DNA from: Candidatus Nitrospira nitrosa
GTDB lineage: Bacteria; Nitrospirota; Nitrospiria; Nitrospirales; Nitrospiraceae
Assembly: GCF_001458735.1 (NCBI RefSeq)
Contig: NZ_CZQA01000001.1
Coordinates: forward strand, 744,001-808,000
Length of the DNA: 64,000 nucleotides
Reading direction: 5' to 3'
Shown piece after piece: positions 1 through 64,000 of the stretch (positions are counted from its first letter, which is position 1; each line of letters begins with the position of its first letter). Position numbers and translations under genes: made by a program. The notes under the pieces were generated by a model. That model was given only the letters and a program-made list of their open reading frames with translations, was not told the DNA's origin and ran no database searches.

Positions 1-23
1 GTGGAATTGCAGGTGCTCATCCT

Positions 24-896
24 TTACGGCCGCACCTGCAGCTCCAAACGTGGTTTTTCACCAGACGACTCGCTGGATCCCAATCCCCAGGCCGTCTGCA
101 TACAGTCCAAACAGAGTGCCAGATGCCAAATCCGATAATCGCACCCGTACCCCTGAACAAACATCTCGGCCCATTGAGATCGTGATAAACAGGGGTAGTG
201 ATCCGGTTCGCTCTTTCGATAATGCCCCTGTGCCACACGGATCAGCCGTTCAGCCTCGCTGTTGAACCGCTGTCGATGACGCTGCCGCTGGTTGTCCAAC
301 TCCACCAACTCCGCCTTCGTCAAACCCATCTCGTCCATCGTGCGCTGCCAGCCGCTCTCACGCCATCGACGAAAATTCTTATAGATACGTTGGCTCTCCA
401 ACCCATTGAGCCCGGTGACGGCGATGACATCCCCTGCACCCCATCCATAGGAGTGATGGTACAACGCAATCAAGGCGTCTCGGCTCACCACCGCCCGTGC
501 GACCAACCCATCGAGAAACCGCCCAAGCGGCTTCAGCAGGTCCGGGTGATAGCAAAACGGTTCCGGTTTGCTATGTTGTTTCGCGACCAACGAATCAAAC
601 AGGAATAACGGTCGGCAAGGGACTTCCGTTCGTCCACAGACGAGAAAACGTTCCAAATATTCAGATCCCCAACGTAGCGCAAATTTTTCATGTTCGATGT
701 CGTCGTTCCACTGACCGGTCTCGCGCAGGAATCGTTTTGTATAACCAGCCGCCCGATCCAACAAAATCGGCAAGGCCTGCGCTACGACCTGATCGAACTC
801 CTCCGACGTCGCAACCACCTCTTCCAGGCGGCTCACCGTTGCTGTTCGATCAGCAATAATGTGGCTCTTCCTGAGCGTATTTTGCATCGTCGCCAT
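24..896 (-). CDS. Uncharacterised protein, about 290 aa
   Basis: I do not recognise this protein. The frame is open further upstream to a TTG near 995, but the ATG at 894-896 is the first plausible start; no strong Shine-Dalgarno sequence precedes it. The product is soluble, with no signal peptide or membrane segment. It is charged and mostly helical in character, with an Arg/Gln-rich stretch (RQRHRQRF) in its second half. The middle part (ALIALYHHSYGWGAGDV, then a run ending YKNFRRWRE) looks like a helix-turn-helix or sigma-region-4-like segment, which would suggest DNA binding; this is only a pattern impression. Several cysteines cluster near the C-terminus (CDYRIWHLALCLDC). Confidence 0.6.
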   Translation of the reverse strand: MATMQNTLRKSHIIADRTATVSRLEEVVATSEEFDQVVAQALPILLDRAAGYTKRFLRETGQWNDDIEHEKFALRWGSEYLERFLVCGRTEVPCRPLFLFDSLVAKQHSKPEPFCYHPDLLKPLGRFLDGLVARAVVSRDALIALYHHSYGWGAGDVIAVTGLNGLESQRIYKNFRRWRESGWQRTMDEMGLTKAELVELDNQRQRHRQRFNSEAERLIRVAQGHYRKSEPDHYPCLSRSQWAEMFVQGYGCDYRIWHLALCLDCMQTAWGLGSSESSGEKPRLELQVRP

Positions 897-1327
897 GTCT
901 ATTGTGCCTGTATTACCAGATCGGGAGCATTGGACAAATATGTGGTCTGCACACTGGTTTTGTCTGTTGTTCCCAACAGCCTCATCCTGATACAAATCTA
1001 CCGTTTACTATTCTTCTGGTTGAACGTTTCCAACCATACGGTAATTCATCCGTTCAGTTTTCTGCAATCCCTCCCCCCTTTTGAATTAGAAAGAGTGATT
1101 CGGAATCCGATATTGCTACGACTCGACACACTGCTTTCCGCACAAAACCGGAAACCCTTCTTTTCACTTGGCTAGAAAGAGGCAACAATACTACGGATGG
1201 GTTGTCACGACCCTTACGCCAAAAATATTGACCGAGGGTCTTTACAATCGTAAACCTCCACAACCTCGTCAGCACTACAAAATCGCGACTCTTTTACGCC
1301 CTGACGACGGATGACCCTCCATGCCAT
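897..1327. other. Intergenic region, no convincing gene
   Basis: About 430 bases lie between the divergently placed start of the unknown gene (ending at 896) and the stop of the P-type ATPase gene. Short frames on both strands lack ribosome binding sites and protein-like composition. The region is more AT-rich than its neighbours, so it could hold the promoter of the leftward gene at 896, but I see no clear -35/-10 pair. Confidence 0.5.
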
Positions 1328-4114
1328 TTACCGTCGAACCCACTTGACCCCTTCAACGACGGCCAGCGGGAGCAGCCCGATGACCACCATCAGCGCCCAA
1401 TCCTCAATAGGTAAGGGGGCGACTTTGAAGATAGGCTCCAGGATCGGAATGGTCAAAATGCCGACTTGTAGAGCCAGAGAAACCAGCACTGCCCAGATGA
1501 GGGCACGGTTGCTCGTCACCCCCACCTTGAACAGCGACCAGCGATCGCTCCGACAATTAAAGGCATGCACTAACTGAGCAGCGACCATCACGGTAAACGT
1601 CACTGTTCGAGCCTGGTCAATCGGCTGCTGCCAGATAAACAAACTCAGCGAGAAGGCGCTCAGAGCGATACCCGCCAACAGTAGCCCTTCTCCGGCGATA
1701 GCCCACAACCTGCCACCATCCAGGAGGCGTGCCTCGGTCTGCCGCGGCGGCTGCTGCATCAGATCCGGCGCTTTCGGATCGACCGCCAGGGCGAGAGCTG
1801 GGAAACCGTCCGTCACGAGGTTCATCCACAGAATGTGAATCGGCAGGAGCGGAAGCGGCAGGCCGAACAGGGTCGCAAACAGCATGACGAGCACCTCGCT
1901 CATATTGCACGACAAAAGAAAATGTACCGTCTTCCTGATGTTGTCGAAGATACCCCGCCCCTCCTCGACCGCGGCGGCGATCGAGGCAAAATTGTCGTCC
2001 GTCACGACCATGTCCGAGGCTTCTTTGGTCACATCGGTGCCGGCAAGACCCATCGCCACACCGATATCCGAGGCCTTAATCGCCGGCGCGTCATTGACTC
2101 CATCACCGGTCATGGCGACAATCGCCCCGTTTCGCTTCCAGGCCTGCACCACCCGGAGCTTATGCTCGGCAGATACCCGGGCGTACACCGTCACACGCTC
2201 GACCTGCTGCATCAATTGCTCGTCGGTGAGACCATCAAGCTCAGCACCGGACAAGGCCATGTCGTCATTGCGTTGCAAGCCCAGCTCACGAGCGATCGCG
2301 ACCGCGGTCTCCTTGTGATCACCGGTGATCATGGCGGTTCTGATGCCGGCTTGCCGGCAGAGACGGACTGCCTCTGTCGCTTCAGACCGCAATGGATCTT
2401 TCATCGCGAGGAGCCCGAGAAAAATCAGGTCGCACTCGACTTCTTCATCAGCATGTACCTGGCGGCCAAGAGGTCTATAGGCGACGCCCAGGACCCGGAG
2501 GGCTTGCTGCGCCAACGACGCATTGGCGTCGTTAATCTGTCGCCGATGTTCTGCATCAAGCACCTCGATCCGTCCTTCTGGCGTCATATGTGTGGCACAG
2601 CGCTTTAGTAAGACATCAGGCGCTCCTTTGCTGTACACCTTGCAGCCTTGCTCCGTTCGGCGGACAATCGTCATCATCTTCCGCTCGGCATCAAACGGAA
2701 TTTCCCTCTCCCGTGGCGCTTGGCCTTCCAATTCGGCCTTGGTGAGACCGACCTTCGCGGCCGCCACGAGCAACGCCCCCTCGGTCGGGTCGCCGATGAT
2801 CCGCCAGATCCCCTTCTCTTGTTGCAATGTCGCGCTATTACACAACACCGCAGCGGTCAGAAGATCGCGCAGACCAGGGGGAAGTGCTGATTGCTGGGTG
2901 CTGGGTGATGGGTGTCCTGATCGATCCGATGACTGAGTGTTCAGCACTCGTGCCTCGGAACTGTGTTCTTTGATTTCACCCACCGGCTCATACCCCTCGC
3001 CGGTTACCTCGAAGGTTTCGCTGCCGACAACCAATTTCGTCACCGTCATCTCATTTTTCGTCAACGTACCGGTCTTGTCGGTGCAGATCACCGTGGCAGA
3101 ACCGAGTGTCTCGACGGCGGGAAGTTTTCGAATCAGCGCATGTCGCTTAGCCATCCGCATGACGCCCACCGCCAATGTGACCGTCACGACCGCAGGCAGA
3201 CCCTCAGGTACAGCCGCTACTGCCAGACTGACCGAAATGAGAAACATCTCCACCAACGGTTCTCCCCGGAGAAAGCCGAGCATGAATACGATGGTAACAA
3301 CGCCGAGCGCAAGCCACAGGAGTGTCGAACCGAATTGTTCCAATCGGCGCTGCAACGGAGTTTCGGCACGCTCCGCCTCGGCGGCCTTCTGAATCAAAGC
3401 GGCGATCCGACCAAGTTCCGTACCCACGCCGGTCGCCACCACCAGTCCATGAGCCTTACCGGAGACGGCCACGGTACCCATGAAGACCATATTGCGCTGA
3501 TCGGCCAACGGGACCTCGGCTTCCTCAAACCACTCTGCCTGTTTCTGCACCGGTGTCGACTCGCCGGTGAGTGAGGCTTCTTGCGCTTGGAAATTCGTCG
3601 TGTAAATCAAACGCGCATCGGCTGGAATCCGGTCTCCGGCCTCAAGGGCAACCAGGTCTCCCCTCACCAGTTCTCTGGCCGGGATGGACTGCAGTGCCCC
3701 GTCGCGGATAACACGGGCCATGGACACTGACATCTTACGCAGGGCTGCCAGCGATCGCTCGGCTCGGAATTCCTGCACAAACCCCAGCACCCCATTAAAA
3801 AACACGATGGCGAGAATCGCCGCTGTATCGATCCAGTCTTCTAATAGCCCAGAGACAATGGCCGCCCCGATCAGCACCCATACGATGAGGCTCGTGAATT
3901 GCGAGAGAAAAAGTTTCAACAGCGAGGGAGGTTCGGCTTCGGGTAGTTCGTTGGGACCTTCCTGCGCTCGGCGGCGTGCCGCGTCATCGACAGGCAGGCC
4001 ACTATTGAGGTCTGTCCGGAGTTCATCCGCCAGGGCTTGTGCAGGCCCGGCATACCAAGCTTTCCTCCCGGTGTTTTCACTCGATGCCTGCAATCCCTTT
4101 TCCATACGAGTCAC
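1328..4114 (-). CDS. Cation-translocating P-type ATPase (Ca2+/PacL type)
   Basis: A P-type ATPase that pumps a cation, most likely Ca2+ or a related ion, across the inner membrane through a phospho-aspartate intermediate. The actuator motif LTGES lies near residue 180, the phosphorylation motif DKTGTLT near 345, and the hinge motif GDGVNDAP near 670. The M4 ion-site motif [10 protein letters not shown] and the M5-M6 motif [12 protein letters not shown] are those of type II (SERCA/PMR1-like) pumps, and the length of about 928 aa fits. Start is GTG at 4114 or ATG at 4105; an AAAGGA lies just upstream. The odd feature is residues about 389-411 in the nucleotide-binding domain, a Ser/Gln/Pro-rich stretch encoded by a low-complexity inverted repeat (2883-2948) that keeps the frame. 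Confidence 0.93.
2883..2948. repeat. Low-complexity inverted repeat inserted in frame in the ATPase gene
   Basis: The segment is bounded by AGTGCTGA (2883-2890) and its exact reverse complement TCAGCACT (2941-2948). Between them is stuttering sequence built from GCTGGGTG and GGTGATGGGTG words. It is 66 bp (22 codons), so the reading frame survives. Its style matches the intergenic word-like repeats elsewhere in the window rather than coding sequence. Confidence 0.6.
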
Positions 4115-4626
4115 ATTCCTTTCCTAAGGCACTTCCCAGCAGGGTGCATGCCAAATGGAGTGCCCCCCCCATGATGCATTTTTAGGCAGGGCCTTGTGGC
4201 GTAATGCTACGTGAGCAGAGCAGCATGGTAGCCAAATGCAACATATCTGAGGTGAGGGACGGTGAGGAGTGGCTGAGGGGCTTCTTGTTACCCGTTAAAG
4301 AGGAGCCTGAGACCTAAGACGTAGACGATAATCGTTCACAAGCTATCCGGCTCGATCAGCATGAGTCGTCGTTCGGCTCGGTATATGATCCCCATTAACC
4401 CAATGTTCATCATGACGATCGACCACAGGACTGTACGCGCATAGGTAGAGCTGACGGTGCTCGGCGTCCTCCCTGTCGATAGGCGAGATCGGCAAAGACG
4501 AATCCCGGAATGCTCACGATTAAGGCTCCTGATGGAGTCCGGACAGAAGGACACACCTCACAGTCGGGAACAGACTACCCGGCAAGGTGTGAAGGTCCGA
4601 TCACAATGAGGCGCGCGGCTGGGTGC
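4115..4626. other. Intergenic region, no convincing gene
   Basis: About 510 bases between the ATPase start and the small membrane protein's stop. It contains a run of eight C near 4155 and a G-rich stuttering tract around 4247-4281 (GGTGAGG-type words) that may be a degenerate member of the intergenic repeat families. A 72-codon frame on the minus strand (4336-4554) has no ribosome binding site and no protein-like features. The leftward ATPase promoter should be near 4120-4200. Confidence 0.45.
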
Positions 4627-4920
4627 CTACCATTGATCTCGGAAAAAGAGGAAGTATCCGATCGCGACTGCAATCGCTTGGAGCAGGATAAACCAGCGCA
4701 GGAGCCCCCAATGGGTTCCTGCTCGGCTCTCCACCTGTCTCATACTCGCCATCATCGACGGCTGAGAGAGGATGAACGACGCCACCACTTCCCGAGCATC
4801 TTCTCGGTTGAGGTTTCGCTCAAGCTGAACCTGTTCGATCGCTTTATTGCGGTCTCCCTGCAACAGCGCTTCCAAAGCCTTCTTGGGAAGCTCAGCATCC
4901 CATTGAATTTCGTTCGCCAT
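4627..4920 (-). CDS. Small membrane-anchored protein with an L7/L12-CTD-like helix pair
   Basis: A 97-aa protein starting at the ATG at 4918-4920 (MANEIQWD). The N-terminal two thirds are soluble and contain KAIEQVQLERNLNREDAREV, which has the spacing of the ribosomal L7/L12 C-terminal domain helix-turn-helix (compare K.IRE.TGLGLKEAK). The C-terminus is one membrane helix (about residues 75-93, LLRWFILLQAIAVAIGYFLF) ending in a short charged tail. The protein at 14184-14465 has the same plan. The function is unknown; the fold assignment is inference from the motif. It is divergent from the aldehyde dehydrogenase gene. Confidence 0.7.
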   Translation of the reverse strand: MANEIQWDAELPKKALEALLQGDRNKAIEQVQLERNLNREDAREVVASFILSQPSMMASMRQVESRAGTHWGLLRWFILLQAIAVAIGYFLFFRDQW

Positions 4921-5104
4921 AGTTGGGGGAGTGTACCAGAAAAGACTTCTTCCCGTCTCCATGATTTCCACCCGATATTCGGTGAGGCTTCTGAATAACC
5001 TGCCTCTCGATTATCCCCGGGGGACATCCTATATAATGTGGTTGTAAGCGACCCATCCCCCTATACCGCATCCTCAAGGAGGAGATCGAAAACGGAGGGC
5101 AATC

Positions 5105-6610
5105 ATGACTACCGTCACTGCACAGATCCCTTTACACGAACACGTTCAATCCTTTGTCCGTACACCTCGCAAGCTACTGATCGGCGGTCGATGGCGCGAC
5201 GCTGCGTCAGGAAAAACATTTGCCACCTATAACCCCGCCACCGGCGACATGCTTGCCCACGTGGCCGAAGGCGATCGTGCCGATGTGGATCACGCCGTCA
5301 CGGCAGCGAGAACGGCGTTCGAGAGCGGTCCCTGGCGAAAGCTCACCGCCTCTGAACGTGGACGGCTGATCTGGAAACTGGCCGACTTGCTCGAAGCCCA
5401 TGCCGAAGAATTCGCCCAACTCGAGTCACTGGACAACGGAAAGCCGATCGGCGTCGCACGGGTAGCTGACGTCCCGCTTGCCGTGGACCTGTTTCGGTAT
5501 ATGGCCGGTTGGGCGACCAAGATCGAAGGGAATACGATTCCCATCTCAGTCCCCTACACTCCCGGAGCTCAGTACCTGTCCTACACCCTCCGCGAACCAG
5601 TGGGAGTGGTGGCGCAGGTCATCCCCTGGAATTTCCCGCTGCTGATGGCGGCGTGGAAACTAGGGCCGGCCCTGGCTGCCGGCTGTACCGTGGTCTTGAA
5701 ACCGGCTGAACAGACGCCACTGTCGGCATTGCGATTAGGCGAACTGATCTGTGAAGCGGGCTTCCCGGACGGCGTCGTCAACATCGTGCCGGGATTCGGC
5801 GAGACCGCCGGTGCGGCACTCGCCGCACATCCGGATGTCGACAAAGTGGCCTTCACCGGCTCCACGGAGGTGGGGAAGCTCATTCTTGGCGCCGCGGCAG
5901 GAAACCTCAAGAAAGTGTCATTGGAGTTAGGAGGGAAATCGCCGAACATCGTGTGCAAGGATGCCGACGTGGAATCCTGCATCCCGGGAGTGGCGAGCGC
6001 GATTTTTTTCAACCATGGCCAATGTTGCTGTGCGGGCTCCCGTTTGTTCATCGAAAAGGGCATCTTCGACAAAGTCGTCGAAGGAGTGGCAGCCGACGCA
6101 AAGAAGATCAAAGTCGGGCCGGGAATGGATCCCACGACTCAAATGGGCCCCCTCGTCTCAGATGAGCAACAACGGCGCGTGCTCAGCTATCTGGAGTCTG
6201 GATTTTCGCAAGGAGCAACGGCTGTGGTGGGCGGACGCAAACTCGGGAACAAGGGCTACTTTGTAGAGCCGACCGTTCTCGTGGATACGAAGCAAGATAT
6301 GAAGGTCATGCAGGAGGAGATCTTTGGACCGGTCGTCTGTGCCATGCCGTTCACGGATATCGAGGAGGTGCTGCCCGCGGCAAACAACTCTATTTATGGC
6401 CTAGCAGCAGCGGTGTGGACCCGGGACATCAGCAAGGCCCACCGTATCGCGGCGGAGCTACGGGCCGGCACGGTCTGGATCAACTGTTACAACATCCTCG
6501 ACGCGGCCTTGCCGTTCGGCGGCTACAAACAATCGGGCTGGGGGCGAGAAATGGGCCACGACGCGCTGGAACTCTACACCGAGGTGAAAGCCGTCACCGT
6601 GCGGTTGTGA
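5105..6610 (+). CDS. NAD(P)-dependent aldehyde dehydrogenase
   Basis: A 501-aa cytoplasmic aldehyde dehydrogenase (class 1/2 and betaine-aldehyde-like superfamily) that oxidises an aldehyde to the acid. Seen in the sequence: PWNFPLLMAAWKLGPALAAG (oxyanion Asn and cofactor site), VLKPAEQTPLSA, FTGSTEVGK (Rossmann loop), LELGGKSPNIV (general-base Glu) and FFNHGQCCCAGSR, where the second Cys of the triplet (about residue 308) is the expected nucleophile. PFGGYKQSGWGRE near the C-terminus is also typical. A strong ribosome site (AGGAGG and CGGAGGG) precedes the ATG. It seems to be a single-gene unit; the substrate cannot be read from sequence. Confidence 0.95.
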   Translation: MTTVTAQIPLHEHVQSFVRTPRKLLIGGRWRDAASGKTFATYNPATGDMLAHVAEGDRADVDHAVTAARTAFESGPWRKLTASERGRLIWKLADLLEAHAEEFAQLESLDNGKPIGVARVADVPLAVDLFRYMAGWATKIEGNTIPISVPYTPGAQYLSYTLREPVGVVAQVIPWNFPLLMAAWKLGPALAAGCTVVLKPAEQTPLSALRLGELICEAGFPDGVVNIVPGFGETAGAALAAHPDVDKVAFTGSTEVGKLILGAAAGNLKKVSLELGGKSPNIVCKDADVESCIPGVASAIFFNHGQCCCAGSRLFIEKGIFDKVVEGVAADAKKIKVGPGMDPTTQMGPLVSDEQQRRVLSYLESGFSQGATAVVGGRKLGNKGYFVEPTVLVDTKQDMKVMQEEIFGPVVCAMPFTDIEEVLPAANNSIYGLAAAVWTRDISKAHRIAAELRAGTVWINCYNILDAALPFGGYKQSGWGREMGHDALELYTEVKAVTVRL

Positions 6611-6786
6611 AGAAGAGTAGTCTGAGCTGTTGGCGCTTCCGGAGGACAAGATCATCACGCTACGGTGTGGCGCGCGATAGTTCCTTTTGTTTGTGGTAGG
6701 CAGTGACGCTCGACCAAGGATCCTGATCAGGGCCATAGACCCCAGTCGCAAGATCGCGCGCGATTTGGCTGCGCTATACTTGAGAT

Positions 6787-7251
6787 ATGCTCACCCTGAC
6801 GCGGTACACCCTCCCTGTGCTGATGTTTCTGCTGTTCAACGCAACGGCAAACGTCAGTCCAGCACAAGTCATTCTTCGCTCCCGACCACCTTCCCTGCAC
6901 TCGTATGCCGTGACATCTATTCAAGCGATTCTGTCTGACCCAAGACACTATCAGTTCCGAATCGTACGAATCCGAGGCGTCGTGCAATCCATTACTCAGG
7001 TCCCGAACTGGATCAAGTGCGGTTTTGCTCCCGCTCATAAGATACGTGTGGAGGACGAGTCTGGCGGACTGACGGTGATCGATCAAGGACCCTGTGCACG
7101 AAATTCGAGGAACAGCGGATCGCTTTTACCGGAAACACTTGTCGGAGGTGAGCAGATTGATGCTCTCATTTTTGTCTCGTTCACAAACCATCCGTGGGAG
7201 TCTCCCAATCCGCCTGAGGGGCTTATCCAGGAGCTTGAACGATTCCAATAA
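6787..7251 (+). CDS. Secreted protein of unknown function
   Basis: A 154-aa protein with a signal peptide (residues about 1-27: MLTLTRYTLPVLMFLLFNAT, cleavage near SPAQ). The mature part has beta-rich segments (YQFRIVRIRGVVQSI, HKIRVEDESGGLTVIDQG) that resemble a small OB-like or beta-barrel domain, as in periplasmic nucleic-acid- or ligand-binding OB folds; that is only an impression. Two Cys (IKCGF and GPCARN) could form a disulfide. It stands alone, between the aldehyde dehydrogenase and a leftward gene group. Confidence 0.7.
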   Translation: MLTLTRYTLPVLMFLLFNATANVSPAQVILRSRPPSLHSYAVTSIQAILSDPRHYQFRIVRIRGVVQSITQVPNWIKCGFAPAHKIRVEDESGGLTVIDQGPCARNSRNSGSLLPETLVGGEQIDALIFVSFTNHPWESPNPPEGLIQELERFQ

Positions 7252-7488
7252 CAGAGCTAAACCTTTCTTTACCCTTCAGAATCCCTAGGACCTGGAGAGC
7301 ATTTCAGACCGGGAGCCACGTCGTTTTGTGCAAAGCCGAGTTCAGCACGAATTCCATCTTTGGATAGCAGCAGGAAAAGATATCCCATCGCTCAAAAATG
7401 AGCATCATGTTACGTTTGCACACCGCTTATGGTACGTCGGGGTGATCAAACAGTTGAGCCCCACAGCATAAGCGACGCGTTTCCCTCT

Positions 7489-7839
7489 TTAAAACACCAT
7501 CGCATGATCACAGAGGTATCGTCCGTTCTGGTGCACCAATACCATCTCCGCCACAAACTCGCCTTTGGCTTTGGTAAAGCGTTGTTTCCAAATGATCGCT
7601 GCCGAATCCGGCCGCTTGAATACGGCGACCGGCTGACGTTCCGCGAAGAATCCCTTCTCCGCCTGATATTGCTCACAGACCTTCCGGAGATACTCTTTGG
7701 TCACGATCTTCTTCATCCGATCACTGAAATCCCTGACGTGCGCCTCGTAATCAATTCGGGTAGAAGCCTCCATCAGATGATCCATGATCGGAGTTGCGAT
7801 CTCGAGAATGTCTGTGTCGGACAGATCCTCAAAATTCAT
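7489..7839 (-). CDS. Hypothetical protein, possible NTF2-like or small alpha-beta protein
   Basis: A 116-aa soluble protein starting at ATG 7837-7839 (MNFEDLSDTDILEIATPIMD) with a GGAAACGG-like ribosome site. The N-terminal half is helical (DHLMEASTRIDYEAHVRDFS), followed by strands (PVAVFKRPDSAAIIWKQRFT, GEFVAEMVLVHQNGRYLCDH). This order of helices followed by a beta-sheet is compatible with an NTF2/SnoaL-like fold, but I cannot name a family. It is the last gene of the leftward group that begins at 11758. Confidence 0.65.
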   Translation of the reverse strand: MNFEDLSDTDILEIATPIMDHLMEASTRIDYEAHVRDFSDRMKKIVTKEYLRKVCEQYQAEKGFFAERQPVAVFKRPDSAAIIWKQRFTKAKGEFVAEMVLVHQNGRYLCDHAMVF

Positions 7840-7925
7840 ACCGTTTCCATCACGAGTGAACGATTTGGTTCAGCCTGGAAACCCTATATAGGGAACCTAC
7901 TCTCACACGCCATATAGGCTTCGTC

Positions 7926-8519
7926 TCACCACACCGCTCGACCGATCTTTTCGGCATCATAGTAATTGTTTTCGCCCTCATCGACATGCGTGCGGATCAT
8001 CCGAAAGCCTAGACGTTCAAGCGCACGCGTGTACCCGATTCGCCCGAGCGACCAACATTCGAGACCTGTGGCAACATCCCGCCAGGCTCCCATTTCAATA
8101 GGCGCCGTGAAGAGGAAACGTCCTCCCGGCTCGAGGATCTCTGATACTCGATCAAGGAGGGCTAGCTGCTCGTCCTCGTGAAGAAAAGACAGGAGACCGA
8201 TCGAGATAACGGCCTCGAATGTTCGCCCAAAGTAGGTACTGTCCAGAGCCGACGCGCATTGCGTGGGAATCGTGGGAAAGCGTAATCGAAATTGTCTCAG
8301 CAATGTGGGCGATGTATCGATCGCCCATACCGCGAGCCCAGAGTCCACGAGAACCTGAGTAATAGGATACCCTCCGCCGCAGGCGATTTCGACGATGGGA
8401 GTACCAAACGGTAGCGATCGTGCCCAACGCTCAATAAGCTCCACTCCGACACGGGATCGGTCTCGATCGTCAAGATACCGCAGGGCCTGCATTTCGTAGA
8501 AACGGCCGACATCGATCAT
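7926..8519 (-). CDS. Class I SAM-dependent methyltransferase
   Basis: A 197-aa Rossmann-fold methyltransferase. Motif I is VEIACGGGYPITQVL (about residues 43-57), followed by the acidic residue at the end of strand 2 (LAVWAIDTS) and motif IV-like FEAVISIGLLSFLHEDEQ. The RFLFTAPIEMG strand and the C-terminal GENNYYDAEK complete the domain. The substrate is unknown; small-molecule or cofactor methylation is typical for this ubiE/Tam-like group. It lies directly downstream of the cupin gene (stop at 8544), in the same direction. Confidence 0.88.
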   Translation of the reverse strand: MIDVGRFYEMQALRYLDDRDRSRVGVELIERWARSLPFGTPIVEIACGGGYPITQVLVDSGLAVWAIDTSPTLLRQFRLRFPTIPTQCASALDSTYFGRTFEAVISIGLLSFLHEDEQLALLDRVSEILEPGGRFLFTAPIEMGAWRDVATGLECWSLGRIGYTRALERLGFRMIRTHVDEGENNYYDAEKIGRAVW

Positions 8520-8543
8520 ACGGCTACTTCCTCCAATAAAGAA

Positions 8544-9009
8544 TCATGGGTGAGACTGAGAGTCCTCCGGTTCGATGCCATGACCCTCAATCGCGCGATT
8601 CGGGAAAGAGAGTTCCAACACCACACATCCCACATCCGTCTTGAATGGACCATGCTGCTCGCCAGGAGGGCGGCTTGCGTAATGGCCTGCTTCCAGCCAG
8701 AGACCAAAGGCGTCGTCATACAGACGTCCGCTCACAATGAACACCTCCTCCGGGTAGGGATGGGTTTTCCCGCCAAACTGTGACGTGTCGGCGCCAGGGA
8801 GAAAGCGTGTCAGCCTGGTGTACTCGCCGCTTGTGGGGTCGATACTCAGCGTCAGTTCCTCCGCCATCCCTTCCAGACCATGGATAGGTGTCCACCGTTC
8901 TCGATTTTCAGAGCGTAGCGGATTCCAGTACGGTGTCGTTGATTTCGACATTGATGAACTCCAAGCTGCGAAGTGGATGCAGGTTGCTGAACAGTCCACT
9001 CACATCCAT
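8544..9009 (-). CDS. Cupin-domain protein (ChrR-like), probable 1-base frameshift
   Basis: The C-terminal part is a cupin: the beta-barrel includes FLPGADTSQFGGKTHPYPEE, with the expected metal-binding His and Glu, then EVFIVSGRLYDDAFGLWLEA, GHYASRPPGEQHGPFKT and a closing strand. The frame closed by the stop at 8544 is open upstream only to about 8999 with an unlikely start. A second frame starting at ATG 9007-9009 reads MDVSGLFSNLHPLRSLEFIN and continues VEINDT. Joining the frames near 8930-8933 gives a continuous, sensible N-terminus (VEINDT-PYWNPLRSE). The joint falls at a short C run (CACCG), so this is either a sequencing or assembly error or a recent inactivating mutation. Confidence 0.7.
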
Positions 9010-9200
9010 CTCATAGGGTTTGGGAGTGAACGTCGTCTGTGCGGGTAGCCGCTGCCTATGTGGGGGTAAGAAGCTCACCGTATCGAGGACAGCCAGACTC
9101 TGCACCGACAACACAAACTACTCTCTTCGATGTGCTCACACAAGTCTAGATTGCTGGCATGGTTTACGAGAACACTGTTCGGAGGAACGATATCCAGCCG

Positions 9201-9893
9201 CTACATGAGCCCTATCCGTTTAATGCACAGCATCTTGTTTCCACCGCGTTGGAGCTCGTAAGGCACGGTTCGGATTTCACGGTGGTAGCCATTGCGTGTC
9301 AGATCCTCCAAAAGCGGCGAGAGATAGGGAGACGGCTTCAACGCGAGAGTAAGCAGGGGAAAGACGCGGACTTCTTTCGCGACGCGCAACATCTCAAAGA
9401 CAGCGGCACGGTGAAACTCGTAGGAAAAGTGATCCGAATATAAGAATAGAAAATGTGAACAAAGGGCAAGCTCAAACTGTGCGTCAGAACAATTCAGTCG
9501 GGGAAGCTCGCCGGTGACATAACGACCGTCGGCTTTCCCTTGTTCGTAGTCGGTGAGAAATCGCGTGAGTACCTGAATGCGACGCTCTCGCAGTTGCTCG
9601 GGTGACTGGTGGAACGTCCAGACCCAATCGTTCGGAGTCTCCGTAATCTGCCGTATGATTCCATCGACAACCGCATAGAACCGTTGCTCAATCTCAGCGG
9701 CTGAGAACGCATACAACGGATCAACAGACAGCACGCGCTTCCCCAGGACCTGCATCTCGGCATTGAAACTAGCCGGGCCGTCCGCCACACCGATGATCTT
9801 TTTGTCCAGATCATCGGAGGACAAGGAAAACATCGCCTGATATTCATTGAGTGAACGACCGAATGGAACCACCTGATCTAATTCCATGGCCAT
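9201..9893 (-). CDS. SAM-dependent methyltransferase-like protein
   Basis: A 230-aa soluble protein. IIGVADGPASFNAEMQVLG (about residues 33-51) occupies the place of a SAM-binding motif I but lacks the usual GxGxG, and VLSVDPLYAFSAAEIEQRF follows as the second strand with its acidic residue. Later LALCSHFLFLYSDHFSYEFH resembles the catalytic-strand region and VRVFPLLTLAL the next strand. This pattern is found in a family often labelled SAM-dependent methyltransferase; activity is unproven. It starts 13 bp after the stop of the metallo-hydrolase gene, so both are probably co-transcribed. Confidence 0.75.
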   Translation of the reverse strand: MAMELDQVVPFGRSLNEYQAMFSLSSDDLDKKIIGVADGPASFNAEMQVLGKRVLSVDPLYAFSAAEIEQRFYAVVDGIIRQITETPNDWVWTFHQSPEQLRERRIQVLTRFLTDYEQGKADGRYVTGELPRLNCSDAQFELALCSHFLFLYSDHFSYEFHRAAVFEMLRVAKEVRVFPLLTLALKPSPYLSPLLEDLTRNGYHREIRTVPYELQRGGNKMLCIKRIGLM

Positions 9894-9906
9894 GGGTGTC
9901 TACCGT

Positions 9907-10935
9907 CTAGGAACGAGGCATCACGATTCGATACAGCAGGTACAGCAACAGAATGCTTATGGTAACGACCAGCAGCAGCGCCCATTTGGACCAGAAGACC
10001 GAGGGATCGACCAGAGGTGTCGTATAAATGTACAGATCACCATTCTGGTAGACACGCCACGGGATGCCCGGAGCGAGATAATGGGCCGCGTACCGATACG
10101 TGGCTGTTCCCTTGATGATCTCGTCCAGTTCGTGATCGAGTAGAGCTACCCAGTCACGATTGAACCGTGGGATGCCATGTGCGCCGAAGAACCGCGTGTC
10201 GGAATTGGTGAGGTGTAACAGCCGCGTGCTGTTCTCCTTGTACGCCGTCAGGTCGGATCCCGATGCAAAGGCGATGATGCCGCCCAGATGTCGATACACG
10301 AAATCGCCGGTGAAGACCTGATTGCGACGCTGATCGAACAGCACGACCGATTCCGTGGTATGCCCCGGCAAGTTGAAGACCTCAACCCTCCGGCCTCCAA
10401 GATCGAGGACCTCCCCATCCTCAACGAGATGCGCGACCTTGAGCGGTCGCCAATCCGTCCCGTGCGACTCCAATGGGCCAATCGTGTAGGTCCCGTCTTT
10501 GATGGCGCCACGGATGTCCGGGCGGTCGATGAGGATCACACCGTCGAACACAGCGGCATCGTAGATATGGTCGTAGTGGAAATGGGAGAGGATCAGCGAG
10601 ATCGGTTTGTCACCTGTGTACCGCTCTGCCACTTTGCGCATGGATCGAGAACCGGCCGGCCGTTCGCCGCTGCCCGCATCGAACATGAGCGCTCGGGTCT
10701 CTCCGACGAGGAGGTACGATGTGTTGTACTGAGAAGATTTCGGTTCGTTGATGGCAAAGGTCTGTGCATCGATCGCTTCGACCGCATACCAGTCATCGAT
10801 CATGTGTGACGCAGGACTGTAGGTTTCTCCTCGGTGCACGTCGCCGAACACATCGCCAGGTTCTGCAATTCGATCCATGCAACCGGTCACGCTGGAAGCA
10901 GCGATGACGACAGCTATGGTCAACTTGAATGTCAC
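9907..10935 (-). CDS. Membrane-anchored MBL-fold metallo-hydrolase (lipoprotein)
   Basis: A 342-aa metallo-beta-lactamase-fold hydrolase outside the cytoplasm. The N-terminus is a lipoprotein signal (TIAVVIAASSVTGC, lipid-modified Cys about residue 19) and the C-terminus carries one membrane helix (WALLLVVTISILLLYLLYRI). The metal-binding motif HFHYDH is seen in LILSHFHYDHIYD; further ligands are likely in FNLPGHTTESVVL, FTGDFVYRH and FFGAHGIP. The start is GTG at 10933-10935. The substrate is unknown. It is in the middle of a leftward run between the glutamine amidotransferase-like gene and the methyltransferase-like gene. Confidence 0.85.
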   Translation of the reverse strand: MTFKLTIAVVIAASSVTGCMDRIAEPGDVFGDVHRGETYSPASHMIDDWYAVEAIDAQTFAINEPKSSQYNTSYLLVGETRALMFDAGSGERPAGSRSMRKVAERYTGDKPISLILSHFHYDHIYDAAVFDGVILIDRPDIRGAIKDGTYTIGPLESHGTDWRPLKVAHLVEDGEVLDLGGRRVEVFNLPGHTTESVVLFDQRRNQVFTGDFVYRHLGGIIAFASGSDLTAYKENSTRLLHLTNSDTRFFGAHGIPRFNRDWVALLDHELDEIIKGTATYRYAAHYLAPGIPWRVYQNGDLYIYTTPLVDPSVFWSKWALLLVVTISILLLYLLYRIVMPRS

Positions 10936-11047
10936 CTGCTATTAGACCGTGCGTGCCCCTGTAGGCGTCAGCCAAGGAATAGCTGCTCCGCACGACAGGA
11001 CCGCGCCTTCTACAAAGACGGGGGGCATGTATGCGTGCGAACGAATT

Positions 11048-11758
11048 TCACTGCTCCGCTGTATTCTTGGCCGAGACATCTTTGCATTCCAGGAAGGCCG
11101 TCACAAGAGGATGTGGTCTTGCTGGTGTGGAACGTTGCTGAGGGACAAAGAGCGTCCCGATGAAGAAGGGGTGACCAGGGTATTCGACAACACGAACTTC
11201 CCCTTCCGAGTCTGATCCGGATACCTTGAGCGGCCCCTGTTTCAAAAGAGAAACAGACTCGGGATTCACCCCGAAGTTGCAATAGTAGTGTTCCTGCACC
11301 GATGTCGCACCATAGATCCCAGCTGCCTGAGACACAGGGACGAGACTCAACGTCATCTCACGGCCCACCAATGAACAGGCAAGCCGGGAAATAAAGAGAT
11401 TCGAGGCAGAGGGATCATATTCGGCATGGTGCGCATCCGTGAATCCCAGGACATTGCGGGCGTATTCGATCACGAGATGTTGGAATCCGCCGCACGTGCC
11501 TAAACAGGGAACTCGATGTTCCCTCGCATAGCGAATCGCCCAGAGGGTCTTCTCCATGTTCTTGTATGGGCTACCCGGGGCAACCAAGATGCCGGAATAC
11601 CGCTCAAAGAGCTGTGGCTCGATCTCTGCGGTTGATACCCAATCGGCGGCGATATCCGCTCCCAGGACGCTTCGAGAATGCTCAATCGCCGCATCGGTCG
11701 CCTGGTGCGGCTGATAGGAAGGTCTGTATTCACCAAGTACAGCGATCAATCGTCGCAT
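11048..11758 (-). CDS. CTP-synthase C-terminal-like class I glutamine amidotransferase
   Basis: A 236-aa stand-alone amidotransferase domain related to the glutaminase half of CTP synthase. The N-terminus reads MRRLIAVLGEYRPSYQPHQA. GILVAPGSPYKNMEKTLWAI occupies the oxyanion-hole region, and CLGTCGGFQHLVIEYARN carries the expected nucleophile Cys. The catalytic His/Glu region is likely VVEYPGHPFFIGTLFVPQQR, which matches the PyrG C-terminal pattern (HPFFIGTQFHPE). The CTP synthase ATP-binding half is absent, so it cannot be PyrG itself. A family named CTP synthase C-terminal region-related (seleno)protein is known to me; this member has Cys at the nucleophile. First gene of the leftward run. 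Confidence 0.85.
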   Translation of the reverse strand: MRRLIAVLGEYRPSYQPHQATDAAIEHSRSVLGADIAADWVSTAEIEPQLFERYSGILVAPGSPYKNMEKTLWAIRYAREHRVPCLGTCGGFQHLVIEYARNVLGFTDAHHAEYDPSASNLFISRLACSLVGREMTLSLVPVSQAAGIYGATSVQEHYYCNFGVNPESVSLLKQGPLKVSGSDSEGEVRVVEYPGHPFFIGTLFVPQQRSTPARPHPLVTAFLECKDVSAKNTAEQ

Positions 11759-11987
11759 AGCGGTTCACCTGATAGGACTGTCTGTCCAGGACACAGAAGT
11801 ACTATCTGCAATGTAAGCGAGAAAGTCTAGGCGCTCGCGAGGTTCCCAAAACATTGACGAGAGATCCATGCTGAATGATCTCACCGTATCAGAATGGAAT
11901 ACTGGAAGAGATAATCTGCTCATCAGCAGTTCCGATTCGTCATTGACGGGGCACAAGACGAATAGTAGCGTGACACGGGAGGCCCCT

Positions 11988-12458
11988 ATGACAATCCATA
12001 TTGCCTGCGCTGAAATTCAGGATGTAGAGATCATTGCCACCATGGTAGGCGAACTCTTGAACGAAATCATGGCTGCTGTGCAAGACAAGGCCTTTGGGTT
12101 TGATCATGCCCGCACCGTAGATCGAGCCGAGTCATGGATGACGAAGGGCTTGTACATGGTGTTGCTTGCACGGGTGGACGACCAGCCGATCGGGTTCCTT
12201 GCTCTCTATGAAAGCTATGCCCTCTACACAGAAGGTGTGTATGGCACGATCCCGGAATTCTATGTCCGATCGGCATACCGTTCCCAGGGGATCGGATCAG
12301 CCCTGCTCACCGAAGCCAAGGCGATCGGTCAACAACGAGGCTGGAAACGCCTTGAAGTCACAACACCCCCTCTGCCGCAATTCGATCGCTCTCTGAGTTT
12401 CTATCAACGGAACGGGTTTACTATCTCGGGCGGACGGAAGTTGAAGCTGAACCTATGA
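11988..12458 (+). CDS. GNAT family N-acetyltransferase
   Basis: A 156-aa acyl-CoA N-acyltransferase. The start at ATG 11988 is chosen because GGGAGG lies just before it. The GNAT core is visible: the beta4 strand QPIGFLALYESYAL and motif A IPEFYVRSAYRSQGIGSALL with the acetyl-CoA pyrophosphate loop (R-S-Q-G-I-G-S), followed by RGWKRLEVTTPPLPQFDRSL and the final FYQRNGFTISGGRKL. The stop codon overlaps the next gene's ATG (ATGA at 12455-12458), so translation of the two is coupled. The substrate is unknown. Confidence 0.9.
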   Translation: MTIHIACAEIQDVEIIATMVGELLNEIMAAVQDKAFGFDHARTVDRAESWMTKGLYMVLLARVDDQPIGFLALYESYALYTEGVYGTIPEFYVRSAYRSQGIGSALLTEAKAIGQQRGWKRLEVTTPPLPQFDRSLSFYQRNGFTISGGRKLKLNL

Positions 12459-12894
12459 TGAAGCCGGTGATTCAACTTGCGAAAACTGGTTGCGGCATTG
12501 CGAGTGTGGCGGTGCTGGCGGGGTGAGCTATACCGCAGCCAAGTGTGTGGCCAATCGGATGGGCATCTCTGTCACAGATAATCGCTTGTGGTCAGAGACC
12601 GCTCATGTGCGTCGACTCCTAAAGCAATATCGGCTTCGCGCATCAACAAGAGAAATGCCGTTCCATTCCTGGGAAACGCTCCCGGATCGCGCACTCTTAG
12701 CAATCAAGTGGCATCGCGTAAAAAATCACGCCTTCTGGCATTGGGTGGTCTTTGTTCGGGATGCTGATGGTGTCTACATACTGGATTCAAAGCGCAGTCT
12801 GAAGCAGCATGTGCGAAAGGATTTCTACCGTATGAAGCCAAGGTGGTTTATTGAGGTACACGAATCGCATTCTTTGAATGCTATCGCTTTCTGA
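12455..12894 (+). pseudogene. C39-like cysteine peptidase-type protein, frameshifted
   Basis: The ATG at 12455 overlaps the GNAT stop (ATGA). That frame encodes MMKPVIQLAKTGCGIASVAV then LAG and stops at 12524-12526. The frame one base over continues directly with VSYTAAKCVANRMGISVTDN and runs to 12894. One missing G in the G run at 12520-12523 would restore a single protein of about 146 aa. The TGCGIAS motif resembles the Cys-containing N-terminus of C39/papain-like peptidase domains, and KNHAFWHWVVFVRDADGVYI with LDSKR supplies the expected His and Asn/Asp region. Either this is an assembly homopolymer error or a disrupted gene; function and substrate unknown. Confidence 0.6.
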
Positions 12895-12927
12895 ATTCTT
12901 GGTTATCGCGTTCTTTAGGGCGTTAAA

Positions 12928-13338
12928 ATGGCTAACTGGCCCATGCAAATCTTGCAAGCGGCAGTTCTCTACTTTCTTCTAGTGTTTGGATCCGGATTCG
13001 TACTGGGAATCGGACGGGTTCTTCTCGTTGTTCCACTACTCGGTGAGAGAGCTGCCGAGCTGATGGAAATGCCGCTGATGCTCACCGTGATTGTAGCCGC
13101 AGCGAGGTGGATAGTTCGTCACAAGCTTGATGGTCGGCAGTCTACGGCACTGCCCATTGGCTTCATCGCTATGGGACTCGTGTTGCTTGCTGACTTGGCC
13201 GTGGGAATGTGGCTGCGAGGCATGTCTGCGAAAGAGGTGTTCCTGAACCGAGATCCGGTATCAGGCACCGCCTACTACGCGGCTCTCCTGTTTTTTGCTA
13301 TCATGCCCACCATCATCGTTCGGCTGCGACAGACGTAG
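12928..13338 (+). CDS. Small multi-pass membrane protein of unknown function
   Basis: A 136-aa protein with four predicted membrane helices: LQAAVLYFLLVFGSGFVLGI (about residues 9-28), a segment around MEMPLMLTVIVAAARWIV, LPIGFIAMGLVLLADLAVGM, and TAYYAALLFFAIMPTIIVRL near the C-terminus. Charged residues flank the helices (R, K, D/R pairs), as expected for an inner-membrane protein. No family motif is recognised. It lies 33 bp after the frameshifted peptidase-like gene and may share its transcript; a hairpin at 13357-13385 follows. Confidence 0.72.
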   Translation: MANWPMQILQAAVLYFLLVFGSGFVLGIGRVLLVVPLLGERAAELMEMPLMLTVIVAAARWIVRHKLDGRQSTALPIGFIAMGLVLLADLAVGMWLRGMSAKEVFLNRDPVSGTAYYAALLFFAIMPTIIVRLRQT

Positions 13339-13356
13339 TCTCTCGCATAGAAGAAT

Positions 13357-13385
13357 GTTCTGTGCGGCATTCACGCCGCAAGAAC
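13357..13385. terminator. Stem-loop downstream of the membrane protein gene
   Basis: GTTCT-TGCGGC pairs with GCCGCA-AGAAC around a 6-base loop (ATTCAC), with one unpaired G. It sits 19 bases after the stop codon at 13338. There is no U-tract on either strand, so it could be a Rho-assisted or mRNA-stabilising hairpin rather than a classical terminator. Confidence 0.4.
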
Positions 13386-13387
13386 TC

Positions 13388-13506
13388 AGGATGCTCAAAG
13401 GCTGTCCAGCAAGGCCGTAGCGAGCGAAGAGGCGAGGCGTACGCTGCGGTACGTTGAGTCCTCTGAGCGATGCGAGAACGCCGCTGGCGGACTTTTTCAG
13501 CATCCT
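13388..13506. repeat. MITE-like element with imperfect terminal inverted repeats
   Basis: The left end begins AGGATGCTCAAAGGC and the right end is CTTTTTCAGCATCCT, whose complement begins AGGATGCTGAAAAAG. The inverted similarity extends inward for about 27 bases (GCTGTCCAGCAAGGC against GTCCGCCAGCGGC). The element is 119 bp and has no coding capacity. I recall closely similar sequences scattered through Nitrospira genomes. Only one copy is in this window. It sits between two convergent genes. Confidence 0.7.
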
Positions 13507-13507
13507 G

Positions 13508-14089
13508 TTAGAACAGCGGGTGGTGTGGAGCCGACGCAAAGGGAGCGGCAGCCGGCACTTCTCCCGCATTGCCCAGAAATCGCCAGTTCTCACCGTCCTT
13601 AACCAAATAGTGGACCTCGCGGAACCAACTGTCGAGGGTCACTCGCTTTCCACTCTGTTCATCGGTGCCATACAGCCCTCCGGTGCAGGTCACCTCAACT
13701 CGTAGTTTTCCATCCACCTTCAGCACCTTGATGTCAGAAAACAAATGGAGCGACTCGAGGGCCTTGTAATGCTCGAACACTTCGCTCCAAACCCGCCGAA
13801 CGTCGGCTTGTTTCAACCCGTGGTAGTCGTAAGACGGAGCATAAAACTGCATGAGCATATCAAGCGCTTCTTGTTGTAACCCTGATTCTGCCCGCTCAAA
13901 TGCTGCGACGACCCCTGTTACTACCGGATGATGCAGCAAACTGTTCTGTCCACTGATCTTCTTGCCTTCCACGAGCAGCACCGTCTCCGGCAACACCTGT
14001 ACCTTCGCCCACACCAAAACCGGTGCGAGCGCACAGAAGACGATCATACTCAACACAAGCAAGGGCCATGCACTGCGTGCACATGTCAT
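13508..14089 (-). CDS. Exported NTF2/SnoaL-like protein
   Basis: A 193-aa exported protein. The start at ATG 14087-14089 (MTCARSAWPLLVLSMIV) is chosen because GGAGG lies five bases upstream. An N-terminal hydrophobic segment (LLVLSMIVFCALAPVLVWA) acts as signal peptide or anchor. The mature part has a helix (GVVAAFERAESGLQQEALDM) and LMQFYAPSYDYHGL, then strands ESLHLFSDIKVLKVDGKLRV, VTLDSWFREVHYLVKDGENW and RFLGN, the pattern of a DUF4440/SnoaL-like domain. The function is unknown. The stop lies two bases from the MITE-like element. Confidence 0.75.
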   Translation of the reverse strand: MTCARSAWPLLVLSMIVFCALAPVLVWAKVQVLPETVLLVEGKKISGQNSLLHHPVVTGVVAAFERAESGLQQEALDMLMQFYAPSYDYHGLKQADVRRVWSEVFEHYKALESLHLFSDIKVLKVDGKLRVEVTCTGGLYGTDEQSGKRVTLDSWFREVHYLVKDGENWRFLGNAGEVPAAAPFASAPHHPLF

Positions 14090-14183
14090 GTTGCCTCCAT
14101 GAGAACATCCCACCCTCTCATTACCGCATGTCGCGTTTGGAAGTGTTGGTTTCATGATAGGACTGCTAGACATACCCACATAG

Positions 14184-14465
14184 TCACAAACCCCAGATCA
14201 CGAAATACGCGATGCCGGCCGCCACAACCAACACCCCCACCATCCATCCGATGAATCTCCGTTTGGCCGTTGTGAGCACCTGATCGACCTTCTTCTTAAG
14301 CGCCGGCTGTGTACCAATGTACGTGACCACCAGTTCCTTTGCTTCCGCTACACCGATACCCCGCTCCTTGCGCACGATATTGATCGCTCCGACCACATTG
14401 CCCTGCCACAGGGTATCAATCGCGGCTTTGGACAGACGTACGGAACGATCTAGCTTGGTTGCCAT
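14184..14465 (-). CDS. Small membrane-anchored protein with an L7/L12-CTD-like helix pair
   Basis: A 93-aa protein with the same architecture as 4627-4920. AINIVRKERGIGVAEAKELV matches the ribosomal L7/L12 C-terminal domain pattern (V.RE.TGLGLKEAK.LVE) more closely than the first copy. A C-terminal membrane helix follows (about residues 70-92, FIGWMVGVLVVAAGIAYFVI). L12-CTD-like single domains attached to a membrane helix are not ribosomal proteins; a protein- or nucleic-acid-binding role is possible but unproven. The ATG is at 14463-14465. It is upstream of, and co-directional with, the NTF2-like gene. Confidence 0.75.
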   Translation of the reverse strand: MATKLDRSVRLSKAAIDTLWQGNVVGAINIVRKERGIGVAEAKELVVTYIGTQPALKKKVDQVLTTAKRRFIGWMVGVLVVAAGIAYFVIWGL

Positions 14466-14670
14466 ATCAGGTGTATTGGTGGAGTAGATGAACCATTACA
14501 TTCGCACGAGCGTGGTACCAAGATCTATATTCCGTCTCTGGTTCCTCTTCTGTTCCCTTCTTCTAAGTCTAACGTGCTAAAGAAGCAAGCTTTCTGAAAT
14601 ACCCACCCACGTATACGTTGCATCTCTCACAGGGAGCAGGGCATCATGCCCTGCTCGTTCGCCGAACGCT

Positions 14671-15585
14671 ATGCCTCTGTCTCTTCAGGTCTTCATCGTA
14701 ACCTTTGTCATCGGAATCTTGCTCCGATCCCGTGGCATCTTGACGAAAGCGCATGCCGAACGGTTGGCCACCTTGGTGTTCTCCGTCAGTCTACCGGCAA
14801 CGATTCTGGTCTCGCTTGATTCCGTCGCCCTGACCTCGACAGCCTGGAAGCTCCCGTTGGCTGCCTGCCTTATTACACTCCCGATGGTTTTCAGCTCCTG
14901 GCATCTCGCCCGGTTCCTCTCGCTTCCGCGTGAGACGCAAGGCGGGTTTGTCTTGGCCACGAGCTCCATTAATTCTGTGTATTTTGCCTTCCCCGTTATT
15001 CTGGCCACATTCGGCGAAGAGGGTCTGACATACGCCGTGCTCTTCGACCTCGGTCAAACGACGCTGACCCTCACCGTTCTCTATGGTCTCGCGGTGTGGC
15101 ACAGCACGCAGAGTGCCGCTCGGAGATCCGCTGCAATCCGTTTCCTGTCATCACCACCTTTATGGGCTCTGGTTTGCATTCTCACCGTCAAATTGTCAGG
15201 GCACCATCTACCTCTCTGGCTTCTTGAACTACTCAAGCCATTGCACGTCACCACGACGCCGCTTGCCAGTCTGGTGCTCGGCCTCTCAATCAGTTTCTCC
15301 ACGATCCGGCGAACGGCGCGTCTGGCCACATTGGGTGTGGCGACACGGATCGGTGGCGGGCTGCTGCTCGGAGCGATCGCCGTGTGGATATTAGGTCTGA
15401 TCGGAGTGGAACGAGCAGTCGTGCTCCTGATCGCCGCGATGCCCTCGGCGGTCAGCGCGCTGATCATTGCCGCTGAAACGCATATTGATGAGGAACTGGT
15501 GGCCTCGATCGTCGCCCTTTCCATTTGCCTCGGCGTGCTGATGCTCCCCTGGCTCCCTCGACTGGCCGTGATGCTGTTGGGATGA
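14671..15585 (+). CDS. AEC-family transporter (auxin efflux carrier/malate permease type)
   Basis: A 304-aa inner-membrane carrier with about ten membrane helices in two inverted halves. The N-terminal helix reads VFIVTFVIGILLRSRGILTK; FSVSLPATILVSLDSVAL and FVLATSSINSVYFAFPVIL carry the family's helix-break Pro/Ser/Asn pattern. The second half includes LPLWLLELLKPLHVTTTPLA, SLVLGLSISFS and AVVLLIAAMPSAVSALIIAA with EEL.ASIV, typical of AEC proteins. Family members export or exchange organic anions such as malate; the substrate here is unknown. Stand-alone and convergent with the CBS-domain gene. Confidence 0.88.
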   Translation: MPLSLQVFIVTFVIGILLRSRGILTKAHAERLATLVFSVSLPATILVSLDSVALTSTAWKLPLAACLITLPMVFSSWHLARFLSLPRETQGGFVLATSSINSVYFAFPVILATFGEEGLTYAVLFDLGQTTLTLTVLYGLAVWHSTQSAARRSAAIRFLSSPPLWALVCILTVKLSGHHLPLWLLELLKPLHVTTTPLASLVLGLSISFSTIRRTARLATLGVATRIGGGLLLGAIAVWILGLIGVERAVVLLIAAMPSAVSALIIAAETHIDEELVASIVALSICLGVLMLPWLPRLAVMLLG

Positions 15586-15596
15586 GCTCCTACTTC

Positions 15597-16436
15597 CTAT
15601 GACGGCTTGCTGAGAAACCTGGGTCGATCCCGAACGGAGACCATTTTCACGAGATCCCGCACAGAGAGCACCCCAACGATCTTCCCACTTTCCGTCACGG
15701 TCAAGTGTCGCACCCCCTGCTCGGCCATCATCTTACTGGCGTCACGGACCGTGCGATTGACATCGATGCTGAGCAGAGGCGAGCTCATCACCGCACTGAC
15801 GTGTGTGTGCGCTGCCGTACGATTGACCGCAAGTCCTTTCCGGATCAGGTCGCACTCGGTCACAATGCCGACGATCTCGCCTGCCTCAATGGTCAACAAG
15901 GACCCGAGCCGCTTCTCGTGCATCAACTGAGCCGCAGTGAGAAGAGACGCATCACTCGGAATCGTCGCAAGTGTCGTTGCCATCAGGATGCTCAACGGAC
16001 GGTAGACCTGGTCAAGCTCGCTCACCGGGCCGCTTTCCACATCCACAAACGATCGTACCAAGTCCCGCACGGAGATGATCCCGACAATCTCTCCAGCTTC
16101 CACCACACAGAGGTGACGGATATGATTGGTTTGCATCAGATGGCTGGCATCCAACATGGTTCGGTCCCCCGTGATCGTCACAATCGGACTGACCATCACC
16201 TGATTCGCCGTCGCCACCATGGGGTCTAATCCCGCAGCCAGAACTTTTCGTACGAGATCCGTCTCCGTCAGAATGCCGATCGGCCCTCGGGTGGGATCTT
16301 CCGACTCGACCAAGAGACAGCCGACCCGCTTGATGCCCATTCGTTCAGCCACAGCCATAACCGTCGCCTTCTGTGAGACGACCTCCAGGTAGCGATGCAT
16401 AAACTCCTTAACAGACCCACCCCTATGCTCACCCAT
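15597..16436 (-). CDS. Four-CBS-domain protein
   Basis: A 279-aa soluble protein made only of four CBS motifs in two Bateman modules. Each motif has a recognisable core: GCLLVE...PIGILTETDLVRK, HLCVVEAGEIVGIISVRDLV, GSLLTIEAGEIVGIVTECDL and HLTVTESGKIVGVLSVRDLV. Such modules bind adenine nucleotides or other ligands and act as energy or redox sensors; the partner is not visible here. The start at ATG 16434-16436 is preferred because AAGGAG lies five bases upstream; an upstream ATG at 16454 also exists. The signalling role is inference from the family. Confidence 0.9.
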   Translation of the reverse strand: MGEHRGGSVKEFMHRYLEVVSQKATVMAVAERMGIKRVGCLLVESEDPTRGPIGILTETDLVRKVLAAGLDPMVATANQVMVSPIVTITGDRTMLDASHLMQTNHIRHLCVVEAGEIVGIISVRDLVRSFVDVESGPVSELDQVYRPLSILMATTLATIPSDASLLTAAQLMHEKRLGSLLTIEAGEIVGIVTECDLIRKGLAVNRTAAHTHVSAVMSSPLLSIDVNRTVRDASKMMAEQGVRHLTVTESGKIVGVLSVRDLVKMVSVRDRPRFLSKPS

Positions 16437-16885
16437 CTCGGCTCCTTGTCTCATGATAAGGTTGTTCGCTCCATGACAATCTTTGTCAGGAATCCCTGAT
16501 GACGACTATATCCGATTACTGATCAGAGTATGAAGGAATACGCGCTTGATCAGTAAGAGCATCTCCGCATCCTTCGGAAGGAGGAGTCACCCTGGCAAAC
16601 CCATGACCCATGCTCCGTTCAGTGCTCCATGAACAGGGAAGGACCATCTTTTGAAAAGGATGTCTGTCCGTTTGAAGCCTCTCGAAGAAAGGATGGACCG
16701 TTTCGAGGCGACTCCTCATGTTACGGTGAAATACTAGATTCACTTGCCTTCACCTCCTTCACTTGGAACAGCTTCCGTGAGATCCTTCCAGCCTAGCCTC
16801 TTGAACAGGTCCCATAGACATAACCTGTTAAATTTACGTACGAATCTATCAATTTCTAGAAGCAGTCCAACCTGCTTCTCCGTCT
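16437..16885. other. Intergenic region with small inverted repeats
   Basis: About 450 bases, more AT-rich than the flanks, with no convincing gene. A 75-codon frame on the minus strand (16516-16743) lacks protein-like character. Two perfect inverted repeats lie near the right end: AACAGGT/ACCTGTT (16804-16829, 12-base spacer) and AGAAGCAG/CTGCTTCT (16858-16879, 6-base loop). They precede the rightward genes at 16886 and 17273 and could be an operator and a leader hairpin. Confidence 0.4.
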
Positions 16886-17272
16886 GTGTCCCTTATGGCA
16901 TTTAACTTGCTCCATATGGCTTTGAGACAAAGGACTTGCACTCTTAAGACCAAACACATGGGACAGCTGATGCCCCCTATCACTGTGCGAATTGAATGGT
17001 GTCGACAACGGTCGAGACAGGCTCCTACTGAACTAGAGGCGGATGGCTGGCAAGCCGAAGCGGATGGGCTTCGAGATGCCGTGATGAGGCGAGACCACAT
17101 CGAAGACTATCGGCTCTGCTCTCCGGAAATTCGTGAGCGATACTTGCTGGGCCTCCAAGACGGGATCGCCATGCTGCAAGCGGCACGTGTGCAGCAGGCG
17201 CAATCATGCTGCTACTCCTCGAATTCCACAAGCAGTTCCCCGAATGGAACTCGGAACACGATCGGGAGGTGA
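16886..17272 (+). CDS. Possible small hypothetical protein
   Basis: This frame starts at GTG 16886 (ATG alternatives at 16895 and 16958) and ends at TGA 17270-17272, directly abutting the next start. The middle (DGLRDAVMRRDHIEDYRLCS, PEIRERYLLGLQDGIAMLQA) is amphipathic, charged and protein-like. The N-terminal 25 residues and the C-terminal Ser/Asn-rich tail are less convincing. I do not recognise a family. The tight junction with the zinc-ribbon gene is the main argument that it is real. Confidence 0.4.
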   Translation: MSLMAFNLLHMALRQRTCTLKTKHMGQLMPPITVRIEWCRQRSRQAPTELEADGWQAEADGLRDAVMRRDHIEDYRLCSPEIRERYLLGLQDGIAMLQAARVQQAQSCCYSSNSTSSSPNGTRNTIGR

Positions 17273-17482
17273 ATGATGAATTGCCAACGCTGCAATGGGC
17301 TCGCAGTCTATGATGATAGTGTCGTCGTACAAACTGGTTCGTCCTCGGAGGTTCATGCTTGGCGTTGTGTCAACTGTGGAATGATCGTCGATGAGGTCAT
17401 CCACCGAAATCAGCAAGTCCCCTTGCGGCGAAAGGGATCGGGCGGTTCCAAACTCCGTCAATATGGGGATGCGGCTGCGTGA
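17273..17482 (+). CDS. Small zinc-ribbon protein
   Basis: A 69-aa protein with two CxxC pairs (MNCQRCNG near the N-terminus and WRCVNCGM near residue 33), the spacing of a zinc ribbon. GGGAGG precedes the tandem ATGs at 17273 and 17276. The basic C-terminal tail (QQVPLRRKGSGGSKLRQYG) suggests contact with nucleic acid or another acidic partner. Very small zinc ribbons of this type are common near regulatory genes, but no function can be assigned. Confidence 0.75.
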   Translation: MMNCQRCNGLAVYDDSVVVQTGSSSEVHAWRCVNCGMIVDEVIHRNQQVPLRRKGSGGSKLRQYGDAAA

Positions 17483-17519
17483 CGGACACCTCTCCAAGGA
17501 ACGTGTCCTCACCGTCCAT

Positions 17520-19157
17520 TCAACGTCGAACAAATGGCAATACGCTCTCGGCTTCACTCCTCTCCTGATCCCGCTTCCACTCGCCGGAGCGCAGAAGCTT
17601 GCCTCCAAGTCCGACGGCTAGGTTGCGGTAGATAATCACACCGATATCGGGACGACGTCGAATGAGGTCTTCTAGATCTCGTCGAGGGAGTTCGGCGACC
17701 TCGATCTCACTCACTGCTATAGCCGTGGCAGAGTGAGGTCTGGCCGACAGGAGAGAGACTTCGCCGCAAGTCTCACCGGTGTGGATGGTGCCGATGACAG
17801 CCGGAGACGGTCCGCCGCTGATGGCAACCTGCCCCTGAAGTACGACATAGAGCCGGTCGTTTGGGTCGCGCTCGGCAAAGAGTCGCTCACCGCTTCGCAT
17901 GCTTTTCACCGTGCACACGCCGGCCAACCTGGTCGCCTGTTCGGTATTCATTCCATGAAACAACGGAACTTCCTTGATCGCCCGCGCCATGCGAGGCGCA
18001 ATCACGCACGTCGAAAATCCGCGCATCACGACATCGGCCACGGCTTGAACGGGCTCGGTCAGACCGAGCGGCCCCAAGTCTTGGAGCTTATTCAACCGCA
18101 CCATTTTCACGATGTCGAGCCGTTCAACTTGATAGAACACCATGGCGGGCACATAGGCGACCGGAAGAAAATTTAACTCCAGCAACGTTCGCTGCATGCG
18201 CGGCGCATAGGCGCTGACATCGATTTCAATATACTCAATGCCCATCTCCTCCCGACACTTCCGCTCAAGTTCGCCCAGGAGAAAGCGCACCACATCATCA
18301 GCCAATGCAATGAGCTCGAATACCCGCACGGTGTGCTCAACCTGGTCCATCGTGTAGCCGACTGCTCCCACGACGTGAGTGCCGGAGCGAGCCAGAAAAT
18401 AGTTGGTCTGGCGGGCTTGCAGCTTGAAGAAGCCGTAGTCCAACCGCATGGGCCCAAAGATCTCACGATTCCTGACTCGGCCTCGTTCAATCCGTAGCAA
18501 AGCCGGATAGCCCTCGGCTTGCAACTGTTCAAGCCGGTAGTCACCGCCTGTCGGATAGGAAGCAGAGTCTTCATCCACAATGAAATCCGGTGTAAACGGT
18601 GGTTGGCTCATCACGAGATCGGCCAAGGCATAGGCCTCGGGGATGATGCGCGGATTATTGCGACGCAAGGTGAGGGCATCACCAAAGTACCTGGCCAACA
18701 AGGCGAAGCTCTCGCGATGACGAAAGAAATGCTTGAGCGGGAGAAAGCCCGTGGCAAGAAATCCCTGTGCAAGGCTGATGCGTTGTGCATAGGGATGGAT
18801 CGTGCGTGCGACGACAAGTCCCACATGCAGACGGTTCTTGATGGCCTCAAGCCGCTTGTCCATAAGCAGCTTCCCCACCTGCATTCGGCGATAGTCGGGA
18901 TGCACGGCAAGACGGCCGAACTCTCCCACGAGATCGGAATGCGCCCCGAAATCGAACAGGACGGACGCCGTGCCGACCACACGCCCGGCCTCCGTGTCTT
19001 CGGCGACAAGAATCAATGCATCGTCCGTGAAGACCGAACGCTTCAGCCAGAGTTCGTCATACAGTTCTCGATGTGGATACTCTGTTCCGTAGACCGCGAG
19101 AAAAATTTCGCGGATCTGCCCCACATCCTCTTCACGGGCCTCTCGAACCCTGATCAT
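17520..19157 (-). CDS. GNAT acetyltransferase fused to a cyclic-nucleotide-binding domain
   Basis: A 545-aa fusion. Residues about 1-150 are a GNAT domain (IRVREAREEDVGQIREIFLA; GEFGRLAVHPDYRRMQVGKL with the acetyl-CoA loop). A long middle region may hold a second GNAT-like domain (FLARSGTHVVGAVGYTMD, VFELIALADDVVRFLLGEL). Residues about 405-530 are a cNMP-binding domain: FHGMNTEQATRLAGVC, RLFAERDPNDRLYVVLQGQV, and the phosphate cassette GETCGEVSLLSARPHSATAI (G-E-x-S with the following Arg). An acetyltransferase gated by cAMP or a related nucleotide is the natural reading, as in mycobacterial PatA, though the domain order is reversed here. It overlaps no gene and follows the M20 amidohydrolase by 20 bp. 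Confidence 0.88.
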   Translation of the reverse strand: MIRVREAREEDVGQIREIFLAVYGTEYPHRELYDELWLKRSVFTDDALILVAEDTEAGRVVGTASVLFDFGAHSDLVGEFGRLAVHPDYRRMQVGKLLMDKRLEAIKNRLHVGLVVARTIHPYAQRISLAQGFLATGFLPLKHFFRHRESFALLARYFGDALTLRRNNPRIIPEAYALADLVMSQPPFTPDFIVDEDSASYPTGGDYRLEQLQAEGYPALLRIERGRVRNREIFGPMRLDYGFFKLQARQTNYFLARSGTHVVGAVGYTMDQVEHTVRVFELIALADDVVRFLLGELERKCREEMGIEYIEIDVSAYAPRMQRTLLELNFLPVAYVPAMVFYQVERLDIVKMVRLNKLQDLGPLGLTEPVQAVADVVMRGFSTCVIAPRMARAIKEVPLFHGMNTEQATRLAGVCTVKSMRSGERLFAERDPNDRLYVVLQGQVAISGGPSPAVIGTIHTGETCGEVSLLSARPHSATAIAVSEIEVAELPRRDLEDLIRRRPDIGVIIYRNLAVGLGGKLLRSGEWKRDQERSEAESVLPFVRR

Positions 19158-19177
19158 GAGCGCCCCTTTGCAGTGGA

Positions 19178-20359
19178 TCAGGAGGAGGTCGAGTGTTGAC
19201 GAAGCTGCTGGCCGGCAATTCTGGCGATCGCCCGATAATAGACTGCCCCTACCGCCAGCGCTTCTTCATCAAAGTCAAACTTGCTGGAATGGGCCGGATA
19301 GCCTTCTCGACCAGGAACTTGGCTGCCGAATCGGACGTACGCTCCTGGAATCTTTTCCAGATAGTAGCTGAAATCTTCCGCCCCCATATTGGCTGTCTTC
19401 AGCGGCAACACATTCGCTTCCCCCACTGCCTCGATTGCGGCTTGCCGCGCGAGGCCCGCCATTACCGCATCGTTCACAAGAGGTGGTGTGCCTTCGGTTA
19501 CCGTGACATGGATTTTCGCCCCGTGTAATTGCGCGATCGATTCAGCAATACGACGTACGGAGCTGAGCAACTGTCTGCGGACAGCCGGATCTTGCGCCCG
19601 CACCGTTCCTTCCAACTTGGCCTGCCCCGCGATCACGTTTGGTGCGGTCCCGGCATGAAATTGACCGACCGACACAACCGAGGGCCGGGCCGGATCGACC
19701 TCACGTGAGACGATCGTCTGTAACGCCATGATCATAAGGCTCCCCACCACGACCGCATCAATGCTTTCATGTGGTCTGGCTCCATGTGCTCCCTGCCCGA
19801 TGATCTCAATGGCAAAATTATCCGACGATGCATTGACCGGCCCCTCACTCACCACGATGGTGCCGGGGCGGTAATGCCGATCCAGATGTCCGCCGAAGAC
19901 CAGGCCTGCTCCACTAAGTGCGCCCTCCTGGATCATGGCGATCGCACCGATTCCTTTTTCTTCAGCCGGTTGAAAAATCAACCGCACCGGTGCCGCCAAG
20001 CCCTTCTCCTGGGAAAGCAACGCCGCGGCACCAAGCAACATGGTGGTATGCCCGTCATGGCCACACGCATGCATGATGCCGTTATGCGCCGACGCGAATT
20101 CGAGACCGGTTTCTTCTTGAATGGGAAGCGCATCCGTATCGGCCCGCAACACCACACAAGGCACTCCGGATCTCCCGTGAATGTCGGCGACGACTCCATG
20201 GCCCGCGACGTTCGTGCGGTGATGAATGCCAAGCTCGTGGAGAAACCTGCTGATGACTGTGGCCGTCCGAGCTTCCTGCCCACTCAGCTCAGGATATCGA
20301 TGAAGCTCTCGCCGCACTGTGACTAATTTGTCATAGAGCTCTGGAGCAACCAATGCCAT
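19178..20359 (-). CDS. M20-family amidohydrolase (hippurate/N-acyl-amino-acid hydrolase type)
   Basis: A 393-aa metallopeptidase-fold amidohydrolase that removes an acyl group from an N-acyl amino acid or amide. Motifs: ADTDALPIQEETGLEFAS (metal Asp), MHACGHDGHTTMLLGAA (first metal ligands HxxCGHDxH of M20D), FQPAEEKGIGA (catalytic Glu-Glu), GGHLDRHYRPG and the C-terminal NMGAEDFSYYLEKIPG metal Glu/Asp site. The start at ATG 20357-20359 (MALVAPELYDKLVTVRRELH) fits the family N-terminus; an upstream in-frame start at 20380 exists. It is immediately upstream of the GNAT-cNMP gene, so one enzyme may acylate and the other deacylate related substrates (inference). Confidence 0.92.
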   Translation of the reverse strand: MALVAPELYDKLVTVRRELHRYPELSGQEARTATVISRFLHELGIHHRTNVAGHGVVADIHGRSGVPCVVLRADTDALPIQEETGLEFASAHNGIMHACGHDGHTTMLLGAAALLSQEKGLAAPVRLIFQPAEEKGIGAIAMIQEGALSGAGLVFGGHLDRHYRPGTIVVSEGPVNASSDNFAIEIIGQGAHGARPHESIDAVVVGSLMIMALQTIVSREVDPARPSVVSVGQFHAGTAPNVIAGQAKLEGTVRAQDPAVRRQLLSSVRRIAESIAQLHGAKIHVTVTEGTPPLVNDAVMAGLARQAAIEAVGEANVLPLKTANMGAEDFSYYLEKIPGAYVRFGSQVPGREGYPAHSSKFDFDEEALAVGAVYYRAIARIAGQQLRQHSTSS

Positions 20360-20420
20360 AGGAGCCCCCTCCGCGCACAAAGCCCAGACGGTCAGAAGAC
20401 TTCACCTGGCCAAGACACCA

Positions 20421-20906
20421 TCAGACTTCCTTGGCCTGCGCACCCGGCTGATAGACCGCATACACATAGACAGGAACAGACAAATGGCCGAGATGTTTCT
20501 CGATCAACGGCTTGACGTCCTTCCAATCGAGTCCACCGACACCGGTCGCCAAGCGAGGTAGGGCAACACTTTTAACCTTCTCGCTTTCAACCAACTTGGC
20601 AAGGGCCTTGAGACAGTGGTTGACGTTTTCGATTGTGGCTTTTCCCGGCTTCGCTCCATGACCGGGAGCAGCCTCCTGTGTAAAGAGACTCACGATTCGT
20701 ACCCCACCCACACCGGCCCAAGTCCACAAGTCACCGGTCTTCGGTGTAAATGTTTGGCAGTAATGCCTGAAATCTTTGTACATCGCAGGCCACTGCTGTC
20801 GCAGGCTCAAGGCTAACCCGTTGGCATAGTTGTCGTTCGGAGCCACCCCATGCGCGACCATTTCAGCGGTTGTCCGTAAAATATCCCCCGTGACTTCTTT
20901 CAGCAT
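20421..20906 (-). CDS. Macro-domain protein
   Basis: A 161-aa single macro domain that binds ADP-ribose or related metabolites. The family pattern is visible: an N-terminal strand (MLKEVTGDILRTTAEMVAHG), then GVAPNDNYANGLALSLRQQW in place of the usual NA.N..L..GGGVA loop, GGVRIVSLFTQEAAPG, then VKSVALPRLATGVGGLDWKD (the conserved LPxhGTGhhG-type phosphate loop) and VPVYVYAVY. Members of this ALC1/DarG-like or YmdB-like group remove ADP-ribose or deacetylate O-acetyl-ADP-ribose; which of these applies cannot be read here. No DarT toxin gene is adjacent. Confidence 0.85.
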   Translation of the reverse strand: MLKEVTGDILRTTAEMVAHGVAPNDNYANGLALSLRQQWPAMYKDFRHYCQTFTPKTGDLWTWAGVGGVRIVSLFTQEAAPGHGAKPGKATIENVNHCLKALAKLVESEKVKSVALPRLATGVGGLDWKDVKPLIEKHLGHLSVPVYVYAVYQPGAQAKEV

Positions 20907-21044
20907 AGACACTCCTGTTGAAGTATTGGTTGGAGCGGCATACCGCTCTTCGTTGCACTGTTCCCCCCTGATTTGCTCACCCTTGCGAATCCCATCTCAT
21001 TCCGTTATGAACGTCGAACATTGTCCCTTAACCAGAGGCCACCC

Positions 21045-21497
21045 ATGGTGCACATCCGGCCGGCAACCGAAGAAGATTTTCCTGCGATCCTCCGCGTACA
21101 ACAGTCCGCCTTCGGCGAATATGCTTCGGTCCAGACCGTGAGCGGGTGGACGACGGAAACCCTTGAGAGCCTCAAAGCGGACGCCAGGGAAAAACAGATC
21201 TTTGTGGCCGTTGAAGACCAAACCATCGTCGGCTCCGTACGATTCTGGACCGTGGCCGGCGTGTGCGTCATCCGCCTGCTTTCTGTGAATCCCGGCCATC
21301 AGCACCAAGGAGTGGGCAAAGCCCTGATACGCGAGATCGAGCAGGTCGTGACCAATGCCCATAAGCTCTACGCCTGCACGATGTTGCGAACAGCTCGTAA
21401 TATTCAGTTCTTTCTGAACCTGGGGTACAAGGCCGAGACCATCCTCCCCGATCACTACGATCATCTCGATCTCATTTGCTTCGCGAAATATCGCTGA
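21045..21497 (+). CDS. GNAT family N-acetyltransferase
   Basis: A 150-aa single-domain acetyltransferase. The ATG at 21045 is chosen because AGAGG precedes it and MVHIRPATEEDFPAILRVQQ is a standard GNAT N-terminus. The core is present: EDQTIVGSVRFWTVAGVCVI, then LLSVNPGHQHQGVGKALIRE (acetyl-CoA pyrophosphate loop Q-x-x-G-x-G) and TARNIQFFLNLGYKAETILP. The substrate is unknown. It is divergent from the macro-domain gene and convergent with the SUMF1-like gene. Confidence 0.88.
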   Translation: MVHIRPATEEDFPAILRVQQSAFGEYASVQTVSGWTTETLESLKADAREKQIFVAVEDQTIVGSVRFWTVAGVCVIRLLSVNPGHQHQGVGKALIREIEQVVTNAHKLYACTMLRTARNIQFFLNLGYKAETILPDHYDHLDLICFAKYR

Positions 21498-21548
21498 GCG
21501 CCTCTCCTATGGATTCATTCGAAGACCACGGACCCTCTTGCCTCGAGC

Positions 21549-22808
21549 CTATGGCGTCTTTGCGCACCGAAACCCATAGCCGAACTGCCGGTTCATCGGT
21601 TGGGCATTGAACCGATGCGCAGATCGCAGAAAGTCCGTCACGTACAACCAAGACCCCCCACGTACGACCTTCTCATCGCCTTTTGCCGGACCAATGGGGT
21701 TCTTCTCCGGACTTTTCTTATACGTATCGAGCCCATACCAATCAAACACCCACTCCCACGCGTTCCCGGCCATGTCGTAGATCCCGTAAGGGCTCTTCCC
21801 CGCCTCGAACGATCCGACCGGGGATAAGGCCAGGTGGTCATCCCAATCCTTTCGCCCGTAATTGGCGTGGAGCCTGGTCGGAGCTTCATTGCCCCACGGA
21901 TAGATCCGTCCATCGGTTCCCCGTGCCGCCTTTTCCCATTCCGCTTCAGTCGGCAGACGCTTACCGGCCCATTTGCAATAGTTGACCGCATCCTCCCAAC
22001 TGACATTGACGACCGGACGTCTCAGATGTTGCGGTTGATTCATGACGCTCCAGTCCGGAGGCTCCTCCATTTCCGTGGCTTCCAAATACCTGGCGTATTG
22101 CCCGACCGTCACTTCATACTTGTCGATCCGGAACGCATTGAGATAGATCTGCCGCACCGGCTTTTCATCATCTCCCAGCATACTACCCCGGGTGAACGGC
22201 CCCGCCGGGACCAGCACCATCTGCAGATCGAGGTTATCAGCCTCTCCCATTCCTCCGGATGACCCGGCAGGGACTTGTTTCTTCGCCCCGGACAGAGACC
22301 GTGGAAGTTTGGCCTGGAGCTGTTGGTGGAGGACCTGCTGTTCAGTAGTCAGGCCCATTTCATGTGCGCTTTCGAGCGTCTCCTGGGCTTGCTTCATCTT
22401 TCCACCCGCCACCAAGGCTTTCGCTTCGTGCAGGAGTCTCCAAGCCGTTGTTTCCTCCCGTAACCGCCAGACCTTCGCTTTGGTCTTGGGCAAATAGGAT
22501 GTCGTCCGCCCGGATTTGGCATCCAGATCCAGGGCGGTCTCGTAATGTTCCTCTGCGCAGATCCAAGACTCCAGCGCTCGACAGGCTTCGGCGAGGTTGA
22601 AATGGGCCTGGATATTCGACGGATCTTTCTGGATACCAGCCTCCAACGTCGTCCGTGCCTCTGCATACTGTTTGCTTTTCAATAAGGTCTCCCCCTTGGA
22701 AAACTCCTGATCCCCGGCCCCCGCAGCGTACACGGCTCCAGATGGTCCACTCACCCCCCAACATAGGAATACGCACAGCAAGACTGCCCTCTCCACTTTT
22801 CCGCGCAT
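21549..22808 (-). CDS. Exported SUMF1/FGE-like protein with N-terminal TPR repeats
   Basis: A 419-aa exported protein. The ATG at 22806-22808 follows GGGGAGGGG; a signal peptide (AVLLCVFLCWGVSGPSGAVYA) comes next. Residues about 35-150 look like TPR repeats (KQYAEARTTLEAGIQKDPSN, NIQAHFNLAEACRALESW). The C-terminal 230 residues are an FGE-sulfatase domain: RIDKYEVTVGQYARYL, VVNVSWEDAVNYCKWAGKRL, PTEAEWEKAARGTDGRIYPW, SPYGIYDMAGNAWEWVFDWY, VVRGGSWLYVTDFLRSAHRF, YGFRCAK. True formylglycine-generating enzymes have two active-site Cys in the GGS(F/W).C...YC region; here this reads GGSWLYVTDFL, without them, so oxidation of sulfatase Cys is unlikely. Confidence 0.88.
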   Translation of the reverse strand: MRGKVERAVLLCVFLCWGVSGPSGAVYAAGAGDQEFSKGETLLKSKQYAEARTTLEAGIQKDPSNIQAHFNLAEACRALESWICAEEHYETALDLDAKSGRTTSYLPKTKAKVWRLREETTAWRLLHEAKALVAGGKMKQAQETLESAHEMGLTTEQQVLHQQLQAKLPRSLSGAKKQVPAGSSGGMGEADNLDLQMVLVPAGPFTRGSMLGDDEKPVRQIYLNAFRIDKYEVTVGQYARYLEATEMEEPPDWSVMNQPQHLRRPVVNVSWEDAVNYCKWAGKRLPTEAEWEKAARGTDGRIYPWGNEAPTRLHANYGRKDWDDHLALSPVGSFEAGKSPYGIYDMAGNAWEWVFDWYGLDTYKKSPEKNPIGPAKGDEKVVRGGSWLYVTDFLRSAHRFNAQPMNRQFGYGFRCAKTP

Positions 22809-23481
22809 GGCAAGACCCCTCCCCGATTGATTGTAATCTCCCTCTGGAGTCAACCCCACCTCCAAACCAGGATCTCTTGCCATTCCTGGCCAGGCAAGCT
22901 CATTGAGCATCTCTTACAAGATTGATACCCATACCGGTGTTGGTTTTTGATTCCCTGATTCATCCCTATCGGACTGGTCAGAGAACGACATTCCTGTCCC
23001 ATCCATATGGGTTGTCACCTCCACTGGCTCTGTTGAATTGACTCCGATCTCGGTGGGAAATCCACGAGGTGAACGGTTCTTCCCCTGAACCCCTACCGAC
23101 AGCTCTAATCGCATTCGGAGAACTGTTCCGGTATCTGTCACAACACCACTGTATGTCCGAACAGTGGTGTTTGCTTGACAGCCGGCAGATGACCTGAATA
23201 AACAATTCTGCCGGTCGGTGATTCGATCCGTGATACCCCACCAATCGTGACTCCATGGCATGATGCGCTGGGCTCAAGTACATCCTTCCTCTCTTTACCT
23301 CCTCTCGCACAGGGCGTGCCCTCCAATCATCCAATTTTCCTGGTGCACTGCTCCATTTTCGTCGCCTATTGCCACAGCGCGAAGAGAACGCTGTAGCAAA
23401 ACGCGACAACTCCTATTGGAACCGCTTGACGCTATTGATCGGCGAGTGTGAGATACTGATTTAGAAAGGGATCAACTCTGT
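22809..23481. other. Long intergenic region with strong hairpins
   Basis: About 670 bases with no convincing gene on either strand. It contains a perfect 11-bp stem with an 8-base loop at 23142-23171 (AACACCACTGT/ACAGTGGTGTT) and a 7-bp CCGGCAG/CTGCCGG stem a few bases further right. The region separates the leftward SUMF1-like gene from the rightward glutathione-dependent reductase gene, so both promoters should lie here; no convincing -35/-10 pair was found by eye. Confidence 0.45.
23142..23171. repeat. Perfect 11-bp hairpin
   Basis: AACACCACTGT at 23142-23152 and its exact reverse complement ACAGTGGTGTT at 23161-23171 flank an 8-base loop. No T-run follows on either strand, so it is not a classical intrinsic terminator. 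It could be an operator or a structured RNA element. Confidence 0.55.
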
Positions 23482-24429
23482 ATGGAAGTCCAAGCCCAGT
23501 TTCCACATGAGCAATCGTCTACGGGAGAATTTCGACGCCAGGCAGATTCGTTCCGCAACTGGGTCACTGCCGATGGCGGTTCAGGCTATCCAGCCGCTGC
23601 GGGTCGATATCATCTCTATGTATCATGGGCCTGCCCCTGGGCCCATCGGACGATCATCGTTCGCAAGCTGAAACAGCTCGAGTCCGTGATCGGCATGACC
23701 GTCGTGGACCCGATCCGCGATGAGCGAGGGTGGGCATTTCGTGAAGGTCCTGGGCACTCCCCGGATCCCATCAATGGATTTTCGTTTCTGAGTGAGGCCT
23801 ATAAAGCGACCGACCCGCGCTATATCGGACGTTTTACGGTTCCGGTGCTGTGGGACTCCGTCACCAAACGCATTGTCACCAACTCCGACGACGACCTGAT
23901 GAGAATCTTCAACGGTGAATTCAACCGATTCACCGAAAGTCCGATCGACCTGTATCCGGATGGACTGAGGCAAGAGATCGAGGAACTCAACACGTTCATT
24001 TACGAAAACGTGAACGATGGGGTCTATCGAGCGGGATTCGCCACATCACAACAAGCCTACGAACGAGCGGCCCGGCGACTATTCGCCGCACTGGATCAGC
24101 TGGATGCACGCCTCGCCACGCGCCGCTATCTCTTCGGGCCGGAATTCGTGGAGACCGACTGGCGCCTGTTCGTCACGCTCGTTCGGTTCGACGCGGTCTA
24201 CCACGGACATTTCAAGTGCAACATCAGACGCATCCTGGACTACCCGAATCTGTTTGGCTATCTCAAAGACCTGTACCAAACCGACGGCATCGCCGAGACC
24301 GTGAATTTCGACCATATCAAGCGGCACTACTACATCACGCACGACGACATTAATCCGACTCGTATTGTCCCAGTCGGCCCTGACCAAGACCTCACCTCCG
24401 CTCATGGGCGGGAACGTTTATCCGGCTAG
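23482..24429 (+). CDS. Glutathionyl-hydroquinone reductase (GST Xi class, YqjG/ECM4-like)
   Basis: A 315-aa cytoplasmic glutathione transferase-like enzyme that reduces S-glutathionyl-hydroquinones. The active-site motif CPWAHR (in YVSWACPWAHRTIIVRKLKQ, about residues 51-56) is diagnostic of the Xi class. Further family segments are DERGWAFREGPGHSPDPING, FTVPVLWDSVTKRIVTNSDD, LNTFIYENVNDGVYRAGFAT and the C-terminal FETDWRLFVTLVRFDAVYHG-like stretch (here FVETDWRLFVTLVRFDAVYH). The length fits the family. The start is ATG 23482; it stands alone. This suggests that the organism has glutathione or a similar thiol. Confidence 0.93.
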   Translation: MEVQAQFPHEQSSTGEFRRQADSFRNWVTADGGSGYPAAAGRYHLYVSWACPWAHRTIIVRKLKQLESVIGMTVVDPIRDERGWAFREGPGHSPDPINGFSFLSEAYKATDPRYIGRFTVPVLWDSVTKRIVTNSDDDLMRIFNGEFNRFTESPIDLYPDGLRQEIEELNTFIYENVNDGVYRAGFATSQQAYERAARRLFAALDQLDARLATRRYLFGPEFVETDWRLFVTLVRFDAVYHGHFKCNIRRILDYPNLFGYLKDLYQTDGIAETVNFDHIKRHYYITHDDINPTRIVPVGPDQDLTSAHGRERLSG

Positions 24430-24757
24430 TTCCCTCGTCGCACGGAATTCGCATCGACGCTTCAGTCATCAGCTGCTCTCAACGCCGGCTACCTGTGCAA
24501 TAAACTAGACAGCTCTGAGGATATTCTCCCCATCACCCCCTGTTATCTCAGCCTCACTTGGTAAATCCCCTCTGTCTTTACGCGACTTTTTAGCCGCGCA
24601 TAAGAGTTGCTGTATGGCTATAGAGGCGAGTGACCTTGTGTCCGTTGGCAGGAATATACAGCATGGATATGGCCCTGAAGTCAGCGCCCGAACAAGACAG
24701 CGGATGTCGCAGCCACCCAGGGAAACCTGGTATTTTATTCATTAAAATGGAGGGGTT
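24430..24757. other. Intergenic region upstream of a microprotein gene
   Basis: About 330 bases with no gene on either strand that I can support. The right end is AT-rich (TTTATTCATTAAAATGG) and leads into the strong ribosome site of the 27-aa ORF at 24758, so a promoter and leader for that ORF probably lie here. Confidence 0.4.
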
Positions 24758-24841
24758 ATGGAAAGCAGTCTCTTAATATTCGCCGTGGTCATGATCGGCC
24801 TTTTAATCGGTGGCATTATCGTCTACAAGAAGAGTGCATAG
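24758..24841 (+). CDS. 27-aa single-pass membrane microprotein
   Basis: An 84-bp ORF with an excellent ribosome site (TGGAGGGG, four bases before ATG). The peptide starts MESSLLIFAVVMIGLLIGGI and ends IVYKKSA: an N-terminal acidic residue, about 18 hydrophobic residues, then a lysine-rich end. This is the topology of membrane microproteins such as KdpF, CydX or CcoS, with the positive end inside. No partner operon is adjacent; the next gene (USP, minus strand) is convergent. Function unknown. Confidence 0.65.
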   Translation: MESSLLIFAVVMIGLLIGGIIVYKKSA

Positions 24842-25028
24842 TAGGTCACGTCCTGATTTTTGCAGAGAAGTGTCCAACACCTTGTGCAGCGGCCTTACGA
24901 GATAAACTGAGATGCGGTAAGGTGTTCCTGCAGTTCTGAATCGGCTGAACTCTGAGTAGTGATGTGGTGGTGTGCTCGCTCCGTACTGGATCGAGTACGC
25001 CACTCCATCGTATATGAACCTGTGAGCC

Positions 25029-25880
25029 CTACCTGACGACAAGGACCGAGCAAGCGGTTTGCTGGACAAGTTTTAACGAGACGCTGCCCTGAAGAAAGCG
25101 CACCACAGCACTCCGTCCTTTTGCGCCTGTGACAATCAGATCCGGCTGTTCCAGATTCACCACCTTCATGATTTCTTCTGCCGCTGGTCCGACCCGAGGG
25201 AACTGTCTGACCCTGTACCCGACCTTTTCGAGTTTCGCGGCCTCTTGAGCCAGCAACTGTTCTCCTACCTCCTTCACCGCCGTATACCGCAAGAACGGCA
25301 TGACATGCACCAAGAGAACCACGAGGGGCTTGCCGTCGGCCGTGGCCTTGAATCGTCTGAGCAGAAACTGAAGGGCCTTCCCCGATGAGGCAGACCCGTC
25401 TGTTGCAAACAAGATCCGCCGAGGAGAGTGAGGTGGCTCCTTGACGATCAGGACTGGAGTCGTGGCATGGAGCGTGACTGCGGTCGACACACTCCCTAAC
25501 ATGAATCGGTCGATGGCGTCCAAGCCTCGACTCCCCACCACGATCAATGAGGTACTTCCCGCATGCTTCAACAGCGCCGGTGCGATCGGCCCCTGTTCCA
25601 CGCGGACGGAACCGGTCAATCTCAATTCACTCATCCGTTTCTTTGTGCCCTGTTCCACCTGCTGCGCTCGGCTTTCCAGCAGATGAATCGCCTCCCCAAC
25701 ATCCGGCTCATAGCCACTGACGGAGGGATAGGTAAGAGCGGGGACCCGGGCAGAATTGAGATCGACGGTATGGATCGCCATTACCCGAGGGGTAGACCGA
25801 AAGGGAATCTTCCCGACCCAATCCAGCGCCCATTCCGAGTATTTCGACCCATCGATCCCAATCACGACCTTCATCGTCAT
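25029..25880 (-). CDS. Tandem universal stress protein
   Basis: A 283-aa protein of two USP domains. Each has the ATP-binding motif G-2x-G-9x-GS: GSRGLDAIDRFMLGS in the first and GAKGRSAVVRFLQGS in the second, so both halves may bind ATP. Each domain begins with the usual strand and acidic residue (MKVVIGIDGSKYSEWALDWV and RILFATDGSASSGKALQFLL). The ATG at 25878-25880 follows GGAGGAG by five bases. It lies next to a cytochrome c gene; a similar USP-cytochrome pair lies at 41321-42549. Confidence 0.93.
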   Translation of the reverse strand: MTMKVVIGIDGSKYSEWALDWVGKIPFRSTPRVMAIHTVDLNSARVPALTYPSVSGYEPDVGEAIHLLESRAQQVEQGTKKRMSELRLTGSVRVEQGPIAPALLKHAGSTSLIVVGSRGLDAIDRFMLGSVSTAVTLHATTPVLIVKEPPHSPRRILFATDGSASSGKALQFLLRRFKATADGKPLVVLLVHVMPFLRYTAVKEVGEQLLAQEAAKLEKVGYRVRQFPRVGPAAEEIMKVVNLEQPDLIVTGAKGRSAVVRFLQGSVSLKLVQQTACSVLVVR

Positions 25881-26031
25881 GCCACTCCTCCAGGCAGTAG
25901 GACATGCTGCTTCGTCATGCAGATCTCACCAACTGCTGTTGCCATTGCCTGAAGATCCCTCCACCGTATGATTGTCTTCCGCTTTTCATGATTGGCCATT
26001 GTCATCTCTTCGTCAGTCGCCCTCAGTCTCG

Positions 26032-26430
26032 TCATGGTGACGGGGCTAGGGCTTTCTCTCGTGGTTGCGCCAACCAGCGAATGTAGAGCAGGACGTGCTG
26101 CTTCTCTTCCTTCGACAACGCCCATTTCCAAGACCCCATCGCGGTGCCTCGTTCACCTTCGTGAATGGTCTGTGTCAGCTCGATATCGGACTTCCGCTGG
26201 ACTGCAGGGCTCGTGAGATCTGCTGGTGGCGGTGTGACATTGAATGCGTGACCTTTTCCCTGTTCTCCATGACAGAATCGACAATACTCCCCATAGAGAC
26301 GCTTCCCCTCCTGCAAATCGTAATGCTCTCGTAGGGCCTTCTCACTCCTCTGCTGCGCCGCACCGACGTCAGCAAACGGCAGCCCGTACAGAACAAAGAA
26401 GAGAGACAAGAAGACAACTCGGGATGACAT
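26032..26430 (-). CDS. Monoheme c-type cytochrome
   Basis: A 132-aa exported electron carrier. The start at 26430 (MSSRVVFLSLFFVLYGLPFA) is chosen because GAGGGAAGG precedes it and a signal peptide follows. The heme site is CRFCH in GKRLYGEYCRFCHGEQGKGH, and the distal Met is probably the one in RGTAMGSWKWALSKEEKQHV. PPPADLTSPAVQ and the C-terminal helix (VLLYIRWL) are shared with the cytochrome at 55080-55472, so these are paralogues. It lies between hypE and the USP gene on the same strand, so it may be co-transcribed with the hydrogenase maturation genes. Partner unknown. Confidence 0.92.
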   Translation of the reverse strand: MSSRVVFLSLFFVLYGLPFADVGAAQQRSEKALREHYDLQEGKRLYGEYCRFCHGEQGKGHAFNVTPPPADLTSPAVQRKSDIELTQTIHEGERGTAMGSWKWALSKEEKQHVLLYIRWLAQPREKALAPSP

Positions 26431-26715
26431 CACCCTTCCCTCGCTCATCATACAGAGAGCGGTTGGCAACCATCGTGCCATTGGAACGAGCCACAGCGAG
26501 GTCGCAATCGAGTTATAACGTATTGCAAACACGGGGTTTCTTCGAACCGAAGGCCCTGGCTCTCTTCGAGAGTGGGGAAAATTTCTCAGAAGCCTTCTGA
26601 TCACTGTCGCGGAATGCTACAGCAGCGGGACATGCAAAGCCGGAGGTCAATTCTTGGGAAGGCCGGCGACAATGACTGACGGCGGCGGCGAATTGGCAGA
26701 GCGACAAGGAACGGA

Positions 26716-27768
26716 TCAGCAGATACGTGGGAGTTGCTCTCCCGAGAGAAGATCAAGGATCCTCTGCGTGCCCAAGACCGTTCGCAGCACCACCGGTGGC
26801 GTACTTCGATCCATGACCGTGCCGATAGAAGCTGCCTGGCTTGCGGCCTTGTGTCGTCGCATCACAGCCAGAGCGGCCTCGGCCTGCGATGCCGGCACCA
26901 TGGCGACGAAACGTCCTTCATTCGCCACATAGAGCGGATCAAGCCCTAAGAGCTCGCAGGCTCCGCGGACCGGTTCGCTCACTGGTATAGCCGCTTCATC
27001 CACCGTCACGCCAACCTTCGCCGCTGTGGCCAATTCATTCAACACGCCGGCCAGCCCGCCACGAGTGAGATCGCGCAGGCAATGAATCTCGACGCCGTTG
27101 TCGATCAGGTCGGCGACGACGTGATGCAACGGGGCGGAATCGCTTTCGATGTTGCCGTTGAACATCAGCCTTTCCCGTACACTGAGGACCGCCACGCCAT
27201 GAGCACCGAGACCGCCGCTCACCAGAATGGCATCACCCGGCTGGATCAACGTCGGCAACACACGAACACCGTTTGGGACCAGTCCAACACCAGATGTGTT
27301 GATGAAAATTCCGTCGCCCTTTCCGCGATCCACGACTTTGGTGTCACCGGTCACGATCGGCACACCCGCAGCCCGTGCAGCCTCAGCCATGGAGTTCACG
27401 ACACGCTGCAATACCTCCATGCTGAGTCCTTCCTCCAGAATGAACCCCACGCTTAGATAGAGCGGCTTGGCACCACACATGGCCAGATCATTGATTGTAC
27501 CGTTTACCGCCAGACTCCCGATATCACCGCCCGGAAAGAACAGCGGACGCACCACATACGAATCGGTGGTGAAGGCGAGTATGCCTTTTTCCACCGGCCA
27601 AGTCGCACCATCGTGAAGCGACTCCAACATGGGATTCTGAAAAGCCCGCACGAAGACGTCCTGAATCAACTCCTGCATGAGTCGCCCACCGCCGCCATGC
27701 GCAAGCTGGATAGTATTCTTCGTTGAGAGCGGCAGTGGGCAAGCAGGCTCAAATGGTTTATTGTTCAT
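26716..27768 (-). CDS. hypE: Hydrogenase maturation protein HypE
   Basis: HypE dehydrates the carbamoyl group transferred by HypF to its C-terminal Cys, giving the thiocyanate that becomes the CN ligand of the NiFe site. The 350-aa length fits. It starts with IQLAHGGGGRLMQELIQDVF, has the ATP-binding DSYVVRPLFFPGGDIGSLAV and GTINDLAMCGAKPLYLSVGF, IVTGDTKVVDRGKGDGIFIN, and ends in PRIC, the conserved C-terminal cysteine. It is downstream of hypD in the same direction, with a repeat-filled gap between them (27769-27908). Confidence 0.97.
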   Translation of the reverse strand: MNNKPFEPACPLPLSTKNTIQLAHGGGGRLMQELIQDVFVRAFQNPMLESLHDGATWPVEKGILAFTTDSYVVRPLFFPGGDIGSLAVNGTINDLAMCGAKPLYLSVGFILEEGLSMEVLQRVVNSMAEAARAAGVPIVTGDTKVVDRGKGDGIFINTSGVGLVPNGVRVLPTLIQPGDAILVSGGLGAHGVAVLSVRERLMFNGNIESDSAPLHHVVADLIDNGVEIHCLRDLTRGGLAGVLNELATAAKVGVTVDEAAIPVSEPVRGACELLGLDPLYVANEGRFVAMVPASQAEAALAVMRRHKAASQAASIGTVMDRSTPPVVLRTVLGTQRILDLLSGEQLPRIC

Positions 27769-27908
27769 GGTTTGTTTCTTGTTTCGAGTTTCTGGTTACG
27801 GGTTTCGTGTCTCGCGTTTCGCGTTCGATCGGGCAGCTATCACGCAGCTCGGAACCAGAAACCCGCACCCCGAAACTCAGAATCCCCACTCCCCTTACCA
27901 CTCACTCC
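27769..27908. repeat. Word-like inverted repeat between hypD and hypE
   Basis: The left arm (about 27776-27815) is built from TTTCGAGTTTCTGGTTACGG and GTTTCGTG words; the right arm (about 27850-27883) is CGGAACCAGAAACCCGCACC then CCGAAACTCAG, the imperfect complement. A second tract with repeated CCTTACC words follows (27888-27920) and runs into the 3' end of hypD. The same GTTTC/GAAAC words recur at 31575-31651, 55695-55767 and 60097-60160. Confidence 0.6.
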
Positions 27909-29012
27909 TTACCCCTTACCGTTCCCCCGATACCGATAATACGCCGCGCAGGCTCCTTCGCTTGAAACCATCGGCGCACCTAACGGTTGCTCTGGCGTAC
28001 AGCGAGTGCCAAAAGCTGAACAGTCCATCGGCTTGAGTAAGCCCTGCAGGACCAGTCCACTCTGGCATTCGGGATCTTCAATGCCTACTGCCAGCTGCGC
28101 AAGTTCACTTTGAAACTTCACCTCGGCGTCGTAGGCGCTATAGCCAGATTTCAGGCGCAGACCGCTTGCTGGTATCTCACCGATACCCCGCCAGATTCGC
28201 GAAGCCGGTTCGAAGACCTCCTCCACGATGAACCTGGCCGGTCGATTCCCCTCCCGGCTCACCGAGCGCACGTACTGATTCTCGACTTCAACTCGACCTT
28301 CCTCCAACTGACTGACTAGCATCGCAACGCCTTCAAGCACATCGAGCGGCTCAAACCCGGTCACGACGATCGGCACACGATACTTCTGTGCGATCGTCTC
28401 ATACTCCTCATAGCCCATCACGGTACAGACATGCCCGGCAGCCAGAAACCCCTGAATCCGATTCTGCGGTGACGAAAGGATCGCCTCCATCGCCGGCGGT
28501 ACCAGTACATGGGCGATCAACAGACTGAAGTTGGTGATCCCCGACTGCTTCGCCTGCGAAACTGCCATGGCCCAAGCCGGGGCAGTGGTTTCAAATCCCA
28601 CAGCGAAACAGACGACTTCATGACCTGGATTTTTGCGTGCCAGCTCGAGCGCATCCAACGGGGAGTAAATGATCCGAATATCGCCACCGGCCGCTTTCAC
28701 GCCAAAGAGATCACCATTCGAACCAGGAACACGCAGCATGTCGCCAAACGAGCAGAAGATGACTTTCGGTAAGGATGCAATGCAGACCGCCTGGTCAATC
28801 AGCGATACCGATGTCACACAGACTGGACAGCCCGGTCCATGAACGAGTTCAAGGCTATTCGGCAACAGACTATCGAGCCCAAACCGCACGATCGAATGGG
28901 TCTGCCCTCCACAGACTTCCATGATCGTCCACGGGCGGTGCACCGTCTGCTTGATCCGCTCCGCCAGCGCCGCCGCCACTGCGCGATCGCGAAACTCATC
29001 AACGTACTTCAT
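27909..29012 (-). CDS. hypD: Hydrogenase maturation protein HypD
   Basis: HypD is the iron-sulfur scaffold that, with HypC, carries the Fe(CN)2CO group for the NiFe active site. The 367-aa length fits. Seen: [37 protein letters not shown] (conserved Cys pair), [34 protein letters not shown], and [14 protein letters not shown] with [15 protein letters not shown]. The last residues (GNGKG) and the TAA stop at 27909-27911 are contributed by an intergenic-style CCTTACC repeat tract. It is upstream of hypE and separated from hypC by an unrelated insert of about 2.3 kb. Confidence 0.97.
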
Positions 29013-29200
29013 AATTTCAAATTCCGTTACTCGGTGTCCGACCGAGCTTGGTCAGCTGGAAGTACCAGAACGGTGATTCAGAACCGTGCGTGAATCTCAC
29101 CTACGTTTCCAGGCTCATTTCGGTTAACCTCCAGGCTCTAACAAGGTTGAGAACTCTACAGAAAGACACCATGCTCCTCTGCGTCTGACTGAAGCGTTTG

Positions 29201-29734
29201 TTAGGCCAACTGTTTCTCAATGAACAGAGCTACCTCATCCAGAAACTCAAGGAGTTGCTGCCTTGACAAGACACCATGGGTCAAAGGCTTCCCTTCCATG
29301 GTTTGATCAATCGTGACTCCGCGCCACGAGACCGGCAACCGGTTTCTATCGTAGTCCGTGAAACGCAGCCGAAAATCATGAGAAAGGCAGTTCCGAACCA
29401 CTCGCCAAAATTGGTACCACGGCTGCGCGGCAAGCAAATGGTTCTGACCGGACGAATCACAATAATTCTTTGTCACTTCGAACAGTTCTTTCACCGCTGC
29501 TCTATGCACCGTATCGTACAACTCGGACCACGCAATCCTAGAGACGTTCTGATCTCGGAGGAGGATCACCACCTCCTCTTCATCGAAAGGTTTTTGGAGA
29601 TTGAGTGCTGAAGACCATTTTTCGTAGACGGTAGGCATATCTTCATGGGCGAACAAGACCAGAGAGGCGTAAACCAACTTACAGTTATTCTTAGCCGTAC
29701 GAAATATCCCGACCAAATCGTCCTTGGTCATCAT
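29201..29734 (-). CDS. Hypothetical protein with a HEPN-like RxxxxH motif
   Basis: A 177-aa soluble, mostly helical protein. WYQFWRVVRNCLSHDFRLRF contains R-N-C-L-S-H, the RxxxxH spacing of HEPN ribonuclease or nucleotide-binding domains, and it sits in a predicted helix as expected. The remaining helices (LVGIFRTAKNNCKLVYASLV, VHRAAVKELFEVTKNYCDSS) fit a helical bundle. The motif is short, so this is a tentative assignment. It lies between hypD and the rest of the hyp genes together with other unrelated genes; no MNT nucleotidyltransferase partner is next to it. Confidence 0.6.
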   Translation of the reverse strand: MMTKDDLVGIFRTAKNNCKLVYASLVLFAHEDMPTVYEKWSSALNLQKPFDEEEVVILLRDQNVSRIAWSELYDTVHRAAVKELFEVTKNYCDSSGQNHLLAAQPWYQFWRVVRNCLSHDFRLRFTDYDRNRLPVSWRGVTIDQTMEGKPLTHGVLSRQQLLEFLDEVALFIEKQLA

Positions 29735-29889
29735 GCTGACTTAATAATGTTTAGGTCGATCCACGTTAGAACCGAGTAAGAAAATAGGAGTCAGAGTGCA
29801 ATTTCGGAGCAGGTTACTGCTTTCGGACACCCGCGTCTTAACTTCAACCGTCACTGACTCGACTGCCAGTTTGCCCTGAACACGGCCGC

Positions 29890-30348
29890 TCATGCCTTCC
29901 GGTTTCGAATGATCAGACCGAGCACCACCGGAAACGTCATGACATAAAACAAGAGCAGTCCTCCGACGAACAGCTGTCCGCGAACTTGCATGGGATCCGC
30001 CACACTATCATGCCCCTGCATCCAGAAATGCTTGGTCATAAGGTCGCAGGCAAACCCTGCAATAATCAGCGCATACCAGAACCGCCATCGTCGTGAGGTA
30101 TAGAGCGCCTGCTCTCGTCGGTGAATCAGGAACACTTGGGCTAGTATCACTGCGAGGCCAAGATACTCTGTCCAGGCGGGGATCCCCCGGGCTCCTGTCA
30201 GTAAGAGCAAGATGAGGGTCGCAACAAATACTAGGATAGACCCAAACAGAAATCCTCGTCGTGATACCGAGAGACTCGTACCAACCCCGTCCAATCCATT
30301 CCCCGAATGGCTTTTCTCTTGTTCGAGACGCTGGATCATTGTCCTCAC
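29890..30348 (-). CDS. Small multi-pass membrane protein
   Basis: A 152-aa protein with a soluble N-terminal region of about 30 residues and four membrane helices: FLFGSILVFVATLILLLLTG, WTEYLGLAVILAQVFLI, WRFWYALIIAGFACDLM and LFVGGLLLFYVMTFPVVLGL. It ends in a basic tail (IIRNRKA). I recognise no family. It is 41 bp downstream of the lipoprotein gene on the same strand, so these two probably form a unit. Confidence 0.7.
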   Translation of the reverse strand: MRTMIQRLEQEKSHSGNGLDGVGTSLSVSRRGFLFGSILVFVATLILLLLTGARGIPAWTEYLGLAVILAQVFLIHRREQALYTSRRWRFWYALIIAGFACDLMTKHFWMQGHDSVADPMQVRGQLFVGGLLLFYVMTFPVVLGLIIRNRKA

Positions 30349-30389
30349 CTGGTCTTCCGCTACGGGAAAGTGGGCTCCGGCCGGCCTGC

Positions 30390-30779
30390 CTACTCCACCA
30401 CTTCAGCCTTATCGGACTTGTTCAAAAGATAGAGGGCTTCGTTCTTGATAAAGAATCGATGCGGTTTCTCACTTCTATACTCGCCCATTAAATTCTTGGC
30501 CGTAATCCCCACGTGTACAATGTAACCAAACTCTGGAGGCTTTCTCCTACCTGAGAGATAAGCATAGCCTTTCTGTGGCTCTCGTATGACTCGAATGCGA
30601 GCCGGGAACGGTTCAAGCAGCGACTGCTGCACAAGATCTTGTATGGCTTTCTGATAGATTGAAGCTTCCGGAACTGTCCCATAGTCAGCACCGGCGATTT
30701 GTTCAGGTGTCACAGGGGTGACACACCCCAATGTGAGGAGCAGAAGCAAAGCAAGGGGACTTCTGGGATAGACCTTCAC
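30390..30779 (-). CDS. Lipoprotein of unknown function
   Basis: A 129-aa lipoprotein. The signal sequence LALLLLLTLGC gives a clear lipobox with the modified Cys near residue 19, and the next residues (VTPVT) do not include the inner-membrane retention Asp. The mature part has an amphipathic helix (ASIYQKAIQDLVQQSLLEPF) and beta-rich segments (RIRVIREPQKGYAYLSGRRK, FGYIVHVGITAKNLMGEYRS) reminiscent of small periplasmic outer-membrane lipoproteins. No family is recognised. Confidence 0.72.
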   Translation of the reverse strand: MKVYPRSPLALLLLLTLGCVTPVTPEQIAGADYGTVPEASIYQKAIQDLVQQSLLEPFPARIRVIREPQKGYAYLSGRRKPPEFGYIVHVGITAKNLMGEYRSEKPHRFFIKNEALYLLNKSDKAEVVE

Positions 30780-30944
30780 CAGGGAATCCTGCGTAATTCT
30801 TCACGATCGTTCGCTGGTGCCATTCTATGAGCCGGAATGTTAGACGCACAAGACAGTAAATAGGCACTTGTTACACAGACCATGGGTCGAATGGTTCAAT
30901 TCAACGACGCTATACAGTAACACTGCACATCCCTGGAGGACGCC

Positions 30945-31196
30945 ATGGATGCGATGACCTACACCACCGTTCGTGCCAATCTCGCCAGCGCAATGGATCG
31001 GGTGTGCAATGATCACGAAGCCTTGATTATTACCCGCAACGGCGAACAGTCTGTTGTAATGCTGTCGCTCGAGGATTACAAAGCGCTTGAGGAAACCGCT
31101 TATCTGCTACGAACACCCGCCAACGCCAAGAGACTGCTCTCGGCGGTTATGAAACTGAGCGCAGGCAAAGCCGATGGGCGGAAGCTGACCAAGTGA
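30945..31196 (+). CDS. yefM: YefM/Phd-type antitoxin
   Basis: An 83-aa type II antitoxin: MTYTTVRANLASAMDRVCND, then HEALIITRNGEQSVVMLSLEDYK as EALIITRNGEQSVVMLSLED, the standard Phd/YefM DNA-binding half, followed by the C-terminal toxin-binding helices (LEETAYLLRTPANAKRLLSA). GGAGGACGCC precedes the ATG at 30945. Its stop overlaps the GTG of a downstream yoeB remnant (GTGA at 31193-31196), the usual antitoxin-toxin arrangement, but the toxin is truncated. It is on the strand opposite to the surrounding hyp genes. Confidence 0.9.
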   Translation: MDAMTYTTVRANLASAMDRVCNDHEALIITRNGEQSVVMLSLEDYKALEETAYLLRTPANAKRLLSAVMKLSAGKADGRKLTK

Positions 31197-31330
31197 CGCT
31201 TGTGCTCACGGACGACGCATGGCAGGACTATCGCTATTGGCAAAAGAAAGATAAACACGGGACGGAACAGATTAACAAGCTTATCCGCAACACCCGACGC
31301 TCACCCCTCGGCTCCATCCGGCGATCCTGA
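31193..31330 (+). pseudogene. yoeB: Truncated YoeB toxin remnant
   Basis: The frame starts at GTG 31193, overlapping the antitoxin stop. It encodes VTLVLTDDAWQDYRYWQKKD, then KHGTEQINKLIRNTRRSPLG and SIRRS, stopping at 31328-31330. The first 39 residues match the N-terminus of YoeB (..W.DY.YWQ..DK....KIN.LI.DTRR.P), which is normally about 85 aa. The catalytic C-terminal half (Glu46, Arg65, His83 in E. coli YoeB) is gone, and the end runs antisense into the 3' part of hypC. It is therefore an inactive remnant. Confidence 0.8.
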
Positions 31331-31549
31331 GCCTGTCAGCTCCGCGTAGGTCTCCAATGTTCGGCGTGCTGCTTCCTCGTCCAACTTGCTGATCGCAAAG
31401 CCGACGTGGACGATGACATAGTCCCCCACGTTCGCTTCCGGCACCAATGCCAACGAGACGGATTTCGTGACTCCTCCGAATGACACAGTCGCGGTGCGAA
31501 GTTGGTCATCCTCAATATTCAAGACCTGTCCTGGAACCGCTAAGCACAT
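31301..31549 (-). CDS. hypC: Hydrogenase maturation chaperone HypC
   Basis: An 82-aa HypC/HybG chaperone that binds HypD and the hydrogenase large-subunit precursor during insertion of the Fe(CN)2CO group. It begins MCLAVPGQVLNIEDDQLRTA with the essential Cys2, followed by ATVSFGGVTKSVSLALVPEA and VGDYVIVHVGFAISKLDEEA, the canonical beta-barrel and helix. The C-terminal codons overlap, on the opposite strand, the remnant of yoeB. A 17-bp inverted repeat lies between it and hypF. Confidence 0.96.
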   Translation of the reverse strand: MCLAVPGQVLNIEDDQLRTATVSFGGVTKSVSLALVPEANVGDYVIVHVGFAISKLDEEAARRTLETYAELTGSGSPDGAEG

Positions 31550-31574
31550 CGTCTCACCAAATGTTCATGTTGCA

Positions 31575-31651
31575 AGTTCCGGGTTTCCTGTTTCGAGTTT
31601 CGTGTCAGAGAATTTGTCCCTTCGAATCGCCCAACTCGAAACAGGAAACTT
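31575..31651. repeat. 17-bp perfect inverted repeat between hypF and hypC
   Basis: GTTTCCTGTTTCGAGTT at 31583-31599 is repeated as its exact reverse complement AACTCGAAACAGGAAAC at 31633-31649, with a 33-base spacer. Extra GTTTC/GAAAC words flank both arms, and the right flank continues into the last codons and stop of hypF. The same words occur in other intergenic gaps of the window. Confidence 0.8.
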
Positions 31652-34045
31652 TCAACCCGAAACCGTTCCCTTGCTGCACGCCGCCACCACCGCCTGTCCC
31701 AACGATAATCCGCCATCATTGGGCGGAACCAACGAGTGGCTGTAGACCGTAAATCCCGCCTTCTCCAAGCGACCTCTCACCAATGACAGAAGCAGCCGAT
31801 TCTGAAAACAGCCGCCGGTCAGGACAACGCGAGGAAGGCCCGCCGCATGAGCCACACGAACCGTCGCATCGGCAAGACTCACATGAAACTGTGCCGCTAT
31901 TTTCTCAAGGCGACACCCTCTATGAAGGTCATCAAGCATAGCGCTGATCATAGGAAGCCAGTCGACCATCCACTTTGTATCTGAATTCGCACTCCGCAAT
32001 AGATCGATCGGATAGCTTTGTACCCTCCCTCCGCTTGCCTCCCACTCTCGCTCTGCAGCAAACTGAACCGCCATCGCTGCCTGGCCTTCAAAAGAGGCCT
32101 GGGAACAGAGACCGGTGAGCGAGGCCACGGCATCGAATAGTCGTCCCAAACTTGTTGTCCATGGTGATGCAATGCCAGATCTAAGCAAGATCGCCAACTG
32201 TCGACAACGATCACTCGTGTCCTCCCAAGAAGGAAGGTCGTGCCCCAGCATCTCTTCTCCCATCAGTTCCCACAGGACTGCTGCAGCAGACCGATTTGGA
32301 TCTCGCATCGCTGCTTCGCCACCAGGCAAGCGAAAGGGTTTGAGAGAGGCAAACCGGCTGAAGCCGAGATAACTTGCGACCAAAAATTCTCCGCCCCAGA
32401 CCTGACCGTTTCCTCCATAGCCGGCCCCGTCCCAGGCGATACCCAACACCTCACCGTCGAGCTTATGTTCTGCCATACAGGAAGCCACGTGAGCATGGTG
32501 ATGCTGCACGGGGATCAACGGGACTGTGAGACTCGCAGCTAGTTGTCGTGCAAAGCTGGTCGAACGATAGTCAGGGTGCAGATCACAGGCAATAGCCTGA
32601 GGCTCGATTTGTAAGAGCCGCTGGAGATCCTCAATGGCTTGGCGGAAAGCCTGGTCTGCCTCAACAGTGGAAAGGTCACCAAGGTGCTGGCTCAACACGA
32701 CACGATGGCCTGTCAGGAGCGCAACCGTGTTCTTGAGATGTCCGCCCACGGCGAGAATCGGACCTTGCCCATTTTTATCCGACGAATCGTCTCTCCAACA
32801 GATGGCCTGCGGGACATAGCCTCGCGCCCGCCGAAGGATCAACCGATCATTTTTTCGCTGGTCCGCCTCGCTCCTTTCCTCGCCCCTTTCATGGTGCTCC
32901 GGCATACGTTCAACCACCAACACCACCGAATCATCGACCGGCCTTGCGATAGGCCTGTCGTGCACAAGCAGTGCATCGGCAATCCCCTTCAGTCGAATCA
33001 GCGCCTCATGTTCATCGATCACGATCGGTTCTTCTGATCGATTGCCGCTCGTCGCGACCATGGGACGCTGTAGGGACGCCATCAAGAGATGATGGAGGGG
33101 CGTCGTCGGCACCATCACACCAAGATAGGGGTTGCCCGGTGCCACGGCTTCAGCAATGGCTGTATCTTGCCGCTTCCGCGCCAATAGGATCGGCGCTTGG
33201 GGCGAGCAGAGCAAGGATGCTTCGTGAGAAGACAGGACACAGTAGTCTTTCACTGCGTCAACGGAAGAGAACAGCACAGCAAAGGGCTTCTCCAATCGTC
33301 GTTTCCGGTCCCGTAACCGCTGCACGGCTTTCTCTGATTCTGCATCGACCCAGAGTTGGAACCCGCCCAATCCCTTCACTGCGACGATGAGTCCTTGCCG
33401 GAGCAGTGCCACTGCCTGCTGTAAGGCCTCCTCACCACGCGCAGTTTCCTGGCCCTGCTCGTCCCATAATGATGGATGCGGACCGCAGTCCGAGCACGCG
33501 ATCGGTTCCGCATGGAATCGTCGGCCTGTGTCAGTTTCATATTCGGCTCGACAGTCAGAGCAGAGTTCGAATCCGGCCATTGTCGTATTGGACCGCTCAT
33601 AAGGGATCGCCGTGAGGAGGCTATAGCGTGGGCCACATTGTGTGCAGGTGAGAAATGGATATCGAAAGCGACGGTCCTGCGGATCGGCGAGTTCGAGAAG
33701 GCAGTCGACGCACGTAGCAAGGTCCGGTGGAATGACAAGGGTTCGTTCACCGGATTCGGCACTCGTAACGATTGTAAAGCTCGCGTCCCCACGTGCCGGA
33801 ATGAGGCTGGTGCTTATTGCTTCGATAGAAGCCGCGGCAGGCGCATCAGCTTGCAGCCGTTCGAGAAATGTCTCGATCGCTTCCGCAGTCCCTTCCACCT
33901 CGATCACGACACCGTTCCTGCTGTTCCGAACCCATCCGGTCAGCTCCAACTCACGGGCCAGTCGGTAGACACAGGGGCGGAACCCCACCCCTTGCACGGT
34001 TCCCCGCACATTGACTTGGACACGCTGAGCGAGAGTCTTTCTCAC
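31652..34045 (-). CDS. hypF: Hydrogenase maturation carbamoyltransferase HypF
   Basis: HypF makes the carbamoyl group (from carbamoyl phosphate and ATP) that becomes the CN ligands. About 797 aa. Order: acylphosphatase domain (RVQVNVRGTVQGVGFRPCVY), zinc-finger pairs (ATCVDCLLELADP, TCTQCGPRYS, CSDCRAEYE, CSDCGPH), YrdC domain, and the carbamoyltransferase domain (PVQHHHAHVASCMAEHKLDG, GIAWDGAGYGGNGQVWGGEF). The GTG at 34043-34045 overlaps the hypA stop (GTGA) and begins right before the acylphosphatase domain. The final codons and TGA lie at the edge of an inverted repeat. Confidence 0.96.
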   Translation of the reverse strand: MRKTLAQRVQVNVRGTVQGVGFRPCVYRLARELELTGWVRNSRNGVVIEVEGTAEAIETFLERLQADAPAAASIEAISTSLIPARGDASFTIVTSAESGERTLVIPPDLATCVDCLLELADPQDRRFRYPFLTCTQCGPRYSLLTAIPYERSNTTMAGFELCSDCRAEYETDTGRRFHAEPIACSDCGPHPSLWDEQGQETARGEEALQQAVALLRQGLIVAVKGLGGFQLWVDAESEKAVQRLRDRKRRLEKPFAVLFSSVDAVKDYCVLSSHEASLLCSPQAPILLARKRQDTAIAEAVAPGNPYLGVMVPTTPLHHLLMASLQRPMVATSGNRSEEPIVIDEHEALIRLKGIADALLVHDRPIARPVDDSVVLVVERMPEHHERGEERSEADQRKNDRLILRRARGYVPQAICWRDDSSDKNGQGPILAVGGHLKNTVALLTGHRVVLSQHLGDLSTVEADQAFRQAIEDLQRLLQIEPQAIACDLHPDYRSTSFARQLAASLTVPLIPVQHHHAHVASCMAEHKLDGEVLGIAWDGAGYGGNGQVWGGEFLVASYLGFSRFASLKPFRLPGGEAAMRDPNRSAAAVLWELMGEEMLGHDLPSWEDTSDRCRQLAILLRSGIASPWTTSLGRLFDAVASLTGLCSQASFEGQAAMAVQFAAEREWEASGGRVQSYPIDLLRSANSDTKWMVDWLPMISAMLDDLHRGCRLEKIAAQFHVSLADATVRVAHAAGLPRVVLTGGCFQNRLLLSLVRGRLEKAGFTVYSHSLVPPNDGGLSLGQAVVAACSKGTVSG

Positions 34046-34395
34046 CCCTGCACCACTAACTCGTGGAGAACCACTTCCGGCTGTCCCGATGTTGCGATGA
34101 CAGACCCTTCGCAAGCCGAACAGGTGTCGTTCAATTCAGTGACGGTCATGCCACTCTTACATTCTGGACACCAGGCATCAGCGGGAACAGGGATGACCTC
34201 TAACCTCACACCTTCAGCCTTTGTACCTCGGGCAGCCAGTTGGAATGTTGCTTGGAGTGTGGCGTGATCCTGCGTGAGGAGATGCGACAGCGCGCTGACT
34301 TTTAGTCGCACGACAGATAGCTTGGCATCTCCTTCCTCGCTCAAGCCGGCTTCTACAGTCTTCACGACTTGCCTCATCAGATGAAGTTCATGCAC
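34042..34395 (-). CDS. hypA: Hydrogenase nickel-insertion protein HypA
   Basis: HypA delivers Ni to the hydrogenase large subunit. The GTG at 34393-34395 gives (M)HELHLMRQVVKTVEAGL, with the invariant His2-Glu3-Leu4 that binds Ni, so this start is preferred over longer frames. The Zn site is CPECKSGMTVTELNDTCSAC (two CxxC pairs). Length of 117 aa is typical. The start overlaps the end of the maturation protease gene and the stop overlaps the hypF start, so the three are translationally coupled. HypB, the usual GTPase partner, is not in the window. Confidence 0.95.
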   Translation of the reverse strand: MHELHLMRQVVKTVEAGLSEEGDAKLSVVRLKVSALSHLLTQDHATLQATFQLAARGTKAEGVRLEVIPVPADAWCPECKSGMTVTELNDTCSACEGSVIATSGQPEVVLHELVVQG

Positions 34396-34849
34396 GGTAG
34401 GCCTCACAGTCCTGGACGATCCGTCCCACGACCTGCTCCAACGCCCTGGCCACGGCAGGCGATAACGGTCGACCAACCTCTGTATTCTCTACTTCAACTC
34501 CGTACACGATGACGGTAGTAGGAAGCACCCCCATCGCGCGGGCCAGCTCCAACGCATCTGCCGTACCGATAGCATGGCTGGAACGAGGGAAGATCGGAGC
34601 ACTGATCGACCCGGCCGAACCATCGAGTCGATGGATCGTGCCCGGAGCCTGCCCGCTACGCGCGGCATCGATGAGGAACACGACGTTGGCTCCTTTCATC
34701 AATTCCACAAGATCCACCCCCGCCATCTCCGCCTCGATCACGTCGACGAGGCCACCGGTTTCTTGTCGAAGTCGGCGAGCCACCAATAATCCGACCGCAT
34801 CATCCCCTCTCATGCCATTCCCAAGACCGATGATCCGAATGGTCTGCAT
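34388..34849 (-). CDS. Hydrogenase maturation protease (HycI/HoxW-like)
   Basis: A 153-aa endopeptidase that removes the C-terminal extension of the NiFe large subunit after Ni insertion. IIGLGNGMRGDDAVGLLVAR is the family N-terminus with the metal-binding Glu/Asp region, VIEAEMAGVDLVELMKGANV and VFLIDAARSGQAPGTIHRL contain the second conserved acidic site, and SSHAIGTADALELARAMG holds the conserved His. Its substrate is probably the adjacent large subunit HydA (H|FLK... tail). It lies 55 bp downstream of hydA and overlaps hypA. Confidence 0.93.
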   Translation of the reverse strand: MQTIRIIGLGNGMRGDDAVGLLVARRLRQETGGLVDVIEAEMAGVDLVELMKGANVVFLIDAARSGQAPGTIHRLDGSAGSISAPIFPRSSHAIGTADALELARAMGVLPTTVIVYGVEVENTEVGRPLSPAVARALEQVVGRIVQDCEAYRA

Positions 34850-34904
34850 GATTGCTCTCGTGGTCTAGCTTGTCTGGTTTATCTCGTTGAACCAAACAAA
34901 CCGT

Positions 34905-36212
34905 TCATTCCGTGGCCTGCCTAATATCCAGCTTCAAGAAATGGGTCGCGCAGGAAATGCAGGGATCGTAGCAACGGATGACCCGCTCGCAGGCGAGCGA
35001 CGCCTCCTCATTGGAACGATCCAACACACGGGGTAGGAACAGACGGAGATCCTGCTCAATGCGGCCTTGATTCTGCGAGGTGGGTGGGACGATCTTGGCT
35101 TCGCGGATCACCCCGTCGCCGTCCACCCGATACCGATGGTAGAGAATGCCTCGTGGCGCCTCTGTGCACGCCATACCGGTTCCTGCCCGGACCGTGACCG
35201 GAAGCGACGGTACCGAGGGCGGTTCATACCGATCAATCAATCGCAATGATTCTTCAAAGGCGTAGAGTATTTCGATCGAGCGGGCAACAATCCCGTGAAA
35301 GGGGTTGCGCAGCGGCAACGACAATCCCGTCTCCGCCAGCACATGCATGACCGCTTGAGGCAACCGGTCGTGATTCAGATTCACACGAGCCAACGGCCCA
35401 ACCAAATACGGCGCGCCCTGCAACGTGCAGTGTAACGCGTTGGAATAGGGCACCTGATGCTCGGAGAAATGCCGTTCGAACTCGTCAACAGAAATATCCA
35501 GGCCGGGACCGGCCACGATTCGCCCTTCGTTGAAGGGATACTCGTCGGAATGCCGCAGTGCCACACAGGTATAGTCGGGAGTAAACTCCGGGTATTCGAA
35601 CCCTGCAACCCAACGCACAGTTTCCGCCGCCGCATCGCGCGCCCAGAGCAACTCATCTTTCAACCCATCCAGCTCGCGGCGAAATGGCACACGAGAGAAC
35701 CCGCCGACTTTGACCGACACCGGATGCACGGACCGACCACCGAGCAACGTCATGATCGCATTGCCCGCTTTCTTAAGCCGTAAACCCCGCGTCACGATCC
35801 CTGGATGATCCTTTGCCATGGCAATGCCGCTGTCGTAGCCGAGAAAGTCCGGCGCCTGCAGCATGAAGACATGCAGCGCATGACTTTCGATCCACTCGCC
35901 GCAGTAGATCAGCCGCCGCAGATCACGTAGTGCTCCATCGACACGCAGACCGAAAATCTGCTCGATCGCATGAACCGCGCTCATCTGATAGGCCACTGGG
36001 CAGATGCCGCAGATCCGAGCGACAATATCCGGCACTTCGTTGTAGTGCCGACCTTGCAAGAAGGCTTCGAAAAACCTCGGTGGCTCGAAAATCTGCAGCT
36101 CCACATCCTGAACACTCCCGTCTTTCACCGTGACGCGAAGCGCACCCTCTCCCTCAACACGCGCAATCGTGCCGACGGCGATGGTTCTTATTTTCGGTGT
36201 CTCTTCAGCCAT
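34905..36212 (-). CDS. hydA: [NiFe] hydrogenase large (alpha) subunit, group 3b type
   Basis: The catalytic subunit of a cytoplasmic bidirectional NAD(P)-linked hydrogenase. L1 motif: [21 protein letters not shown]2 motif near the C-terminus: [20 protein letters not shown], with the maturation protease expected to cut after His, leaving an 11-residue tail ([11 protein letters not shown]). The ATG at 36210-36212 ([20 protein letters not shown]) is preferred; GGAG precedes it, and an upstream GTG at 36248 also exists. The L1/L2 variants and the partner genes place it with sulfhydrogenases (HydBGDA). It follows hydD within 40 bp. Confidence 0.95.
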
Positions 36213-36251
36213 GAGCTGCTCCATTCCCGCAAGCGAGATGCGCTTCACGCT

Positions 36252-37079
36252 TTACCGTTTGTCCTCCCACGCGTTGCTCTCGGCGTGAAAAGGCGCTGCA
36301 TACCCATGAATCCCTCGAAATCGCCGCAAGACGTCGACCGGGATCAATTGCAATCCGTTATGGAAGTAGTTTGCGAGTGAGGTCGTGTTGGGTGGAAGGC
36401 CCGGCCCTGTTCCCATTCCGGATGTTGGACCGAAACAACCGTAGCAATCCCGTCCCATACCGGGACAAATCGCGCCGCAGCCCCCACGGGTAACGGGTCC
36501 GAGACAAGCCAGACCCTTGGTCACCAACACACAGACATTGCCTCGCCTCTTGCACTCCATACACACGCTGTCGGTGGGCAAGCGTGGCTGGACTCCGGCC
36601 GTCAGGTCCGTAATGACCCGCAGTAATTGCCCCTTGTCGATGGGGCAGCCCCACAATTCAAAATCCACGTGCACATGTTCAGAGATCGGCGTGGAGGTCT
36701 TAAGACTCTGAATATAGTGAGGGCTCGGATACACCACCTGCTTGAACGAGTCGACATCGGCCCAGTTGCGCAAGGCTTGAATCCCACCGGCGGTAGCGCA
36801 CGCGCCGATCGTGACCAAGACCTTCGTCTGCTCTCGCACGGACCGAATGCGGTGCGCGTCCTCTTCCGTGGTAATCGACCCCTCGACCAGCGCAAGATCA
36901 TACGGCCCTGGATTCATCTTGCTGGAGGCTTCAGGGAAATATGCGATATCCAGCGCCTGCCCCAGCGCAAGCAGATCATCCTCCAGATTCAGAAGGCTGA
37001 GCTGACACCCATCGCACGAGGCGAACTTGAAAACAGCAAGTCTTGGCCGTTGTTGATTTGCTTCAGTCTTGGACATCAA
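36252..37079 (-). CDS. hydD: [NiFe] hydrogenase small (delta) subunit, group 3b type
   Basis: A 275-aa electron-transfer subunit of the hydrogenase core. The proximal cluster site is FASCDGCQLSLLNLEDDLL; later Cys residues are TIGACATAGG, ELWGCPIDKGQ, VCMECKRRGNVCVLVTKGL with ACLGPVTRGGCGAICPGMGR and DCYGCFGPTSG, matching the three [4Fe-4S] clusters of F420- or NAD(P)-type small subunits. There is no Tat signal, so the enzyme is cytoplasmic. ATG near 37079. It lies between the gamma subunit and hydA, with a repeat-containing gap to hydG. Confidence 0.95.
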   Translation of the reverse strand: MMSKTEANQQRPRLAVFKFASCDGCQLSLLNLEDDLLALGQALDIAYFPEASSKMNPGPYDLALVEGSITTEEDAHRIRSVREQTKVLVTIGACATAGGIQALRNWADVDSFKQVVYPSPHYIQSLKTSTPISEHVHVDFELWGCPIDKGQLLRVITDLTAGVQPRLPTDSVCMECKRRGNVCVLVTKGLACLGPVTRGGCGAICPGMGRDCYGCFGPTSGMGTGPGLPPNTTSLANYFHNGLQLIPVDVLRRFRGIHGYAAPFHAESNAWEDKR

Positions 37080-37097
37080 TTTGCCTCATGAAGCTGT

Positions 37098-37166
37098 GCG
37101 GAGCCGATGGCAGATAACCGATAGTGGATAGCTCAGGGACGGATACCATCAGCCATCTGCTCTCTC
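37098..37166. repeat. Word-like inverted repeat between hydG and hydD
   Basis: The left arm is GAGCCGATGGCAGATAACCG and the right arm ATCAGCCATCTGCTCTC, whose complement reads GAGAGCAGATGGCTGAT. Between them are CGATAGTGGATAGCTC words. Similar words (GAGCCGATAGCTGATGGCC) occur at 50836-50930 and a partial copy at 56222-56262. Confidence 0.55.
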
Positions 37167-37171
37167 AGAGT

Positions 37172-38005
37172 TCACACTCCCACCCGTCCTAACCATGGCT
37201 CGATCAGGTCGTAGCGCATGACGGGACCCTCTTTACAGAGAAAATACGGACCCATCTGGCAATGGCCGCAGAGACCGACCCCGCATTCCATGTGTCGCTC
37301 CAATGAGACATAAATAGCTGTTCCCAGAATACCGCGTCTCATCAGGATCGGCGCGCCCAGTCGCATCATGATCTCAGGACCACACATCAAGACCATGGTC
37401 TTGGCCGGATCTATGGACACACGTTCGAAGAGTTCCGTCACCACACCGACATGATGACGCCAGGTCTTGTCTGGACGATCGCTGGCCAGCAGAACCTCCG
37501 TGTCGGGTTGTTTGCGCCAAGCCTCAAATCGCTCATGAAAGACCAGATCTCGCGGGCTCTTCACCCCATGGATAATCTTGACGGAGCCATAGTGTAAACG
37601 TCGCCGAAATATATATTCGATCGCTCCCATTACCGGAGCGCAGCCTAGGCCTCCGGTTACGATGACGACATCATGGCCACGCGCCGTATGGAGCGGCCAA
37701 CCTTGTCCGAATGGGCCTCGGATACCGAGAGTCTCGCCGGCTTGCAATTGCGCGATTGCGGAGGTCACTCGCCCCACGGATCTGATGGTATGGTCCAGCC
37801 TCTCCGGCTGCTCCGGGTCTGACACGATTGAGATCGCCACCTCCCCGACACCGAACAGATACACCATATTGAACTGCCCGGCGGTGAAACGAAAATTGCG
37901 GCGGGTCTCTTCATCATTCAGTCGCAACCCGTAGGTGTGTATGTTGTCAGCTTCCCGGATCTTCTCCATGATGGTGGCCGGATGTATCAGGTAAGGATTG
38001 ATCAT
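37172..38005 (-). CDS. hydG: Hydrogenase FAD/NAD(P)-binding (gamma) subunit
   Basis: A 277-aa ferredoxin-reductase-like subunit that exchanges electrons between NAD(P)H and the hydrogenase. The FAD domain is residues about 1-100 ([20 protein letters not shown]); the NAD(P) domain contains [20 protein letters not shown] and [22 protein letters not shown]-terminal [2Fe-2S] site is [20 protein letters not shown]. The sequence reads like the sulfhydrogenase gamma subunit. It lies 15 bp downstream of hydB. Confidence 0.94.
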
Positions 38006-38020
38006 GTGCTTGTTGCAATG

Positions 38021-39172
38021 CTATCTGCCGGACGCCTCTTGCTGGCGGCTGCTGGTTGACCGCTGTTCACTCGGCGTCAGCAACGCCGATACCTCCTCAG
38101 TCAGATCGATCCCAATGGGACACCAGGTGATGCACCGGCCGCAGCCGACACAGCCGGATGTTCCGAATTGATCGATCCACGAGGCAAGCTTATGTGTCAG
38201 CCACATCCGGTAGCGATCTTTGATCGTTGGACGGATATTCTTGCCATGAATGTACCCATGCACTTGTGTGAAACAGGAATCCCACAATCTGGCGTGCTCG
38301 GCGTGCTGCCGAGTGAGATCCGGGGTCTCCTCGACCGTATGGCAGAAGCACGTCGGACAGACCATCGTGCAATTCGCGCAGGCCAGACATCGTGCCGCCA
38401 CATCGTCCCAACGAGGATGCTCATGGGCGTCATAGAGCGCCTGTGGCAGGCGAGTGCGATCCAGTCGGCGGACTTGGCTTTGCGCGCAAGCCTCCACGCG
38501 CGCTGCTGCTTCAGCGATTGCATCGTGCGTAGCCGGAGACAATGAAAGAATAGAAAGAAGATCGGACCCGACCTCGCTTCCAGCCTGGACCAAGAGCTGA
38601 TCATCCACTTCGGTCAGAGCAAGGTCGAAGTTGTTCTTGGCACAGGGACCCGTGTCCATGGATGCGCAAAAGCAGGTCTGCAGCGCTCGGGTACAGTTCA
38701 CAGCAATAATGAACAGCCCTTCGCGGCGAGTCGCGTAGTAGGTGTCCTGATACTCGCCTTGTAGAAAAATCTGATCTTGGATAGCCAATCCTGCGAGGTC
38801 GCAGGCACGAGCACCGATGACGGCGATTTTTTCCTGTTGGGGAAGCGTCGGGCGAGTGGTGAATCCGTCCTTGCTCCGTTCAATCTGTAGGAGCGGTTCA
38901 CGCGGCGTGAAGGCGAATGGCTTCAGCGATTGCGGTCCATGCACGACCCCGAAGATGTCGTTAGAGCCACTTTGTTCCAACCGATAGCGCCCGGGCTCCT
39001 GATGATCGCGCCACCCGATCGGCAGATCCGATACGGCCTGGATGGTCTCCCACATGACCGATCCATCGCGCACGGTGGGGCCGACAATCCTGTATCCCTT
39101 TGAACTCAGGATGTCGAAGATTTGTTGAAAGTCGGATCGTGACAGAACACCAATCTCACCGGCCGCTGCCAT
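38021..39172 (-). CDS. hydB: Hydrogenase iron-sulfur (beta) subunit, 4Fe-4S dicluster
   Basis: The electron-transfer subunit that links HydG to HydD. The best start is ATG 39170-39172 ([20 protein letters not shown]), preceded by AGAGGA; upstream frame continuation to 39442 does not look like this family. After [16 protein letters not shown] it has a Cys-rich N-terminal half ([34 protein letters not shown]) and two [4Fe-4S] sites: [16 protein letters not shown] and [17 protein letters not shown]. Length of 383 aa fits. It is the first gene of the leftward hydrogenase operon. Confidence 0.93.
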
Positions 39173-39544
39173 AGCTCCAATTCCTCTCATTCTTGGCACG
39201 GGAGTCTCGACATCGTACGGGCTCCTCACATTTGGTGCAAGATGAGAGCCGCCCGGCAGACACACGATATGGTCCTCGCTGATCCTTTTCATAAGACTGA
39301 AACCGACCATACATACTCCTCGTTGACTCGCCAGGCTGTTGAAAGAGGCGACAGCCTCACCGAGACCACTGTCCCGTAATGCTACAGACCCTTTCACCCC
39401 CTTCACAGACCTGCGCTCCTCGCCCGACCTAATCCATCGCATTTTCTAGAAAAACGGGACCAACCGTTGTCCCCTTCTCTCTTGGCACCGTCGATGCACT
39501 AGTCTCAAAGTGGTAATGGCTGAGCTGTGGAAGGGAGGGCGACA
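39173..39544. other. Divergent regulatory region between hydB and the rightward operon
   Basis: About 370 bases. The hydB-side frame stays open to 39442 but lacks conserved residues. A sigma-54-like promoter lies at 39483-39498 for the rightward genes. The leftward hydrogenase promoter should be in this region too; I could not identify it confidently. Confidence 0.5.
39483..39498 (+). promoter_or_regulatory. Candidate sigma-54 (-24/-12) promoter
   Basis: TGGCACCGTCGATGCA matches the sigma-54 consensus TGGCAC-N5-TTGCA except for one base. The GG and GC dinucleotides are exactly 12 positions apart, as required. Transcription would start near 39509, about 26 bases before the ribosome site of the gene at 39545. 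No enhancer-binding activator gene is in the window. Confidence 0.5.
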
Positions 39545-39754
39545 ATGACACAGGCGGCAACGACACAAGCAGTCATGGACATTGTACGTCGCTCGCCAGG
39601 TTGCGACATTGAAGAGATCCTCCACGAATGTCCCGGGCTGACATGGAACCAAGTGTTCCTTGAGATCGATCAACTGAGCCGGGAAAGCGACGTGGTTCTG
39701 AAGCTACGACAAGGAGGGCATTACAGTGTAAAGCCCTGTATCAGACACTCATAA
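39545..39754 (+). CDS. Small winged-helix-like protein
   Basis: A 69-aa protein (MTQAATTQAVMDIVRRSPGC) starting at ATG 39545 behind GGGAGGG. It continues DIEEILHECPGLTWNQVFLE and IDQLSRESDVVLKLRQGGHY, which reads like a helix-turn-helix or winged-helix (helix, turn, recognition helix WNQVFLEIDQLSRES, wing LKLRQGGHYSVK). A regulatory role is inference. It lies 23 bp upstream of hsp20 in the same direction and probably shares its promoter. Confidence 0.78.
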   Translation: MTQAATTQAVMDIVRRSPGCDIEEILHECPGLTWNQVFLEIDQLSRESDVVLKLRQGGHYSVKPCIRHS

Positions 39755-39777
39755 CAACACACACGGAGGTGATGGTC

Positions 39778-40251
39778 ATGAGCGGACTGACGCGATGGGA
39801 GCCGACGACAAGATGGAACCCTTTCAAAGAACTCGAAGAGATGGAGAAACGACTCTCAGGCTACTTTGGGCGTACGGCAACTCCAGCCGGCGGCGACAAG
39901 AAGGAATCCATCTCGGTAGCCGAATGGGCGCCGTTGGTGGATATCTCGGAAGATGACAAAGAATACGTCATCAAAGCGGAACTTCCCGAGATGAAGAAAG
40001 AAGAGATCAAGATCAACGTCCATGACGATGTACTTGCGATCAGTGGAGAACGGAAATACGAGAAGGAAGAAAAGAGTAAAAAATACCACCGGGTTGAGCG
40101 CGCCTATGGCAGTTTCATGCGGAGCTTTACCCTTCCTGAAGATGCCGACGGGTCCAAGGTCAACGCCGAGTATAAAGACGGCGTACTGAAAGTCCATCTC
40201 CCAAAGTCGGAGAAGGTCAAGCCAAAGGCGATTGAAGTGAAGGTGTCGTAA
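39778..40251 (+). CDS. Small heat-shock protein (Hsp20/alpha-crystallin)
   Basis: A 157-aa chaperone holdase. The alpha-crystallin domain runs from about residue 50: VDISEDDKEYVIKAELPEMK, KEEIKINVHDDVLAISGERK, YGSFMRSFTLPEDADGSKVN and the C-terminal AEYKDGVLKVHLPKSEK; the I-x-I tail motif is represented by KAIEVKVS. The start at ATG 39778 fits the GGAGG eight bases upstream. It is in a stress-type operon with the small DNA-binding-like protein and downstream genes. Confidence 0.95.
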   Translation: MSGLTRWEPTTRWNPFKELEEMEKRLSGYFGRTATPAGGDKKESISVAEWAPLVDISEDDKEYVIKAELPEMKKEEIKINVHDDVLAISGERKYEKEEKSKKYHRVERAYGSFMRSFTLPEDADGSKVNAEYKDGVLKVHLPKSEKVKPKAIEVKVS

Positions 40252-40323
40252 AGGGGAAGCGATGCAGCGATTGCAATCCATGGCTCAACCTTGACCTCAG
40301 CCTTCTTCTGAAAGGAGGACGCC

Positions 40324-40476
40324 ATGTTTCGCCACCCCCGTTACCTCGAGATTCCATGGGACGTCCATTGGAATGAGAAGGAATCCGGGTCACAGCATCA
40401 TCTGCTGCTCATGCTGATTCTGATCTTCATGGTGATGTTTCTGATCGGAGTTGGTGTGACAAGCGGTCTTGTATAG
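40324..40476 (+). CDS. 50-aa membrane microprotein
   Basis: A 50-codon ORF with a strong ribosome site (AAAGGAGGACGCC before ATG). The N-terminus is polar (MFRHPRYLEIPWDVHWNEKE), then a membrane helix follows, LLLMLILIFMVMFLIGVGVT (about residues 28-47). One His-rich patch (SQHHLLLM) precedes the helix. No family is recognised. It lies between hsp20 and the phosphoribosyltransferase, in the same direction, so it is probably part of the stress operon. Confidence 0.7.
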   Translation: MFRHPRYLEIPWDVHWNEKESGSQHHLLLMLILIFMVMFLIGVGVTSGLV

Positions 40477-40526
40477 ATTGACAGGTTTATTTGGTTGAGC
40501 CGAGCAGACAACCAGAGGTTCGTGTG

Positions 40527-41216
40527 ATGTTTAAGAATCGCGAAGAGGCCGGGCGACGGCTCGTCGACCGACTGCTCCGGTATCGTGAAAACCCGGCAGC
40601 ACTCATCCTGGCACTTCCTCGGGGGGGAGTGGCGATCGGGTATCAGCTGAGCCTGGGGCTGCACCTTCCGATGGATGTGTTCATCACCCGAAAACTGGGC
40701 GCGCCGGATAACTCAGAGTATGCACTCGGCGCGGTAGGGGAGAGAGGAACCGTCTATCTCAATCCAGAGGCTAGGGCGACGTACGGTCTGTCTCATGCGG
40801 ACATCGAGGATGTGGTCCGGGTGCAGCAACGAGAGATCGCTCGCCGACAAACGCTTTACCGCCAAGGCCGACACCTGCCCACACTGACCGACCGCATCGT
40901 CATCCTCGTCGATGACGGCATCGCGACCGGTTCCACATTCTTCGCATCCATCGACTCCATCAGGCACTTCAAACCAGGTCGCCTGATCGGCGCCATTCCG
41001 GTCGGCCCGGTGGAGACCATCCAAGAAGCCCGCAGGCGGGTGGATGAGTTGGTAGTCCTTGCGACACCGGACCCGTTCTGGGCCGTGGGCAGTCACTATA
41101 TCGACTTCGCCCAAGTCAACGATCACGACGTGGTAGAGTACTTAAACCTGGCGGACGAATCGCTGTTGGAGTGGAAGGAACGGGCACACTCTTCAATGGC
41201 CTCACCGCCGCGATGA
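40527..41216 (+). CDS. Phosphoribosyltransferase-like protein
   Basis: A 229-aa type I PRTase-fold protein. The PRPP loop is RIVILVDDGIATGSTFFASI. The N-terminal hood begins MFKNREEAGRRLVDRLLRYR and is followed by AALILALPRGGVAIGYQLSL; MDVFITRKLGAPDNSEYALG continues the fold. Members of this COG1926-like family are often next to stress or USP genes; the base or function is not known. The start at ATG 40527 has AGAGG upstream. It is upstream of the small ORF and USP gene. Confidence 0.9.
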   Translation: MFKNREEAGRRLVDRLLRYRENPAALILALPRGGVAIGYQLSLGLHLPMDVFITRKLGAPDNSEYALGAVGERGTVYLNPEARATYGLSHADIEDVVRVQQREIARRQTLYRQGRHLPTLTDRIVILVDDGIATGSTFFASIDSIRHFKPGRLIGAIPVGPVETIQEARRRVDELVVLATPDPFWAVGSHYIDFAQVNDHDVVEYLNLADESLLEWKERAHSSMASPPR

Positions 41217-41225
41217 GGGAGCAGC

Positions 41226-41324
41226 ATGACAGCCAAGACAATGACATCCGCCGGCCTGGGTGCTCGACATGATCGGATTGTCAACAACTATGAACAGAGA
41301 AAGATAGGAAAGGCTATGACATGA
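41226..41324 (+). CDS. Possible 32-aa coupled leader peptide
   Basis: ATG 41226 follows GAGGGAGCAGC. The peptide is MTAKTMTSAGLGARHDRIVN plus NYEQRKIGKAMT. Its TGA (41322-41324) overlaps the USP ATG at 41321 (ATGA), an arrangement expected of translational coupling. It is polar and basic, with no membrane segment. The coupling and ribosome site support it, but the short length makes chance possible. Confidence 0.4.
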   Translation: MTAKTMTSAGLGARHDRIVNNYEQRKIGKAMT

Positions 41325-42178
41325 GAGTCGTCATCGGCATTGATTGGTCGGATCAGACGTTCGCTGCGGTCGCCCAGACGTTCCAACTTTATCATCCTAC
41401 CGATGTCACGTTGGTCCACGGCATCGAATTAGGGATTCTGGAGCATCCGCTCGTGGCCCAAGCGGGCAACGTGCAAGGATACGACGATTTCCACCATGCC
41501 ATGGTCGACTCAGGACGACAAGTCGTGGAGCGCGCTGCTACCATGGTCCCACCGGAGGTCACGTCGATCAGGAAGGTCAATGAGATCAGTAACCCTGCTC
41601 AACTGATCCTTGATAGTGCCGCCAACTTGTCGGCCGATCTGATCGTCATCGGGGCCCGAGGGCGGAACCGTCTGTCCGAAGTTGTTCTCGGCAGCGTGTC
41701 CCATCGTGTACTGATGCACAGCTCCCGTCCGACGTTAATCGTCAGGGGAGAGGCCCGCAAGGCTCAACGGGTGCTCGTCGCCATTGAAGATCGGGACGAC
41801 GCCGACCGAGCCGTCCGCTGGTTGACACAGCATCCATTCGCTGCGCCCGTCGAACTGTGTGTGGTGCACGCCGTCGTCCCGATCGGGATCAATGAACCCT
41901 ATGCTGGACCGGAAATCAGCGCCTGGATTGAGGATGTGCAACGTTACGCGGAGGAACTCGTGCAATCGACCGCCGGCAAGCTCGCGAATTCTCACTATAA
42001 AGTGAGCACGAAGGTTGTCCAGGGTAATCCCGTTGCCGTAATCGAACAGGAGGCGAAGGATATGGATTTGGTGGTCGTGACCTCCCATGGTCGCAAGGGC
42101 ATCTCCCGCTTTCTCTTAGGCAGTGTCTCCCATGCGGTCGTGCATCATGTCACCTGTCCGGTATTGGTCCTACGGTGA
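41321..42178 (+). CDS. Tandem universal stress protein
   Basis: A 285-aa protein with two USP domains. The ATP motifs are GARGRNRLSEVVLGS and SHGRKGISRFLLGS, and both halves start with the usual strand (MRVVIGIDWSDQTFAAVAQT and RVLVAIEDRDDADRAVRWL). It is the same length as the USP at 25029-25880 and is likewise next to a monoheme cytochrome, but on the other side of the hydrogenase island. Probable energy or redox-stress protein; the partner is unknown. Confidence 0.93.
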   Translation: MRVVIGIDWSDQTFAAVAQTFQLYHPTDVTLVHGIELGILEHPLVAQAGNVQGYDDFHHAMVDSGRQVVERAATMVPPEVTSIRKVNEISNPAQLILDSAANLSADLIVIGARGRNRLSEVVLGSVSHRVLMHSSRPTLIVRGEARKAQRVLVAIEDRDDADRAVRWLTQHPFAAPVELCVVHAVVPIGINEPYAGPEISAWIEDVQRYAEELVQSTAGKLANSHYKVSTKVVQGNPVAVIEQEAKDMDLVVVTSHGRKGISRFLLGSVSHAVVHHVTCPVLVLR

Positions 42179-42189
42179 AAGGATTGAAG

Positions 42190-42549
42190 ATGAAGACGAT
42201 ACTGACTCTCGCGATGGCACTCATTTCCGTCTCGACTTCCGTGGTCTTCGCTCAAGTCATCCGAGGGGATGCGAAGACCGGACAAGCTGTGTACGAACAA
42301 CAGTGTCTCCGTTGTCATGGGGCCAAACTCGATGGGAACGGTCCAGACAGCAAGGACTTGGTCATCCTGCCAGCCAACCTTCAAGCTCACAAAAGTCGTT
42401 CCAAGACCGATTGGGAACTCCTGGTGGCTATCTCGAACGGCGTGCTGTTCAGCCCCATGCACGGCTTTCGAGGGAAGCTGACGGATCAGCAGATGTTGGA
42501 TGTACTGTCCTACATTCGGTCCGTCGCACGACCGGATATCACCAGTTAG
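42190..42549 (+). CDS. Monoheme c-type cytochrome
   Basis: A 119-aa exported cytochrome. The ATG at 42190 (MKTILTLAMALISVSTSVVF) is preferred over GTG 42175 because AAAGGA lies upstream; a signal peptide follows. Heme site CLRCH in YEQQCLRCHGAKLDGNGP; distal Met in NGVLFSPMHGFRGKL. The GVLFSPMHG segment and the final helix (LDVLSYIRSV) are shared with the cytochrome at 47342-47701, so the two are paralogues. It follows the USP gene by 11 bp. Confidence 0.93.
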   Translation: MKTILTLAMALISVSTSVVFAQVIRGDAKTGQAVYEQQCLRCHGAKLDGNGPDSKDLVILPANLQAHKSRSKTDWELLVAISNGVLFSPMHGFRGKLTDQQMLDVLSYIRSVARPDITS

Positions 42550-42675
42550 CACAGCGTGTCGGTCCAGCGTACTGACCAGCTCTGCTTTCCGTCTCGTCTC
42601 GCGATACAGCTTTGTATTCTTATAGTCTGTGGCCGGGCAAGCGCTTGATCTGGAGAAAGGAATCCTGGCATCGAG

Positions 42676-42969
42676 GTGTTTCTCCGATCCGGATGTCCGC
42701 ATTGTGAAGCCGCAAAGACCTTCCTTAACGATCTTCGACGTGAGCGGCCATCGCTTCAGATCGCCGTCTACGATATTGCGGAGAATCCAGCCGCACGGCG
42801 GCGACGTGCAACCTTGTTTGTTGACCGAGGCATGACCAGCGTCGGCGTTCCCACCTTCCTCATCGGCACAGAACTACATGCCGGTCGCTGGTTGAAGCTG
42901 AGCGGTGGAGGAGTGATGGTACGCCTGGGCATCGTTTTGATATTGAAACCAGAATGGCTGGCGCTTTAG
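42676..42969 (+). CDS. Thioredoxin-fold (glutaredoxin/NrdH-like) protein with CPHC
   Basis: A 97-aa small thiol-disulfide protein: FLRSGCPHCEAAKTFLNDLR has the CxxC redox site, LQIAVYDIAENPAARRR follows, and SVGVPTFLIGTELHAGRWLK holds the cis-Pro loop (GVP). The start is uncertain: GTG at 42676, or an unusual ATC two codons upstream, which is better spaced from AAAGGA. The C-terminal end overlaps the next gene's start by 16 bases. A role in thiol redox or periplasmic cytochrome chemistry is plausible but unproven. Confidence 0.65.
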   Translation: MFLRSGCPHCEAAKTFLNDLRRERPSLQIAVYDIAENPAARRRRATLFVDRGMTSVGVPTFLIGTELHAGRWLKLSGGGVMVRLGIVLILKPEWLAL

Positions 42970-45728
42970 ATACACGTACGATGAGAACAGTTCGTCCGCT
43001 CTACATTCCGCCCCTGGAGGCCGATCACACTGAGTTCGGCTCGCTCATCATGCGAGATGGATCGACCGCTGCAATTCGGCCGGCTGAACCGACCGATGCA
43101 ACACTGTTGCAACAGTTCGTCAGCCGCTTGTCACCCGAGTCCAGACGCCACCGGTTCTTTTCGGAGAGCCTACCTCCGGTCGAGGCCGTCGCCAGTTTGT
43201 GTCATTCTTCAGATCCCTGTTCCCAGTTCACATTGATCGTGACACGAATGTGGGAAGGGCAGCAGCACATTATTGCCGCCGGGTCCTACTGGGCGAAGGA
43301 TGCACAAACAGCCGAGGTGGCAATGGCCGTGGATGACGGCTTCCATGGGAAAGGGCTAGGAACGCTGCTACTGGAACGACTGGCCCTCGTCGCCATCCGA
43401 CACAATTATTCCCACCTGTGGGCTGTCACTCACGCAGACAATCTGGCTATGCGCGAAGTGTTTCGAGAATCGGGGTTTACATCGCATGAAGCCTATGAAG
43501 GCGACGACATGGAAGTGGAACTGTCGTTGATTCCCACGGAAACGACCGTCACTCGCGCCGAGGTCCGAGAACGGCTTGCCGCCACCGCGTCGCTCCGACC
43601 GTTTTTCCACCCACGCTCGGTGGCACTGATCGGTGCCTCGCGCGATCCCAAAAGTATCGGCTATCGACTTCTCGAGGCACTTCGAGCCAATGAATTTCAG
43701 GGCGCCATCTATCCGGTCAATCCAAATGCTTCGGAGATCGCTGGAGTCCCGGTCTATCACTCAGTTCATGCGATTCCTGAGCCCATCGATCTCGCCGTCA
43801 TCGCCGTACCACGGCAAGACGTCTTATCCGTCGTCGATGAGTGTGCGGGTAAAGATGTTCGGGTATTGGTGGTCATTACGGCAGGCTTTGCCGAAGTGGG
43901 AGCTGACGGAGTGGCACTCCAGAAACAGCTTCTTGAAAAGGTCCGGCAGTACGGGATGCGCATGGTTGGGCCTAATTGCTTTGGGATCTTGAACACAGCC
44001 CCCGATGTACAATTGAACGCGACCTTCACCACGCTGTTTCCCCCACGAGGTCGTGCCGCTATGTCGTCGCAGAGCGGCGCCATCGGGATTGCGACTCTTG
44101 CCGGCGCACGGCGGTTCCACTTGGGCATCTCTTCTTTCGTGAGTGTGGGAAACAAGGCCGATGTGTCCACCAACGATCTGTTGCAGTATTGGGAGGAAGA
44201 CCCAGCCACACATGTCATCCTGCTCTATGTCGAGTCTCTCGGCAATCCGCGAAAATTCGCCCGTATCGCGCGACGCGTGAGCCGTCGCAAACCGATCGTT
44301 GCGGTCAAAGCGGGACGATCACAATCAGGGCGACGGGCGGCCAGTTCTCACACCGCAGCTCTTGCAGCTAGCAATGTGGCCGTCGACGCGTTGTTCCATC
44401 AAGCCGGTGTCATTCGCACGGAATCGCTCGAAGAATTGTTGGCGCTGGCCGATGGTTTATCGAATCAACCCCTTCCTCCGGGACGACGCGTGGGAATCAT
44501 CACAAACGCCGGAGGACCGGCCATTCTTTGTACCGACGCCTGCGAGACAGGCGCGTTGGTTGTTCCCGAACTGTCCACCCAGACCAAGGCAAGCCTAGCA
44601 ACATTTCTCCCCTCTGCCGCCGCCTTAAGCAATCCTGTCGATCTGATTGCCTCCGCCACGCCGGACCAGTACGCCAAAGCTATTGAAACCCTCCTATTGG
44701 CGGCGGAGATCGATGTACTCATCATTCTGTATATATCCGTGGCTGTAACCGACACGGCAGACATCGCCGACGGTATCCTGGCTGGAATTGAAAATGGGCG
44801 GAAAGCAGGCGTGACGGCTAAGCCCGTGCTCATTGGTTGGATGGCGGAAGGAGACCTGGACCGTACGTTTCACCTTCAAACGGAGACCATCCCGGTCTAC
44901 CACTTACCGGAAACGCCTGCACTCGTGCTCAGCAAATCGACATCTTACAGGGAATGGCAGCAACAGCAGCCGGGGATGGTTCCTGACTTCGATGATCTGG
45001 ATCTTTCTACCGTGCGAAAGATCTGTGCCGACGCGCTCTCGTGCCGCGGAGCTGGTTGGTTGACGACCGAGGAGACACGAAGAGTTCTGAGTGCGATCAG
45101 ACTTCCTGTTCAGGCTGGCGGTGTGGCCAGAACAGCCGATGAAGCAGTCGCCATGGCAGGGCAAGCCGGCTATCCGGTTGCCATCAAACTGGCCTCGCAT
45201 CAGATTGTCCACAAGACCGAGGTCGGTGGCGTGCAGTTGAATCTCACGGACGAGGAGACCGTCCGTAAAGCATTTGAGTCGATCAGAACACGACTCTCTG
45301 AGATCAACCAGCGCGACGCCATGGATGGGGTACTCGTGCAGTCGATGGTGACCGACGGTGTGGAAGTCATGATCGGCGTTACCGACGACCCGGTATTTGG
45401 CCCTTTAATTGCGTTCGGCCTTGGGGGGATTCACGTTGAAATTCTTGGTGATGTGCAGTTTCGCATCACGCCCCTCACCGATCGTGACGCGGCAGAAATG
45501 ATCAGAGGAATCAAAGGCTATCGGCTGCTGACCGGCTATCGCGGACATCCTCCGGCGGATTTGGAAGCGTTGGAAGAAACCCTGCTGCGGGTATCTCGCC
45601 TCGTTGAAGAAATTCCAGAAATCCGTGAACTCGACTTGAATCCGATCTTCGCACTCCCACCAGGCCAAGGCTGTCGTATCGTGGATGCGAGGATACGAAT
45701 CGATCATCACAACCTGCGACCTTCTTAA
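42954..45728 (+). CDS. GNAT / ADP-forming acyl-CoA synthetase fusion
   Basis: A 924-aa fusion. Residues about 25-195 are a GNAT domain (RDGSTAAIRPAEPTDATLLQ; VDDGFHGKGLGTLLLERLAL; HADNLAMREVFRESGFTSHE). The remainder is an ADP-forming acetyl-CoA synthetase: CoA-binding domain (HPRSVALIGASRDPKSIGYR), ligase domains (MVGPNCFGILNTAPDVQLNA, SSQSGAIGIATLAG), the phospho-His region (GRRAASSHTAALAASNVAVD) and a C-terminal ATP-grasp domain (GYPVAIKLASHQIVHKTEVG, EIRELDLNPIFALP). Such proteins either make ATP from acyl-CoA or act as protein acetyltransferases (PatZ-like); the phospho-His is kept, so the ligase could be active. Confidence 0.92.
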   Translation: MAGALDTRTMRTVRPLYIPPLEADHTEFGSLIMRDGSTAAIRPAEPTDATLLQQFVSRLSPESRRHRFFSESLPPVEAVASLCHSSDPCSQFTLIVTRMWEGQQHIIAAGSYWAKDAQTAEVAMAVDDGFHGKGLGTLLLERLALVAIRHNYSHLWAVTHADNLAMREVFRESGFTSHEAYEGDDMEVELSLIPTETTVTRAEVRERLAATASLRPFFHPRSVALIGASRDPKSIGYRLLEALRANEFQGAIYPVNPNASEIAGVPVYHSVHAIPEPIDLAVIAVPRQDVLSVVDECAGKDVRVLVVITAGFAEVGADGVALQKQLLEKVRQYGMRMVGPNCFGILNTAPDVQLNATFTTLFPPRGRAAMSSQSGAIGIATLAGARRFHLGISSFVSVGNKADVSTNDLLQYWEEDPATHVILLYVESLGNPRKFARIARRVSRRKPIVAVKAGRSQSGRRAASSHTAALAASNVAVDALFHQAGVIRTESLEELLALADGLSNQPLPPGRRVGIITNAGGPAILCTDACETGALVVPELSTQTKASLATFLPSAAALSNPVDLIASATPDQYAKAIETLLLAAEIDVLIILYISVAVTDTADIADGILAGIENGRKAGVTAKPVLIGWMAEGDLDRTFHLQTETIPVYHLPETPALVLSKSTSYREWQQQQPGMVPDFDDLDLSTVRKICADALSCRGAGWLTTEETRRVLSAIRLPVQAGGVARTADEAVAMAGQAGYPVAIKLASHQIVHKTEVGGVQLNLTDEETVRKAFESIRTRLSEINQRDAMDGVLVQSMVTDGVEVMIGVTDDPVFGPLIAFGLGGIHVEILGDVQFRITPLTDRDAAEMIRGIKGYRLLTGYRGHPPADLEALEETLLRVSRLVEEIPEIRELDLNPIFALPPGQGCRIVDARIRIDHHNLRPS

Positions 45729-45766
45729 ACTCACTCAAGCTAAGTATAGCGATCGTTGGGCCAGTG

Positions 45767-46216
45767 TTACTGCTCCGGATGCGGGTCTTTTCTGATCAGC
45801 GCGAGGTAGAGCAGCGTATCGGCGAGGTCTTGGTCGGTCATGGTGGGGTCGGGAAACATGCCGGTGCCGGGATGGCCTTCTCGAATGGCGCGGGCTCGCT
45901 CTTGATTGGTTTTCAAATGCAATGCATCAGGATTGCGCAAATCCGAGGGAGGCGGATTCAGCTTGGCGATAAGCTTAGCGGTGTCCGCTTCCACTCGGGG
46001 TATCCGATACAAGTACCCATCGATCCCATGGCAGTAGTAACACACGCCTTTGCCATTAAAGATATCTCGCCCTCGCAGGATATTTCCTTTTAACTTCCCG
46101 CTCGGTGGACTGGCTGGAGCTTCAGCCCACACATCATGGGTTACGGATACTGTCTCTACTCCCAACCAGCCCGCAAGCAGGATACCGCATACGGTCAACC
46201 AAACTTTCTTGTTCAT
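45767..46216 (-). CDS. Monoheme c-type cytochrome
   Basis: A 149-aa exported cytochrome. The start at ATG 46214-46216 (MNKKVWLTVCGILLAGWLGV) gives a signal peptide or anchor. Heme site CYYCH in GKGVCYYCHGIDGYLYRIP; distal Met probably in GHPGTGMFPDPTMTDQD. The region between (IAKLNPPPSDLRNPDALHLK) is longer than in the other small cytochromes. It is the last gene of the leftward run and is convergent with the synthetase fusion gene. Confidence 0.9.
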   Translation of the reverse strand: MNKKVWLTVCGILLAGWLGVETVSVTHDVWAEAPASPPSGKLKGNILRGRDIFNGKGVCYYCHGIDGYLYRIPRVEADTAKLIAKLNPPPSDLRNPDALHLKTNQERARAIREGHPGTGMFPDPTMTDQDLADTLLYLALIRKDPHPEQ

Positions 46217-46304
46217 TTGGTCTTTCTGGCCTGTCTCATCCAATGGGTTGCTGGGCGTATCTGTTCACCGTGCCCAGCCAGAGAGACCGAGCTCATCTAA
46301 TCAA

Positions 46305-46784
46305 TCAGTGCCCACTGCAGCAGGTATTGCCCCGGTCTTCCGGAATCGTCTTCATCGTGGTGAAGATCGTGTCGCGCTCGTCCGCATTGGTAACGTTATC
46401 AATGGCAGGATAAAGCGCCTTCTCTTCCTTTCTATTGTGAGAGCCCAAGAGGTTGAGCAAAGCCTGCTCCTCTTGATCACTATTGAGATCCTGGCTCTCC
46501 ACTTTCCGATGAATCGCATCAAGCAGCTGCTTGATCTGCTCATGCTCAAATCGCATCACGGGGGTCGGCCCGTCCTCGATCATCCCGGTTTTCTCTTCCC
46601 ACATTGGAAACAGCAGCTCCTCTTCCCAGACGATATGCCGTTGGAGCCCGACTTTGAATTCTTTGAATGCGTCCTTCGCCTTGGCAAAGTCCGATCGTTT
46701 CGATGTCTGAAAGGTCTTGAACAATTCATCCAGCCGGTCATGATCCTCCGCGTACAATGCCGTGATCGTGTTCTGCTCGCTCAT
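46305..46784 (-). CDS. Hemerythrin-domain protein
   Basis: A 159-aa non-heme di-iron protein. The ligand pattern is visible: AEDHDRLDELFKTFQTSK, LQRHIVWEEELLFPMWEEKT, MRFEHEQIKQLLDAIHRK and LGSHNRKEEKALYPAIDN. It ends in CCSGH, an unusual Cys-Cys-His tail that might bind a metal. The ATG at 46782-46784 follows GGGGGA. Hemerythrins bind O2, NO or repair Fe-S clusters; this one could be YtfE-like, but the N-terminal ScdA domain is absent. Confidence 0.9.
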   Translation of the reverse strand: MSEQNTITALYAEDHDRLDELFKTFQTSKRSDFAKAKDAFKEFKVGLQRHIVWEEELLFPMWEEKTGMIEDGPTPVMRFEHEQIKQLLDAIHRKVESQDLNSDQEEQALLNLLGSHNRKEEKALYPAIDNVTNADERDTIFTTMKTIPEDRGNTCCSGH

Positions 46785-46851
46785 TGATTCCCCCGTCATA
46801 CCCACACAGGTACCTTCAGTTCGCTATCACACACCGGCAGACTCGAGAGTC

Positions 46852-47154
46852 TTATCGCTCTCTCCGCTCCCGTATCGCGTCTTTGCCTGCTTGCAAAGCC
46901 GCTTCCACATCAGCCCGGCGCTCATCGACAAATTGTCTACCCCGATTGATCACTTCATCAAGCGCCGCCCGCGCCTCTTTGGCTTTCTCGATCACCTCGT
47001 CCTCCGTCTTTCTTGCATACCCTTTGATTTCTCGCCGGGTATCCTCGCCGGACCTCGGAGCCAGAAGAAATCCGGTCATGATCCCCATCATGGCGCCGCC
47101 GAGAAATGCCAACGCTACTGCCAGTCCTGAATCCTCATCGTTACGAGTCGTCAT
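46852..47154 (-). CDS. YtxH-domain protein
   Basis: A 100-aa protein with one N-terminal membrane helix (GLAVALAFLGGAMMGIMTGF) followed by the glycine/Leu-Leu-Ala-Pro motif (LLAPRSGEDTRREIKGYARK) of the YtxH family. The rest is a highly charged amphipathic helix (DEVIEKAKEARAALDEVINR, DVEAALQAGKDAIRERRER). The ATG at 47152-47154 follows GGAGGG. Family members are linked to general stress responses. Confidence 0.9.
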   Translation of the reverse strand: MTTRNDEDSGLAVALAFLGGAMMGIMTGFLLAPRSGEDTRREIKGYARKTEDEVIEKAKEARAALDEVINRGRQFVDERRADVEAALQAGKDAIRERRER

Positions 47155-47341
47155 GGTCGACCCTCCTGGATAACACATGGTTCATCTCTGTCAACGCGCT
47201 GTGCCGGACGAAGCTCATCACGGCACAACGACCACAGCTTACTAAAGGAATCAGTTGGAATACCACCCCCACAGGCAAAATCTCACGACGATTTCGCCAC
47301 GCTGCGTAACGCTGAACATCGTCGGCAGAAATGATGCAGGG

Positions 47342-47701
47342 TTAGCCGAGGGGGTTGAATGGCGCGAATGTCCGAATATAGTTCAGCACATCTCGAATTT
47401 CTTGCTCGGACAACCGATCTGCCCACCCATGCATCGGACTGAAGAGCACTCCTTGTTTGATCGCGAGATACAACTCCCTGTCGGTCCTTGCCCGTGTTTT
47501 CGGCGCGAGAAAATTCGCCGGTGGAACGATCAACTCCTTAATATCAGGTCCTAGCCCATCACCAGTGGTTCCGTGGCAACCGGCACAGTGCTGTTGGAAG
47601 ATTTTCTCCCCACTCTTAGTGTTTCCAGAGTGGCTCTGAGCCAGAGCCCACGAGACCATCAACGTAAGTACCAGCACGCTCATCAGAATCCGTACATACA
47701 T
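47342..47701 (-). CDS. Monoheme c-type cytochrome
   Basis: A 119-aa exported cytochrome, paralogue of 42190-42549. Signal MYVRILMSVLVLTLMVSWAL; heme site CAGCH in FQQHCAGCHGTTGDGLGP; distal Met in GVLFSPMHGWADRLSEQEIR; final helix VLNYIRTF. The DIKELIVPPANFLAP segment also matches. It lies 52 bp downstream of the Spy-like gene on the same strand. Confidence 0.93.
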   Translation of the reverse strand: MYVRILMSVLVLTLMVSWALAQSHSGNTKSGEKIFQQHCAGCHGTTGDGLGPDIKELIVPPANFLAPKTRARTDRELYLAIKQGVLFSPMHGWADRLSEQEIRDVLNYIRTFAPFNPLG

Positions 47702-47753
47702 GCATTCCCCCTCTTCCCGAGAACATCCGGTGACCAGAGCGCTACCTCAAGCA

Positions 47754-48350
47754 TCAATGCTGATGTTGTTGCCCTCCGCCGGCTCCTCCACTCCCATGAC
47801 TGCCACTTCCCATAGATCCCATCATGCCACCCATCATCCCACCATGGCCCATCCCGCCGCCTCCGTGCTGGCTACTACTCTTCATGTGTTCATGGACCGC
47901 ACGTTCTTTTTCGCGTTGGTCAGGGGTCAGGAGAGAGGATGCCTGGCGCTTCGCCTTGATCTCAGCAAACAGGCAGGCGGCTTCTGATTTTTTCAATTGA
48001 TCCACTTTGGCTTGAATTGTATTGAGATCGGATTGCTCATCATCCACCAGTGCCTGCAGCTCGAGCTTGGCGACTTTCGTATCCGCTTCTATCCGAGCCT
48101 CCGTCCGCTTGAAATCCAATTGCACGGACTTGAGCTTGCTGACTTGCTCCTGCGTCAGACCGATCTCCTTGGCATGCTTCAGCAGATGTTTGAGATAGTG
48201 CCCCTCATGCTCCCCCTCTTCAGCCTGATCGTGGCCACCGTGCATCATCATGGCCTGGCCCTCGGCCACAAGCGTTGGAATCGCCGCTAGCACGGTGAGC
48301 AGGGCGGCTCCAGTCAATCCAGCTATCCATGTTCCCTTCGACGTTCTCAT
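47754..48350 (-). CDS. Spy/CpxP-like periplasmic protein with a His/Met/Gly-rich tail
   Basis: A 198-aa periplasmic protein. Signal peptide WIAGLTGAALLTVLAAIPTL, cleavage near EGQA. The helical body has LTQEQVSKLKSVQLDFKRTE and LLTPDQREKERAVHEHMKSS, both LTxxQ-type motifs of the Spy/CpxP/CnrX family. The N-terminal MMMHGGHDQAEEGEHEGH and the C-terminal tail, rich in Gly, Met, Ser and His and ending QQHQH, look like a soft-metal (Cu/Ag/Zn) binding tail. The start follows GGAGGTATGAGTA. It sits among cytochrome genes. Confidence 0.85.
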   Translation of the reverse strand: MRTSKGTWIAGLTGAALLTVLAAIPTLVAEGQAMMMHGGHDQAEEGEHEGHYLKHLLKHAKEIGLTQEQVSKLKSVQLDFKRTEARIEADTKVAKLELQALVDDEQSDLNTIQAKVDQLKKSEAACLFAEIKAKRQASSLLTPDQREKERAVHEHMKSSSQHGGGGMGHGGMMGGMMGSMGSGSHGSGGAGGGQQHQH

Positions 48351-48604
48351 TACTCATACCTCCAGGGTTAGATCAAAAACATCCACTCGCCTCCCGGCTC
48401 CAGAGACTCTCTCACCACGAAGCGCTACAGAAAGTTCATGTGCGATTCTGATGCCGTCGCGAGGGTTCGAGACCGCTCACGGAATCTTCACTGAAAGCCA
48501 GGATTGCGCGGGTGACACCCCCCACACTGAATGTCGATATGGTGCAAGAATACTCACGCCATGTAGCGGTACATGGGGAAAAACGCGCCAATGGCCGAAT
48601 ACCA

Positions 48605-49135
48605 TCACTCGGTCATTCCACCTCTGCGCCCGCGATGCCCCATCCCTTCTCTGCCACCCATGTCGCCGCCAGGTCCCATCCCTTCTCGATGCCCCATCAT
48701 GCCATGCCTCGCAGAGAAGGTTTGCTCGTAGTGAATGAGGGCCCAGATTTCGTTGTCGGACAAGACCGAACCGAATGCGATCATGGCGGTCCCGGGTGAT
48801 CCATACTTGATGGCCCAGAAGACTTCGCCCTCCGTACGATGGTGCCAGAATCCATGATGCTGAAAGTTACGCGGCGCGGGATTCATACTCACCGCTCCCG
48901 GCCCTTTGCCGTCCCCTTCTATCCCATGACAGGTGACGCACCCCCCCTTGCCGTTGTACAGCGACTTACCGTTCTCAATGACTTCAGGAGTATTCGATAA
49001 AGGATTCTTGAGAGCTCTCGCTTCAGCCAGCTTATCTGCCGGCACGACTGGTTGCATCATGTGTCGTTCAGCAGCATCCGCAGACACCGCGAAGTACAGC
49101 GAAGCGACCATCACCATCAACAGACTCGTTTTCAT
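48605..49135 (-). CDS. Monoheme c-type cytochrome
   Basis: A 176-aa exported cytochrome. Signal MKTSLLMVMVASLYFAVSAD; heme site CVTCH in GKGGCVTCHGIEGDGKGPGA; distal Met in GSPGTAMIAFGSVLSDNEIW. The heme region and PAPRNFQ segment match the C-terminal domain of the cytochrome at 50955-52364. The C-terminal 40 residues are low complexity, rich in Gly, Met and Arg (MMGHREGMGPGGDMGGREG-type). AAAGGA and AAGGAG lie just before the ATG. Confidence 0.92.
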   Translation of the reverse strand: MKTSLLMVMVASLYFAVSADAAERHMMQPVVPADKLAEARALKNPLSNTPEVIENGKSLYNGKGGCVTCHGIEGDGKGPGAVSMNPAPRNFQHHGFWHHRTEGEVFWAIKYGSPGTAMIAFGSVLSDNEIWALIHYEQTFSARHGMMGHREGMGPGGDMGGREGMGHRGRRGGMTE

Positions 49136-49177
49136 CTCCTTGTTCCTTTCGTCGATGGGACCAACGGCCTTCCGACG

Positions 49178-50239
49178 TTAGAGATCCAATTCCACCATTT
49201 TACGGTGGAATCGAGTAATGACGTTCGGATCAGGTGTCAGCCTGATCTGAGCTTCGTCCTTTCCTTTGTAGGGCAGCAGGTTCAGGACATAGCGCAAGCT
49301 TTCCAGTCGCGCAGCCTGCTTGTCGTTCGCCTGCACGATGATCCAGGGGCTAAAGGTCGAGTGCGTTTTGCTGAACATTTCCTCTTTGCAGCGGGTATAC
49401 GCATCCCACAGCTCCTGCGCCTTTTCATCAACCGGACTCAGTTTCCACTGCTTGAGCGGATTCTGCCGCCTCGCTTCGAATCGCCTGGCTTGTTCATCCT
49501 TGGAGATAGAGAACCAGAACTTAATGATGGTGACTCCGTCTTCATAGAGCATGTGCTCAAATTCCGGAACCTGCTGGAGAAATCGCTGGTGTTCCTTTTT
49601 CGTGCAGAATCCCATGACCGGCTCGACCACCGCGCGGTTGTACCAACTTCGGTCGAAGAAGACGATCTCACCTCTGTTCGGCAGCTGATGAATATAGCGC
49701 TGGAAATACCACTGGCCTCGTTCTGCGTCGGTCGGCTTCGGCAGCGCCACGACTCGCATCGCACGAGGATTCAGATGCTCGGTGAACCGGCGAATCGTGC
49801 CGCCCTTTCCGGCCGCATCCCGTCCTTCGACCAAAATGGCGATGCGCTCCCCACTGCTTTGAATCCACCGTTGCAGCCTGACCAATTCAACCTGCAACTG
49901 TCGTAAGTCCTGCTCATAGAGCAGAGTCTTGCGAACTTCCTCGATATCGACGGCTTTGTTGGCAAGGAGTTTCAGAAACCCTTTCCTTGTGTTGACCCTT
50001 CGAAGATCATCCGCTGTCAAGACGTATCCCGGTTCACCGATGCGTCCAAGCCCCTGGGCGATCATGGCACTGCGCGGAACCTGGTAGCCGTCTCCCTCCC
50101 TCGGGACCTTCGTGGGAATCGTCTCCAACTCGTTTGCATCCCTACCGGATGCGGACGGCAAGAGGTCATCAATGTCATCGGTATCCGTCTGCCCCTTGCG
50201 ATCTTTTGACTTCCTCGACGATTCTCCGCTCGCTGCCAT
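49178..50239 (-). CDS. ppk2: Polyphosphate kinase 2
   Basis: A 353-aa PPK2 that interconverts nucleotides and polyphosphate. Walker A GRDAAGKGGTIRRFTEHLNP (about residue 140), Walker B-like GEIVFFDRSWYNRAVVEPVM with the lid and Arg residues, FEHMLYEDGVTIIKFWFSIS, and KDEQARRFEARRQNPLKQWK are the classic motifs. The C-terminus (VDEKAQELWDAYTRCKEEMF, STFSPWIIVQANDKQAARLE) fits single-domain PPK2. The N-terminal 60 residues are low-complexity and charged. The ATG follows AAGGAGG. It lies next to cytochrome genes. Confidence 0.95.
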   Translation of the reverse strand: MAASGESSRKSKDRKGQTDTDDIDDLLPSASGRDANELETIPTKVPREGDGYQVPRSAMIAQGLGRIGEPGYVLTADDLRRVNTRKGFLKLLANKAVDIEEVRKTLLYEQDLRQLQVELVRLQRWIQSSGERIAILVEGRDAAGKGGTIRRFTEHLNPRAMRVVALPKPTDAERGQWYFQRYIHQLPNRGEIVFFDRSWYNRAVVEPVMGFCTKKEHQRFLQQVPEFEHMLYEDGVTIIKFWFSISKDEQARRFEARRQNPLKQWKLSPVDEKAQELWDAYTRCKEEMFSKTHSTFSPWIIVQANDKQAARLESLRYVLNLLPYKGKDEAQIRLTPDPNVITRFHRKMVELDL

Positions 50240-50456
50240 GAGAAACCTCCTTGGCCCTAACCCATATTACTCATGAACACTTCTACTGCAATCAGGGATT
50301 CGCTGCGACGACTAGCCTACGATCGGCAGGCTCTCCCCCGGCTACCTCGACGTATTGTTTCAAGGAGGCCTTCGTCCCGCTGGCCTCCGCGTACCCGTCT
50401 CGTCACGCGACTCCGCAATCTCATGACGAACCGCCATGAATAATGCGGGCTAAGAA

Positions 50457-50816
50457 TCAGAACATCACGTTTCGGTCTCGCTCAGCCACGGCCTTGATGT
50501 AGTCCGGCATACCTTTGATAGAAGCACCAGCCACCAGATCCGCCACAGTGACCTGACGAGCCACCGCACAGGCTCCACAGACCCAGATCTGCACACCAGC
50601 CGCCTGAACTGCGGCAAGCAAATCTTTCAGAGGCGTCAAATTCACACCGGTGACATGATCCGCCACACCCTTCCGCCCCAACGTCACCGCTTCATTCCAC
50701 AACCAGAGCACCACATCATGTCCTTGCTCTTTCGCCGTCTTCGCAGCCATGAATGGCAGGGTTGCCATGGTGGGATCGTCGGTTCCTCGACTACCAGAAA
50801 TAATGAATGTTGCCAT
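50457..50816 (-). CDS. DsrE-family protein
   Basis: A 119-aa DsrE/TusD-like sulfur-relay protein. The N-terminal strand FIISGSRGTDDPTMATLPFM and helix precede ILVLW-like GHDVVLWLWNEAVTLGRKGV; VQIWVCGACAVARQVTVADL carries two Cys (CGAC), a possible sulfane acceptor site. The last part ends MPDYIKAVAERDRNVMF. Such proteins relay sulfane sulfur between enzymes. It is the last gene of a leftward group that contains TsdA, YeeE and OsmC genes. Confidence 0.88.
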   Translation of the reverse strand: MATFIISGSRGTDDPTMATLPFMAAKTAKEQGHDVVLWLWNEAVTLGRKGVADHVTGVNLTPLKDLLAAVQAAGVQIWVCGACAVARQVTVADLVAGASIKGMPDYIKAVAERDRNVMF

Positions 50817-50829
50817 TGTCTTCCTCCGT

Positions 50830-50935
50830 GATGAACTGAAGAGCCGATAGCTGATGGCCTATAGTGTACGGCACCGGCAAGATAGCGGAGCACTCGCTCT
50901 TTCTCTCACAGACGAGACACCATCAGCCGTTCGCC
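50830..50935. repeat. Word-like inverted repeat between a cytochrome and dsrE
   Basis: GAGCCGATAGCTGATGGCCT is followed by TATAGTG; the far arm is GAGACACCATCAGCCGTTC, whose complement contains GGCTGATGGTGTCTC. The GCTGATGG word is shared with the repeat at 37098-37166 and, in part, with 56222-56262. Like those, it fills a gap between co-directional genes. Confidence 0.5.
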
Positions 50936-50954
50936 CTTACCCCCCGACACTCAA

Positions 50955-52364
50955 TCACTTCGCCAGACTCCTGATGTAGTGAATCAACTGCCACACCTGC
51001 TCGTCTGGCAGCGAAGCAAACGACATCATTCCGGTTCCCGGTGAGCCATTCTTGATGATCCAGAATAATTGACCATCCGAAATATCCCGCATCATCGCTC
51101 CGCACGTAAAGTTTCTTGGTGGTGGCATCAAGGCTGCTCCCATGAGTCCTTTGCCATCGCCTTGCTCTCCATGACACATCACACAGGCAACGGGCTGCGC
51201 CGTTTTGAGAAACAGTTCTTTCCCCGCTTTGATGGCCCCTGCCGATGACGAGAGCGGATTGGTCTTGGTCAAGAATGTGTCCGGTGCCTTAGCCGTCTTG
51301 CGTGACTGCACACAGGCACCGCTCTGCCCTCCTGCCGCTGCCGGCACCTCCGGAATTCCCTTGAATGTTACCTTCAAGTAGGCGATCACGTCCGCAACCC
51401 CCTGCTGGCCGATCGTGAGCCCCCAGTAGGGCATATTGGGCGATTTCCCGACGGCCACTCCGCCATGGTTGATGACGGTATAGAGATATTCCATCGGAAG
51501 CTTATCGAAGGGCATGTTGGCATGAATGGCGGGCTTAGGTTCCAGTCCCGATGCGGCAGGTCCGTCACCCTTGCCGGTCAATCCATGACATTGGGCGCAG
51601 TATTCCTTATAGAGCACTTTGCCGCGCCCGGCGTCGGCCTGACTGAACTCGGGGCTCGTCCAGGGCTCGTAATACTGAAAGTCCGGGGCCCCCTGAACCA
51701 TCAGATAGCCGATCACCGCGCGAAGCTGTGGCTCCGTTGCGTCTGCGAGAAACTCGCCGCTGTGCGGCACAAAGTCTTGCGGGTTGAGGCCAAAGCGAAA
51801 CAGCCAGTCCTTGTCGTATCGCTGACCGGATTTCTGCAGCGCCGCACTCTGCTGCCCTCCGATCAGTTTGCCGTTCTCTTCGATCGTATGGCAGCCAAGG
51901 CACGCATGGGCCTTATATGCCACCCCTCCGAACGCCACGTCGAACTTGGTCACCTTTGACAGATCGAAGGCTCCGACTGTGACGCGCGGATCCTTGTTGT
52001 GTTCGGCGAAGTAATCGGCGATCGCGCTGGCCTCTCCCTCAGTGACAACCGGGTGTTTCGCCGAAACATCTGTCAGGTCCCATCGATAGCCTTTGACATA
52101 GAGCGGCGCCTCTTTTCCGGTCAGCCAGCGAATAAGCCAGGACCGCTGGTATTTGCTGCCGGCCCAGATCAAGTCCGGGGCCCGGAGGTTGAACCGAGAA
52201 TCGGCTGTTCCTTCTAACCGGTGACACTGCACACAAGTCTGTTGGAGGAGATCCTTGGCGTGAGATTGATCACTCGCAAGAGAAGGATCTTGAAATAGGA
52301 CCAGCAGTCCCGCTGCCAGTGTCACTGCCGTCGCCATCCTCCTTCTCATTCCCTGCAGACCCAT
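50955..52364 (-). CDS. Four-heme c-type cytochrome
   Basis: A 469-aa exported multiheme cytochrome. The ATG at 52362-52364 follows GGGAGGGAGC, then a signal peptide (MATAVTLAAGLLVLFQDPSL). Four CxxCH sites: CVQCH (VQCHRLEGTADSRFN), CLGCH (HACLGCHTIEENGKLIGG), CAQCH (YCAQCHGLTGKGDGPAA) and CVMCH (VACVMCHGEQGDGKGLMGAA). The last domain is close to the cytochrome at 48605-49135. Repeated cytochrome c modules in one chain suggest an internal electron wire; partner unknown. It is downstream of the OsmC gene by 33 bp. Confidence 0.94.
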   Translation of the reverse strand: MGLQGMRRRMATAVTLAAGLLVLFQDPSLASDQSHAKDLLQQTCVQCHRLEGTADSRFNLRAPDLIWAGSKYQRSWLIRWLTGKEAPLYVKGYRWDLTDVSAKHPVVTEGEASAIADYFAEHNKDPRVTVGAFDLSKVTKFDVAFGGVAYKAHACLGCHTIEENGKLIGGQQSAALQKSGQRYDKDWLFRFGLNPQDFVPHSGEFLADATEPQLRAVIGYLMVQGAPDFQYYEPWTSPEFSQADAGRGKVLYKEYCAQCHGLTGKGDGPAASGLEPKPAIHANMPFDKLPMEYLYTVINHGGVAVGKSPNMPYWGLTIGQQGVADVIAYLKVTFKGIPEVPAAAGGQSGACVQSRKTAKAPDTFLTKTNPLSSSAGAIKAGKELFLKTAQPVACVMCHGEQGDGKGLMGAALMPPPRNFTCGAMMRDISDGQLFWIIKNGSPGTGMMSFASLPDEQVWQLIHYIRSLAK

Positions 52365-52396
52365 CGCTCCCTCCCTCTGTTGTCTTGGGTGTAAGC

Positions 52397-52816
52397 TCAT
52401 AATCCCTCGGCTTTGTGATGGGTATGTGGATTAAGTTTGATTGCAATGTTCGGTGCCACGGCGATGGACTGATGCACGGTACAACCGTGCGCAACCTTCA
52501 GCAGTCGCTCCCGTTGATCTGCCGTGATGCGATGGGGAAGATGGATCGCAATGTCGATACTGCCAACACGATGCGGTCCTTCCACCATCGTCCATTCCGC
52601 CTCGACGGCCAAGCCCTCTCGGGCGATACCGTGTCGCCCGCAGAATTGTCCCACAAAGTACGCAACACAGCTCGCAACAGACCCGACATAGAGTTCAACC
52701 GGACCCATGCCGGCATCCTGCCCTCCATCCTCGACCGGTTGGTCGGTGATGATTCGATGCTTCCCGCTCACAATGTCGTATCGAGTCCCACCATGAAAGG
52801 TCGCTGTGAGTTTCAT
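52397..52816 (-). CDS. OsmC-family protein
   Basis: A 139-aa OsmC/Ohr-like protein. It starts MKLTATFHGGTRYDIVSGKH at ATG 52816, preceded by GGAGG, and has GPVELYVGSVASCVAYFVGQ with one conserved Cys, then a second Cys in KVAHGCTVHQSIAVAPN, the peroxidase-type pair. Some OsmC proteins reduce peroxides; others in sulfur clusters handle sulfane sulfur. It overlaps the upstream YeeE gene stop region by four bases and is likely in one operon. Confidence 0.92.
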   Translation of the reverse strand: MKLTATFHGGTRYDIVSGKHRIITDQPVEDGGQDAGMGPVELYVGSVASCVAYFVGQFCGRHGIAREGLAVEAEWTMVEGPHRVGSIDIAIHLPHRITADQRERLLKVAHGCTVHQSIAVAPNIAIKLNPHTHHKAEGL

Positions 52817-53340
52817 GTCGCTCTTACCTCCGGAAGTTTTACCGCCCCCCATAGGCAGAGCACACCGAGCGGTAACGCAATGAAGAGTCCGTTGATCCCG
52901 AGTGATTCATGAATAGTGACCGGCCCAAATGCTCCGAGCGAGGCTAACGACGATTCAAGGTCCGGCCAGAGGAAGGCAAACGTCAACGCGCCGAACAGCC
53001 CTCCGACTATCGTCATCCACGCGTCAGGTTTTCCCTCCGCCGCAGCAGCCAGTGCCGTCCCTGGACAATAGCCCGTAACGGCAAACCCCACGCCGAAGAT
53101 CAAGCCTGCGACCACGATCCCCGGCACGTAGAGGTCTTTCACCTTCATATGGGCCACACCAACCGCATCCAATACATGTACCCCTATCAACCCTACGCCG
53201 ATGGCGGTCATGATGAGCTTCATAATCGTGAAATCTCTCAGCCTCAATGTACCGATGATCTTCGTGTAGCTCGAGGCGCCCGACAGTTGAAGGACCGCGC
53301 CGAATGCTGCGCCGAGGACTAGACCCAAGAGTAATGTCAT
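52813..53340 (-). CDS. YeeE/YedE-like membrane protein, half 1 (DUF6691 type)
   Basis: A 175-aa inner-membrane protein with about five helices and the YeeE signature FGVGFAVTGYCPGTALAAAA, containing the conserved Cys that passes thiosulfate or sulfide-like anions in the TsuA family. Start and stop show tight coupling: its ATG overlaps the next gene's stop (ATGA at 53337-53340), and its stop overlaps the OsmC start. The two half-size proteins probably form one transporter. Confidence 0.9.
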   Translation of the reverse strand: MTLLLGLVLGAAFGAVLQLSGASSYTKIIGTLRLRDFTIMKLIMTAIGVGLIGVHVLDAVGVAHMKVKDLYVPGIVVAGLIFGVGFAVTGYCPGTALAAAAEGKPDAWMTIVGGLFGALTFAFLWPDLESSLASLGAFGPVTIHESLGINGLFIALPLGVLCLWGAVKLPEVRAT

Positions 53341-53876
53341 TGCTCTTCTCGTTCAGGGTAGAGCCACCGAGCCGTCAGGATCGCGCTCGAAAAAAGGGCC
53401 GTGGAGAATGCGAACGAGCTCACGGCCAACTGCGACACCCCGCTGATCATATGGCCGGAGGTACAACCTCCCCCGAAGCGGGCACCGAATAGCAAGAGGA
53501 ACCCTCCGATAAATGACCAGATCAGACGCTTCACCGGAGTCGGTCCGAAGCGCTGTGCCCAGAGGGAAGGAACGACGCTCACGCTGAACCGGTTTGTGAC
53601 CATCGCTGCCAGAAAAGCTCCAATGGGAATCCCTACAACGAAAAGAAATTCATACGTGGCCAAGGTCCACCCTTTGCTGGCTGCACTCAGATACGGGCTG
53701 CTGTCGGCCACTTCAGGAAGCACGGCATGCAAGAGCACACCATCCAACACCACATACTGCGTGGATACCCCGATCGGCTGGATGAGAGCCACAGCCACCG
53801 ACAAGACCACGCCGATTGCAAGACCACCTGCCCACCAGGGTAAAATTGGAACAATCGCCTTCTCGTGATTAGCCAT
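53337..53876 (-). CDS. YeeE/YedE-like membrane protein, half 2
   Basis: A 179-aa inner-membrane protein (ATG 53874-53876, MANHEKAIVPILPWWAGGLA) with about five helices. FLLLFGARFGGGCTSGHMIS is the YeeE/YedE signature with the conserved Cys in GGCTSGH. Together with the downstream half protein this fits a split TsuA-type thiosulfate or sulfur-compound importer. It lies between the TsdA-like gene and the first-half gene, with the ATGA overlap. Confidence 0.92.
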   Translation of the reverse strand: MANHEKAIVPILPWWAGGLAIGVVLSVAVALIQPIGVSTQYVVLDGVLLHAVLPEVADSSPYLSAASKGWTLATYEFLFVVGIPIGAFLAAMVTNRFSVSVVPSLWAQRFGPTPVKRLIWSFIGGFLLLFGARFGGGCTSGHMISGVSQLAVSSFAFSTALFSSAILTARWLYPEREEQ

Positions 53877-53908
53877 CTTTTGTCGTATGCACGTCGGCAC
53901 TCATATGA

Positions 53909-54763
53909 TCAATAGGGTGCATCCGCCGGTTTGCCCCCCTTCGGCCAATCATGAATCTTGTCGGGAAAGTCAGGTCGAGGTTGCGTATTAATATAGGCCG
54001 CCGCGTCGAGGGCTTCCTCGTCCGTCACCGTCCAGCCCCAGCCTCGTGGCATGTTCGCTTTGATAAAGGCAGCAGCCACGCTGACCCGCGCCATTCCTGC
54101 GCCAATATTGTACGAACGCGGTCCCCACACGGGCGGCGCCGCCATGGTACCTTGTCCGTCGGAGCCATGGCAGAAGACACATTTTTTCTCAAAGACTTTC
54201 TTGCCGTTGATAGAGTCCGGTTGATGAGTCGAGGTCAGTCGCGGAATTCCTCGCCACGGCACCGTACTGCCGGCTGGCATGTTTTTCGACAGCCATTTGA
54301 TGTAGGCTACGATGCCCGTCAGCTTCACACTGTCCGGCGGGAGAGGCTTCCCATTCAGACTGCGTTCGAAACACTCGTTGATCCGATCGGCTAATGTCAT
54401 CTGACGGCCGGCTCGCTCACGATACTGCGGGTAGAGCGCACTGATACCGACGAATGACGCAGCATTCGGGTTAAGCCCTCCGTCCAAATGACAATTCGTG
54501 CAGTTGAGCGCATTGCCGACATACAGCTTTCCATACACTTGCGTATTGACAACCATCTCGTAGCCCAGTCGAATCTGTTCACCCCTCAAATCACCGGGAA
54601 TCGTTTCTGGCGACGGCGGGGCAAACAACGCGTCGACCGACGACTCTGTACTTGGACGACCAGTCGCCTCCTCACTCCCCGTCACCCGTGGAGGCGGGGC
54701 ACAACTGATCACCCCAGCCAGCCCATACACCAGCAAGACCCAGACGGCGACCGGTCGGCTCAT
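53909..54763 (-). CDS. tsdA: TsdA-like diheme cytochrome (thiosulfate dehydrogenase type)
   Basis: A 284-aa exported diheme cytochrome, probably a lipoprotein (VLLVYGLAGVISC). The N-terminal domain has VGNALNCTNCHLDGGLNPNA and ASFVGISALYPQYRERAGRQ, then TLADRINECFERSLNGKPLP; the Cys in NECF is 43 residues after the first heme Cys, the spacing of the Cys heme ligand of TsdA. The second heme is CVFCHGSDGQG, with likely Met ligands in SYNIGAGMARVS or FIKANMPRG. TsdA joins two thiosulfates to tetrathionate or the reverse. Here it sits beside YeeE sulfur importers, DsrE and OsmC genes, which supports a sulfur role. Confidence 0.9.
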   Translation of the reverse strand: MSRPVAVWVLLVYGLAGVISCAPPPRVTGSEEATGRPSTESSVDALFAPPSPETIPGDLRGEQIRLGYEMVVNTQVYGKLYVGNALNCTNCHLDGGLNPNAASFVGISALYPQYRERAGRQMTLADRINECFERSLNGKPLPPDSVKLTGIVAYIKWLSKNMPAGSTVPWRGIPRLTSTHQPDSINGKKVFEKKCVFCHGSDGQGTMAAPPVWGPRSYNIGAGMARVSVAAAFIKANMPRGWGWTVTDEEALDAAAYINTQPRPDFPDKIHDWPKGGKPADAPY

Positions 54764-54773
54764 CGATTCCCTC

Positions 54774-54992
54774 TCACTTCTTCGAACTGGACGCAGGAGT
54801 GCACGTATTAAGCCCCAGCAATGCGAACAGCGGGCAATACCCCACCGCCCCAGTCAGTAGCAGAATCCCCCCCACCGCAAGTGCGGCCCCTGCCACACCG
54901 GTCGAAAGCCCCGCAAAGAGGCCTACGATGATCGCCACCACCCCGGCTCCAATCCTTATCGGTCGTTCGATTCCCCCAACATTACATGTCAT
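54774..54992 (-). CDS. DUF2892 small membrane protein
   Basis: A 72-aa protein with two membrane helices, the family pattern: MTCNVGGIERPIRIGAGVVA followed by IIVGLFAGLSTG, then ALAVGGILLLTGAVGYCPLF and ALLGLNTC. The Cys residues (TCNVGG, GYCPLF, NTCTP) are characteristic of the family, which often accompanies rhodanese or sulfur-transfer genes. It is just upstream of the TsdA-like gene on the same strand. Confidence 0.93.
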   Translation of the reverse strand: MTCNVGGIERPIRIGAGVVAIIVGLFAGLSTGVAGAALAVGGILLLTGAVGYCPLFALLGLNTCTPASSSKK

Positions 54993-55079
54993 GTCACTCC
55001 CTCCTCATCTCACCATTGACAGTCATTCCAGCTTCGCACCTGGTCTGTAGGAGACACCTCTCGGCGATTAGATTCATTT

Positions 55080-55472
55080 TTATGGTTGGCCAGGAGCCTC
55101 GATCTTAAATGTGCGCACATAGGCCAACACATCCCAGATTTCTTCGTCCGAGAGTGCATGTTTCCAAGCACCCATGACCGTGTTCGGCTTGCCGTCGTGA
55201 ATTCGGCGAAACAACGCCCCATCCAGTCGACTCTGGACGGCGAGCGATGTGAGGTCTGCCGGAGGTGGAACGAATTGGAGTCCTCGTACGCCTTTGCCGT
55301 CGATTCCGTGACAGAGTATACAGGTGTTCACGTAAATCTCCCGTCCGGTGACTGCGTCACCGCCTTCTTTGGCAAGGACCTCGGTCTGCTTAACTCCAAG
55401 ATTACTGAACCCCAGTCCACACAGACCGGCGACCAGTGCACACAACACTACCTCTTGTACCGTCATACGCAT
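55080..55472 (-). CDS. Monoheme c-type cytochrome
   Basis: A 130-aa exported cytochrome, paralogue of 26032-26430. Signal MRMTVQEVVLCALVAGLCGL; heme site CILCH in REIYVNTCILCHGIDGKGVR; PPPADLTSLAVQ and distal Met in TVMGAWKHALSDEEIW; final helix VLAYVRTF. Its homologue lies next to hypE, 29 kb away, so the same electron carrier type serves two loci. Confidence 0.93.
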   Translation of the reverse strand: MRMTVQEVVLCALVAGLCGLGFSNLGVKQTEVLAKEGGDAVTGREIYVNTCILCHGIDGKGVRGLQFVPPPADLTSLAVQSRLDGALFRRIHDGKPNTVMGAWKHALSDEEIWDVLAYVRTFKIEAPGQP

Positions 55473-55689
55473 ATCTTATCCCTTCCCTTGGTACGACCTT
55501 GCGATGACTGTGCCACTCTGTCGCAGAGCAGAAGGAGAGCTTCCTCTCAATTCGTCGAGGAGTTATCGGCCAGATTCTTGGTGGCGATAGGAGCGACAAC
55601 GAAGATTGCGGACAAATGCCACAATGCCTCCATGCCCACTGGCGCAGGATGCTACAGTGTTCAGTCAACGACTCTCACTTGGGTCTTGA

Positions 55690-55767
55690 ACCTGAGTTCC
55701 AAGTTGCGAGTTTCAGGTTCTGGATCTGGTCATTAAGAGCCAAAAACGTGAACCTCGCAACTTGAAA
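55690..55767. repeat. Word-like inverted repeat between OsmC and cytochrome genes
   Basis: CAAGTTGCGAG (55700-55710) and its reverse complement CTCGCAACTTG (55754-55764) flank a 43-base centre with further GTTTC and GGTTC words (TTTCAGGTTC on the left, GAACC on the right). The right arm touches the stop codon of the OsmC gene. It shares the GTTC/GTTTC vocabulary with 27769-27908 and 31575-31651. Confidence 0.6.
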
Positions 55768-56202
55768 TCAACAGATCGTAGGTTCCAGTGTGACCTTGGC
55801 TTTCATCGAGTTGGAAATCAGACAATTATGCTCTGCCTTTTCAATGAGTTCCTTCGCTTTGGCTGCATCACCGCCGGACGTCAACGTGATTGAAGGCCGG
55901 ATGGTAATCGCTGTGAATTGAAATTTTCCCTCCACGATCTCCAGCCGTCCTTCCGCCGTACTCTCATACGAGGAAAAGGCAAGACCCGCTCGTTCCGCGA
56001 CGGCGAGAAACGTCGTCATCAAACAGACGTTGGCGGACGCCACGAAGAGGTCTTCGGGAGACCAGATGTTCTCATGCCCTTTGAACTCCGGTGGGGTTGC
56101 CACCTGCACATCGGGTTTCCCTGTGCAGGAGATCATGCCCTTGCGTTGTGCTGTCCACTTCACTGAGGTCTGATACAGATAGACTTTGCTCTTGGATTCC
56201 AT
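55768..56202 (-). CDS. OsmC-family protein
   Basis: A 144-aa OsmC/Ohr-like protein, different from 52397. It contains GKPDVQVATPPEFKGHENIW, SPEDLFVASANVCLMTTFLA (first conserved Cys) and LIEKAEHNCLISNSMKAKVT (second Cys), the peroxidase-type pair. ATG near 56202. It is followed by a repeat and, further downstream, the monoheme cytochrome at 55080. It may act in thiol or peroxide protection of the sulfur region. Confidence 0.93.
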   Translation of the reverse strand: MESKSKVYLYQTSVKWTAQRKGMISCTGKPDVQVATPPEFKGHENIWSPEDLFVASANVCLMTTFLAVAERAGLAFSSYESTAEGRLEIVEGKFQFTAITIRPSITLTSGGDAAKAKELIEKAEHNCLISNSMKAKVTLEPTIC

Positions 56203-56221
56203 TCGTCCTCCTTCTTATTTC

Positions 56222-56262
56222 TTTCGCCGGCAGCTGACGGCTATCGGCTCCTTCACGGCTTG
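56222..56262. repeat. Partial word-like repeat between dsrE and OsmC genes
   Basis: GCCGGCAGCTGACGGCTATC runs into GGCTCCTTCACGG, ending at the TGA of the exported DsrE gene (56253-56255). It shares CTGACGG/CTATCGG words with the GCTGATGG repeats at 37098 and 50830. It is short and lacks a clear second arm, so it may be a degenerate copy. Confidence 0.4.
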
Positions 56263-56720
56263 ATATAGACCCACCCTTGCTCTTGTCTCTCCAGCAATCT
56301 CGCCATCGCCGGTACGGTGTCGCCGACTTCACCGATCAAATCTTCTCGTGTCACCTTCATTGTCTTCATGGTGTTCGAACAAGCGATGTAGCTCACACCA
56401 TACGCGTGCCGTAGCTCGGTCAGTTCCGCGGCAAACAGCGTACCCTTCTTGATGAGAAGTGGAAGTCCGGCCCCATGCACGACCAGCTCGACCCTGAGAG
56501 TCTCTGGTGAAAACTCCTGGTAGAGATTCTTGATGTTGTTAAGCGCACCACGTTGGACTTTTTCATCACCAGAATTCAGATGGAGTACGACACGATGCGG
56601 CTGACCGCCTTCCGGCGCCACATCATCGCCCGCTCCCCACGCTGGTTGCCCAAGCATCATGAATGCCGTGCACGGGAGAAAGAGCAGTATCCATCTCAAC
56701 TTCCGAGCGTGCCTCATCAC
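56253..56720 (-). CDS. Exported DsrE-family protein
   Basis: A 155-aa periplasmic DsrE-like protein. Signal MMRHARKLRWILLFLPCTAF, cleavage near PAWGAGD. The fold is seen in HRVVLHLNSGDEKVQRGALN, NNIKNLYQEFSPETLRVELV, VHGAGLPLLIKKGTLFAAEL and YGVSYIACSNTMKTMKVTRE, where the Cys is in the position of the sulfur-acceptor Cys. A periplasmic DsrE beside TsdA, YeeE and DUF2892 genes fits sulfane transfer outside the cytoplasm (inference). Confidence 0.9.
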   Translation of the reverse strand: MMRHARKLRWILLFLPCTAFMMLGQPAWGAGDDVAPEGGQPHRVVLHLNSGDEKVQRGALNNIKNLYQEFSPETLRVELVVHGAGLPLLIKKGTLFAAELTELRHAYGVSYIACSNTMKTMKVTREDLIGEVGDTVPAMARLLERQEQGWVYIKP

Positions 56721-56735
56721 TGGTTCATACCTCCG

Positions 56736-57218
56736 TTATTCCGCTCCTACCATCTTGTTCACCCACTCACCGGTCACGTGTGTCAACGCAATGACGCACA
56801 GAGCAATGAACAGATGTTCACCGATGACCTTCCACGGAGCAATCCCTTGTGCTCGAGCGACGAAAAAGCTGAGCACGGTGAGTAAGAATAGCCCCCACAC
56901 GATGCTCATGACAATCGCGTGCTCGAGCGGACCGAAGATGACGGGAACGACAAACGTCAGGGAAACCAAGAACTTCGCAGCGAAGGTGGCGAGCGTCGCC
57001 TCCCAGATCAGGCTGGTCGGACCGCTGTTCTTGGACTCTTCGGACACATGGATGCCGAGCGCATCCGACATGGCATCGGCGATGGCGATCGTCAGAATGC
57101 CACCGATCACGATCGCACGGGAATGCGTGCCGGAATGCAGTCCAACCATCAACCCAAGGGTGGTAATAACCCCTGACGTGAGGCCAAAACTGATCCCCGT
57201 TTTCCACGCCGTCTTCAT
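56736..57218 (-). CDS. VIT1/CCC1-like membrane protein
   Basis: A 160-aa membrane protein. SFGLTSGVITTLGLMVGLHS, then IVIGGILTIAIADAMSDALG and IHVSEESKNSGPTSLIWEAT, match the first two helices and the acidic loop of VIT/CCC1 iron-manganese transporters; later helices are FLVSLTFVVPVIFGPLEHAI and SIVWGLFLLTVLSFFVARAQ. It ends LTHVTGEWVNKMVGAE. It may move Fe2+ or Mn2+; the length is near the shorter family members. It precedes the exported DsrE gene by 15 bp. Confidence 0.82.
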   Translation of the reverse strand: MKTAWKTGISFGLTSGVITTLGLMVGLHSGTHSRAIVIGGILTIAIADAMSDALGIHVSEESKNSGPTSLIWEATLATFAAKFLVSLTFVVPVIFGPLEHAIVMSIVWGLFLLTVLSFFVARAQGIAPWKVIGEHLFIALCVIALTHVTGEWVNKMVGAE

Positions 57219-57652
57219 GTTGCCGCATTGACTTCTCTCAGGGCGCTGAGTATCAGAATGGAACCGAGGATGGTGCGAATCGCCTCATCACCCGATCGAC
57301 AGTACTTCTTCCCTGATCACCAACTATCTCTTGCGATCCCCGTGCCATACTCCCACCACATACGTTGAGATCACCGTCATGACGGTTCATACCCCATGGA
57401 CAAATCCGCGCTTCGGATCGCCCCTGAGCGATGTCGAGAGGTTGAGGGACGAGATGCCTGGTGAGACGCGCAAGCGTGACCTCGAAAGGGCACAGCATAC
57501 TTGAAACAGGATAGTGAGATCACAAAAGACTTTTGACCTGCGGCCTGAGGTGCCCCATACTTATCACAGCGATACAAGCAGGATAGAGCCACATAACGGT
57601 TTCGCCTTCTTTGGTCGCGCCATGAAAATGAAGGCAACCTGAGGACTCCACC
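57219..57652. other. Divergent intergenic region, nothing recognised
   Basis: About 430 bases between two divergently oriented genes (leftward at 57218, rightward at 57653). No frame on either strand has a ribosome site and protein-like content. A CCTGAGGACTCCACC ribosome site lies at the right edge for the phosphopantetheinyl transferase GTG. Promoters for both genes must be here but are not clear by eye. Confidence 0.45.
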
Positions 57653-58405
57653 GTGCTGATCTCCTTCCGGTCGATAGATCATCTCACAGACACGCAACTC
57701 AAGAATTCCATCACCCTTGAGCCACATGCCGTTCATTTATGGGGAATTGAACTGGAAGGGTCGCAGCAGTGTATTGAGCGATGCTTGGGGTGGTTAGATG
57801 AAACAGAGCGTCAGCGCGCAGCCCGGTTTGTTCGTGAGCAAGACCGGCAGCACTATGTGCTGGCTCATGGAGGCCTCAGGGGAATACTGAGCCGATACCT
57901 TGAAGTCAGCCCCTGTGAGGTTTCACTGGGACGTACAGAAGCAGGCAAGCCCTTTGTGACGAGAGACGCACGGAAACATTCCGCGATGACTTTTAATTTA
58001 TCTCATGCCCATAACCGGGCGCTCATTGCGGTCTCGAAGGCCCAGGAAATCGGGGTCGACCTCGAATGGGTTCGTTCGAAAGTCGATGTCCTGAATCTAT
58101 CCGAACGCTACTTTGCCCCTTCTGAACATGAAGTGATTATGCAAACAACCGAAGCGCAGCGCACCATAATATTTTTCCGCTATTGGGTTGTGAAAGAAGC
58201 GGTGCTGAAGGCGCAAGGTATCGGTCTCCGCGGGCTGTCCGACTGCGAGGTCATTCTTGACCAAGATGAAGGCATGAAAGATGTTCGGATCCACTTGGGC
58301 TCACAGTTCACAGGGCCGCTTCGCGTACGCCTTCTCTCTTGTGGGGAAGGATGGGAAGCCGCAGTCGCCGCGCAGGACTTAAATGTCCTGACGCAGGGCT
58401 GGTAG
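57653..58405 (+). CDS. 4'-phosphopantetheinyl transferase (Sfp-like)
   Basis: A 250-aa enzyme that attaches phosphopantetheine from CoA to carrier-protein serines. Motifs: KPFVTRDARKHSAMTFNLSH, AHNRALIAVSKAQEIGVDLE (IGVDLE Mg-binding site), and RYWVVKEAVLKAQGIGLRGL (W.KEA.LK). The GTG at 57653 follows GAGGA. The long N-terminal region (MLISFRSIDHLTDTQLKNSI and following) is typical of Sfp types. No polyketide, NRPS or fatty-acid synthase gene is nearby. Confidence 0.92.
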   Translation: MLISFRSIDHLTDTQLKNSITLEPHAVHLWGIELEGSQQCIERCLGWLDETERQRAARFVREQDRQHYVLAHGGLRGILSRYLEVSPCEVSLGRTEAGKPFVTRDARKHSAMTFNLSHAHNRALIAVSKAQEIGVDLEWVRSKVDVLNLSERYFAPSEHEVIMQTTEAQRTIIFFRYWVVKEAVLKAQGIGLRGLSDCEVILDQDEGMKDVRIHLGSQFTGPLRVRLLSCGEGWEAAVAAQDLNVLTQGW

Positions 58406-58440
58406 CACAACCAAGGCCTTGGCCCCATCGTCTGGCCCAG

Positions 58441-59082
58441 TCACATTGATCGCCGGCAGGTGGGCGAGTGTCCAACACATTCCCTGAGCCACACCGTGAT
58501 CTGATCGAGCAACACAGCAACCGCCCGATTAGCTGCAACCACGCCACCATAGGCATTCTCGCTTGGTGCAGGTTCTACGGCTTCAAAGTGCTGCATCCCC
58601 ACAATCGTCGATAGTTGAAGGTCCACCAACTGAGCACGCACCGTCACTCTGATGCGACTCGGCACCTGAAAAAATTCTTGCTGCAGGGCCAATCCATAGA
58701 CATCCAGCCGATAATCACCCGGCACCGAGCTTGGCAAAAAAACGACATCACGCAAGATCCCGCTCTGACTCAAGCTCTGGGCCAACAAGGGGGCAACCAT
58801 GTTCGCCGGCGTGTCGGCCCATTGATTCGTCGCGAAATACTCCAACTCGTAGGGTCGCTTGAGGTAAACCATTCGAGGGGTTTCAAATCCAGGCTCGGCT
58901 TGAGGAGGGCTCAGGTGAATGACGGGGCCATTCCCGTCGGCAGCCTGCATCACCCTCTGCGCTCCTTCAAGATTCAATTGATAGGTGTGGGCCACTTCAG
59001 ATCCACCACGGAATGAAATGCACCCACCCGTAGCCAGTACTAATAACACGCAGCTCACATGCGCTATCCGATAAGAGATCAT
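58441..59082 (-). CDS. PqiC/ABC-type auxiliary lipoprotein of the Mla-like system
   Basis: A 213-aa lipoprotein. Start ATG 59080-59082 (MISYRIAHVSCVLLVLATGG), lipobox ATGGC near residue 21. TYQLNLEGAQRVMQAADGNG is followed by strands RMVYLKRPYELEYFATNQWA, QSGILRDVVFLPSSVPGDYR and IRVTVRAQLVDLQLSTIVGM, the pattern of ABC-type transport auxiliary (PqiC-like, COG3218) proteins. It is 33 bp downstream of the MCE gene on the same strand, so it belongs to the lipid-transport operon. Confidence 0.85.
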   Translation of the reverse strand: MISYRIAHVSCVLLVLATGGCISFRGGSEVAHTYQLNLEGAQRVMQAADGNGPVIHLSPPQAEPGFETPRMVYLKRPYELEYFATNQWADTPANMVAPLLAQSLSQSGILRDVVFLPSSVPGDYRLDVYGLALQQEFFQVPSRIRVTVRAQLVDLQLSTIVGMQHFEAVEPAPSENAYGGVVAANRAVAVLLDQITVWLRECVGHSPTCRRSM

Positions 59083-59115
59083 GGCCCCTTCACACCGTCC
59101 CATTTTTCAACCGGC

Positions 59116-60078
59116 TCACTCTCCCGGCCCCCGCGATGGAGTCTTTCGTCCAAACACCAATGAACTCGGCTCCCGTTCCAACTCCCGTGCCACGCGCGTC
59201 AACGTACCGGTCAGCTGCCGAAGCTCCGTCACCAATTGTCCGGCTTCCGGAAGAGTGCGTTTGGTAAATTGCTGCAACTCTGGTTTGGCTTCCGTCACCA
59301 CAGTTCCTACGGTCTTACTCGTTCGTGCCAGCTCCTCCGTCGCCGCATCAAGCTTGGCGACGCTCCTGTTGATTCCGGCCAGCAACGCAGGGACCTGCTC
59401 ATTCATCGATGCCGTGAGTGTGGCAAGGTTGTCGGCGCTCTTTGCTGCTCCATTCAAACTTTGCTCGATCTGAGCCTTATGCGCCGTAATGGTCCGGGCG
59501 ACATCCGAAAGATCTTTGATCGTCCGCTTGAGCTGGTCGCGATTCTCTTCATCGAGGGCCTTGGCCACGCCTTTTGCGGCTGCATCAAGATCGACCAACA
59601 GTCTGGCCACGCCTTCTTCTGAGAGCATGCGGGACACCGCTTCATCCAGGCGAACGAAGAGGGAAGGGCCCGTCTTGATGACCGGATAGGCTTGTCCATC
59701 TTGTGCTTGTAGCGCAGGCGCCTCCCGACTTCCGCCGGTCAAATTGATCGTCGCGAGACCAGTCAGTCCCTGTGTTTCGAGCACGGCAATCGTATCGGTC
59801 TTCACCGGTGTCCCGTGCACGATATCCAACGTCAGCAGCACTTGCTCTGGATTGTCGGGATTCAACGTAATGGCTTTGACCCGTCCCACATCGACCCCAC
59901 GATACTTGACGGTGGAATCGACACTCAATCCTGCGACCGACTCCTTCATATGAGCCTCGTATCGATCGTACGAGCCTCGGTAATCGGTCTTTCCTAACCA
60001 TAATATCCCGGCAAGAATCGCGGCTCCCAACAGGGCGACAAATGAGCCGACAATAACGTAGTTGACCTTTGGTTCCAT
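59116..60078 (-). CDS. mlaD: MCE-family lipid-binding protein (MlaD-like)
   Basis: A 320-aa periplasmic-facing MCE protein with one N-terminal membrane helix (YVIVGSFVALLGAAILAGIL). The MCE domain runs from DRYEAHMKESVAGLSVDSTV to KYRGVDVGRVKAITLNPDNP, VLLTLDIVHGTPVKTDTIAV, TQGLTGLATINLTGGSREAP. The C-terminal half is a long coiled-coil region (DLDAAAKGVAKALDEENRDQ, QIEQSLNGAAKSADNLATLT). It lies between the auxiliary lipoprotein and the ATPase gene; a repeat-like region (60079-60184) separates it from mlaF. Confidence 0.94.
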   Translation of the reverse strand: MEPKVNYVIVGSFVALLGAAILAGILWLGKTDYRGSYDRYEAHMKESVAGLSVDSTVKYRGVDVGRVKAITLNPDNPEQVLLTLDIVHGTPVKTDTIAVLETQGLTGLATINLTGGSREAPALQAQDGQAYPVIKTGPSLFVRLDEAVSRMLSEEGVARLLVDLDAAAKGVAKALDEENRDQLKRTIKDLSDVARTITAHKAQIEQSLNGAAKSADNLATLTASMNEQVPALLAGINRSVAKLDAATEELARTSKTVGTVVTEAKPELQQFTKRTLPEAGQLVTELRQLTGTLTRVARELEREPSSLVFGRKTPSRGPGE

Positions 60079-60096
60079 CTAGATGCCTTCTTGGTG

Positions 60097-60160
60097 TCTC
60101 GATGCTGAGTTACCCGTTTCGAGAGATCGATAACAGAAACCTGAAACTCTCAACTCTTCG
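60097..60160. repeat. Weak word-like inverted repeat between mlaD and mlaF
   Basis: GAGTTACCCGTTTCGAGAG on the left and GAAACCTGAAACTCTCAACTC on the right share GAGTT...GTTTC words in inverted orientation, though with mismatches. It fits the GTTTC/GAAAC family but is the weakest copy. Confidence 0.4.
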
Positions 60161-60184
60161 CCGATGTGACCCACGAGATACGCT

Positions 60185-60988
60185 TCACGCGTGTTGCGTG
60201 TTCCGTACCGCCTGCTCGCGTGCCGTCCGCCCACGGACGCCTTGAAAGTATTCCTGGATATATCCATCGTCCGATTGAAAGAGTTCCTGCATCGTGCCGA
60301 CTCCCAGCACCTTCCCCTGACCCAGAACTGCCACCCGATTCGTGATCTGCCAGAGCGAATCCAGATCGTGCGTCACCATGACCACCGTCAGCCCCAAAAG
60401 CCTCTTTAACGAGAGTACCAGCTCATCGAACCCCGCTGCGATGATCGGATCGAGGCCGGCCGTCGGTTCGTCGAGGAACAATAGTTCAGGGTCCATGACA
60501 AGCGCTCGTGCAAGCGCCGCACGCCTTCGCATGCCGCCACTGAGCTCGTTCGGAAATTTCACGGCACTCTCCGGCGGTAATTCCACCATTGCGATTTTGG
60601 CAGCTACAATATCACGAATGAGTGACTCGCTGAGGGTCGTATGCTCACGCAACGGCACGGCGACATTCTCGGCCAGGGTCAATGAACTGAAGAGACCCCC
60701 CTGTTGAAACATGACGCCGAATCGACGATGGATCGGATGGCCATCGCCCGCCTCCAATCGGCGACTATCCAACCCGAACAATCGGATCGTCCCGGCCGAC
60801 GGCGCGATGAGACCAATGATCTCGCGCAACAACGTGGTCTTGCCGCACCCGTTGCCTCCGGCAATCGCGAAGATTTCTCCCCGATGAATGGACAGGCTAA
60901 TATCCTCGTGCACTACCGCCTGCCCAAACTTCGTTGCAACGTGACTGACTTCGATTACAGGTGTCTTGAGATCCGTCGCCGACGGCAT
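60185..60988 (-). CDS. mlaF: ABC transporter ATP-binding protein (MlaF-like)
   Basis: A 267-aa ABC ATPase. Walker A AIAGGNGCGKTTLLREIIGL, Q-loop region HPIHRRFGVMFQQGGLFSSL, signature NELSGGMRRRAALARALVMD, Walker B ELLFLDEPTAGLDPIIAAGF and switch His VVMVTHDLDSLWQITNRVAV. The DEPTAGLDPI/GGM pattern fits MlaF-type lipid-transport ATPases. It lies between mlaE and mlaD. The start is ATG near 60988 (MPSATDLKTPVIEVSHVATK). Confidence 0.95.
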   Translation of the reverse strand: MPSATDLKTPVIEVSHVATKFGQAVVHEDISLSIHRGEIFAIAGGNGCGKTTLLREIIGLIAPSAGTIRLFGLDSRRLEAGDGHPIHRRFGVMFQQGGLFSSLTLAENVAVPLREHTTLSESLIRDIVAAKIAMVELPPESAVKFPNELSGGMRRRAALARALVMDPELLFLDEPTAGLDPIIAAGFDELVLSLKRLLGLTVVMVTHDLDSLWQITNRVAVLGQGKVLGVGTMQELFQSDDGYIQEYFQGVRGRTAREQAVRNTQHA

Positions 60989-61077
60989 CAGGAACGCGTC
61001 CTCATTCTGAGAAGGTCAAGGTTAACGGAACTCTCGGAGTTTTGTTGGCCTCAGCCTCAGCCCTCGTATTTTCCCCA

Positions 61078-62190
61078 TTACAGGTCCCACCAATTGAGAA
61101 GAATGCTACAGATTGCATCGAACACAATCACGAGAAAAATGCCCTGGACCACACTGGTGGTGGTGTGTCGGCCCACGTCGTCCACGCCGCCCCTGATCTG
61201 AAATCCTTGATAACAGCCGACCAATGCAATGAGTGCTGCAAAGAATGGGGCTTTCCCCAACCCAATGAGAAAATGGCGAACGGGAACGGCTTCGTCGAAT
61301 CGAGCGATGAACTCAACAAAACTGACATTGAGCTCTCCCAGGGCAATCAGCATACCTCCAAAGACGCCCACGGCATCCGCGTACACCGTCAATAAAGGAA
61401 GGGCAATAATCAGGCCAAGCGCTCGCGGCAATACCAGCAGATTCATCGGTGAGATGCCCAATGTCCGTACTGCGTCCAATTCTTCCGTGACCTTCATCGT
61501 CCCGATCTGGGCTGCATAGGCGGATCCCGATCGGCCGGCAATGAGGATTGCGACGATCAATGGCGAAATTTCACGCAAGAGCGAGATGCCGACTAAATCG
61601 ACGATGAAAATATTCGTGCCGAACTTGCGGAGCTGTTCAGCCCCTTGATAGGCGATCACGACACCGACCAGAAACGTCAAGAGTCCAGTGATCGGCAGTG
61701 CTCGGACACCATCCAGTTCCACGAACCGCATCAGTGATTTCCACCGAATAGATTGGGGCCGTGCGACAGAAGCACACAGGGCGAGCGTACTTTCCCCGAT
61801 GAAGGCGAGCGCGCGAACAACGGAGGCTTGCCATGACTGGATGGTCCCGGCAAGACTATTCACCCGTTTCGTTTCACGGATGGCAGCGTGACGGCCAGGC
61901 TGAATCGACTGAGCCTGTATCTTCTCAAGCAGTTGCTCAAATTCCGGTTTCAATCCTTGGAGCGACGTCTGTTGCCCCTTGTGCGGCAAGCCGTTGATGT
62001 ACCGTTGCAACATGAGCGCACCGCCTGTATCCATGGCGGTCACCTCACCGGCGTCGTACAGGACGGTGGGAACATCAGGCCATCGAAGCGCGTGAGCTCC
62101 GCGTTCCAGCTGCGAGAGGTTCGGAAGTGTCCACGCGCCTCGGCAGTAGACCACATTATCCTCGACCGAGATGGTTGCCTGCCGTTCCAC
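61078..62190 (-). CDS. mlaE: MlaE-type permease with N-terminal STAS domain
   Basis: A 370-aa permease. The first 110 residues are a STAS-like domain (MERQATISVEDNVVYCRGAW, TVLYDAGEVTAMDTGGALML), and the rest is the MlaE fold: ALPITGLLTFLVGVVIAYQG, FIVDLVGISLLREISPLIVA, ILIAGRSGSAYAAQIGTMKV, EELDAVRTLGISPMNLLVLP, and the C-terminal IALVGCYQGFQIRGGVDDVG. The fusion of STAS and MlaE in one protein replaces a separate MlaB. It is the first gene of the mla operon, following ftsH by about 100 bp. Confidence 0.95.
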   Translation of the reverse strand: MERQATISVEDNVVYCRGAWTLPNLSQLERGAHALRWPDVPTVLYDAGEVTAMDTGGALMLQRYINGLPHKGQQTSLQGLKPEFEQLLEKIQAQSIQPGRHAAIRETKRVNSLAGTIQSWQASVVRALAFIGESTLALCASVARPQSIRWKSLMRFVELDGVRALPITGLLTFLVGVVIAYQGAEQLRKFGTNIFIVDLVGISLLREISPLIVAILIAGRSGSAYAAQIGTMKVTEELDAVRTLGISPMNLLVLPRALGLIIALPLLTVYADAVGVFGGMLIALGELNVSFVEFIARFDEAVPVRHFLIGLGKAPFFAALIALVGCYQGFQIRGGVDDVGRHTTTSVVQGIFLVIVFDAICSILLNWWDL

Positions 62191-62287
62191 TTCACTCCAG
62201 TTGGGCGATTCAATTCCCCGGAGAATTCAGTATGCGGTCCATGACACGCAGCGTCAACAGCAGTACGGAGAAGTCCGCTTGTCCGTG

Positions 62288-64000
62288 TCAGGCGTTCTCC
62301 ATGACGGCCTTCAGCTCCGCTCCTGTAATCACCTCACGCTCCAGCAAGAGCGTGGCCCCTTGCTGAAGAATGGCCTTCTTGTCTTCCAGCAATCGTCGCA
62401 CACGTCCATACTGCTCATCGACGATCCGGCGCACTTCGCAATCGATTTCACGGGCGGTCTCTTCGGAATAATCACCCTTTTCAGACGCGACAGGAAGCTG
62501 AAGGAATTGCGGTTGTCGTTCTCGCTCGAGCGTGATCGTGCCGAGTTTCTCGCTCATGCCGTAGGCCTTCACCATGCTTTTGGCGATGTCCGTGGCCTTC
62601 ACGAGATCGTTCTGCGCTCCCGTGGACGCCTCACCGAAAATCGTTTCTTCCGCGATTCGCCCACCGAGTAACACCGCCACTTTATTCTCCAATTCCGATT
62701 TCGTCATCAGAAACCGGTCTTCCGTCGGCAACTGCAACGTATACCCGAGCGCCGCGACACCTCGAGGAATAATCGAGATCTTCTGCACCTGATCGGAGCC
62801 TGGGATGGAAAGGGCCACCAGCGCGTGGCCGGTTTCATGAAACGCGACCCGTTCTTTCTCCATCTTATTCAGGACGCGATTCTTCTTTTCCAATCCCGCG
62901 ATGACACGTTCGACCGCTTCCTGCAATTCGGAGAGATGGACTTGATCCTTACCCCGGCGAACCGCCAGCAACGCCGCTTCGTTGATCACGTTCGCCAGGT
63001 CAGCTCCGGAGAAGCCCGGAGTCATGGCCGCAATCTGTTCCAAATCGGCCTCCTGGCTCAAGGCCACCTTCTTGGCATGCACACGCAGCACATCCAGACG
63101 CCCCTTTTTGTCAGGGCGATCCACGGTGACATGGCGATCAAACCGCCCCGCGCGCAGCAAGGCAGGATCAAGAATTTCCGGACGGTTGGTCGCAGCCATG
63201 AGGATCACGCCGACTCGTGGATCGAATCCATCCATTTCGACCAACAACTGGTTGAGCGTTTGCTCGCGCTCTTCATGCGCCATGGGTCCCACGCCTCTGG
63301 CCTTACCGAGGGCGTCCAACTCATCGATGAAGATAATGCAGGGCGCTTTGCCCTTGGCCTGTTCGAACAGATCACGAACCCTGGCGGCCCCGACCCCCAC
63401 AAACATCTCGACGAACTCTGACCCGCTGATGCTGAAAAACGGCACTCCGGCCTCACCGGCCACGGCACGGGCTAGCAGTGTCTTGCCCGTACCTGGGGGG
63501 CCAACGAGAAGGATCCCCTTGGGAATCTTGCCGCCGAGCTTGGTAAATTTCTCCGGCGTCTTGAGAAACTCGATCACTTCGCGCAGCTCTTCTTTGGCCT
63601 CATCCACACCGGCGACGTCGGCGAACGTCACTTGGATGTCCTTCTCCATGTAGATCTTAGCCTTGGATTGGCCGACCTGCATGAAGCCACCCTGGGCCTG
63701 TCCAAATCGCTTGAGGATAAAGAACCAAATCCCGACGAACAGGGCGACCGGGACCACCCACGACAGCACATCGCGCCAAAATGTGGATTCAATCACACCC
63801 GTAAAAATGACTCCGTGCTGGTTCAACTCGCGGACCAGGTCCGGATCCTCGACACGCACGGTCGCAAAGGATTTCTGCTCTTTGGACTCACTTTCGGGTT
63901 TCAGTTTTCCCGTCAGCACATGGTTGGCAACCGAGACCTCTGCGATCTTGCCGTCGGCCACCAGCTTCTTAAATTCACTGTAGGGGAGTTCTTCGACCTT
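62288..64000 (-). CDS. ftsH: ATP-dependent zinc metalloprotease FtsH, partial (5' end beyond the window)
   Basis: FtsH is a membrane AAA protease. The frame is open to the right edge: 63962-64000 encode [13 protein letters not shown] before [15 protein letters not shown], so the start lies outside. Visible: the second membrane helix ([20 protein letters not shown]), the AAA module with Walker [14 protein letters not shown], Walker [43 protein letters not shown], and the HExxH zinc site [15 protein letters not shown], plus the second Asp region [20 protein letters not shown]. At least 570 aa are in the window. It is upstream of mlaE on the same strand. Confidence 0.97.

Follow-up and report, generated by a model that had tools for sequence, protein, structure and literature searches.

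Nitrospira are abundant nitrite oxidizers, comammox organisms included. That TsdA occurs in Nitrospirota is already known at the level of the phylum: 143 Nitrospirota MAGs from Bohai Sea sediment are reported to carry TsdA, and thiosulfate oxidation has been proposed for them (PMC12345210). The nitrite oxidizer 'Ca. Nitrotoga' NtogaGL1b has tsdA together with cytochromes and sulfur-compound transport (PMC9239080), and orphan soxCD genes have been reported in Nitrospirales (PMC11033732). Roles have been assigned to residues Arg109, Arg119, Cys123, Ser127 and Arg224 of A. vinosum TsdA (PMC4423706), and the pmpAB genes of Hyphomicrobium are reported not to be regulated by thiosulfate (PMC11582611). 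No published account of the Nitrospiraceae TsdA gene cluster described below was found in the literature listings and extracts searched.

Gene content and distribution of the locus

The window is the whole 64,000-nucleotide stretch of the Candidatus Nitrospira nitrosa genome that was analyzed. AMO genes are present in this genome, and the TsdA encoded here shares 99% identity with the one from Nitrospira sp. UW-LDO-01; the host is therefore a comammox Nitrospira. The original prediction had described a compact sulfur-compound module, and every gene that it named was found on the minus strand. The module and two neighboring genes are as follows.

56736..57218, minus strand: VIT-family-like membrane protein, 160 aa (Pfam PF01988, 30.2 bits, cut-off 28.1)
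56253..56720, minus strand: exported DsrE-like protein (PF02635, E=3.9e-6; Sec-like N-terminus by eye)
55768..56202, minus strand: OsmC/Ohr-like protein 2 (Pfam, E=1.4e-18)
55080..55472, minus strand: monoheme cytochrome c, 130 aa (one CxxCH; Sec-like N-terminus by eye)
54774..54992, minus strand: YgaP-like transmembrane protein (DUF2892), 72 aa (Pfam PF11127, 2.2e-17)
53909..54763, minus strand: TsdA homologue, diheme, 284 aa (SoxA-TsdA_cyt-c, 2.4e-13, and a cytochrome c domain)
53337..53900, minus strand: YeeE/YedE C-terminal half (YeeE2, PmpA-like; Sulf_transp profile 168-306)
52813..53340, minus strand: YeeE/YedE N-terminal half (YeeE1, PmpB-like; Sulf_transp profile 15-150)
52397..52816, minus strand: OsmC-like protein 1 (OsmC1; Pfam, 8.4e-11; start moved from 52852)
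50955..52400, minus strand: tetraheme c-type cytochrome, 481 aa (four CxxCH)
50457..50816, minus strand: cytosolic DsrE-like protein with CGAC (PF02635, E=1.4e-20)
49178..50239, minus strand: polyphosphate kinase 2 (PPK2; Pfam, 8.5e-96; conserved neighbor, 54/71 loci)
48605..49135, minus strand: monoheme cytochrome c (conserved neighbor, 63/71 loci)

The module had been said to contain two further cytochromes; both are present, but that wording undersells one of them, the tetraheme protein. Six genes, DUF2892-TsdA-YeeE2-YeeE1-OsmC1-tetraheme cytochrome, are packed as in an operon. OsmC1 probably starts at 52816, downstream of a GGAGGT site, instead of at 52852, and with this start there are three 4-nt start/stop overlaps (YeeE2/YeeE1, YeeE1/OsmC1 and OsmC1/cytochrome). 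Scans of the locus returned 4 candidate promoters (4.7 expected from shuffles) and 9 candidate terminators (6.3 expected). Nearby genes include PPK2, hemerythrin and YtxH, identified with Pfam, and Hsp20 and USP, identified by eye.

TsdA was present in 99 of the 147 Nitrospiraceae genomes sampled. Downstream genes were counted in the 71 of 80 TsdA loci that have 8 kb of downstream sequence; OsmC is kept in 67 of these, cytosolic DsrE in 64 and the tetraheme cytochrome in 63. In relatives the conserved unit continues beyond DsrE and takes in PPK2 and a cytochrome (48605-50816 in the window), and the genomes of N. moscoviensis and N. defluvii carry a fuller form. The VIT-family-like gene is accessory (18/80 loci). 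Across the family, the genes for TsdA, OsmC, DsrE and the tetraheme cytochrome are found together repeatedly on one strand, so their clustering is more than chance. None of these neighbors was detected at E<=1e-4 in 13 TsdA loci of Burkholderia, Gemmatimonadota, Bacillaceae and Aliidiomarina (at most 9 kb per side, several shorter), and the grouping is therefore not general for TsdA.

In 42 of the 80 loci the cluster also contains a SorA-like sulfite dehydrogenase and a diheme cytochrome. In most of these the pair separates OsmC1 from the tetraheme cytochrome, and it is kept in five of ten examined loci that have DsrE without an intact TsdA. The dehydrogenase is absent from the window, but its presence within the clusters of relatives strengthens the proposed linkage to sulfur chemistry. 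DsrE and TsdA occur together in 89 of the 147 genomes, TsdA alone in 10, DsrE alone in 13 and neither in 35 (uncorrected for kinship). DsrE, OsmC1 and the cytochrome remain in loci that lost TsdA, so part of the locus works without it.

The persistence of DsrE and OsmC after the loss of TsdA also favors a rather unlikely reading of the locus as a reactive-sulfur defense or assimilation system, in which OsmC, DsrE, PmpAB and the cytochromes would handle persulfide, sulfide or thiosulfate stress, TsdA would detoxify thiosulfate and the energy gain would be negligible. OsmC, PPK2, hemerythrin and stress-type genes lie close by, and the surroundings (PPK2, hemerythrin, YtxH, Hsp20, USP) could equally mark a stress island; furthermore, thiosulfate is used to inhibit nitrification in soils, and tetrathionate has been mentioned as a product that may be toxic (PMC6091914). 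However, the six c-type hemes of the tight array suggest that electrons flow further than simple detoxification would require, and respiratory oxidation is in keeping with the recurrence of the SorA-like dehydrogenase.

It had further been proposed that the module is linked to a sulfhydrogenase-type hydrogenase 11 kb away. The hydrogenase subunits match sulfhydrogenase models, albeit under the cut-offs, and of the 38 genomes with both systems 20 have them on one contig (16-101 kb apart in 19, 1.58 Mb in one). The sulfur-reductase name of this hydrogenase class is historical. The hydrogenase was found in 47 of the 147 genomes (E<=1e-60); TsdA occurs without it in 61 of 99 genomes, it occurs without TsdA in nine of 47, and their association gives a Fisher p of 0.023, uncorrected for kinship. 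As the genes do not form a single operon in the window either, the link is weak, and a coupled hydrogen-sulfur unit is highly improbable.

Identity of the diheme cytochrome and direction of its reaction

The diheme cytochrome is strongly assigned as TsdA by sequence comparison. Its PDB matches to TsdA have E values of 2.4e-57 (4v2k) to 3.5e-58, compared with 1.3e-5 for SoxA. The A. vinosum TsdA entries score 200.3 to 197.5 bits and 5lo9 scores 152.3 bits; an identity as SoxA was rejected at 27.7 bits (1h31) versus about 200 for TsdA. The Cys ligand originally noted at the expected spacing was confirmed: Cys131, the heme-1 ligand equivalent to A. vinosum Cys123, is present in 81 of 81 aligned TsdA rows. 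The window protein also has Arg117 (A. vinosum Arg109; 80/81 rows), Arg127 (Arg119; 75/81), Ser135 (Ser127; 67/81, with Asn in 12 and Gly in two) and Arg226 (Arg224; 79/81), and so holds all five residues. A lipobox-like Cys21 is found in 79 of 81 rows, and the protein is predicted to be a periplasmic lipoprotein.

At heme 2, Met238 is present in all 81 rows and is preceded by Asn in 79 (Asn237 in the window), Thr in one and Ser in one. The Lys/Met switch of the A. vinosum type is not seen, since Asn, not Lys, precedes the Met; the Asn237-Met238 motif is of the Campylobacter type, as in C. jejuni TsdA. That enzyme serves as a tetrathionate reductase, and film voltammetry is biased in the same direction (PMC5146829, PMC6879331); in solution its rates are nearly equal in both directions, at 1316 and 1265 U/mg (PMC5146829), so the heme-2 motif does not fix the direction. 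For the proposed conversion of thiosulfate to tetrathionate, the identity of the enzyme is supported, but with a heme 2 like that of C. jejuni TsdA the sequence does not decide the direction.

The same motif is consistent with tetrathionate respiration, in which TsdA would run in reverse at low O2, reducing tetrathionate to thiosulfate as an alternative acceptor with quinol electrons delivered via a cytochrome bc-like complex. Among the 71 loci with 8 kb of upstream sequence, a Rieske protein lies upstream of TsdA in 27 and a cytochrome b in 28, and the sulfhydrogenase-type hydrogenase is also in the window. This is nevertheless an improbable alternative, given the near-equal rates of C. jejuni TsdA, the SorA-like oxidative enzyme in the same locus (42/80) and a window in which no Rieske/cytochrome b pair adjoins TsdA. 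No molybdopterin TtrA (TtrABC) was found among the locus proteins scanned.

Putative sulfur carriers, transport and the SorA-like dehydrogenase of relatives

The CGAC motif of the cytosolic DsrE is very strongly conserved (Cys80 and Cys83 in 70/70 rows). Sequence comparison with the PDB yields YchN alone as a relative (E=0.0033), and a Foldseek search with a model of pLDDT 62 gave nothing at E<=0.001 (DsrE-like 3mc3, E 0.34; 3pnx, E 1.0). It lacks the DsrF and DsrH neighbors of a DsrEFH system, and of the four other DsrE-family matches in the genome the nearest is the exported DsrE, at about 5 kb, while the rest are at distances of 101, 419 and 423 kb. Among distant plasmid relatives, the one in Nocardioides has a TusA-family neighbor and the one in Deinococcus has no TusA-type neighbor. 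Cysteines are also conserved in OsmC1 (Cys62, 71 and 124, numbered from the longer start; 75/75 rows), OsmC protein 2 (Cys60 and Cys127; 39/39), the DUF2892 protein (Cys3 and Cys53 in 62/62, Cys64 in 61/62) and the tetraheme cytochrome (Cys363 and Cys433, with the four CxxCH; 56/56). The role of the last as electron acceptor is putative, because its PDB matches are at the domain level only (best 7.6e-17 over 76 residues). The invariant Cys residues of DsrE and OsmC are the basis on which it may be inferred that sulfane sulfur is passed to carriers, as first proposed; the three TusA-family matches in the genome, all away from the locus, count against it.

The YeeE pair has the form of PmpAB, in which the N-terminal and C-terminal halves are separate proteins and a single TsuA-equivalent Cys is found in each (YeeE1 Cys92 for TsuA Cys91 and YeeE2 Cys146 for TsuA Cys293; 19/19 rows each). 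Each half has one extra Cys, YeeE1 Cys162 (17/19 rows) and YeeE2 Cys4 (1/19). An equivalent of TsuA Cys22 is absent from YeeE1, and thus two of the three Cys of the single-chain TsuA/YeeE importer (22, 91 and 293) are present, on two chains; the halves score 41.6 and 37.1 bits against the importer model (cut-off 400). The pair was rejected as a defining part of the locus, since 18 of the 80 loci have it, or 16 of the 71 that are well covered, and contrasts on the tree give no support to YeeE as a substitute for the SorA pair. The prediction of thiosulfate uptake is weakened accordingly: the pair exists, but it is of the short PmpAB type, and uptake by it is an optional part of the locus. The exported DsrE, with a single invariant Cys114 (12/12 rows), is accessory as well (18/80 loci) and tends to co-occur with YeeE: among 78 loci both are present in 10, YeeE alone in eight, DsrE alone in eight and neither in 52 (p=0.0006, uncorrected). 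With eight independent pairs the p value was 0.125 at the median and ranged from 0.031 to 0.25, so the partnership is no more than a lead.

In three relatives the SorA-like protein scores 324.5, 318.8 and 312.4 bits against the SorA equivalog cut-off of 600, and it is also under the SorT and SoxC cut-offs. An alignment of one relative's protein has all four of Arg, His, Cys and Tyr at what are presumably the SorA active-site positions. Elsewhere in the window genome, five PF00174 matches are 28-35% identical to the SorA-like protein over the aligned parts, and no orthologue was seen among them. SoxB and SoxY gave no match at E<=0.001 in this genome; in 14 control genomes the SoxY model matched in 0/14 and SoxB in 10/14, all below the cut-off.

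Proposed function and comparison with known systems

These observations support, and widen, the sulfur reading of the original prediction: the genes point to a family-wide sulfur-oxyanion locus, present in the window in reduced form. It is fairly probable that the locus is the comammox version of one conserved in Nitrospiraceae, with TsdA acting on thiosulfate and tetrathionate and cytochromes transferring electrons. TsdA would interconvert the two, with a Cys-thiosulfonate forming at heme 1. Electrons would move between heme 2 (His/Met) and the tetraheme and monoheme cytochromes, which would connect it to the high-potential cytochrome c pool and the terminal oxidase. With O2 the net reaction would probably be thiosulfate oxidation, yielding either a little energy or the removal of an inhibitor of nitrifiers. 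In many relatives the SorA-like dehydrogenase may convert sulfite oxidatively to sulfate and deliver electrons to the same tetraheme cytochrome, a branch apparently lost from the locus in the window lineage. The optional PmpAB, possibly with the exported DsrE, may bring thiosulfate or sulfane sulfur to the cytosolic OsmC and DsrE thiols.

A bolder and doubtful extension is that Nitrospiraceae nitrifiers oxidize thiosulfate and sulfite independently of SoxYZ, with TsdA and an atypical SorA-diheme dehydrogenase sharing one tetraheme cytochrome, a PmpAB channel and exported DsrE forming a relay of sulfane sulfur to OsmC and CxxC-DsrE in the cytosol, and the orphan 'soxCD' of Nitrospirales being this dehydrogenase. 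If the sulfur-oxyanion reading is true, Nitrospira may consume, produce or remove thiosulfate, tetrathionate and sulfite, which would bear on nitrification in sulfidic or hypoxic zones, on thiosulfate as a nitrification inhibitor and on the puzzling occurrence of sox-like genes where a Sox system is lacking. The presence of TsdA in two thirds of the sampled genomes, usually within this cluster and often next to the SorA-like enzyme, hints that these nitrogen-cycle bacteria may process sulfur compounds too.

Whereas the Bohai Sea report gives a count at the phylum level (PMC12345210), the family, neighborhood and residues are described here. The tsdA region of 'Ca. Nitrotoga' NtogaGL1b, a betaproteobacterial ecotype, is similar by description (PMC9239080). 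The window TsdA shares with the A. vinosum (4v2k) and C. jejuni enzymes the diheme layout, the Cys heme-1 ligand, the active-site Arg and Ser residues and the heme-2 Met; it differs from known TsdA in being a predicted lipoprotein within an OsmC/DsrE/tetraheme cytochrome cluster, and from A. vinosum TsdA in the replacement of Lys by Asn before the heme-2 Met. As in PmpA and PmpB, the YeeE pair comprises two half-proteins, each with a conserved Cys matching TsuA Cys91 or Cys293, but the halves are of 175 and 187 aa, compared with about 130 aa reported (PMC11582611), and are linked to TsdA. For the Mo protein of relatives, SorA is both the top PDB match (2blf, E=1.6e-72) and the top NCBIfam match; the first heme domain of its partner cytochrome matches SorB (8e-10), and the second is additional. 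The score of this Mo protein against SorA exceeds its score against SoxC. By description, the orphan soxCD of Nitrospirales (PMC11033732) is possibly the same pair of Mo protein and diheme cytochrome without other sox genes.

Gene content and conservation of the locus

Every gene named in the original prediction of a sulfur-compound module (thiosulfate uptake, tetrathionate formation and sulfane-sulfur carriers) was found in the window; they are listed here together with neighbouring genes:

48605-49135, flanking, cytochrome of 176 aa
49178-50239, flanking, PPK2
50457-50816, minus strand, cytosolic DsrE
50955-52400, minus strand, tetraheme cytochrome
52397-52816, minus strand, OsmC1
52813-53340, minus strand, YeeE1
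53337-53900, minus strand, YeeE2
53909-54763, minus strand, TsdA
54774-54992, minus strand, DUF2892 protein
55080-55472, minus strand, cytochrome of 130 aa
55768-56202, minus strand, OsmC2
56253-56720, minus strand, exported DsrE
56736-57218, minus strand, VIT-like protein

The DUF2892 gene lies 10 nt from TsdA, and TsdA 8 nt from YeeE2; three 4-nt overlaps join YeeE2, YeeE1, OsmC1 and the tetraheme cytochrome, followed by a gap of 138 nt to DsrE. The OsmC1 start is most likely 52816, which is preceded by GGAGGT, and the family-conserved OsmC1 sequence also begins at about this position. The window TsdA shares 99% protein identity with that of Nitrospira sp. UW-LDO-01, presumably a strain of 'Ca. 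Nitrospira nitrosa'. The window occupies positions 744001-808000 of contig C1 in a genome of 4.42 Mb and 15 contigs, which encodes AMO (two equal PF02461 matches). Its AmoA-family matches, at 66037-66744 of contig C1 and 106121-106828 of contig C11, have identical scores, and amoA is therefore probably duplicated.

TsdA was matched with 280 bits or more in 99 of 147 sampled Nitrospiraceae genomes, and in 44 of the 51 in the genus of the window. Neighbourhoods were taken for 80 of the 99, counting genes on the same strand, within 9-9.5 kb, with at least 45% identity and at least 60% coverage. Where at least 8 kb lay downstream (71 of 80 loci), OsmC1 was found in 67, DsrE in 64, the tetraheme cytochrome and the 176-aa cytochrome in 63 each, PPK2 in 54, a SorA-like gene in 40, its diheme partner in 39 and the YeeE halves in 16 each. 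Loci with at least 8 kb upstream (also 71) contained the 130-aa cytochrome (59), DUF2892 (56), OsmC2 (36), cytochrome b (28), a Rieske protein (27), and the exported DsrE and VIT-like genes (13 each). TsdA identity ranged from 49 to 99% among the Nitrospirota loci compared, and that of the cytosolic DsrE from 82 to 98% over 31 rows of named relatives. At E<=1e-15, DsrE was detected in 34 of 198 genomes of a phylum-wide sample: 31 Nitrospiraceae and three outside the family (37-58% identity). The locus is real and conserved, and is more interesting family-wide than as a single module.

Two further arrangements were seen in relatives. One locus (L133) carries the cytosolic DsrE twice, at 5193-5549 and 7240-7596. 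In another (L159, 5554-7886), the stretch upstream of TsdA encodes a Rieske protein, a small cytochrome c and a cytochrome b fused to a heme c domain; such Rieske/cytochrome b sets, present in a number of relatives, possibly represent an extra bc-like complex.

A link to the hydrogenase 11 kb away had also been proposed. The four hydrogenase genes (34905-39442) are matched by sulfhydrogenase models with scores below the cut-offs. TsdA occurred in 38 of the 47 genomes with the hydrogenase and in 61 of the 100 without it (p=0.023 before any correction). The two often lie in one region: of the 20 genomes with both on a single contig, 19 have them 16-101 kb apart. These data do not support a functional link. 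In one genome (G141, contig C107, 151441-152640) the large subunit was matched as three pieces, reflecting a broken gene or assembly errors. The region between hydrogenase and sulfur locus (39769-47178) encodes, by eye, Hsp20, a phosphoribosyltransferase, a universal stress protein and a GNAT/acyl-CoA synthetase-like fusion, then hemerythrin and YtxH, and resembles an island of stress or dormancy genes.

A SorA-like pair and loci lacking TsdA

Between OsmC1 and the tetraheme cytochrome, N. moscoviensis (lineage II), 'Ca. N. defluvii' (lineage I) and UBC2 encode a Mo protein of the sulfite oxidase family together with a diheme cytochrome. The best PDB match of the N. defluvii Mo protein was SorA 2blf of Starkeya novella (1.6e-72); 2xts, a sulfite dehydrogenase entry and presumably SoxCD, matched at 6.8e-36. 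NCBIfam bit scores (cut-offs) were 324 (600) for SorA, 246 (570) for SorT and 214 (420) for SoxC. SorA is best in both collections, yet every score is below its cut-off, so the protein is classed by these matches as SorA-like only. Other PF00174 proteins of the window genome are 28-35% identical to it. SorA-like sulfite dehydrogenases with a two-domain diheme cytochrome are encoded in the relatives' loci L159 (10353-12169) and L153 (about 11245-13329); a 2025 survey reports SorAB to be largely absent from those lineages.

Of the 80 TsdA loci, 42 carry the SorA-like gene at a coverage of 35% or more. A midpoint-rooted TsdA tree was built from 78 rows after removal of three truncated loci; on it, presence of the SorA-like gene required 6 changes versus 26.1 in shuffles. 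The gene is missing from most of the window's clade and common outside it, a pattern that suits loss of the pair in the window lineage without proving it. The YeeE pair required 13 changes and is therefore an intermittent part of the locus. There is a tendency for the exported DsrE to accompany this pair, not significant once kinship is allowed for; in four loci (L060, L079, L087 and L088) it sits between TsdA and YeeE.

Thirteen genomes had DsrE without a 280-bit TsdA match, and ten of these loci were read. Five (L198, L199, L202, L203 and L205) retain the SorA-like gene, diheme partner, tetraheme cytochrome and DsrE, with OsmC1 in all except L203. L197 retains OsmC1, one YeeE half, the tetraheme cytochrome, DsrE and PPK2; L196 retains DsrE, DUF2892 and cytochromes; the contig of L204 ends just beyond DsrE. 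Near intact DsrE, short TsdA remnants in L200 (genome G096, 11003-11164, residues 1-53) and L201 (genome G002, 7695-7787, residues 255-284) are apparent losses of TsdA. Because these gene sets persist without intact TsdA, OsmC1, the SorA-like pair, the tetraheme cytochrome and DsrE appear to be the old core, with TsdA frequent but separable.

Relation to described systems

PMC12345210, in the part available, counts TsdA in 143 MAGs of Nitrospirota and proposes that the phylum oxidises thiosulfate, so finding TsdA there is not new. In the portions accessible, PMC11033732 describes soxCD as 'prevalent among Nitrospirales' in the absence of other sox genes, PMC9239080 describes a tsdA region in Nitrotoga, and PMC10367259, PMC8115675, PMC7565560 and PMC9326234 mention TsdA without a tie to Nitrospira. 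The sulphur section of PMC12342949 treats only SorAB ('largely restricted to lineage IV') and SQR; the SorA-like gene of N. moscoviensis and N. defluvii was probably left out of its SorAB count. No description of this gene cluster was found among the matches listed for literature titles and abstract starts, subscription papers and supplements lying outside the search. The core enzyme is known; as far as seen, the novelty lies in the arrangement of TsdA with OsmC, DsrE, the tetraheme cytochrome and the SorA-like pair. The mechanism past the TsdA reaction is one that we infer. TusA-family proteins had three matches in the window genome, none inside the locus.

In phmmer searches against PDB, the window TsdA was matched by A. 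vinosum TsdA at E=2.4e-57 (4v2k; variants down to 3.5e-58), by 5lo9, presumably from Marichromatium, at 1.5e-43, and by SoxA 1h31 at just 1.3e-5. The heme-1 Cys is invariant across 81 aligned rows (80 loci and the window), and the active-site residues named in the available text of PMC4423706 are mostly retained. The heme-2 motif of the window is I-K-A-N-M-P; Asn precedes the Met in 79 of 81 rows and Lys in none. In the part of PMC5146829 available, the corresponding residues are Asn254-Met255, with Met ligation, in C. jejuni and Lys208-Met209 in A. vinosum; the abstract of PMC6879331 gives heme-2 potentials of +172 mV for the former and -129 mV (His/Lys) or +266 mV (His/Met) for the latter. 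A C. jejuni-like heme 2 is predicted from the Asn. The same part of PMC5146829 reports approximately equal rates both ways in solution for C. jejuni TsdA and a bias towards reduction in film voltammetry; the motif therefore does not fix the direction of the window enzyme.

For the importer, the third relay cysteine of TsuA, Cys22 in the part of PMC11073785 available, has no counterpart in the YeeE halves of the locus. PmpB and PmpA have Cys at the TsuA Cys91 and Cys293 positions (PMC11582611, as excerpted), and the window YeeE halves fit this description, the equivalent residues being invariant in 19 of 19 rows each.
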